32,995 nucleotides of DNA from Acetivibrio cellulolyticus CD2 (GTDB taxonomy: Bacteria > Bacillota > Clostridia > Acetivibrionales > Acetivibrionaceae), in the NCBI RefSeq assembly GCF_000179595.2, contig NZ_JH556653.1, positions 2,093,925 to 2,126,919 on the forward strand, given 5' to 3'. The translations under genes and the position numbers were made by a program. Below the pieces are notes generated by a model that did not search any database, was not told where the DNA came from, and was given only the letters and a program-made list of their open reading frames with translations. This document shows, piece by piece, positions 1-32,995 of the stretch. Each line of letters begins with the position of its first letter. Positions within the stretch are counted from its first letter, which is position 1.

Positions 1-133
1 CAGAATTATACCACAGATATTTTGCCTTGTAAATATTTTTTTACTTTTTTATAAAATTTTATAAATTGCAAGTTAAAGTGACGGTAAAATTTTGGTAAAC
101 TTGTATAATGCAAACTATTGGCACTATTGTTCG

Positions 134-279
134 GGATGTCAAGGGCGAGCATAGCTCGTTCATCGTAGGCAAAGCCGGAGACCCTTTACATCCATTGCAC
201 TATCATCCTTTTGTTCCCGGTCTGTTATGACAGACCGGCTGCCTTCTGGCGAGGACAGGGCTTGGGACAGAGTCCCAAG
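134..279. other. Structured non-coding segment at the IS left end
   Basis: Three nested or consecutive inverted repeats fill the space between the left terminus and the transposase stop. A 12-bp stem with one mismatch (134-145 with 182-193) encloses a 5-bp hairpin (146-150/154-158) and a small GGC-AAA-GCC hairpin (168-176). A perfect 9-bp hairpin follows (217-225/230-238, loop TATG), then a perfect 8-bp hairpin (261-268/272-279). The segment is visibly richer in G and C than the flanks. It could be a terminator zone for the transposase, a transposition-end structure, or a structured RNA. None of these can be chosen from the sequence. Confidence 0.55.
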
Positions 280-282
280 GTT

Positions 283-1338
283 TTAACTTGCAGCCATATC
301 AATTGCAGACTTATATGCTAATATTCGTCTTGGATAGTTATTTATCCATGTTTCTATCCATTTTATCGTCTTTTTACTTATTCTCCCTATATCTGTTCCT
401 TTTGGTATAAATCGGCGTATTAGCTTGTTTGTATTTTCGTTTGTGCCTCTTTCCCAGGAGCTATATGGATGTGCATAATATAGTTTCACCCTTTTATCTT
501 TTCCAGCCCTCACAGACCGTTCTATGCCTTCATAATCAAGAAATTCACTACCATTATCCACTGTTATTGTTTTGAATTTATCCTTAAATGATTTACCATA
601 TTTCTTCTCCAAACAATCTAGTGCTGCTACTACTGATTCTTGTGTCTTTGATGGCATTTTGATTATTATTTCCTCGCGTATACTTCTCTCACTTAAAACC
701 AGTAATACTGCACCTTTCCCTTCACGTTTTCCAACAACACAGTCCATTTCCCAATGTCCATATTCCTCGCGCTTATCAATCTCTGTAGGCCTTTCTTCAA
801 TGCTTGTTCCTTTAAGATTTTTATGCGGTATCTTTATTTTCTTATAGTCTCTCTTTTTGCCAGCTTTTTTCACTGGAAGATCTATATTTGTAAGGTTTAA
901 GAACACATCTCCTCGATCTATATAGTTATATACTGTCTTTGTACATATTTGGGTCTCAAACTCTAAGCCTTTCGCTTCTATCTCTCCTATCACTGCATCT
1001 GGGGAATACTTTTCTTTTACAATCTTTTTTTCTATGTGTTTGACTAATTTGTGGTCTTTACCTATCTTTAATCCAGGTCCTTTGTTCCTTGCATTCTCAT
1101 AATATATTCGTTGCCCTACATCTGCACAATATTCTTCTCTGTAAGTCAAATCAGAGTTCACAAGCTTTATCTTTCCCCTCGATATTTCTCTTTCTATTGT
1201 TCTGATACCTCTTTGCATGCGCTGTGCTATTTCATAAGGTTTTAATCCCTCTTTTAACAATATTTCAATACTATATCTTTCTCTTGCTTTTAGGTGTTTA
1301 TATTTTTTTGTTTTTGCGGTATTATTAATCTGGCTCAT
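283..1338 (-). CDS. IS30-family transposase
   Basis: DDE-type integrase/transposase that would cut and join the ends of this element. An N-terminal helix-turn-helix segment (about residues 15-60, with KPYEIAQRMQRG) is followed by the RNase H-like catalytic core. The first catalytic Asp is in HWEMDCVVGKREGKG, the second in TVDNGSEF, and the Glu in RGTNENTN; the last two are classic IS30 motifs. The frame is open up to 1377, but the ATG at 1338 (protein starting MSQINN, 351 aa) is chosen because AAGGAG lies just upstream, and because the upstream ATG overlaps the likely -10 box (TATAAT, complement of 1376-1381). No frameshift or lost catalytic residue is visible. Confidence 0.9.
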   Translation of the reverse strand: MSQINNTAKTKKYKHLKARERYSIEILLKEGLKPYEIAQRMQRGIRTIEREISRGKIKLVNSDLTYREEYCADVGQRIYYENARNKGPGLKIGKDHKLVKHIEKKIVKEKYSPDAVIGEIEAKGLEFETQICTKTVYNYIDRGDVFLNLTNIDLPVKKAGKKRDYKKIKIPHKNLKGTSIEERPTEIDKREEYGHWEMDCVVGKREGKGAVLLVLSERSIREEIIIKMPSKTQESVVAALDCLEKKYGKSFKDKFKTITVDNGSEFLDYEGIERSVRAGKDKRVKLYYAHPYSSWERGTNENTNKLIRRFIPKGTDIGRISKKTIKWIETWINNYPRRILAYKSAIDMAAS

Positions 1339-1375
1339 GGTTTTCTCCTTTGTTTGTTTTTCGTGGTTGCTAAAC

Positions 1376-1405
1376 ATTATACAATGGATTTTACCATGAG
1401 TCTCA
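1376..1405 (-). promoter_or_regulatory. Transposase promoter inside the right end of the IS
   Basis: On the minus strand, TTGAGA (complement of 1400-1405) and TATAAT (complement of 1376-1381) are separated by 18 bp. Transcription would start about 30 bp before the MSQINN start codon. This is a sigma-A-like promoter carried by the element itself. Confidence 0.6.
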
Positions 1406-1469
1406 ATTTTTTGCTTCTTCCGTCACTTTATTTTACAACTTACCATATGAATTGCCTACTATAAATTGC

Positions 1470-2906
1470 CTACAAAAGCATACCCCTTAAAAATTCCAGT
1501 GTATAAAAGCCCAAAAGTAAGATAGATGTATACGTTACCACCATATCCAACCACTTTCTTTTTGTAAAAACTGAAATTCCAATATAAATGGGTACTAATG
1601 ACGAAATATATCTTGATCCACTCAATAACCATGAGGGTGAAAAAGAGACAATCATGAATAATAACATATATACACTATAGGAAAGACGCATTCTCCCTAT
1701 TGAATAAAAAATCAAAAAAACCACCAATAAAAATGAAATAATGCAAGGTATCCAATATGTCACCCTAAATATATCCTCAGGATTTATTGCTGATTCAGCG
1801 ATACGCTTTAAGTTATTAAACATATTTCCGAATTCGTTTTCCCAACCTTCTTTCTGGTATACCAGAAACTTGTTCCAACTTCCATAGATTACTTTATTTA
1901 TCGACAAGTATACAAAAAACCCCAAAGGAATCAAAAAAACATATATCCCCTTGGAAATAAAGTCTTTCAATATATTCATGAACTTCCGGTCTCGAAGCTT
2001 TTGATATACCCGATTTGAAATAATATACTCCAAAACTGCAGGAGCAAACAGAATAATACCCTGATTCTTTGTAAGTGCTGCAAAAAATCCGCATAAACCC
2101 GCTGCAAACCATTTCTCTTTTCTGAGATAGTACAAAGTCATAATTGACAATGCAATAAAAATACTTTCAGTATAGGCAATACCAAAGAAAACTGACATGG
2201 GATAAATCAACAAGTATTTTATAGATCTCATAGCGGTACTATTATCAAAATCTATCTGTACAAGCTTGTACAAATAATAACATCCTACACCTAACGACAA
2301 ATCAGAAACAATAACACTTGCAAGCAAACTATTTTTAACTATCTTTGACAAAATACTTACTAAAAGCGGATAAAGCGGATAAAAAACTATCAGTCTAGCA
2401 TTTTCCCCTGTGCTGTTATAACCATTTTGGGCTATATTCAGATAGTGAAGTGAATCCCATTTGTTCCACAAAGAATCAAAACATTCTACAAAACCAGAAT
2501 GCTGATTTAGAGTTTGTACTGCATAAAGATAACCAATAAAATACAATACCAATCTTGAAGCAATTGCAACCATTAGTATATTTATTAAAACCTTTGGATG
2601 GTTTTTCTTTATTCTTTTATCCTGATAAATCTCTACTCCTAACAAATCCTTAATGAACACTCCTAACAACATAATGCCTATAGCTGTTACCGACAAAATA
2701 CTTAGTGTTCTAATAAGTTCCGGTACTAAAGGTTCCTCATTTCTAAAGAAGATACTATATAAAAATGTTGCAGCAACTGTTATAATTCCACTTACATATG
2801 TAAGTCGTATTTTTGCTGATGAACACTCTTTATTCTTAACAAATAAAATAAAAGTCGTAAGAAAAATATTAATAATTAAAAACAAAATATAGAGCACAAA
2901 TTCCAC
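1470..2906 (-). CDS. PIG-V-like integral membrane glycosyltransferase
   Basis: A 478-residue polytopic membrane protein with about ten or more hydrophobic segments. The motif WNKWDSLHYLNIAQNGY (about residues 148-164) matches the signature of the PIG-V / mannosyltransferase II family, in which an Asp in the first large extracytoplasmic loop is expected to be catalytic and a polyprenyl-phosphate sugar is the usual donor. Bacterial members probably glycosylate lipids or surface proteins; substrate and acceptor are unknown here. The start at 2906 has AGGGGGG just upstream. The gene is monocistronic in appearance and ends 40 bp from the IS30 right end, so the insertion lies just past its stop codon and leaves the protein intact. 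Confidence 0.75.
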   Translation of the reverse strand: MEFVLYILFLIINIFLTTFILFVKNKECSSAKIRLTYVSGIITVAATFLYSIFFRNEEPLVPELIRTLSILSVTAIGIMLLGVFIKDLLGVEIYQDKRIKKNHPKVLINILMVAIASRLVLYFIGYLYAVQTLNQHSGFVECFDSLWNKWDSLHYLNIAQNGYNSTGENARLIVFYPLYPLLVSILSKIVKNSLLASVIVSDLSLGVGCYYLYKLVQIDFDNSTAMRSIKYLLIYPMSVFFGIAYTESIFIALSIMTLYYLRKEKWFAAGLCGFFAALTKNQGIILFAPAVLEYIISNRVYQKLRDRKFMNILKDFISKGIYVFLIPLGFFVYLSINKVIYGSWNKFLVYQKEGWENEFGNMFNNLKRIAESAINPEDIFRVTYWIPCIISFLLVVFLIFYSIGRMRLSYSVYMLLFMIVSFSPSWLLSGSRYISSLVPIYIGISVFTKRKWLDMVVTYTSILLLGFYTLEFLRGMLL

Positions 2907-2979
2907 TTTTTTACCCCCCTAGCCAATTGATTTAACAGTACTTAACTGGTTGTATATGGCTAAGCTCTAATTTCATTTT

Positions 2980-3006
2980 ATTATACTTTATTGGTTTTTT
3001 CAACAA
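2980..3006 (-). promoter_or_regulatory. Predicted promoter of the PIG-V-like gene
   Basis: On the minus strand a TATAAT -10 (complement of 2980-2985) lies 15-16 bp downstream of TTGTTG/TTTGTT (complement of 3001-3007). It is about 75 bp before the start codon. The rest of the 284-bp gap up to the guaD stop shows no gene or clear terminator. Confidence 0.4.
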
Positions 3007-3190
3007 ATTTTGCCTTTTACAATGAACTTTGCTTCTTTATCCAGATTTATCAACTAATACTTAACAGGAAGGGTTTTAAACTCTGAAAACATATCTAGAA
3101 TACCGCAAAAAAGATACTGAACTTTAGATAAGAAATTTTAGAATTCTGATTATAATATATGTTCCTTACTTTTTATAATCCATAAAACAA

Positions 3191-3664
3191 CTAATACTGA
3201 ACTTTATCTTCTCTGGCTTTCCATTCATCGAAGGCCTCAAGACACAATTCCCTGTCCTTCTGCTCAAATTCAACTTTTTTACGTTCTGCCTTTCCCTTGA
3301 TTACATCATAAATATATTTGTCATCAAATCCTATCGAAGCAGCATCCTCCCTTGTACAACCATAAAAAACCTTTTCAATTTTAGCCCAATGAATTGCTGA
3401 AAAACACATGGGGCAAGGTTCACATGAAGTATATAGCTCACAATCCGAGAGATCAAATCTTTCCAACATTTTTGCTGCACTTCTAATGGCAATCATTTCG
3501 GCATGGTCAGTAGGGTCATTATTCTTTATGACCTCGTTATGTGCCCGTGCAATTATCATGTTGTCCTTTACAATAACTGCCCCAAACGGACCTCCATGCC
3601 CACTTTTTACACCTTCGACCGCTTCTTGAGCAGCCACTTTCATAAAATCACTGTTTTTTCTCAT
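3191..3664 (-). CDS. guaD: Guanine deaminase
   Basis: A cytidine-deaminase-fold hydrolase, probably converting guanine to xanthine plus ammonia in purine salvage, in the cytosol. The zinc motif is complete: H54 and the proton-shuttling E56 (in DPTDHAEMIAI), then C84 and C87 (in TSCEPCPMC). The motifs GHGGPFGAVIVKD near the N-terminus and GFDDKYIYDVI near the C-terminus, and the length of 157 aa, match Bacillus GuaD better than tRNA adenosine deaminase TadA. AAAGGA precedes the ATG at 3664. It is transcribed alone, divergently from the LytTR operon. Function is by family; activity on other purines or pterins is not excluded. Confidence 0.85.
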   Translation of the reverse strand: MRKNSDFMKVAAQEAVEGVKSGHGGPFGAVIVKDNMIIARAHNEVIKNNDPTDHAEMIAIRSAAKMLERFDLSDCELYTSCEPCPMCFSAIHWAKIEKVFYGCTREDAASIGFDDKYIYDVIKGKAERKKVEFEQKDRELCLEAFDEWKAREDKVQY

Positions 3665-3692
3665 AATTTTATCCTTTATTTGTGAGTAGTAT

Positions 3693-3720
3693 ATTATATA
3701 TTACCATATTTTTAAACAAA
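3693..3720 (-). promoter_or_regulatory. Predicted guaD promoter
   Basis: On the minus strand TTTGTT (complement of 3715-3720) and TATAAT (complement of 3693-3698) are 16 bp apart, about 30 bp before the guaD start. The -35 is weak; the -10 is a perfect consensus. Confidence 0.4.
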
Positions 3721-3774
3721 GTACCACCCTTCGCTTTTGACTCTCACATCGTTCGAAAGGGGCGGAATAGTATA

Positions 3775-3815
3775 CCTTTTTGGTCACTTGAAAAAGTGCC
3801 AAAAGGGTTTTTGTT
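3775..3815 (+). terminator. Hairpin with downstream T-rich run, upstream of the LytTR operator
   Basis: The left arm (3775-3789) and right arm (3794-3807) pair with small bulges around a GAAA loop and are followed by GGTTTTTGTTTT. It has the form of a rho-independent terminator on the plus strand, but the only upstream plus-strand sequence is the divergent intergenic region. It may shield the LytTR promoter from read-through, or be an operator dyad. Confidence 0.35.
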
Positions 3816-3836
3816 TTGTGTGCACAAATGTATAAA

Positions 3837-3872
3837 ATTTGTATCTTGGTTATCTATATTTGTAACTTGGTT
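3837..3872 (+). promoter_or_regulatory. Candidate LytTR operator: two 15-bp direct repeats with 21-bp period
   Basis: ATTTGTATCTTGGTT (3837-3851) recurs as ATTTGTAACTTGGTT (3858-3872), with one mismatch and exactly 21 bp from start to start. Two directly repeated sites one 21-bp step apart, just upstream of the -35, is the known arrangement for LytTR-domain regulators such as AgrA and ComE. The second copy ends 9 bp before the predicted -35, a position suited to activation. The adjacent LytTR gene is the obvious candidate binder. Confidence 0.65.
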
Positions 3873-3881
3873 TTATTGATA

Positions 3882-3910
3882 TTGATTTGGACACTGCAAA
3901 ACGCTATTAT
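3882..3910 (+). promoter_or_regulatory. Promoter of the LytTR-ABC operon
   Basis: TTGATT (3882-3887) and TATTAT (3905-3910) are separated by 17 bp. The start site would fall near 3917, leaving a leader of only about 15 nt that carries the AGGTGA ribosome binding site of the first gene. Confidence 0.6.
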
Positions 3911-3931
3911 TGAATTGCGAGGTGAAAACGC

Positions 3932-4384
3932 TTGAAACTAACGTTAGTCCAAAGGAAACAGGAAGATATTGAAGTTGAAATAAGATATAGGGAAATGAAT
4001 TCTTATGTTGAAGAGCTTGTCAAAAAAATTGAGAGCTTCAATCATACAATATTCGGGGATGACAATGGCAGGCAGTACAAAATAAATGTTTGTGACATTT
4101 ATTACATAGAAAGTGTAGATAAAAAAACATTTATTTATACAAAAGAACAGGTATTCCGTTCGGAATTAAAGCTTTATCAGTTGTTCAATGAATTGGCTGA
4201 TTATGATTTTGTGCAAATCAACAAAGCATGCATTTTAAATATAAATGTTCTGGAAAGTTTGCAGCCATTGGTAAACAGCCGGATTGAAGCAAAACTGTCA
4301 AACGGGGAACGTCTTAATGTTTCAAGAACTTATATCCCGGATATAAAGAAAGCATTAACAGTAGAAAGGAACACATCAAAATGA
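3932..4384 (+). CDS. LytTR-family DNA-binding regulator (no receiver domain)
   Basis: A 150-residue protein whose C-terminal two thirds (about residues 45-145) is a LytTR DNA-binding domain, with VCDIYYIESVDKKTFIYT, the FVQINKACILNINVLESL stretch, and the NGERLNVSRTYIPDIKKAL end. The short N-terminal part has no receiver domain, so it is not a two-component regulator. Such one-domain LytTR proteins are usually paired with a membrane partner that controls them, here the DUF3021 protein. Translation starts at TTG (3932) behind AGGTGA. Its stop overlaps the next start by 4 nt (ATGA), so the genes are translationally coupled. It probably binds the 21-bp-phased repeats just upstream and controls its own operon. 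Confidence 0.88.
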   Translation: MKLTLVQRKQEDIEVEIRYREMNSYVEELVKKIESFNHTIFGDDNGRQYKINVCDIYYIESVDKKTFIYTKEQVFRSELKLYQLFNELADYDFVQINKACILNINVLESLQPLVNSRIEAKLSNGERLNVSRTYIPDIKKALTVERNTSK

Positions 4385-4827
4385 AAGCGTTTATAAAACA
4401 ATGTCTGATAACTTTCAGTCTTATAATAATTGCGGTATATCTTGTCTTTGGATTCATAAACTGGTGTTGGAACGATTTCAATTTTGCAATGCAAGTTCTC
4501 GTAACGACTGTAGTAATTTACCTTGGAAGATTTGTATCCGACAAATTTAAAAGTAGTTATCACATATTCGAAATATTGGTAGAATTTGCAATGGTGCTGA
4601 CAGTTGTACTGACTTTCGGATGGATTTTTAAATGGTACCAATTATCTTACGCATGGATAATAGTTTTGATAGTCGTTATGGTATACACTGCAAGCTACAT
4701 TCTTGATATTGCAAGAACCAAAAAAAACGTAGATTTCATCAATAAACAGATCATGGTAAGAAAAGAGAGAATAGCACAGCACATTGGTACACAAGATAGT
4801 AGGTTAGATCAGGAGGATAATCAATGA
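4381..4827 (+). CDS. DUF3021 four-helix membrane protein, LytTR partner
   Basis: A 148-residue protein with four hydrophobic segments (about residues 9-30, 38-55, 64-85 and 90-112) followed by a charged cytoplasmic tail. The pattern and the fixed position after a LytTR gene match the DUF3021 family. Its members are thought to act as membrane inhibitors or sensors of the LytTR protein (LytTR regulatory systems), though the ligand is generally unknown. AAAGGA precedes the start. It overlaps the LytTR stop by 4 nt and the permease start by 4 nt, so all three are in one coupled operon. Confidence 0.8.
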   Translation: MKAFIKQCLITFSLIIIAVYLVFGFINWCWNDFNFAMQVLVTTVVIYLGRFVSDKFKSSYHIFEILVEFAMVLTVVLTFGWIFKWYQLSYAWIIVLIVVMVYTASYILDIARTKKNVDFINKQIMVRKERIAQHIGTQDSRLDQEDNQ

Positions 4828-7310
4828 TTACGGTTTTTAAAGCATTGACCAAAAGCCTTTTTGATAAAAAGCTCAGGCTCTTTTTGGTCATTTTTTCTAT
4901 TGCAGCTTCTGCAGCATTAATTTATGCAAATGAATGTTTTTCTCAAATTTGTACACAGAAGTTTTATGAAGCGGATGTTCGGTGGGGTGGAAATTCCGAT
5001 ATCTACATAGAGGGCAAGGAAACCGTTGGTGCTAAAGAGTGGATTGACCTCAAAGAGTTATCCGGGTATAAAGACAAGTTTAAATATGAATTCCATTTTG
5101 TAGAAGGTAAAGCACTTTACGCTCCCAGCATTGAAGAAATGCATTATTTCTCAATTATAGGAGTGGATATTGAAAAGTTTAATACCCATAATCCTGTAAG
5201 CTTAAGTGATGGAAGTTTTCAAAATTGGGATGGGTTTAAAATTATCCTTGGTGAAACTTACGCTAAAAAGTACAACCTTAAAGTTAATGATGTTATGAAG
5301 CTCGAACTCAACGGAAGCCAATATGATTTTAAAGTTGCAGGTATAAGCGAAGCTAAAGGATTATTCCTAAGGGAACTTGCAGATGGTGGATTTATACTGG
5401 CACCTAAGAATACCATATCAGATATATTTAAAGGTGACACCAATCTGGTGTTTATAAAACTAAAAGACAGCACTCAGAAAGAAGCTGTAAAAGAAGCGCT
5501 GACAGAGGAACTTGATGAATACAAGGTAGAATATGCTATAGACGATGCCTTAATTGAAGCAGAAACATTGAACTATGTACTTCCATTCATAATCTCAGCG
5601 ATTGCCGTTATTTTTATGAGTATCTTCATAATATTTACTGCATTTAATCTGATTACTATAGAACGTATACCAATGATTGGAACCTTAAGAAGTATTGGCT
5701 TAAGCAGAAAAAAGATCAATAGGATGCTTGTTGGAGAAAGTGCATTTCTAGGAGTCTTAGGTGGATTTATAGGATGTCTTCTTGGAATAGTTGTGTTGGA
5801 ATTTATTCAAATAAATTATTTCAGAGGAGAAAAACCTGTACTAAATGCCAATATACTATTGGGTGCAAAGCAGATTATTATGGCGATTGGAGCTTCAGTT
5901 ATCATAGCAGTCTTCAGCGCAATCATACCAATCCTTAGAATAACAAGAACTCCAATTAAAAACATAATTTTAAATGATATACATAAAAAGCAAGGAAAGA
6001 AAAACAGACTATGGATTATTGGATTTATTCTAATGTCATTGGCTGCTATTGTGCCGTACTTTTTAGAAAGTAGTCTATCCGGAATGATTGCAGGTTGTGT
6101 TCTTGCAACAGGTGCTCTGGTCGGATTAGTTCCTCTGATACCCTTTTTAACATATCATTTATCAAGGTTTATTGGAAAAATTCCGTTTCTACGCTATGAC
6201 ATTATCTTAGGTATAAGGAATATTCGTGACAACAAGAACCTTCTCAATAATATACAGTTATTTTCGGTATCCATTGCAATCGTTGCTTTTATGGCATCAA
6301 TCTTCAATACAATGGGTTCAGACTTGATCAAGGCTTATAAAGAGGATATGAAGTACGATATTCGTGTTATCCTGAGGCATACTGATGACCAAACCGTAAA
6401 GCTTATGTCTGATATAGAGGGTGTAGAGGCTTGCAATGGAGACTATTTTACCGATGCCGGTATAGCTAATTATCAAACCTTTATTAATATACTTTATGGA
6501 ATTAATGATGAGAGCTTCTTTGAATATGAAACCGCAGGTCAGCTCGATAAAAACAGAGATGCAATAAAAAACCTTAATAGTGGAAAAAACATCATCACAA
6601 CAAATGTGCTAAAAAGTAAATTAGGCTTGCAGACAGGTGACAATCTGGTAATAAAATTTGGAAGCAAGGAGGTTACATATAAAATTACCGGCTTTGTTGA
6701 CACTAATGCGGGAATCGGACATGTAGGTTATATTTCTTCTGAAAACTTCAGAAAAGACCTTGAAATATCTGATTATAGTGAAATTCTTGTAAAAGCAAAA
6801 GGAGATCCTGATACTGTAAAAAGCAATATAAAAAGAGCATTAAACAAAGACGTAATACGTATTGAAACCAAAGAAGAAATGGCAGAAGCCAATTCAGACA
6901 AGGTGATGGGCGTTTTCAACGCAATAAGCTGCTACAGCTATATTGCCTTAATTATCGGTATAATTGGTATTGTTAATAATCTGATCGTCAGCTTGATTCA
7001 GCGAAAAAGGAGTTTTGCAATGTATCGCTGTATTGGTATGAGCAAGAAAAGCCTGAACAAAATGCTGATAACGGAAGCAGTTGTTGTTGGAGTATATGGA
7101 ATATGTTTCGGATTGACATGTGCAATAATTCTTTCAACAGTTATTCCTTTAATTGTTAGCATTTTTTGGGGGGCGGTAACAACCCAACTTGCTATAAAGG
7201 AAATGGCAATTATGGGATTAGCAGGGATTACTGCTATGTTTGCAATAGCTTTAGTACCTGTAATTAAAAGCAATAAGTTTAGTATACTTGAAAGCATTAA
7301 ATATGAGTAA
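4824..7310 (+). CDS. MacB/FtsX-type ABC transporter permease
   Basis: An 828-residue permease with the duplicated layout of the FtsX/MacB superfamily. An N-terminal membrane anchor (about 16-36) is followed by an extracytoplasmic domain (about 40-245), a first FtsX core of three helices (about 253-375, containing RSIGLSRKKINRMLVGES), two further helices, a second anchor (about 475-495), a second extracytoplasmic domain, and a final FtsX core (about 700-820, containing RCIGMSKKSLNKMLITEA). Such permeases do not import solutes; they move or sense lipids, lipoproteins or peptides using ATP hydrolysis. AGGAGG lies 7 bp before the ATG. The partner ATPase follows 16 bp downstream. Substrate unknown; resistance to or export of a peptide is the likeliest role. 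Confidence 0.85.
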   Translation: MITVFKALTKSLFDKKLRLFLVIFSIAASAALIYANECFSQICTQKFYEADVRWGGNSDIYIEGKETVGAKEWIDLKELSGYKDKFKYEFHFVEGKALYAPSIEEMHYFSIIGVDIEKFNTHNPVSLSDGSFQNWDGFKIILGETYAKKYNLKVNDVMKLELNGSQYDFKVAGISEAKGLFLRELADGGFILAPKNTISDIFKGDTNLVFIKLKDSTQKEAVKEALTEELDEYKVEYAIDDALIEAETLNYVLPFIISAIAVIFMSIFIIFTAFNLITIERIPMIGTLRSIGLSRKKINRMLVGESAFLGVLGGFIGCLLGIVVLEFIQINYFRGEKPVLNANILLGAKQIIMAIGASVIIAVFSAIIPILRITRTPIKNIILNDIHKKQGKKNRLWIIGFILMSLAAIVPYFLESSLSGMIAGCVLATGALVGLVPLIPFLTYHLSRFIGKIPFLRYDIILGIRNIRDNKNLLNNIQLFSVSIAIVAFMASIFNTMGSDLIKAYKEDMKYDIRVILRHTDDQTVKLMSDIEGVEACNGDYFTDAGIANYQTFINILYGINDESFFEYETAGQLDKNRDAIKNLNSGKNIITTNVLKSKLGLQTGDNLVIKFGSKEVTYKITGFVDTNAGIGHVGYISSENFRKDLEISDYSEILVKAKGDPDTVKSNIKRALNKDVIRIETKEEMAEANSDKVMGVFNAISCYSYIALIIGIIGIVNNLIVSLIQRKRSFAMYRCIGMSKKSLNKMLITEAVVVGVYGICFGLTCAIILSTVIPLIVSIFWGAVTTQLAIKEMAIMGLAGITAMFAIALVPVIKSNKFSILESIKYE

Positions 7311-7326
7311 AGGGGATTTCCAAACC

Positions 7327-8001
7327 ATGAATAAAATTATTGAGCTCAAAGGTGTAAGTAAATCTTTTGAATTGGCAAACACTAAGGTTAAAGTTTTGGA
7401 AAATATAAATCTTGAAATTGAAGAAGGTGAGTTTATATCCATAATGGGACCGTCGGGGTCAGGGAAAAGCACACTATTGTATCTGATTGGTGGACTGGAT
7501 AAGGCAAGCGAAGGAGCAATCCTTGTGAACGGAGTTGAAATGAGGAAACTAAGTGATAATCTTGAAAGTAAAATCAGAAGAAATGATATGGGTTTTATCT
7601 TTCAGGCATATAACCTCATTGACAATTTGACTTTAGAGGAGAATATTCTTTTGCCAGCTCTGCTGGAAGGAAAAAAGAAAAAAGCTGTACTCAGAAAGGC
7701 TGAGGAATTAATGGATATCGTAGGAATATTACATAGAAGAAACCATACTCCAAAAGAACTTTCCGGTGGAGAGCAGCAAAGAACAGCCATTGCCCGAGCA
7801 CTGATTAATGACCCTGATATTTTGTTTGCCGATGAGCCGATAGGCAATCTTGACAGCAAGAGCGGCACGGAAGTTCTGGAACTTTTAGGAAAGATCAATA
7901 AAGAAAGAGGAATTACAATTCTAATGGTAACTCATTCTGAGGAATCGACCAGGTATGGAAATAGAATAATAAGGCTGAAAGATGGAAGAATTATAGCATA
8001 A
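7327..8001 (+). CDS. LolD/MacB-type ABC transporter ATP-binding protein
   Basis: A 224-residue ATPase that would dimerise under the preceding permease. All motifs are intact: Walker A GPSGSGKST, Q-loop FIFQAYN, signature LSGGEQQR, Walker B ILFADEP, and the switch His in VTHSEE. The start at 7327 (MNKIIEL) is preferred over ATGs at 7288 and 7303 because AAAGGGGA sits 10 bp upstream and the alternatives run into the permease gene without a good ribosome site. It ends the LytTR-DUF3021-permease-ATPase operon. No clear terminator is visible in the 79-bp gap to the convergent gene at 8081. Confidence 0.9.
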   Translation: MNKIIELKGVSKSFELANTKVKVLENINLEIEEGEFISIMGPSGSGKSTLLYLIGGLDKASEGAILVNGVEMRKLSDNLESKIRRNDMGFIFQAYNLIDNLTLEENILLPALLEGKKKKAVLRKAEELMDIVGILHRRNHTPKELSGGEQQRTAIARALINDPDILFADEPIGNLDSKSGTEVLELLGKINKERGITILMVTHSEESTRYGNRIIRLKDGRIIA

Positions 8002-8080
8002 GGATTTTATGCCGTAATTCTTTTATAACTCAACCTTCCTGCAAAGCCCTATACAACAGAAACACAACAAAATACTCCAC

Positions 8081-8374
8081 TCAAAGAATAATCTTACTAT
8101 CGCTTTTACCTTCTATCTTTCCTATTCCATAACCATAGCAAAAAGACTGATACATGCTGGCAACTATCAATGCACTCAAGTAATCTCTCTCCTCCTTGTC
8201 AAGTCCTCTATCCATTACTTTGAGAAAGTCCTGAGTTTTATCTATTGCAATGAGTCTCATAGCTTCCCTTGTACCTGTAAGTTCATGTTCAAGTTTGTTT
8301 CGTGCCTGCTTCAAATACTCCTTTATAGTACTTTCAAAACCGTTGTTCTCATAGAATTTCTTACCTGCTCCCAT
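8081..8374 (-). CDS. Hypothetical 97-residue protein
   Basis: I do not recognise this protein. It is mostly helical, with a charged N-terminal half (about residues 14-60, rich in Lys, Glu and Arg) and a more hydrophobic stretch near residues 66-82 with several aromatic residues (ASMYQSFCYGYGIG). No signal peptide or catalytic motif is visible. It is likely a real gene because GGGAGGG lies directly upstream of the ATG and the frame does not overlap a better gene. It lies downstream of htrA but is separated from it by a strong terminator, so it is probably read from its own promoter. Confidence 0.5.
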   Translation of the reverse strand: MGAGKKFYENNGFESTIKEYLKQARNKLEHELTGTREAMRLIAIDKTQDFLKVMDRGLDKEERDYLSALIVASMYQSFCYGYGIGKIEGKSDSKIIL

Positions 8375-8433
8375 TTTTGCCCTCCCTGATTTAAGCTTAC
8401 TGTAATTCTTTCCATTTTACCAATAATGATACA

Positions 8434-8477
8434 TAAAAAAAGAAAAGCTCTAGAACAATTAAGTTCTACAACTTTTC
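8434..8477 (-). terminator. Rho-independent terminator of htrA
   Basis: A 15-bp stem with a few mismatches (8442-8456 with 8463-8477) is followed on the minus strand by a run of U (A-run at 8434-8441 on the plus strand). It lies 11 bp past the htrA stop. Confidence 0.85.
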
Positions 8478-8488
8478 CATCTTTTACG

Positions 8489-9667
8489 CTACCTCGTAAC
8501 AAGTCCATCCTTTTCCTTTGCAGCAAGCTTAATAGAAGAATTTTTAGTAGCATCACCTTCACGATAGGTTATAGTTATTGTATCTCCGGGCTTCTTGGAA
8601 TACATGTATGCCCTAAGCTGCATCATTGTATTTATTTCTTTCCCATCAACTTCTGTCATTATAGACCCAACACGTAATCCGCTCATATAAGCAGGGCCAT
8701 TTTCATCAATATTTGAAATATACACGCCGGAGTCAATATTTATAGTATTATCAAGATATGGGACCACTTCCTTATCATATGCAAATACTCCAAGATAGGG
8801 TTCAACAAAATCTCCACTCTCAATAAACCGGTTGACTATCGGTATCGCTATATTTATGGGCACTGCAAATCCTATCCCCTCTGCTGTGGTAACCTTGACA
8901 GTGTTTATCCCTATAACCTGTCCTTTCGAATTTAGTAGTGGTCCTCCACTGTTTCCAGGATTTATGCTTGCATCAGTTTGAATAAGATCCTCCATATAGT
9001 TTGTACCACCATCAGTATCAATCTTAATTGTTCTATTCAAAGCACTTATTATACCCGAGGTAACAGTTCTCTGAAATTGAAGCCCTAACGGGTTCCCAAT
9101 AGCTATTGCAGGTTCACCCACAGTAAGTCCGGTTGAGTCTCCAAAAGGTATGGCTTGCAATCCGGTTGCATTTATTTTTACAACTGCAAGGTCTAAAATT
9201 GGATCTGCCCAAACCGTTGTTCCATCTATATTCCTACCATCCTCCAGTGAAACAATTATCCTCTTATTTTTTCCACCCGCAACGTGATGGTTGGTAAGAA
9301 TGTAACCATTTGAACTTACAATTACTCCAGAACCAACACCCCAGCTCTCTGAGTTTCTATCAAATATAGAACTGCTGGCAACTTTCAGTACCGAGATACC
9401 AACAACCCCAGACATTGCGGATTTCGCAACACCCTGAATAGTACCACCTTGAGTAGTATTATTCGGAGTTTGTTGCTGCTGTATTGAAAGCGGCTGTGGT
9501 ATGGGCTGATTTTTGGTTTCTCCAACTTGTGGCTGCTGTTCAACATCTCTCACTATATACTGTGACGCAAATAAGAACAACAGTACCCCTACACCCAAAG
9601 AAGTTACAAGCGCAGTCAAAAATGTTTTTACAAATCCGCCTTTTCCTCTATTTCTATCCTCAAACAT
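8489..9667 (-). CDS. htrA: HtrA/DegP-family membrane-anchored serine protease
   Basis: A 392-residue envelope quality-control protease. A short basic cytoplasmic N-terminus is followed by one membrane helix (about residues 15-37), a Gln/Pro-rich linker (about 42-72), a trypsin-like domain, and one C-terminal PDZ domain (about 290-380). The catalytic triad is intact: H128 in TNHHVAGG, D159 in DLAVVKI and S240 in NPGNSGGPL. The active site therefore faces the outside, where it would degrade misfolded exported proteins, a useful task in a heavy secretor of cellulosome parts. AAAGGATG precedes the ATG at 9667. It appears monocistronic, with its own terminator. Confidence 0.93.
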   Translation of the reverse strand: MFEDRNRGKGGFVKTFLTALVTSLGVGVLLFLFASQYIVRDVEQQPQVGETKNQPIPQPLSIQQQQTPNNTTQGGTIQGVAKSAMSGVVGISVLKVASSSIFDRNSESWGVGSGVIVSSNGYILTNHHVAGGKNKRIIVSLEDGRNIDGTTVWADPILDLAVVKINATGLQAIPFGDSTGLTVGEPAIAIGNPLGLQFQRTVTSGIISALNRTIKIDTDGGTNYMEDLIQTDASINPGNSGGPLLNSKGQVIGINTVKVTTAEGIGFAVPINIAIPIVNRFIESGDFVEPYLGVFAYDKEVVPYLDNTINIDSGVYISNIDENGPAYMSGLRVGSIMTEVDGKEINTMMQLRAYMYSKKPGDTITITYREGDATKNSSIKLAAKEKDGLVTR

Positions 9668-9796
9668 ATTATCATCCTTTTAGTGTTTATTTTTTATTAT
9701 TTCAAAAATATAATAAAAGGATTCACATAAATAGTAAAAATCTTAGTTGGGACATTTAGCACAACTCGATTTTAGGTCATTTGCTTCGTAAGTTCC

Positions 9797-9830
9797 TAAA
9801 AAATTACAGCCTTATATTTTTTAAGGCTGT
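9797..9830 (-). terminator. Terminator of the mscS-DUF951 pair
   Basis: A perfect 9-bp stem ACAGCCTTA / TAAGGCTGT (9806-9814 with 9822-9830) is followed on the minus strand by a U run (A-run at 9798-9803). The upstream arm overlaps the DUF951 stop codon. Confidence 0.8.
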
Positions 9831-10027
9831 ATTATATCATCAGCTGATTTTATAACCTTTTTGATACTTTTTTCAAACTTTGTTCTCGGAAGCATAACCT
9901 GATGGTCACAGCCCAAACATTTGATTTTGAAATCCGCACCTACCCTAGTTACTTCCCATTCCTTACTACCGCATGGATGCTGCTTTTTCATCTCTACAAC
10001 ATCACCAATGGAAAACTTATGATTCAT
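9821..10027 (-). CDS. DUF951 small cysteine-containing protein
   Basis: A 68-residue protein of the DUF951 family, which is widespread in Firmicutes. The family hallmarks are visible: GDVVEMKKQHPCGSKEWEV near the N-terminus and KCLGCDHQVMLPR in the middle. One Cys plus a CxxC pair suggests a small zinc- or nucleic-acid-binding fold (inference). Its ATG overlaps the mscS stop in ATGA, so the two are translationally coupled. GGGAG lies within the end of mscS. The same pairing with MscS-type channels is common in related genomes, but the biochemical role is unknown. Confidence 0.85.
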   Translation of the reverse strand: MNHKFSIGDVVEMKKQHPCGSKEWEVTRVGADFKIKCLGCDHQVMLPRTKFEKSIKKVIKSADDIIQP

Positions 10028-10905
10028 TTTTGCTGCTCCCTTCTGCTTTTATCCACTACTAATGTATATTTATCAGTAAAATCAATTTTCTCTTTTGAAA
10101 ACTCTTCTTTTACAAGCAGCCGTATCCTTCTCTCAACTTCCAGATTCTCCTCAGCAATGGCCTTGGCAGTAATTCTAAGATTAAGGCCTGCTTTCCCAAG
10201 CTCTGTTATTCCCAGCACCTTTGCCTCTTCACGGATATTACCCATCTCCGAAGAAACCTGTTTACATATTTTTTCTGATATTTCAATAGCTTTCTTTATA
10301 TCTGTATTGTACGAGAGGGGAATGTCAACGTTAACAGCTTTGTCTCCCCTGCTATGGTTGATAACCTTTTTTATTTCACCGTTTGGAATAATGTAAAGAT
10401 CTCCATTTCCACTCCTAAGTCTTGTAACCCTTAGCTGAAGCTCCTCTACGACACCTGTCATATTATCCAATGTAATGTTGTCTCCTACACTGTATTGATT
10501 TTCAAATACCAGAAAGGCTCCGGATATGACATCCTTTATCAGACTTTGCGAAGCAAACCCAATAGCTATTCCTCCAATGCCAGCAGCTGCCAAAATAGGC
10601 TGCAGGTTAAAAGCAGTAGACAATATTGTCAGGATAGCAACACCTGTCAATATATATACAGAGTATTTAAATATGCTCACGAATAATGTAGATAATGTAT
10701 CCACCCTTTTGCGGTCTATGTATTTAAAAGATTTCTGTTTTTGAAACAGCTTCCTTATCACAAAACTTCCTATTCTGGTCAACACACCCGCAAGTATCGC
10801 AACAACTACAATTTTTATAACAATCAATGCAGGGCCATACAATCCTCCTAGAATTGACTTTAAATTATCAGGTACCCTTTTTATTTGATCTAAAAAGTTG
10901 TTCAT
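10024..10905 (-). CDS. MscS-family mechanosensitive channel
   Basis: A 293-residue small-conductance mechanosensitive channel that would open under membrane tension and release solutes during hypo-osmotic shock. It has three N-terminal membrane helices (about residues 24-48, 68-88 and 93-125). The pore helix carries the Gly/Ala-rich pattern AAAGIGGIAIGFASQSLIKD. The beta domain follows (FENQYSVGDNITLDNMTGVVEEL), then the mixed C-terminal domain with the PNGEIKKVINHSRGD segment. GAGGAGG precedes the ATG at 10905. It forms a two-gene operon with the overlapping DUF951 gene and ends at the shared terminator. Confidence 0.92.
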   Translation of the reverse strand: MNNFLDQIKRVPDNLKSILGGLYGPALIVIKIVVVAILAGVLTRIGSFVIRKLFQKQKSFKYIDRKRVDTLSTLFVSIFKYSVYILTGVAILTILSTAFNLQPILAAAGIGGIAIGFASQSLIKDVISGAFLVFENQYSVGDNITLDNMTGVVEELQLRVTRLRSGNGDLYIIPNGEIKKVINHSRGDKAVNVDIPLSYNTDIKKAIEISEKICKQVSSEMGNIREEAKVLGITELGKAGLNLRITAKAIAEENLEVERRIRLLVKEEFSKEKIDFTDKYTLVVDKSRREQQK

Positions 10906-11062
10906 GGAAACCTCCTCAATATTTCTATACTTAAAAATATGAACATGTTAAAGAAACAATACCTTTTATAATAGTATAAAAGTGTACAAAAGTAGTTGAA
11001 GCCTTCACTTCTATAAAGTCAGAATTTGAAATTGCTACCAGCTCTTTAAACCACTCATAGTA

Positions 11063-13024
11063 CTAAACATTGTTAAACATCCTGACGAGATTAATACTGT
11101 TATTATTATTGCTCTTTTTAACCTTTTCTATTGTTCTGTTAATATAGTCACAAAGCTTTTTATCAAAAACCTCTTGTGTGGTCTCTTTGTTTTCAATCAT
11201 AGCAAGTCCCTTTTCCCAACTTGCAGTAAGCGATGGGCTTAAAAGCTCTTTAGCTGTCCTTCTGACAAGTTCCACTATTGCTTCTCCCTTTAAAGTAGGG
11301 GTAACCACCTGTGTTTTAGAATTTATATTTATATATCCAATGTCTTTAAGTTTCTTTATAATTCCTGCGCGTGTAGCAGAAGTACCTATACCGCTTGTCT
11401 TTATCTGCTCCCTCAGTTCTTCATCTTCAATAAACTTTCCCGCCTTCTCCATTGTAATTACAAGAGATCCGTCGGTATACCTAGGAGGGGGCTTTGTTTC
11501 CTTTTCCTCAAGATCAAACCCTTTTGTCTCGCATTTCTCATTTTTAGAAAGCAAATGGATTGGCACTTCTGTATAATCCTCTTCATCTTTAGCCTTACTT
11601 ACTTCATAAACTTCCTTCCAGCCAGCTTCCTTCAATGTTCTCGAACTTGTAACAAATATCTCATCCGCAACTTCCGTCTCAACCTTAACAGTGTTATATA
11701 CTGCCGCTGGGTAAAATATGGCTAAAAACCTCTTTACAATAAGGTTATATATTTTTTTCTCATCCTCACTCATCTTGTTCAAGTCAGCATTAACATAAGT
11801 AGGAATCAAGGCATAGTGGTCTGTCACTTTCTTATCATCAACATACCGTTTGGTAGACTTTGTTATCTTCAGTTCACCAAATTCCTTTATCCTCGATACA
11901 CAATCCTTGTAAGTTGGATTTAAAAAGAGCCCATTCAAAACTTTTGGCAATTCTCCCACTATATCTGTTGATAGTACTCTACAATCCGTCCTCGGATAGG
12001 TTATCAATTTCTTTTCGTAGAGACTTTGGGCAACCTCCAGGGTTTTATCTACAGGGAGCTTAAATTTCTTATTTGCTTCAGACTGGAGCTCCGCGAGATT
12101 AAATAGCAGCGGCGGCTGTTCATTCTTGCTTTTTATCTCAACCTTCTTTACTTTCCCTTCCCTGCCGTTTAGTTTTTCAATTATTGCTTCTGCTTCTTGT
12201 TTATTGATATACCTTTCACCGTCTTGAGCATCTTCATGGGGTTTAATACTTTTACTTCTTTCTGGAGCCCATTTGCCTTTATACTCAATCTTACTATCGA
12301 CTGATATAAAACTGGCAGTAATTGCATAATGAATTTTAGGGACAAAATTCCTAATCTCAAGTTCCCTCTCAGTAACCAGACCTAAAACGCAAGTCATAAC
12401 TCTTCCTATAGCAATAACCGAGGATTTGCTTTCTTTTAAAAGAGCAGACAGATTTCTTCCATAGAGGCATGTATAAATTCTGCTGAAATTCATACCAAAT
12501 AACCAATCTTCTTTGGCTCTGCTATAGGCAGCCTGTGAAAGTGAATTATATTCACAAATATCTTTCGCGCTTCCAATTCCCTCTTTTATAGCATCCTCCG
12601 TCTGAGAAGACACCCATACTCTTTTTGCCGGCTTGGTACTCCCGCTGTGTTCGTACACAAGCCTGAAAATATATTCACCTTCCCGCCCACTATCGGTGCA
12701 GGCATAGACAAAATCTATGTCTTCCCTAAGCATAAGAGTTCTTATTGTCTCAAACTGCTTTTTGGTCCCTTCATTGTCAATTACTATATATTTGTATTCT
12801 TCAGGAATTATCGGAAGATGATCCACTCTCCATTCCCTATAAGCTTCGTTATATGCATCAGGAAATGCCAAGGTAATAAGATGTCCAAAACACCAGGTGA
12901 TAACAGAATCCTTTGATTCTGCATAGCCTCTGGCTCTATCACTCTTTGAAATGCCTGCACCTAATACGGTTGCAAAACTCGCAGCTACTGATGGTTTTTC
13001 GGTTATATATAGATTTTTACCCAA
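11063..13024 (-). CDS. topB: DNA topoisomerase III (type IA)
   Basis: A 653-residue type IA topoisomerase that relaxes or decatenates DNA through a 5' phosphotyrosine link. The Toprim domain starts at the N-terminus (LYITEKPSVAASFATVLG), with the acidic site in YACTDSGREGEYIFRLVYEH. The active-site Tyr is Y343 in LITYPRTDCR. The GIGTSATRAGIIKKL motif near residue 550 is typical of TopB. The protein ends soon after the core (at SNNNNSINLVRMFNNV) and lacks the C-terminal zinc fingers of TopA, which supports topoisomerase III. It starts at TTG (13024) after GGGAGA. No convincing terminator is visible in the 157-bp gap to mscS. Confidence 0.93.
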   Translation of the reverse strand: MGKNLYITEKPSVAASFATVLGAGISKSDRARGYAESKDSVITWCFGHLITLAFPDAYNEAYREWRVDHLPIIPEEYKYIVIDNEGTKKQFETIRTLMLREDIDFVYACTDSGREGEYIFRLVYEHSGSTKPAKRVWVSSQTEDAIKEGIGSAKDICEYNSLSQAAYSRAKEDWLFGMNFSRIYTCLYGRNLSALLKESKSSVIAIGRVMTCVLGLVTERELEIRNFVPKIHYAITASFISVDSKIEYKGKWAPERSKSIKPHEDAQDGERYINKQEAEAIIEKLNGREGKVKKVEIKSKNEQPPLLFNLAELQSEANKKFKLPVDKTLEVAQSLYEKKLITYPRTDCRVLSTDIVGELPKVLNGLFLNPTYKDCVSRIKEFGELKITKSTKRYVDDKKVTDHYALIPTYVNADLNKMSEDEKKIYNLIVKRFLAIFYPAAVYNTVKVETEVADEIFVTSSRTLKEAGWKEVYEVSKAKDEEDYTEVPIHLLSKNEKCETKGFDLEEKETKPPPRYTDGSLVITMEKAGKFIEDEELREQIKTSGIGTSATRAGIIKKLKDIGYININSKTQVVTPTLKGEAIVELVRRTAKELLSPSLTASWEKGLAMIENKETTQEVFDKKLCDYINRTIEKVKKSNNNNSINLVRMFNNV

Positions 13025-13260
13025 AAATATCTCCCTCTTATACTATTATTCTTAAAAAGCTTGTCCTACTGAAGCTTTAAAAAATATATAGTTGGTCTGT
13101 TTATTGTAATGAATTTTTTACTTTGATTACTGCTGCCTCCACCCATATGACGCTAGGTTTATAGTATTAAACATAATTGTTCGTTAGCTCTAATAATTGT
13201 ACATTATTCACATCAAATCTTCAATACATACTAAAAAGGAAGTCGCTGATGGATTTTCTC

Positions 13261-13300
13261 AAAAAAATTATATCAGGTAGGTCAGCCCCACCCGATATAA
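13261..13300 (-). terminator. Terminator of yabG
   Basis: A stem of about 14 bp with one bulge (13268-13281 with 13286-13300) is followed on the minus strand by seven U (A-run 13261-13267). It lies 9 bp past the yabG stop. The remaining 240 bp up to topB (13025-13260) show no gene; a short AAAGCTT inverted repeat (13056-13062/13072-13078) lies in the topB leader. Confidence 0.85.
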
Positions 13301-13308
13301 AATTATCC

Positions 13309-14124
13309 TTATAATCTCTTGAGATGACCTCTTGTTCTGATGCCACCTATACCTTCAACACCCGAAATTGTCATTACTGCTACTTCCTGAGGTGTTACGT
13401 AGCGGCTTTCATCAGTAAGCGCCACTTTTTCACTTACAATTGCAGGATCTAAAGCATTAATGTTTATTCGCCCCGGCGAACTTGCAAAATTGGCGCCTGC
13501 ATTCATAATTCCTTCGAAATATGATTGGCATGCTCCTGCAAATATACATAACCTGTCATAACTACTTTCATATTCTCTGGCCAACTTTACAGACTGAATA
13601 AAGTATTTTGAATTTCTATAGTTTTCAATAGAGTTAAGATTACTTCCTTCCTTCTTTATACCATCATGGCCTGTCAAAACCAGTATATCAGGTCTATGAT
13701 CCTTAAGTGCACGGCTTACCAATCCCGGCTGTTCACTTTCCGCAGCAACTATCCCAATAATATTTATGCCAGCTTCTCTATAGTGATTCTTACATATGTT
13801 TAAAAACTTTTCGCTGGAATCCATCTGAAGTACCTTTCCTGGTCTGTCTCTATACCTATTGAGCCAAAACAACCTATTTGAAAATCCGCGTCTATAGGTA
13901 TTCCTTCTGGCATTAAATATGTCTCTCTGCAAATTCATTTGGACATTTTTGTAATCCTGCTTAATTAAATCATCACCACTTGAATCTGCTTCAATTCTGT
14001 AGAATACTCCCCTCAAAACATATACAGGTTTTATCCCTCCGTTAACGATGTCTATAATTGTAAAATAAATGTCCTCCCCATGGGACTTTCTAGTTACAAT
14101 ATCCCCAACTTTGTAGTCATACAT
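13309..14124 (-). CDS. yabG: Sporulation-specific protease YabG
   Basis: A 271-residue peptidase of family U57, which processes spore coat and cortex proteins during spore maturation. Hallmarks are the N-terminal YDYKVGDIVTRKSHGEDIYF region and the blocks LVLTGHDG (H153) and FAGACQSYFEG (C199). The conserved His and Cys are the proposed catalytic pair. The frame is open to 14151, but the ATG at 14124 is chosen because TAGGAGG lies 6 bp upstream. The presence of yabG shows that the host makes endospores. No clear sigma-K promoter could be fixed in the upstream gap. Confidence 0.92.
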   Translation of the reverse strand: MYDYKVGDIVTRKSHGEDIYFTIIDIVNGGIKPVYVLRGVFYRIEADSSGDDLIKQDYKNVQMNLQRDIFNARRNTYRRGFSNRLFWLNRYRDRPGKVLQMDSSEKFLNICKNHYREAGINIIGIVAAESEQPGLVSRALKDHRPDILVLTGHDGIKKEGSNLNSIENYRNSKYFIQSVKLAREYESSYDRLCIFAGACQSYFEGIMNAGANFASSPGRININALDPAIVSEKVALTDESRYVTPQEVAVMTISGVEGIGGIRTRGHLKRL

Positions 14125-14278
14125 ATTGATCCTCCTAAAAGAAGTATACATATTACATAATATGCAGTACCTCTTATAAGAGGGGCTTGGACCATCTGCC
14201 TGTTTTACATAAAATTTATTTTAGCATAATTAACAATTTAATATTTAGAAATAAGCCCTACTTTATGGATCCATAAAG

Positions 14279-14324
14279 AAACGCCAAGTGCCAGTAATTA
14301 GGCAATTACTGGCACTTGGCGTTT
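14279..14324 (-). terminator. Perfect 21-bp inverted repeat, terminator of the SLH-amidase gene
   Basis: Arms 14279-14299 and 14304-14324 are perfectly complementary around a 4-nt loop. On the minus strand the hairpin is followed by TTTCTTT. It begins 10 bp beyond the stop of the giant surface protein. On the plus strand the right arm is followed by TTTAACTTT, so it could also stop transcripts from the other side. The length of the perfect stem is unusual. Confidence 0.8.
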
Positions 14325-14334
14325 AACTTTACGT

Positions 14335-17300
14335 TTAACTTGGCACTTGCAATTGTTTTACTCCAAGGTATTCCATAATACCATCTGCTATTTCTCTGCC
14401 AATTTCTTCAGTGTTGTCAACAATCCATTGTGCATCCGATTCATTTGTGTGGAAGGAAATTTCAATAAGACCAGTAGTTGCATTTATATATTGTATTTCC
14501 TCGCATGCACTGCCTTCTATAAGACCTCTTTTCCAACCTTCTAATGCATCTTCCGGACGAACCGAGAGGACATGACTTTCAACAGCTTGTGCAAATTCTT
14601 TGCTTGAGATATCATCCTTCTTGTAATAAATCTCCATACCTCTGACATCTTTATTTTTACTAGCATTAGTATGGATTGCAAAATGGACATTTGGTTTTTT
14701 AGAATTGCTGTCAGCAGCTATTTTATCGAGATACTCTTTTTCTGATAGCAACCTCCATGCTTTATCACTTCTATATACTACAATTCCGTTTTCTGACAAT
14801 ATTTCCTCGACCACATCAGCAACATCGCTCATACGGTCATACTCTGTACCATAATCACCAACCCCAATATTATGTATCTGCAATGAAGGACTCAAGTACA
14901 CTGTCAACCCTGATGGGCAAGGTGATGGTTTTAAATTAATCTGTATACAAGGCCTGCCTTTAAGCCATCCGTCATCTGAAGCCGCCATTGCACCTTCATC
15001 GCTTAATGAGAAACTGCACGCTGGAAGAGTATAACCTATTTTTAAAGGTATCACATTTTTAAGTAAATACTGGCTGTATTTTTCTGACAGGTTACCTGTT
15101 CCGTTATTTGTAACCAGTTGATCAAACGTTGTTTCAACACCGTACCACCATCTGAAATTTACTGCATACAAGTCATATTCAATTATATTTGTTATAGCGG
15201 GCACACCTGATACCATTTCGTATGACTGCATTTTTGGTGCCCTCGAATTTAAGTATTGTGCAATCCTTCCTCCACCCTCTTTAAATAAACCTATATCAGG
15301 AATAGTTGAATAATCTGACTGTTCCAAACCGTTTATAAAGTTTCTATAATTTTCTCCGTAATGCGCGTAAGTAGATAATTTAGCTATTGCCTGGCTTTGA
15401 ACTACTCGTTTAGCATCATCTTCAAAATCAATATTTGTTCCGTTCTCTCCATCTGCTGCTTTTATATCAGCATAAGTGTCGAAGCTTCCTGTACCTTCAT
15501 TATAAAGTATTGCTATCAAAAGCCTCTCATCAAACTTAAATTCTCTTATTGGGTAAGTCAGTAGAAGCTCATAAAACTTGTCAACTTTTTTCTGATCCCA
15601 TAATAAAAGCTCAATAATATATTTTCCCATAGCTGCATGATTTGAACTAAATTGGGCTCTTTCACTTTCCAAACTAGATTTGGCACCAGCATTAATTTCG
15701 TTGCTAAAGTATTTATCATACGATGAAATAAGGTAATTAATTAGAGTATCTACTTTACCTTGATTTTCTGCACACCTTATTATACTTTTATTGTTTGAGT
15801 AGTCTTGTACTTTTGCAACCTGAGCATTTAAAGCATTTATCTTGTCTGTAAATATCCTGTTAGGATCACCTGCAGATGCATTTTTGTAGTTAGCTCCAGT
15901 GAGATAAATAAACTTTTGGTCTGCAAAGTTCCATCCGGTATCTTTATTAAAGCTATATTCTCTTCTAACAACAGCACCCTTTTCAGCTCCCACAAAAACT
16001 GCTGCTTTTAAAACAACAGAGTCATATTTTGCTGACTTGATCAAAACCATATCATTATACTCCGATGATAATGCTGTTGGTTCAGATCCATCAAGCGTAT
16101 ACCTTATTACACCACCACTAATTGCTGTTGACATAGACACGCTAATGTCACTATCGTAGGTTCCTGATGGAGAATTAACTTCAGGTACAGCTAAAATATT
16201 TTTTACAATTACACTATAAGCCTGAGTTGCCAAAATAACTTCGTCACTGGCATTCAATCCTATAACTACAATTTTATAGTTTTTATTATTGTCCAGCTCT
16301 TTTGTATCAAGCTTTAGGTTATAATCGTAAGTTCCGGGTATTACCTTAACCAAGTCAGAGCACATTTCACTTGCTCCGGATGCATTCTCCACAGAAATCT
16401 GAAGATTTTGTATAGTATCCAGCTCACCTTTAAGGCTTACGTTTAAATCCAACGTTCCGCTTACAATAGCAGTCTTACTGGCATCAATACTCTTCCATAT
16501 AAGTTTCCCGTCAGCATCCACTAATATTGCATGCTCCGCAGATTCTACCACTGTTCCGTCGCTTAATACAGCTGTTATCTTAAACACATGTCTTCCTGTA
16601 TCAAGTATCTTTACTGATTTCTCAAACCTGGCTACACATGCAGTTCTTCCTTTAAATACCTTTGATCCATGATCCATCACAAACTTGTTTTTACAAGTTG
16701 AATCCCCAAGTATGGTATCAAGAGTAATCCACTTGCCACTGCTTAATCTGAATTGTATTGCAGCATAAGAAATATCCTGACTTCCTTCAGGCAAAAACAT
16801 GTCTGCACTTATCTTGTAGCTTTCAACTGATTTTCCAGACTCAGGGGTAACATTTATGTTTCTAATCTTTACAGTAGTATCCTTTATAACAGGGTTGGTA
16901 AAATAACTCCATGTATTAATTTCATGATCACTAATTGAGAGAGCCAATTCACAATCAAGTTCCACGCTGTCAGGAAGGCCATCCGAATCAGTATCAGTTT
17001 CCAGATCTGCCTTATCAGGAACTTTATTCAATTTAACAACACTCATATCAAAAAGCCTTATCCATGAACCATCCAATGTTACATCTTTGATCTTTGAACT
17101 TAATTCTCTTAAAACCTCTGCAAAGTCAGAATTAATATCTGCAAAAAGTCCATTGGTTTCGGTATAAAGACTATTGTATACGTACTCATAACCAATATCT
17201 GAAACAACTGATGTTATTATACCGTCATTCTTAAGCAGGTCAATTTCCTGCGCCATGGTTGTAACATCTGTAAAGTGTGTGCCATCTTTGTAGTCTGCAT

Positions 17301-19902
17301 CAGTCAGCAATACTATGAACTTTTTAGCATTTGGCCTAAAGCCCATTGTTCTAGCTTCTTCTAATGCATCTACAGCTGATTCAGGCACGTCTCCACCACC
17401 GTATACTAAAATTTCGTCAACTCTTTTCTTAAGCTCATTTACATCAGTGAACCAGCCGCAATTTATAGTTGTTTCACCAACTTCATATATATCCTTATAA
17501 TCTATCAAACCGAACCTAATTTCAACATTTTTACTTAGTTCTTCTGCAAATTCGTTAACATTTGTAATAACATTTTCAATTTTATCGCCCATTGAACCAG
17601 TGGAATCAATGGCAAATATGATGTCTGCCTTTCCTTTGTCAAGAATTCCGCCGCTCTCATCATCACACATAAGGCTCTCAATAAGTTTACAAATATCCAC
17701 GATACCACAAATACTAAAGTAGGGAGTTGAAGCACTTATTGTACCACTTGTAATGTCATATGCAGTATCAAGGATAGTAAGCTTCCCTTCATAAATAGTA
17801 AATACCTTAAGATTTTCAAGCTCATGTGAAGCCAAAGTATCTTTAGATATGCTGAATGTAAGATTTGCAGAGATTATATTTGCTTCGCAGGTAATTTCAA
17901 CAGGATTTCCGATAATGCCTTCAATATTAGACAACTCAGGCATATACACAACTTCCTGCACTGATAAATTCTTTTCTGCATTTAGAGCACCTTCAATGCT
18001 TATAAATTCAAGAGTATCTGAAGTGGCAGATATTCCATCATCGAATTGATCCCTATATACATTTTCTGTTACTGTAACCAAACTATCCAAAACGCCTGGA
18101 GAAAATGAAAACATATTTAAAGGGCTTGAACCCAATTCAACTTCTTCACCTTCATAGAGGCCATCACCATCGGAATCCGGATTGAGCGGATCTGCTGAAT
18201 ATTCCTTTATTTCTGCCCCATCTGCCAAACCGTCTTCATCTGAATCCATAACCAAAGGTGCTGTGCCAGCACTATATTCCTCCTTATTGGTTAGTCCATC
18301 TCCATCAAGATCCATCTCTGCATCACGATATGGATTATCCAAGGTAAACACAGCAGTAGGGTTTGTACCAAGTTCAACTACTTCATAATAATCACTTAAT
18401 CCATCCCCATCGGTATCACTGTTGAATGGACTAATAAAAAACGCTCCATCGACTTTCTCCCCTGGTTTTCCTACAACATCAACTTTTGTAACCCCACCAT
18501 CTTTTGTTACTTTACGTGGACACAATTCTGACCAGTCACTAAAACCATCTCCATCAGTATCAGCACTGAGTGGATTTGTAAGGTACTCTTCAATTTCCTC
18601 ATAATCTGAAAGACCATCTTCATCGGTATCTGCAATTAATCTGGAAGTTCCATATATATCTTCTTCAGCATCAAGAAGTCCATCATTGTCTGAATCAATA
18701 TTGACACTTACCAACTTTGTACCAGTATGTGTTTTACCCTCCCTGTCAGTTATAACAATTTCTATTTCATTCCTATAGCTTGGAAGTTTCATATTTAATA
18801 ACTCAAATTCATAAACCCCGGTCTTACTATTAATTGTCTTATAGTCTGTAATGCTATATGTATCGGAGTTATAGCTTCCTGCATCGTCAGTATAGCTGAT
18901 TATGCAGTCTATTGATTTTATTGACGGGACATCCATTGTTCTGCCTTTAATATAAACACTATCAGAACCTGTCAGCGTTTCAGGTGCAATAAAATGGATG
19001 CTTCCTTCAGTATTTGCTGTTGGTGTATTGGTTGGTGTATTGGTTGGTGTACATGTCGGTGTATTTGTCATTATATTTGTTGGTGTGTTTGTTAGTGTAT
19101 GCGTTGATGTGTTTGTTGGTGTACATGTTGGTGTATTTGTTGGTGTACGTGTCGTTGTATGTGTTGGGGTATGTATATTTACTGGTGTAGATGTAGGTGT
19201 TGGCGTTTCATGAGACACATCCGCTGTAGCTGGGCCTCCTGGGATCTCTTCACTATCTACAACAATACCTAAAAATGCAAGACTTTTTCCAAGTAAACAA
19301 AAAGCTTCTGCACGGGTTGCAGGGTTAAATGGTCTGAATGTGTTATCAGGGTATCCGCTTATTATATTATTTTTCTTGCAAGCCATAACCTGCTTATAAA
19401 ACCAGTCATTATCCTTCACATCAGGAAAAGAATTTTCGTAATCTTGTGATTGAGTATCAAACTTACATAATTTTGATACAAGTTGAGCTATCTCCCCCCT
19501 TGAAATATTACTATTTGGCTTGAATGTGCCGTCAGGATAGCCCCCAATAAGTTCGTTGCTAGATGCAATATCAATAATATTTTTATACCATGCATCACTT
19601 TTCACATCTGAAAAGTCTTTAATCTTTTCACTTGCCGCTTCAGCCTTAAGAATTTTCACTATTACAGCAACAACTTCTGCTCTTGTAATATTCCTGTCGG
19701 GTTGAATTTTAATTCCATCGTTCGAAGCTATACCTTTTATATAACCAAGATTTATCATGTTAGTTATCTCGTTTTTTGCCCAATGCCCGGTTATATCACT
19801 ATAATCAGCACTTTGAGTTGTTTTCGAAAAGCAAACGAAAGATTGCATACATAATAAAATTATTAGCATGACAGAAATGCTGACTCTCACTATTCTTTTC
19901 AT
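14335..19902 (-). CDS. Giant surface protein: SLH x3, TSP3-like repeats, vWA, chitobiase-type domain, Amidase_3
   Basis: An 1855-residue secreted protein. In order it has: a signal peptide (1-26); three SLH domains (about 34-80, 95-140, 160-205) that bind secondary cell-wall polymer; a Thr/Pro linker (about 228-297); an Ig-like segment; a run of calcium-type DxDxDG motifs (about 400-600); a vWA domain (about 758-935) with the MIDAS variant DSTGS; one more calcium motif near 978; a chitobiase-type domain (about 1240-1310, YTLDGSEPT); an all-helical region (about 1330-1640); and a C-terminal Amidase_3 domain (about 1660-1850). The amidase keeps the zinc ligands H1677, E1687, H1744 and the catalytic E1814, so it probably cleaves the MurNAc-L-Ala bond. 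GGGGAG precedes the ATG. It follows the MoxR-DUF58-transglutaminase genes by 151 bp on the same strand. The domain calls are by motif. Confidence 0.88.
19012..19210 (-). repeat. Low-complexity Thr-Pro linker repeats
   Basis: About 200 bp of imperfect tandem repeats of a TTGGTGTA-like unit (plus strand) encode the TPTNTPT linker between the SLH domains and the rest of the surface protein. Such linkers are common in cellulosomal and S-layer proteins and are prone to slippage. Two Cys (TPTCTPTN, twice) interrupt the pattern. Confidence 0.8.
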
Positions 19903-20053
19903 AACACTCTCCCCTAAAAAATTATTACATATTCTGTATCTTTAATATGTTCAACAACAATGATATATCATGTTTAACAAATCGTCAATTTCCTAATTAC
20001 CCACTTAATGCCAACTCTGAAATTTTCGAAACCTCTGGCAGGTCAGCTATCAA

Positions 20054-22420
20054 CTAAAGCATCCAAGCTTTCAGCTTCCCAACCTCTTTTTTAACATATT
20101 TTCTTACTTCGTTGTATTTTTCCATAGCATTTAATACAGCCTCCTGATCGGGATTTAAGCCACCGTATTTAGACTTGTTAAAACAGTCGGCAAATTCCGA
20201 CATGTTTACTCCACTGGCTTCAAGCACTCTGACAGCATAATTTGATGGTGTCTCATATTTCTTTATCTCTAGGTCAATCTTCCTTAATAAATATGATATT
20301 CTTGCAAATATCATCGAAATCGCCATACTTCCATCTGCATTTAAAACACTCTTTTTCCACATACTTCTACGAACACGGTTAAATAACCAAATCAATAGAA
20401 AGAGTAAGAAAATAGTATATGGGATAAATAACAGTTTAACCCAAAGCGGCATAACTTTTATAAAATTCCCAATTGATGATGCAATATAGCCGATTGTATT
20501 GAATAAACCTTCAAAGAATGCGCTGAATCTGTTGCCTGAGTTTCCACTCCCAACCGTTGGTTCAAAAACCATCCAGCCATAACCTGCAATATAAACCTCC
20601 GGAAAAGCGTGGGCATGTTTTTCTCTGATAAGATAATTCCCTGTTTCCGGGTCCCATTCATTTGCTACAAAACCTTCCACATATCTTGCCGGTATACCTG
20701 CTGCCCTTGCCAGAATAACCATTGCAGATGCGAAGTGCATACATATACCTTTTTTACTTTCAAAAATAAAGAAATCATTATAATCCATACCTTTAGATGG
20801 ACTTGGGGGTGTTAAATCATACTCAAACCCTGTAGTATCAAAAAAGTCTACTATAGCCTGGGCTTTATCATAATCGCTTGTCGCCCCCTCTGTTATGTTG
20901 TCTGCCAAATCATATATTCTCTGAGGCAAATCTTCCGGCAGGTCTGTATAATTATCATAAGCTGAATCCATTTCAGAATTGGCTTCTTCTATTACATTTT
21001 TCGTTTCAGAATCTATTACTAATTGACCACTGGATAAATTCTTATCCAATGCTCCATCGTTGTTATTACTAACTTTATATTTTTTAAGATCAAATATGCC
21101 CGTAACAAAATCCCTGTTTACTTCCCTAAGCAGATTGAATTCCAAAGATGAGTGAGACAAATTCTGAGAAAAATAATCAATAGTATATGATTCATTTAAA
21201 TCAGGAATTTGTTCGTTTTCTATATAACACTCAGCATGTCCATTTATATATACAATTGGATTATTCCACAATCCAAAACTACATACTCCCGGTGGGTTTA
21301 GTAATGATTGCATTGGTACTCCCTTTGTTTGGATATAAGCTTGCTTTATCTCCTGCTGTTTTGGAGTACCCTCTAAATATTTATCCACTTTAGCATACTC
21401 GGATGGAAGCAAACTATTTTTTTTCATTTGCTGCAGTAGCTCTGCCAATACATAAAACTTAGTGTAGCTGTTCTTAATGTCTTTAATGTCTCTCTTATTA
21501 TCAAGTTCCTTATTCCCTTTAATCCATCTATTGTCTACATATTTATCCCAGCTCTGAACTCTAAAATAGAGGGGTTCCTTCGCTTGTACTTCAAAAAGTA
21601 CGTTATCTCCTAATGGAGGTGTACTTGAACCTAAAATGCTTTGATTTTTAATTGACATTGTATTAAATATTTTAGCTAAGTTCTCAACCTCTATATTTTG
21701 ACCGTTTGTTTGGGCCAGATTTTGTATTGTCTCATTTAAAACTTGTTTTATATATGCAACTTTAGGTACTGTTTCAGGTTTTGGAGCAGTTAGTGATAAA
21801 GTAAGAACTATAGCAATAAAAATGGTCGCTGACATAATATACCACGGGTTATTTATATGATAATCCTTATCTAAATTTACTGTTTTCTTTACTGTACGCT
21901 CCAAATACAATAAAAAGAAAAATATCAGAAAAAGCACAAACGGTAATGTAATTCCACGATCCGTTTTAGCTGATTGCAACATGAAAGGTATAATTCCAAT
22001 AAGTAAAAGAACCGGTACTCTATACCTTATATTGGTAAAATAATAAACTGTTGAAGTTAGCCCGTAACATGCAATCAAAACAGTCGCGAACCAGAAAGCC
22101 GGTATGAGTTCAACACTTTCGGGTTTTGTTACAACAATCCATATAAGATATGACAAATTCGATTCACCGGAAAAAAGAATAATTACCATAATACTCATAA
22201 AGTATACAACTGACCCAAGAACAAACACTATACCTCCTGCTGTCCCCTGCTTTTTTGCGTATATACAGCAGATAAAGAGAATAGTATTAACCAGGGAAAT
22301 CACTAGTAGTATATCAACTATAGGCATTCCCAAGAATGAAGTCATTGCCCAGTAAGTTAATATAATAGAAAATATAAGTGATAATTTTTGATTGTTCAAT
22401 TCCCTAAATAGCGCTTTCAT
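20054..22420 (-). CDS. TgpA-like membrane protein with transglutaminase-like domain
   Basis: A 788-residue membrane protein with about six to seven N-terminal helices (residues 10-230), an extracytoplasmic region with a transglutaminase/protease-like fold (about 510-640), one helix (about 660-690) and a cytoplasmic DUF4129-like tail. The catalytic Cys is C560 in KKGICMHFASA, with His in KHAHAFPEVY. The third position is Glu rather than Asp (FEPTVG). In the usual arrangement such proteins are encoded with MoxR and DUF58 partners, as here. The role may be peptide-bond cleavage or crosslinking in the envelope; the substrate is unknown. GGATGGGATG precedes the start. It lies 81 bp after the DUF58 stop. 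Confidence 0.88.
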   Translation of the reverse strand: MKALFRELNNQKLSLIFSIILTYWAMTSFLGMPIVDILLVISLVNTILFICCIYAKKQGTAGGIVFVLGSVVYFMSIMVIILFSGESNLSYLIWIVVTKPESVELIPAFWFATVLIACYGLTSTVYYFTNIRYRVPVLLLIGIIPFMLQSAKTDRGITLPFVLFLIFFFLLYLERTVKKTVNLDKDYHINNPWYIMSATIFIAIVLTLSLTAPKPETVPKVAYIKQVLNETIQNLAQTNGQNIEVENLAKIFNTMSIKNQSILGSSTPPLGDNVLFEVQAKEPLYFRVQSWDKYVDNRWIKGNKELDNKRDIKDIKNSYTKFYVLAELLQQMKKNSLLPSEYAKVDKYLEGTPKQQEIKQAYIQTKGVPMQSLLNPPGVCSFGLWNNPIVYINGHAECYIENEQIPDLNESYTIDYFSQNLSHSSLEFNLLREVNRDFVTGIFDLKKYKVSNNNDGALDKNLSSGQLVIDSETKNVIEEANSEMDSAYDNYTDLPEDLPQRIYDLADNITEGATSDYDKAQAIVDFFDTTGFEYDLTPPSPSKGMDYNDFFIFESKKGICMHFASAMVILARAAGIPARYVEGFVANEWDPETGNYLIREKHAHAFPEVYIAGYGWMVFEPTVGSGNSGNRFSAFFEGLFNTIGYIASSIGNFIKVMPLWVKLLFIPYTIFLLFLLIWLFNRVRRSMWKKSVLNADGSMAISMIFARISYLLRKIDLEIKKYETPSNYAVRVLEASGVNMSEFADCFNKSKYGGLNPDQEAVLNAMEKYNEVRKYVKKEVGKLKAWML

Positions 22421-22501
22421 TACATCCCATCCCCAAAAATAATAATGTCATTCCAACCATGTGAAAAATCCGGAGTAATATTTCAGCTATTCCTTAACCG
22501 C

Positions 22502-23833
22502 TTATGAGAAGGCCTCAGTAATATCATCATCTGTGCCTAAAACCCATGCATTACCCTCTCTATGAGCAAACACCTTCTCTGCTTTAGCGGTAACCATACT
22601 TTTCGAAACGGAACTCTTTACCGAAACGATATCAATAGTTATGCCATAATCAGAAAAGCAATCAATTGCCTTTTGCAAATTATTATCAAGATGCCCGGTA
22701 AAAACTGTTGCCTCGCCACCTCGAGCATACCGGCTTCTGCCTTCATGTTCCATAATATCAGTTAAAGGCAACCGTTTTGATGAGTCTGCAGTAATATCGC
22801 TCGTGAACTTATAAGATGCTAATCTGTGCTGAATCTCATTAATACTCTTTCCATCGGTTATACCATACTTATTCCAGTTACCATCCTCATATAGCCATAA
22901 CTCAACTTCTCTTCCTGTTTTAATTGATATATTTGCTACTGCAAGTATTACTTCCAACGTCTTTTCTTCCAGTATCAATACTTCATCTTCCGTATTGCCA
23001 TTATTCTCATTATTAGATTTTGTTAAGGAGTTAAACAGCAATTGATAAATCGTTTTACTGTCTCGTTTTCTTTGAAGCATTTCCATACATGGATCTAAAA
23101 CAAGACGTTTTTTTGCTACTCCTCTCCCCTCATCCTTCCTAACCATAAGTGTTTCACTTCTGGCAGAAAGTTTCCAGTGTACCTTATGAAGTGGATCGCC
23201 CGCCATGTACTCCCTGAACTCATAGCCCGGTTCTCCACTCCAATTGTAAAACCCTGTTGTTGAAGTGCCTGAATCATCCTGCTGCGGTGTATCAGATGAA
23301 TCCAATAAAATTTTACTGGTTGGCTTTATGCTTACAAGCCTAGGCAAAACAGTTACTTCTCCAGTGTACCGACTCTCCTCAGTATTTTTTAATATTGAAA
23401 CTTTAAAGAGATTTAAGTAATCTTTAAGCCAAACGCCACTTACACCTATTTCTCCTATACCCCTGCTTTTTGCAGTGTATTCCTTAGTTATAATTTTAGT
23501 TTGAAATGGTCCCAATGAAACTATCTCATTAGCTGAACCCGATATACTAAAATTTACAGCCTGACAAAACCTAATATTAACAAATGGAATAGGCATAAAA
23601 GACTTGTTTTCAATACACACACTGACTCTTATAATGCCGCATTTTTCAACCTCTGACGACGGAGCATCAATAGATACAGAAAGTCTGTCCCTAAACGGGA
23701 AAATCAGCAGAACTGACACTATTGGAGAAAAGATAAACATGTACACCATTACCATGCTTGTTTCTCCACCGATAAAGTAAGAATACAAATAAATAAAAAT
23801 TGTCATTAAGAAAAGCAAACCAAAATTTCTCAT
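22502..23833 (-). CDS. DUF58 (vWA-like) membrane protein
   Basis: A 443-residue protein with two N-terminal membrane helices (about residues 5-45), a beta-rich extracytoplasmic or linker region, and the DUF58 core. The family signature is clear near residues 215-245: REYMAGDPLHKVHWKLSARS. DUF58 proteins have a vWA-related fold and are thought to be clients or adaptors of MoxR AAA+ ATPases. The frame is open to 23881, but the ATG at 23833 (MRNFGLLF) is chosen because AAAGGA lies 8 bp upstream and the hydrophobic helix then starts near the N-terminus. It lies 81 bp from both neighbours in the same operon. Confidence 0.85.
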   Translation of the reverse strand: MRNFGLLFLMTIFIYLYSYFIGGETSMVMVYMFIFSPIVSVLLIFPFRDRLSVSIDAPSSEVEKCGIIRVSVCIENKSFMPIPFVNIRFCQAVNFSISGSANEIVSLGPFQTKIITKEYTAKSRGIGEIGVSGVWLKDYLNLFKVSILKNTEESRYTGEVTVLPRLVSIKPTSKILLDSSDTPQQDDSGTSTTGFYNWSGEPGYEFREYMAGDPLHKVHWKLSARSETLMVRKDEGRGVAKKRLVLDPCMEMLQRKRDSKTIYQLLFNSLTKSNNENNGNTEDEVLILEEKTLEVILAVANISIKTGREVELWLYEDGNWNKYGITDGKSINEIQHRLASYKFTSDITADSSKRLPLTDIMEHEGRSRYARGGEATVFTGHLDNNLQKAIDCFSDYGITIDIVSVKSSVSKSMVTAKAEKVFAHREGNAWVLGTDDDITEAFS

Positions 23834-23914
23834 AAAAGTTTTCCTTTGCTTATATACAGAATACAAACAACTATAGTGCATTTTACATTTTGAAATTAGT
23901 AATGTTAATAAGCA

Positions 23915-24844
23915 CTAAAATGTTGGGACCTTAACTTTCACAATTGCTTCATGTACCACATCATCTGCGGTAATGTTTTTCATTTTTGCACCAGAATTCA
24001 TGATTATCCTGTGGGCTAGAACTGGAGCTGCCATTTTTTGAATATCATCAGGAATTACATATTCCCTTCCTCTAATAAAAGCCCAAGCTTTTGACGCTCT
24101 GTATAAATTAAGACTTCCCCTCGGACTTCCCCCAAGTACTACGTCAGGACTTTTCCTTGTAGCCTCAATAATATCTACAATATATGTTTTCAAACAATCT
24201 TCAATATTGATCTTTTTAACCTGATTTTGAAGCTCAATCAGGTCACTAATATTAGCAACAGGTGCAAGTTCAGATAAAGGATTATCGCTTCCAAACCTGT
24301 CAATTATCAACTTCTCTTCACTCTTTTCCGGATAGCCTATAGATAGCTTTAAAAAGAATCTGTCCATTTGAGCTTCAGGTAGAGGATATGTCCCAAAACA
24401 CTCTACAGGGTTTTGTGTTGCAAGTACCATAAATGGCCTAGGCAATTGATAGGTTTTTCCATCTACTGTAACCTGATTCTCTTCCATTATTTCCAGAAGG
24501 CTTGATTGAGTTTTGGGGGAAGTCCTGTTTATTTCATCCGCTAAAAGAAAATTGCACATTGCTGCGCCCTTCCTATATTCAAATTCACGAGTGGCTGGAT
24601 TAAACATAGAAAAACCCATTATATCCGACGGCATTAAATCCGGAGTAAACTGTACCCTGTTAAATATACCGTTAACCGAACGTGCAAGCGTAGCTACAAT
24701 CTGTGTTTTGCCAACCCCCGGTACATCTTCAATCAATACATGTCCATCACTTAATAGTGCTACCAGAATATGTTCCAACACAGACCTTTTACCTACGATA
24801 ACTTTTTCCATATTTCCTATAAGTGCCTCAACCATATTATTCAT
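23915..24844 (-). CDS. MoxR-family AAA+ ATPase
   Basis: A 309-residue AAA+ ATPase of the MoxR type that would act as a chaperone-like remodeller in the cytosol, probably on the DUF58/vWA partner. Visible motifs are Walker A (DVPGVGKTQIV, about residues 40-50), the MoxR hallmark FNRVQFTPDLMPSDIMGF, Walker B (LLADEINRTSPKTQ), sensor 1 (LATQNPVECFGTYPLPEAQMDRF) and an arginine-rich C-terminal lid (GGSPRGSLNLYRASKAWAF). A TTG directly precedes the ATG at 24844; GAGGTG 8 bp upstream favours the ATG. It is the first gene of the co-directional MoxR-DUF58-transglutaminase-surface protein series. Confidence 0.92.
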   Translation of the reverse strand: MNNMVEALIGNMEKVIVGKRSVLEHILVALLSDGHVLIEDVPGVGKTQIVATLARSVNGIFNRVQFTPDLMPSDIMGFSMFNPATREFEYRKGAAMCNFLLADEINRTSPKTQSSLLEIMEENQVTVDGKTYQLPRPFMVLATQNPVECFGTYPLPEAQMDRFFLKLSIGYPEKSEEKLIIDRFGSDNPLSELAPVANISDLIELQNQVKKINIEDCLKTYIVDIIEATRKSPDVVLGGSPRGSLNLYRASKAWAFIRGREYVIPDDIQKMAAPVLAHRIIMNSGAKMKNITADDVVHEAIVKVKVPTF

Positions 24845-25021
24845 CAAATGTACACCTCAGAAATTATTTTATTTTTAAACCTAAACTGCAAACTATGAAA
24901 AACTATATAACACAAAACTTAAGACTTGATACACCAATGATATTAAATGTTTTTGAGCACATAATAACATCTAGAATTCTTATAACTCGAAAAATATCGC
25001 ATTTTGTTAGTATTTACATAT

Positions 25022-25128
25022 TATATTATATTACATAGCATGGTAGTTTTACAAGAATGTAACTCTTATTTTGTATGCCTCCTTAGGCATTAAAAATAGC
25101 CATATAAACATTAAGTCCATATGGCTAT
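25022..25128. repeat. 3' flank block shared by the two GH9 genes, copy 1
   Basis: This block starts with TATATTATATTACATA, continues through a TTACAAGAAT segment and CTTATTTTGTAT, and ends in the terminator hairpin. It is closely matched at 27431-27540 behind the other GH9 gene. It marks the extent of the ancestral gene duplication. The rest of the gap 24845-25165 shows no gene; the moxR promoter could not be placed. Confidence 0.75.
25092..25128 (-). terminator. Terminator of the downstream GH9 gene
   Basis: A perfect 10-bp stem ATAGCCATAT / ATATGGCTAT (25096-25105 with 25119-25128) has a 13-nt loop and is followed by U residues on the minus strand (A-run 25092-25096). It lies 37 bp past the stop codon. 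Confidence 0.8.
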
Positions 25129-25165
25129 CAGAATAAACGGCATTAAAACTCAGTTAAAATAAATA

Positions 25166-27313
25166 TTATGACATTCCAAGCAACTTCTTCCTTAAAAGTC
25201 CAAAGTCAATTGAATTAACTGATCCATTACCATCCATATCTCCAGCTGCTAACTGTGCAGACGTAAAGTCAGTTTTCATAGCTAATAAGTACTGCCTCAT
25301 TAAACCAAAGTCGATTGAATTAACAGCCCCACTGAGGTCCATATCGCCCCTAAGAGTTGATGGAGTTGATGGAGTAGGTGTTGACGGTGCTATAGTTTTA
25401 GTCGGAGTAGCCCCTTCTGTAGGAGCTGTTCCATCTGGCTCTGTACCGAATATTAACTTATCTCCATCATAAACTGTAATCTTCTTGGTTTTAACAACGG
25501 TGCTAGCTGCTAATCCATCATATGAGTAATCGTTCTTAGGATCCCAGTAGCTTGTTGCTTCAGGAGCAGAAATACGGAACTGAACTTCACCAGAAAATGC
25601 AGACTGTCCACCTGGGTATATATTTGTTCCATCTTCGAACTTAACATTTACATAATAAATATCACCAGAGTATTGTTTAAGTTCCGAAATAGTTACAGGG
25701 AATTCCGAAATATTTACCTTTACTTTCAAATCACTCAATTTAGCACCTGCTGCAAATACCTCTGACAGATCAACGTAATAATTGAAAGACAAATCTTTTA
25801 TCACTCTTGCCGGCCAACCTGATTGGTTATTTAATAATACCTTTAGTTCAGTATAGGTAGGTCCTGAAGAGTTAATTGACGCCTCTGCGAAAAACTCATC
25901 TTCCTTTGTTTCAGGCTGAGGGAAGTTAGCAACAGGTGTTCCGCCGTATATTGAGCACATCTTCGCAAGCATTCCTGTATACCCTGCATTATAATCACAA
26001 GCAACTTCATTAGCAGTATAATCCTGAACAGTATCAGTGTACCCATCGCTCGAGCTAGGTCCTCCAACAAGAGCTCCATAGAGTATATGCCTATGGTATG
26101 GAGGTGTATTTATGTTGTCAGCCCATGAACCTTGAGATGTTCTATGATGGGGATGTACCGGAGGATTAGTACCAAAGCCACAAACATAACTTCTTTTGCT
26201 TGGATTTGCTCCTAAGCAATAATCTATATGAGTTTTAGCAAAACCCTCATATCTGGCCTTAAGAGTTGAGTCATCAATAGAATCGGAATATACACTTGCT
26301 AAAAATGCAGTTGTTGTAGCATATCTTAAACATCCCCATGTATCAAGCCATGCAAGTCCACCTGGAGTGTATTTTATTTTTGCACCATTGTATCCTACTG
26401 TCCAATAATCAAGGTGCATCTTAATGTAATTATGATATTCTTCCTTACCTGTAATCCTTGAAAGGAGCAGTATTGCACCGGGTTTACAATCATCCCAGCA
26501 GTGACACCATTGATACTCTATATCAGTGGAGGCTCCCTGTCTCTCCAGGTTTGGTAAATATGATTCTGCCTTTTTAATATAGCTCTCGTCACCAGTTGCT
26601 ATGTATAACCATGTTGAAGCCCACAAAAGTTCATCCCAGAATCCGCTCCATGATTTATAGTAGTCGTTTGCTGCTGTATAAGTGCTGTCACTTCTTACAG
26701 AATCTCCAAGGCTAAACAGGCTCTTTGCATGTGTAAGATATGTACTGTCATTTAATACTATTGACCCGACAGCAAGAGCTGCTGCCATTTGCCCTGTTAT
26801 GCAAGACGCATTACAAGTATAGGATGGACGAGCCATCTTCTTTTCAATAACTTCAACAGGCCCCCACCAGTTATGGTCTTTTGCTCCATCTCCAACCTGA
26901 TATACTACGCTGGTCCCTTTGTCACAATCTACAAGATAGTCAAGTACAAACTTTAAGTTGTTTTTCATTGTATCCATCTGTCCTGATTTCTCAAACCCTT
27001 CCGGGTACTCATACATCGCCCATCCAAGCATTGCTGCTGAATATGACATTGGAAGATTGAACTTAACATGATCTCCGGCATCATACCAGCCACCTAAAAC
27101 AGCATCATTCATTGTTGCATCTCCACGCCATTCAACACGGTTCCAATCAGGAAGCGGTCCCGCCTGCTGAGCTTCATAGAAATAAAGTGATTTTTGAAGA
27201 GCTTCTGCATAATTATAAGATGATGAATCCGCAGAAACTGTTGCCGACGGAAGCACCAATGAAAGTGACAAAGCTGCCGACAGTACCAAAGATATAATTT
27301 TCTTCACGTACAA
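25166..27313 (-). CDS. Cellulosomal GH9 endoglucanase (GH9-CBM3c-dockerin)
   Basis: A 715-residue secreted cellulase. It has a signal peptide (1-28, ending VSA), a GH9 catalytic domain (about 32-460), a CBM3c-type module (about 478-620), a Pro/Thr linker (about 633-655) and a type I dockerin with two calcium repeats (about 656-714). Catalytic residues are in place: the Asp pair D78/D81 in WYDAGDHVKF and the acid E436 in ANEVACDYNAG. Both dockerin repeats carry Ser-Ile at the cohesin-recognition positions 10-11. The fused CBM3c usually makes such enzymes processive endoglucanases. It works outside the cell, docked on a scaffoldin. GGAGGAG precedes the ATG. It is a tandem paralogue of the next gene, 264 bp upstream. 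Confidence 0.95.
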   Translation of the reverse strand: MYVKKIISLVLSAALSLSLVLPSATVSADSSSYNYAEALQKSLYFYEAQQAGPLPDWNRVEWRGDATMNDAVLGGWYDAGDHVKFNLPMSYSAAMLGWAMYEYPEGFEKSGQMDTMKNNLKFVLDYLVDCDKGTSVVYQVGDGAKDHNWWGPVEVIEKKMARPSYTCNASCITGQMAAALAVGSIVLNDSTYLTHAKSLFSLGDSVRSDSTYTAANDYYKSWSGFWDELLWASTWLYIATGDESYIKKAESYLPNLERQGASTDIEYQWCHCWDDCKPGAILLLSRITGKEEYHNYIKMHLDYWTVGYNGAKIKYTPGGLAWLDTWGCLRYATTTAFLASVYSDSIDDSTLKARYEGFAKTHIDYCLGANPSKRSYVCGFGTNPPVHPHHRTSQGSWADNINTPPYHRHILYGALVGGPSSSDGYTDTVQDYTANEVACDYNAGYTGMLAKMCSIYGGTPVANFPQPETKEDEFFAEASINSSGPTYTELKVLLNNQSGWPARVIKDLSFNYYVDLSEVFAAGAKLSDLKVKVNISEFPVTISELKQYSGDIYYVNVKFEDGTNIYPGGQSAFSGEVQFRISAPEATSYWDPKNDYSYDGLAASTVVKTKKITVYDGDKLIFGTEPDGTAPTEGATPTKTIAPSTPTPSTPSTLRGDMDLSGAVNSIDFGLMRQYLLAMKTDFTSAQLAAGDMDGNGSVNSIDFGLLRKKLLGMS

Positions 27314-27381
27314 CTCCTCCTTAATAAAAATTTATAAATTATTTTAAGACTAATACCCCGTACCTTGTCCATATTTTTTCT

Positions 27382-27399
27382 ACGGAATTATAGCCCTAA
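27382..27399 (-). promoter_or_regulatory. 5' element shared by both GH9 genes, copy 1
   Basis: ACGGAATTATAGCCCTAA (plus strand) lies about 70-85 bp upstream of the GH9 start and matches ACGGAATAGAGCCCTAA at 29801-29817 before the paralogue. In this copy the minus strand contains TATAAT (complement of 27386-27391), which could be a -10 box. Whether this is a promoter, an operator or just duplication residue is not decided. Confidence 0.4.
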
Positions 27400-27430
27400 T
27401 TATCATTATATAATGGAAATTAAACCTAAT

Positions 27431-27540
27431 TATATTATATTACATAACAGAGTGACTTTACAAGAATACAACGTCTTATTTTGTATACTTCCTAATGCTA
27501 TAAAAATAGCCATATAGACCTTTAAAGTCCATACGGCTAT
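27431..27540. repeat. 3' flank block shared by the two GH9 genes, copy 2
   Basis: Counterpart of 25022-25128, in the same order and orientation relative to the cellulase gene, including the final terminator. Confidence 0.75.
27502..27540 (-). terminator. Terminator of the upstream GH9 gene
   Basis: A 10-bp stem with one G-T pair (27506-27515 with 27531-27540) is followed by U residues on the minus strand (A-run 27502-27506). It is homologous to the terminator at 25092-25128. Confidence 0.8.
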
Positions 27541-27577
27541 TAGTACTAAATAATATAAACCTTAGTTAAAACAACTA

Positions 27578-29725
27578 TTATAGCATTCCAAGTAAAAACT
27601 TCCTTAAATATCCCAAGTCAATTGAAGTAATTTTTCCATCACCATCATAATCTCCAGCTTTTAACTGTATAGGCGTAATTTCAGGCATTAAACCTAATAA
27701 GTACTTTCTCATTGTACCTAAGTCAATTGAATTAACAGATCCATTGAGGTCCATATCACCCTTAAGAACTGTTGAACTATTTGTTGGAGTAGGTGTTGGT
27801 GGTGCTATAGTTTTAGTTGGAGTAGGCCCTTCTGTAACAGTTGTTCCATCTGGCTCTATACCGAATATCAATGTACTTCCATCATAAACTGTAATCTTCT
27901 TTGTCTTAACAACACTGCTTGTTCCTAAGCCATCATATGAGTAGTCATTCTTAGCATCCCAATAACTAGTTGATGTAGGAGCAGAAATACGGAACTGAAC
28001 TTCTCCCTGGAATGGTGACTGTCCACCTGGATATATGTTTGTTCCATCTTCGAACTTAACTTTTACATAATAAATATTACCAGAATACTGTTTAATCTCT
28101 GAACAAGTAACAGGGAATTCTGCAGTACCTGCTTTTACTGTCAAATCACTTGCTTTAGCACCTGCTGCCAAAACTTCTGTGAGGTCCATATAATAGTTAA
28201 ATGATAAATCCTTTATAGTTCTTGCAGGCCAACCTGATTGGTTAGTCATTTGTGCCTTTATTTCAGTGTAATTAGGTCCAGCTGAATTTACACCTGCCTC
28301 TACAAAGAACTCATCTTCCTTCTTTTCAGGTTGTGGGAAGTTAGCTAGAGGTGTTCCACCGTTAACTGAACACATCTTTGCAAGCAATGCTGTATATCCT
28401 GCATTATAGTCAGTTGCAACTTCATTTGCAGTATAGTCTTGAACAGTATCAGCATATGCATCACCGGAGCTAGGTCCTCCAACAAGAGCTCCATAGAGTA
28501 TATGTCTATGGTATGGAGGTGTATTCATGTTGTCTGCCCATGAACCTTGCGCAGTTCTATGGTGAGGATGTACTGGAGGGTTTGTACCAAAACCACAAAC
28601 ATAACTTCTGTTACTTGGATTTGATCCTAAACAATAATCCATCTGAGTTTTAGCAAAACTTTCGTATCTAGTCTTAAGTGTTGAATCATCAGTATAATCA
28701 GCATATACACTTGCAAGGAACCCTGCAGTTGTCGCATATCTTAAACATCCCCATGTATCATTCCAAGCAAGTCCACCTGGGGTATATTTTATTTTTTCAC
28801 CATTGTATCCAACAGTCCACCAGTCAAGATGCATCTGTACAAAATCTTTATATTCCTGCTTGCCTGTAAGTTTTGCAAGCATAACCATTGCACCATAGTG
28901 AACATCATCCCAACAGTGACTCCACTTAAACTCTATGTTAGTAGTTTGTCCCTGCCTGTTTAGTTTAGGTACATATGCTTCTGCTTTTGAAAGATAACTT
29001 TCATCTTTAGTTGCTACATAAAGCCAAGTTGAAGCCCACAAAAGCTCATCATAGAAACCGCTCCATGAATTGTAGTATCCACTTGCTGCAGTATAGGAGC
29101 TATCACTGCGGGTAGAATCCGCAAGGCTAAATAAACTCTTTGCATGTGTAAGATATGTACTATCATTTAAAACTATTGACCCAATAGCAAGAGCTGCTGC
29201 CATCTCACCTACTACACAGGATCCAGTACCTGTATATGATGGACGTGTCATCTTCTTTTCAATAACTTCTACAGGTCCCCACCATGTATGGTCTTTTCCG
29301 CCATCTCCAACCTGATAAACTACACTGCTTCCTTTGTCACATGCTACAAGATAGTCAAGTACGAATTTCAAGTTGTTTTTCGCAGCTTGCATCTGTCCGG
29401 ATTTTTCATAACCTTCTGGATACTCATACATTGACCATCCAATCATTGCTGCTGAATATGCCATTGGGAGATTAAACTTTACATGGTCTCCTGCATCATA
29501 CCAGCCACCTTTTACATCGTCACCCATTGTTGAATCTCCACGCCATTCAACGCGGTTCCAGTCAGGAAGTGGACCTGCCTGCTGAGCTTCATAGAAAAAG
29601 AATGATTTTTGAAGTGCTTCTGCATAATTGTAAGTTGAGGCTGCAGAAACTGTCGCCGTTGGAAGCACCACTGAAAGTGATAAAGCTGCCGTCAGTACTA
29701 AAGACATAATTTTCTTCACGTACAA
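27578..29725 (-). CDS. Cellulosomal GH9 endoglucanase (GH9-CBM3c-dockerin), second copy
   Basis: A 715-residue paralogue of the next gene, with the same architecture and length: signal peptide (1-28, ending VSA), GH9 domain (about 31-460), CBM3c-type module (about 477-618), Pro/Thr linker and type I dockerin (about 655-714). Catalytic residues are D77/D80 in WYDAGDHVKF and E435 in ANEVATDYNAG. The dockerin repeats again show Ser-Ile at positions 10-11. The GH9 and CBM3c parts resemble the paralogue along their whole length, while the linker and dockerin have diverged more. GGAGGA precedes the ATG. Its own terminator follows, so the two genes are probably separate transcription units. Fine substrate preference cannot be told from sequence. 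Confidence 0.95.
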   Translation of the reverse strand: MYVKKIMSLVLTAALSLSVVLPTATVSAASTYNYAEALQKSFFFYEAQQAGPLPDWNRVEWRGDSTMGDDVKGGWYDAGDHVKFNLPMAYSAAMIGWSMYEYPEGYEKSGQMQAAKNNLKFVLDYLVACDKGSSVVYQVGDGGKDHTWWGPVEVIEKKMTRPSYTGTGSCVVGEMAAALAIGSIVLNDSTYLTHAKSLFSLADSTRSDSSYTAASGYYNSWSGFYDELLWASTWLYVATKDESYLSKAEAYVPKLNRQGQTTNIEFKWSHCWDDVHYGAMVMLAKLTGKQEYKDFVQMHLDWWTVGYNGEKIKYTPGGLAWNDTWGCLRYATTAGFLASVYADYTDDSTLKTRYESFAKTQMDYCLGSNPSNRSYVCGFGTNPPVHPHHRTAQGSWADNMNTPPYHRHILYGALVGGPSSGDAYADTVQDYTANEVATDYNAGYTALLAKMCSVNGGTPLANFPQPEKKEDEFFVEAGVNSAGPNYTEIKAQMTNQSGWPARTIKDLSFNYYMDLTEVLAAGAKASDLTVKAGTAEFPVTCSEIKQYSGNIYYVKVKFEDGTNIYPGGQSPFQGEVQFRISAPTSTSYWDAKNDYSYDGLGTSSVVKTKKITVYDGSTLIFGIEPDGTTVTEGPTPTKTIAPPTPTPTNSSTVLKGDMDLNGSVNSIDLGTMRKYLLGLMPEITPIQLKAGDYDGDGKITSIDLGYLRKFLLGML

Positions 29726-29800
29726 TTCCTCCTTAATAAATAATTTTTAATTTTGTATTTTAAGACCAGTACTCCGCATTTACTCAAATTACTTTGCGTA

Positions 29801-29817
29801 ACGGAATAGAGCCCTAA
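29801..29817 (-). promoter_or_regulatory. 5' element shared by both GH9 genes, copy 2
   Basis: ACGGAATAGAGCCCTAA (plus strand), 75-90 bp upstream of the GH9 start, is the counterpart of the element at 27382-27399. The TATAAT seen in the other copy is not kept here (TCTATT), so the two promoters may differ in strength. Confidence 0.35.
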
Positions 29818-30122
29818 ATATACCTCAGCAAAATTTAATGGATTTTTTCAAGCTTTGGGACTTTATAGTGAGGAGAGCTAAATAGTTATTGGTAAAGATA
29901 CTGGAAATAAACAGAATTGGACGTTACAAAAGATTTATGTAGTGTGCTGCAAACATTAGTTACATATACAATATTTACCCAAAACAAATCACTATTTTTA
30001 TTATATCCCATTCAACATTATGAAATTATTTCTATATATTATATATTATATTTCATTTTTTCGAAATGCACAATAATAATATAAATAAAAACAAGCTAAC
30101 TTTCCTTAACATCCTTAGTTCG

Positions 30123-30142
30123 TTCCATTTTACAAAATGGAA
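30123..30142. promoter_or_regulatory. Perfect palindrome in the divergent GH9 / kinase intergenic region
   Basis: TTCCATTTT and AAAATGGAA (9-bp arms) flank a 2-bp centre. The 20-bp two-fold symmetric site has the size of a dimeric regulator operator and is not followed by a U run. It lies about 400 bp before the GH9 start (minus) and 246 bp before the kinase start (plus). The rest of the 662-bp gap (29726-30387) is very AT-rich, with alternating TA tracts near 30030-30060, and holds no gene that I can support. Confidence 0.45.
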
Positions 30143-30387
30143 TTAGTGTTAAAATACCATTTCCAGATATAAAGTACCTCTTTTAATTCATGCTATCAAT
30201 CAACGCAGAAACCAATAATCCGAAAAATAACATAAAATGGCTTTGACTACAATTTCAAACTTCCGTTTTTGTCTATATTCCTATTTTTATTGTCCTTATT
30301 CTATGGTAATATATTCTTTGAAGTATTTTGTTTTCATAGCAATTATAAATATAAAGATTATATAGAGAAATAAGGAATTTTTATTTT

Positions 30388-32106
30388 ATGGCGTTTAAAC
30401 TTCAACTCACAGTATTTATTTACTTGACTTCAATAGTTCTATTACTTGCATTGATAGTTTTTGTCCTTATAGAGGGAAAACGGACAAAGCTTTTATATAG
30501 TTTTGTTTTTCTTATGTCAACGAATTTTGTTTGGTCATTAGGCCTGTTGTTTGAATCTTTGAGCATTACCAGAGAACAAGGGTTTAGTGTATTGAAGTTT
30601 TATTACAGTGGGATATGCTATTTAGGGTTTGCCTGGTTAATATTTTGTCTATGTTATTCCAATTCAAAAATTATTAGCAGGAAAAAAAATATATTCTTTT
30701 TGGCAATTGCGCCTACCCTTCAATACCTTTCCCTACTGACAAATGAGCTGCATCACCTGTTTTATTTCAAAGGTGAAGATGGAAGGCAATTCGGAATATT
30801 TTTCTGGGTTCATTTTGTTTTTTCTTATACATATATTATAACAGGTACATTTATATTGATCCGGTATGCACTGAGATGCAGTACATTAAAGAGAAATCAG
30901 ACAGTATTGGTTATTATTGCGGCTGTTATACCGTTAATCTTCAATATATTATATCTGATCTTCAAATTCAAAATTGAAATAACACCCTTCGGCTTTATTA
31001 TATCTTCTATACTATTTCTGGTTGCCTCGTTTAAATATAGCTTTTTGGATGTTGAATCCAGGGTGCTGAAGAACTATGCAGATACCCTGCAGGAAGCAAT
31101 TTGCGTTTTCGACAAGGATTTGAGGATTATTAAGTATAACAAGGCCTTCAAATGCTTTTTGCCCAACCCGGAAATATTATCCGGTGTAGAAAAAGCATCA
31201 GATATAGCCCTTTTGCTTGAAAAAATTATTAAAAAGACCAAGGAGTCTGAAAAGATTGTTCAGTATCTTCAGCTTGGTGTGAATGAGCCTTTTAGTGGAG
31301 AAATTATATTAAAAGGAGTGCGGGAACAGTCTTATAGAGTAAATATCAATCCTATTTTAAATCCAAAGGGACAGACTATCGGAACAGCGGTTTCTTTTGA
31401 CAACATTCAGGAATATAGAGACTTAATAAAGGAAATGAACAACAAGAATAACGAACTTATAGCGCTTAACAGGCAGATATCTGGATATGCCTTAAAAGTT
31501 GAGGAATTGGCTATCGTAAAGGAAAGAAACAGGATTGCACAGGATGTTCATGATACACTGGGGCACACGCTTGTTTCCATAATTACACTTGCAGAAGCAT
31601 TGGATATGACGTATGGAAAAGATGAAACCCGGGCAAGAAAAATCATTAAAGACCTGATGAAGATATCCAAGGATGGAATGAATGAGTTAAGACGCTCTAT
31701 TTCAGGTATGGCTCCGGAGTCTTTGGAGGCCAATCATCTTATTAAGGCTGTTTCCGAGTTGACAGAGAGATTTAGCCATTCCGGACTCAGAATTGACCTT
31801 ACATATGAAGGAAGCAGCGAATATGTTGACCGGGAAGTGTCGGATAATCTTCTTAAAATCTGCCAAGAGGCAGTGACCAACTCCATTAAACACGGTAAAG
31901 CTTGTAATATAAAGATAATGTTTATATTTTATAAAGCTTCCGTCAAGCTTTTTATATTTGACGATGGGGCAGGCTGTGCAGATATTCAGAAAGGAAATGG
32001 GCTTTCTGGCATGGAGGAAAGAATTCGCAAGCTTTCCGGGAAAATAGTATTTGGTTCGGATGGTGAAAAGGGTTTTAATATACATATCGAAGTCCCGCTG
32101 AAATAG
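30388..32106 (+). CDS. 7TM-PAS sensor histidine kinase (HisKA_3 type)
   Basis: A 572-residue membrane kinase. About seven hydrophobic helices fill residues 8-225 (7TM sensor region), then come a PAS-like domain (about 226-340), a coiled-coil helix (about 345-370), the HisKA_3 dimerisation domain and a C-terminal ATPase. The phosphorylated residue is H388 in RIAQDVHDTLGHTL. The ATP-binding N box is in CQEAVTNSIKHGKA, the G1 box in IFDDGAGC, and the last glycine motif in GNGLSGMEER. This subtype pairs with NarL-type regulators, as found 141 bp downstream. AAGGAA lies upstream of the ATG. The stimulus is unknown; a hydrophobic or membrane signal fits the 7TM type. Divergent from the GH9 pair. 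Confidence 0.9.
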   Translation: MAFKLQLTVFIYLTSIVLLLALIVFVLIEGKRTKLLYSFVFLMSTNFVWSLGLLFESLSITREQGFSVLKFYYSGICYLGFAWLIFCLCYSNSKIISRKKNIFFLAIAPTLQYLSLLTNELHHLFYFKGEDGRQFGIFFWVHFVFSYTYIITGTFILIRYALRCSTLKRNQTVLVIIAAVIPLIFNILYLIFKFKIEITPFGFIISSILFLVASFKYSFLDVESRVLKNYADTLQEAICVFDKDLRIIKYNKAFKCFLPNPEILSGVEKASDIALLLEKIIKKTKESEKIVQYLQLGVNEPFSGEIILKGVREQSYRVNINPILNPKGQTIGTAVSFDNIQEYRDLIKEMNNKNNELIALNRQISGYALKVEELAIVKERNRIAQDVHDTLGHTLVSIITLAEALDMTYGKDETRARKIIKDLMKISKDGMNELRRSISGMAPESLEANHLIKAVSELTERFSHSGLRIDLTYEGSSEYVDREVSDNLLKICQEAVTNSIKHGKACNIKIMFIFYKASVKLFIFDDGAGCADIQKGNGLSGMEERIRKLSGKIVFGSDGEKGFNIHIEVPLK

Positions 32107-32131
32107 GCAAAAAATAAGATTACAGAAATTT

Positions 32132-32201
32132 ATGACAATCGGCTGGATTTTTTTAATAAACTAATGACAACCGTTAGTTTGCATATAGTGTAAAATATTA
32201 T
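32132..32201 (+). promoter_or_regulatory. Possible promoter/operator region between kinase and regulator genes
   Basis: ATGACAATCGG (32132) and ATGACAACCGT (32164) are direct repeats 32 bp apart. The second overlaps the dyad AACTAA / TTAGTT (32159-32164/32174-32179). TATTAT (32196-32201) lies 16 bp after TTAGTT and could be a -10. This suggests that the regulator has its own promoter and perhaps binds here. Confidence 0.35.
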
Positions 32202-32250
32202 TGTAATCAATTTAGAGTAAAAAGTACAAAATGGAAAAGGGGCAGTATTG

Positions 32251-32895
32251 ATGATCAAAGTTATGATTGTTGATGATTTAGTGATATTCAGAGATACATT
32301 GAAGTATATGCTGGATCATGACCCTGGTATTGAAGTGGTTGGAGGAGCATCAAACGGTTTTGAGGCTTTTGAATTGTGTAAAAGGATGCAGGTTGACCTG
32401 GTTCTTATGGATATTCTCATGCCGGATTGTGATGGTGTGGAAGGAACACGACTTATTAAGCAGCACTTTCCCAATATTAAAATCATTATTCTGACTACCT
32501 TTCAGGATGACGAAAACGTATCAAATTCCCTGAAAAACGGGGCAGATAGCTATGTTTTGAAAGACATCAGCGCTGTTGAGCTGATACATGCAATTAAAAG
32601 TGTATATCAAGGATATAACATTATCCAGAAAAACATATTTGAAAAGGTAGTACAAAAACTGGATGGAAATGAACCACATAATTTGGAGGAGAGTACTGCA
32701 CTGGCAAAATTGAATGAACGGGAGATAAAAGTTATTCAACTTGTAGTTGACGGAAAAAGCAACAACCAGATAGCAGAAGAACTATTCCTTACAGAAGGAT
32801 CGGTTCGTAATATTGTTTCTTCCCTACTGAGAAAACTGGATTTAAAAGACCGTGTCCAATTGGCAGTGTTTGCAGTACGAAATAAGCTTGTGTAA
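32251..32895 (+). CDS. NarL/LuxR-family response regulator
   Basis: A 214-residue two-component regulator. The receiver domain (about residues 1-120) has the acidic pair in MIVDDLVIF, the phospho-acceptor D54 in LVLMDILMPDCDG, the Thr in IILTTFQDD and the Lys in YVLKDIS. A GerE/LuxR-type helix-turn-helix follows (about 150-210, LNEREIKVIQLVVDGKSNNQIAEEL). It would be phosphorylated by the upstream kinase and bind DNA as a dimer. A TTG directly precedes the ATG at 32251; AAAAGGGG favours the ATG. Targets are unknown; the divergent GH9 genes and its own upstream region are candidates. Confidence 0.92.
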   Translation: MIKVMIVDDLVIFRDTLKYMLDHDPGIEVVGGASNGFEAFELCKRMQVDLVLMDILMPDCDGVEGTRLIKQHFPNIKIIILTTFQDDENVSNSLKNGADSYVLKDISAVELIHAIKSVYQGYNIIQKNIFEKVVQKLDGNEPHNLEESTALAKLNEREIKVIQLVVDGKSNNQIAEELFLTEGSVRNIVSSLLRKLDLKDRVQLAVFAVRNKLV

Positions 32896-32916
32896 TACAT
32901 TCTACCGTACGTAACT

Positions 32917-32954
32917 AAAAAAAGCTCAGGGTCATCGAGACCCTGAGCTTTTTT
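32917..32954 (+). terminator. Terminator after the two-component genes
   Basis: A perfect stem AAGCTCAGGGTC / GACCCTGAGCTT (32922-32933 with 32939-32950) is flanked by A and T runs, so it could stop transcription from both directions. Confidence 0.92.
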
Positions 32955-32995
32955 ACACAGCAGTTTTGTAAGTCTATTTTTTAATAATGATATCA

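What the first reader, a model, noticed from the sequence alone, without database searches (positions are those of the whole stretch)
14335..19902. One protein joins S-layer anchoring, calcium repeats, a vWA domain and a cell-wall amidase
Seen: SLH x3, a Thr/Pro linker, TSP3-like DxDxDG repeats, vWA with a MIDAS-like DSTGS, a chitobiase-type domain and Amidase_3 with the ligands H1677, E1687, H1744 and catalytic E1814. SLH anchors and amidases occur together elsewhere, but a vWA domain and a long calcium-repeat stalk between them are unusual to my knowledge. It could be a tethered, calcium- or force-gated wall hydrolase, for example for cell separation, spore release or S-layer/cellulosome patch remodelling.
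Basis: partly seen in the sequence, partly recalled or inferred. Interest (0 to 1): 0.72.

Follow-up and report, generated by a model that had tools for sequence, protein, structure and literature searches.

The report
Stalked surface enzyme with swappable wall-cutters
A bacterium of the Acetivibrio family carries on its surface a long anchored protein that joins a calcium-binding stalk and an adhesion-like domain to what look like two different cell-wall-cutting enzymes, one of them an undescribed kind that elsewhere sits in genes laid out like bacteria-against-bacteria weapons.

Summary
ORF 14335-19902(-), 1855 aa, carries SLH x3, a Thr/Pro linker, seven TSP3 repeats plus one after the vWA, a vWA with a complete MIDAS, a chitobiase-C module and Amidase_3, all above Pfam cut-offs. 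Correction: H1677 is His in only 4 of 9 amidase relatives; E1687, H1744 and E1814 are invariant. Its invariant Glu1469 aligns with the catalytic Glu of SLT and PF13702 profiles; Foldseek gave no support. This rare 'EGTGSF' domain sits behind the same vWA in three relatives (SLH and TSP3 seen in two), with NlpC-type tips; related chassis carry Lipase_3. Elsewhere it occurs in effector-like loci (YukD/WXG100; baseplate-spike/DUF4280; a paralogue in this genome), in five followed by a homologous lipoprotein, a candidate immunity protein that the tethered genes lack. Most likely: a surface-tethered dual peptidoglycan hydrolase acting on the cell's own wall, sharing a domain with antibacterial-type effectors. 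Calcium or force gating is untested. New variant of a known kind.

The parts
14335..19902 (-). ORF, 1855 aa: SLH-TSP3-vWA-EGTGSF-Amidase_3 surface protein
19807..19902 (-). putative signal peptide, residues 1-32 (Lys/Arg, then a hydrophobic run); read by eye, no predictor used
   Evidence: sequence
19267..19803 (-). three SLH repeats, residues ~34-212
   Evidence: 119 bits, 3 stretches; matches S-layer protein Sap 3pyw
19003..19227 (-). Thr/Pro linker, residues 226-300
18118..18696 (-). seven TSP3-type DxDxDG repeats (calcium binding inferred from the family), residues 403-595
17077..17634 (-). vWA domain, residues 757-942; MIDAS D766, T768, S770, E841, D868
16957..16995 (-). eighth TSP3 repeat after the vWA, residues 970-982; a related repeat in the same place in L055, L059, L060, L061
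15955..16170 (-). chitobiase-C-terminal / Fn3-associated module, residues 1245-1316
15055..15618 (-). EGTGSF domain (not in Pfam), residues ~1429-1616, putative lysozyme-superfamily glycosidase
15496..15498 (-). codon of invariant Glu1469, putative catalytic acid
14356..14904 (-). Amidase_3 domain, residues 1667-1849; invariant E1687, H1744, E1814; first zinc ligand uncertain
14280..14323 (-). intrinsic-terminator-like hairpin, 20-pair stem, directly after the gene
19960..19988 (-). promoter-like site TTGACG-17-TATCAT upstream of the gene (weak evidence: 58 such sites found in the scan against a shuffle mean of 48.6, sd 7.1)

Best explanation
It is a secreted protein held on the cell surface by three SLH domains. 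A calcium-stiffened TSP3 stalk and a MIDAS-type vWA domain present two C-terminal peptidoglycan hydrolases: an Amidase_3 that would cut the stem peptide from the glycan, and a new lysozyme-superfamily-like domain (EGTGSF) that would cut the glycan strand. The vWA most likely binds a ligand on the cell surface or in the matrix and holds the enzymes at a chosen place, such as the septum or cell-cell contacts. The cell most likely uses it on its own wall, for separation or remodelling. The EGTGSF domain appears to have been recruited from, or shared with, secreted antibacterial-type effectors, and the tips behind this vWA are exchanged between lineages. Shown by homology: anchor, stalk, MIDAS, amidase, shared vWA chassis, tip exchange. 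Inferred: glycosidase activity, where it acts, what the vWA binds, calcium binding.
For: All named domains exceed the Pfam cut-offs. Amidase E1687, H1744 and E1814 are invariant in 9 of 9 rows, and solved amidases match (CwlV 1jwq 5.1e-5; with the profile 1xov 1e-16 and cwp6 5j72 1.2e-15). The MIDAS residues are kept in 9 of 9 vWAs aligned: the window, five chassis relatives and three other vWA proteins (rows chosen with a D.TGSM search, which the 8 relatives tried all passed). EGTGSF: 19 invariant columns in 13 rows including E1469; hhalign to SLT (18 rows) score 32.3, E 2.9e-4, 0 of 200 column shuffles as high; to PF13702 (5 rows, 3 of them identical) score 22.3 against a null maximum of 21.9 in 60. 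In this genome two paralogues share their first ~250 residues and a LysM and carry M23 + EGTGSF or an NlpC-like stretch + PlyCA_N, so EGTGSF occupies the slot of a known glycosidase domain. SLH-bound hydrolases acting in cell separation are known: BslO (passages of PMC7759979); SLH is listed with type-3 amidases in a review table (passages of PMC6403190). The tethered genes have no adjacent homologue of the candidate immunity lipoprotein, and G004, G012 and G013 have none anywhere at E <= 0.001, as expected for an enzyme used on self.
Against: Foldseek finds no PDB or viral match at E <= 0.001 for the family model (pLDDT 78, pTM 0.79; first row L094, not the window), lysozyme-like or other. 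The SLT similarity covers only 24 columns around the Glu, and I chose SLT because the motif resembled it; PlyCA_N and glucosaminidase profiles did not match above shuffles. The first amidase zinc ligand is unclear. There is no expression, localisation or activity data. Lipase_3 tips behind the same kind of chassis do not suit an own-wall role.
Confidence: 0.55

Rival explanations
1. Contact-dependent weapon: the vWA grips a neighbouring cell and the stalk puts the two lysins, or in relatives a peptidase or a lipase, on the neighbour's envelope. The SLH chassis would be a third delivery route for an effector domain otherwise sent out by type VII-like or contractile systems.
For: The EGTGSF domain outside the chassis lies in a YukD/WXG100 locus (L095), in a locus with a Phage_GPD/Phage_base_V protein and DUF4280 (L090) and near a DUF4280 protein in L094, and in this genome's L058 paralogue. 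In 5 loci (L058, L090-L093) the next gene, 18-27 bp away, is a homologous lipoprotein-like protein (L058 to Paenibacillus 38-44% identity), as expected of effector-immunity pairs. Tips vary: Amidase_3, NlpC/P60, Lipase_3.
Against: The SLH end is bound to the producer's own wall and no linked immunity gene is seen: yabG follows the window gene; of the 3 relatives with the tethered domain only G004 is followed by a lipoprotein-like gene, 103 bp away and unrelated by BLAST. G004, G012 and G013 lack the lipoprotein genome-wide at E <= 0.001. The tethered domains form their own group (98/96, long branches).
Confidence: 0.22
2. Feeding or biofilm enzyme: a surface-displayed lysin that digests dead cells' walls in plant-litter communities, the vWA and chitobiase-type module binding matrix or glycan, in parallel to the surface cellulosome.
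For: Cellulosome-type neighbours (two GH9-CBM3-dockerin genes); lipase-tipped relatives.
Against: No dockerin or cohesin in the protein; nothing ties expression to biomass.
Confidence: 0.13
3. The C-terminal domains are no longer enzymes; the protein is an adhesin that binds peptidoglycan.
For: Uncertain first zinc ligand; the window EGTGSF copy is divergent (28-37% identity over the core to the other 12 rows, end branch 2.69).
Against: E1469, E1687, H1744 and E1814 all kept; intact 1855-codon frame; stand-alone amidases with the same motif in other genera, and related phage proteins some of which are annotated as endolysin or amidase.
Confidence: 0.1

Closest known systems
SLH-domain murein hydrolases such as Bacillus anthracis BslO (passages of PMC7759979)
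   Same: SLH anchor plus peptidoglycan hydrolase at the cell surface
   Different: BslO is described there as an N-acetylglucosaminidase; here amidase plus a new domain, with a TSP3 stalk and vWA between anchor and enzymes
Amidase_3 enzymes (CwlV 1jwq, Ply 1xov, Cwp6 5j72; phrog_435 endolysins)
   Same: Family, Glu and His zinc ligands, catalytic Glu (roles of these residues recalled; phrog_435 E 2.3e-24)
   Different: SPSxQxxN motif in place of the Gly-His first-ligand motif; carried on an SLH-vWA chassis
TSP3-vWA surface proteins such as Myxococcus CglD (recalled as a gliding adhesin with vWA; only a search listing seen)
   Same: TSP3 repeats; vWA recalled for CglD
   Different: no enzymes (recalled); the NCBIfam hit covers the TSP3 stretch (490-588) only and scores 49.4 against a cut-off of 400
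SLT/GH23 lytic transglycosylases and PF13702 lysozyme-like domains
   Same: IDPxLLxAIIxxE-type motif, Glu in register with the catalytic Glu (catalytic role recalled)
   Different: no Pfam hit, no fold match; EGTGSF insert; rest of the domain not aligned
Effector-immunity modules of type VII-like and contractile systems (recalled kind)
   Same: same EGTGSF domain; homologous lipoprotein-like gene adjacent in 5 loci
   Different: signal-like N-terminus and SLH in place of a delivery domain; no linked immunity candidate

Membership tests
SLH-anchored autolysin | three SLH repeats and export signal | tested here: met
   3 SLH stretches; export signal read by eye only
SLH-anchored autolysin | peptidoglycan hydrolase domain on the same chain | tested here: met
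   Amidase_3 58.4 vs 27 bits; activity not testable
SLH-anchored autolysin | septal location and chaining phenotype on loss | not testable with these tools
   bench work needed
Amidase_3 (PF01520) | Pfam score over gathering cut-off | tested here: met
Amidase_3 (PF01520) | second and third zinc ligands (Glu, His) and catalytic Glu | tested here: met
   E1687, H1744, E1814 invariant in 9 of 9, (roles recalled)
Amidase_3 (PF01520) | first zinc ligand His | tested here: inconclusive
   H1677 position is His in 4 of 9; His of 1xov aligned to L1674
vWA with MIDAS | DxS/TxS, loop-2 Glu/Asp, third-loop Asp | tested here: met
   D766, T768, S770, E841, D868; 9 of 9 rows, (rows taken by a D.TGSM search, which all 8 relatives tried passed)
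Lysozyme superfamily (SLT/GH23, PF13702) | catalytic Glu at the end of the DPxLLxAI helix | tested here: met
   0 of 200 shuffles for SLT, 0 of 60 for PF13702 by a narrow margin; 24 columns only
Lysozyme superfamily (SLT/GH23, PF13702) | lysozyme-like fold | tested here: inconclusive
   model pLDDT 78 but no Foldseek match at E <= 0.001; pdb_via not available
Lysozyme superfamily (SLT/GH23, PF13702) | Pfam family match | tested here: not met
Effector of a type VII-like or contractile system | delivery domain (WXG-like helices or spike association) | tested here: not met
   signal-like N-terminus then SLH
Effector of a type VII-like or contractile system | adjacent immunity gene | tested here: not met
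   terminator then yabG; own genome's only match to the lipoprotein profile is the copy beside L058

The most novel reading that the evidence does not exclude
One cell-surface chassis (SLH-TSP3-vWA) serves as a stalk with exchangeable enzyme tips, and its EGTGSF domain is a new class of antibacterial glycosidase with its own lipoprotein immunity protein that has moved between type VII-like, contractile-spike and S-layer display. That would make S-layer display a third, contact-dependent delivery route.
Probability: 0.2. Interest if true: 0.75.

Novelty: new variant of a known kind. Interest (0 to 1): 0.5.

Why it matters
SLH autolysins are known, but three searches of an open-access library for SLH together with vWA and amidase or hydrolase gave nothing on this architecture (the one paper listed mentions vWA only for pilins, passages). 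The EGTGSF domain, absent from the Pfam copy used, comes with a candidate immunity lipoprotein and so gives a directly testable enzyme-inhibitor pair. The tethered copies without that partner give a natural comparison of a domain in weapon-like and wall-bound settings.

Tried and rejected
EGTGSF as a member of a Pfam family: no hit. PHROGs gave none for the window domain and three weak hits for the L056 domain, best phrog_4627, 1.7e-4, function unknown. EGTGSF as a PlyCA_N relative: the neighbour protein in the same position carries PlyCA_N, but the profiles do not match above shuffles (71 of 200, 22 of 60); the SLT-PlyCA comparison meant as positive control was also insensitive (19 of 200). 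Glucosaminidase (2 rows): 7 of 60; vWA 3 of 60 and amidase 30 of 60 as unrelated controls. EGTGSF in phages, plasmids or viral contigs: no match for the L094 domain in phages or plasmids, none in three viral-contig scans. First structure prediction, window domain alone, failed (pLDDT 34). Sporulation role through yabG: terminator between, neighbourhood not shared with the relatives compared. Operon with the upstream MoxR/DUF58-like/transglutaminase genes: 151 bp gap with a promoter-like site, not decided. Frame breaks of the chassis gene in L055 (three frames) and L057 (four frames): in L057 the next gene, whole in L056, is in three pieces too, so draft errors are likely there; L055 undecided. 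L061 holds its copy in two frames. The part of the G013 locus before residue ~708 reads N (withheld), so SLH and TSP3 were not seen there.

Rows dropped: 18 of 25 SLT loci entered the final profile (the rest did not fit the motif search); earlier SLT profiles (wrong-frame rows; 4 rows, P 0.0014) were replaced. The window ORF itself is not listed in searches of its own genome. L059 and L061 are 99.6% identical, so the vWA rows are not all independent.
Full report
Observation. The window lies in a 6.16 Mb genome of the same family as G012; G012's contig C183 and the A. straminisolvens contig of L089 have the same length, 73436, so the family is that of Acetivibrio straminisolvens. That the species is A. 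cellulolyticus is a guess from size and content. The ORF 14335-19902(-) is intact, 1855 aa. The eight DxDxDG repeats are far above chance.

The amidase. In nine rows, window included, E1687, H1744 and E1814 are invariant, but the H1677 position is not (His in 4 of 9). Q1675 and N1678 are invariant and may form the first ligand; this is inference. The subfamily is found in frames of 180-248 aa, at 41-46% identity, in 9 of the 57 other genomes of the order (10 places, E <= 1e-8), and more distantly in phages: 9 records with the window domain, 39 with the L063 protein, several annotated as endolysin or amidase. On the chassis it was seen only in the window.

The overlooked domain. Residues ~1429-1616 match nothing in Pfam. 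An alignment search over 58 genomes of the order found it in 4: G004, G012, G013 and a second copy in the own genome. A sample of 245 genomes of the class gave only that second copy (E <= 1e-5), as did a sample of 398 genomes of the phylum (E <= 1e-6). A scan of genome contigs gave 9 loci: A. straminisolvens, five Paenibacillus, three from Oscillospiraceae MAGs, two of them from one isolate. Nineteen columns are invariant over 13 rows, among them E1469 in the stretch that reads IDPRLLLAIIIQEGTGSFNT in the majority consensus and [20 protein letters not shown] in the window. Profile comparison puts this Glu on the Glu of SLT (score 32.3, null maximum 24.5 in 200 shuffles) and of PF13702 (22.3, null maximum 21.9 in 60). 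The model of the family (L094 as first row, pLDDT 78, pTM 0.79) matches nothing in PDB or BFVD at E <= 0.001, so the fold is unproven.

Chassis and tips. Homology to the window protein covers TSP3 and vWA up to about residue 1009 in G001, G004, G008 and G010; G012 has SLH and TSP3 in one frame and vWA onward in others; in G013 it is seen from residue ~708 on, the part before being withheld. SLH is detected in the window, G004, G012, G008 and G010, not in the G001 ORF as read. After the vWA, G004 carries CHB_HEX_C, EGTGSF, PG_binding_1 and NlpC/P60; G013 and G012 carry EGTGSF, PG_binding_1 and a DCSG-containing stretch that resembles the NlpC-like part of the L058 neighbour by eye and that Pfam does not call; G001 and G008 carry Lipase_3. 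The MIDAS residues are kept in nine vWAs aligned, six on the chassis and three in other vWA proteins. Pieces of broken genes were compared separately.

Effector-like settings. In this genome, L058 8266-10488(-) has an N-terminal stretch without a family over its cut-off, then PG_binding_1, M23, LysM and EGTGSF; its neighbour 13092-15467(-), 51% identical over 580 aligned columns, has an NlpC-like stretch (below cut-off), LysM and PlyCA_N, and a weak WXG100 hit (0.023). In L095 the EGTGSF gene lies in a locus with YukD (27 bits, at the cut-off) and three WXG100 proteins over the cut-off. In L090 it lies 3 kb behind a Phage_GPD/Phage_base_V/NlpC protein and 6 kb behind a DUF4280 protein; in L094 1.2 kb behind a DUF4280 protein. 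L091-L093 were not scanned for these. The next gene is a lipoprotein-like protein in L058 and L090-L093 (gaps 18-27 bp), homologous among them (L058 to Paenibacillus 38-44%, E 5e-46 to 8e-50). L094 and L096 are followed by other lipoprotein-like genes not matching by BLAST, L095 by another gene with a like N-terminus, and in L097 the contig ends. So the homologous lipoprotein follows in 5 of 9 loci. Lipoprotein calls are by eye. The tree separates tethered from secreted copies (98/96); the window, L055 and L095 have long branches. The own-genome secreted copy is 76% identical over the core to that of Paenibacillus sp. A3, which suggests transfer.

Immunity candidate against tethering. A profile of that lipoprotein finds a strong match in G000 (1.8e-114, the L058 gene) and none at E <= 0.001 in G004, G012 and G013, the three other genomes with tethered EGTGSF; 20 of 58 genomes have some match, most of them weak and partial. 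G012 is 87% complete, so its absence is less sure. This favours an own-wall use of the tethered form, or a form that the immunity protein would not see.

Literature. BslO as SLH N-acetylglucosaminidase in cell separation: passages of PMC7759979. SLH among binding domains of type-3 amidases: passages of PMC6403190. 37 SLH proteins in A. cellulolyticus, main text without von Willebrand or amidase: passages of PMC3413522. PMC5817068 mentions von Willebrand once, for pilins (passages). Searches for SLH with vWA and amidase or hydrolase gave nothing on this architecture.

Verdict.

Noticed in passing
L058 8266-10488(-) and 13092-15467(-) (own genome, contig C8): Two paralogous genes with near-identical helical-looking N-termini (weak WXG100 hit in one), each with two different wall-cutting domains (M23 + EGTGSF; NlpC-like + PlyCA_N); a lipoprotein-like gene follows each.
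   Followed up: partly
L090-L094, around 9.2-12 kb: Paenibacillus clusters with the EGTGSF gene and a lipoprotein-like gene behind it; Phage_GPD/base_V spike and DUF4280 shown in L090, DUF4280 in L094.
   Followed up: partly
window 20054-24847(-): MoxR-type ATPase, DUF58-like (below cut-off) and transglutaminase-core genes in a row upstream of the vWA protein; link not tested.
   Followed up: no
window 25166-29725(-): Two tandem GH9-CBM3-dockerin cellulosome enzymes of equal length (715 aa).
   Followed up: no
window 13309-14151(-): yabG sporulation protease downstream, behind a 20-pair terminator-like hairpin.
   Followed up: partly
window 283-1377(-): Transposase-like gene with HTH_38 and rve domains.
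   Followed up: no
L059 7722-11810(-), L060 4664-9340(+): The TSP3-vWA chassis ends in a Lipase_3 domain instead of wall hydrolases (SLH detected in L060, not in the L059 ORF).
   Followed up: partly
L059 7722-11810(-) and L061 1165-5816(-): Genes 99.6-100% identical in two genomes given as different genera (G001, G010): recent transfer or a mis-binned contig.
   Followed up: no
L063-L070: Stand-alone amidases with SPSxQxxN in place of the usual Gly-His motif; seven of eight have a further C-terminal stretch, in four with SPxYWxxNAxxGxxVxGE.
   Followed up: no
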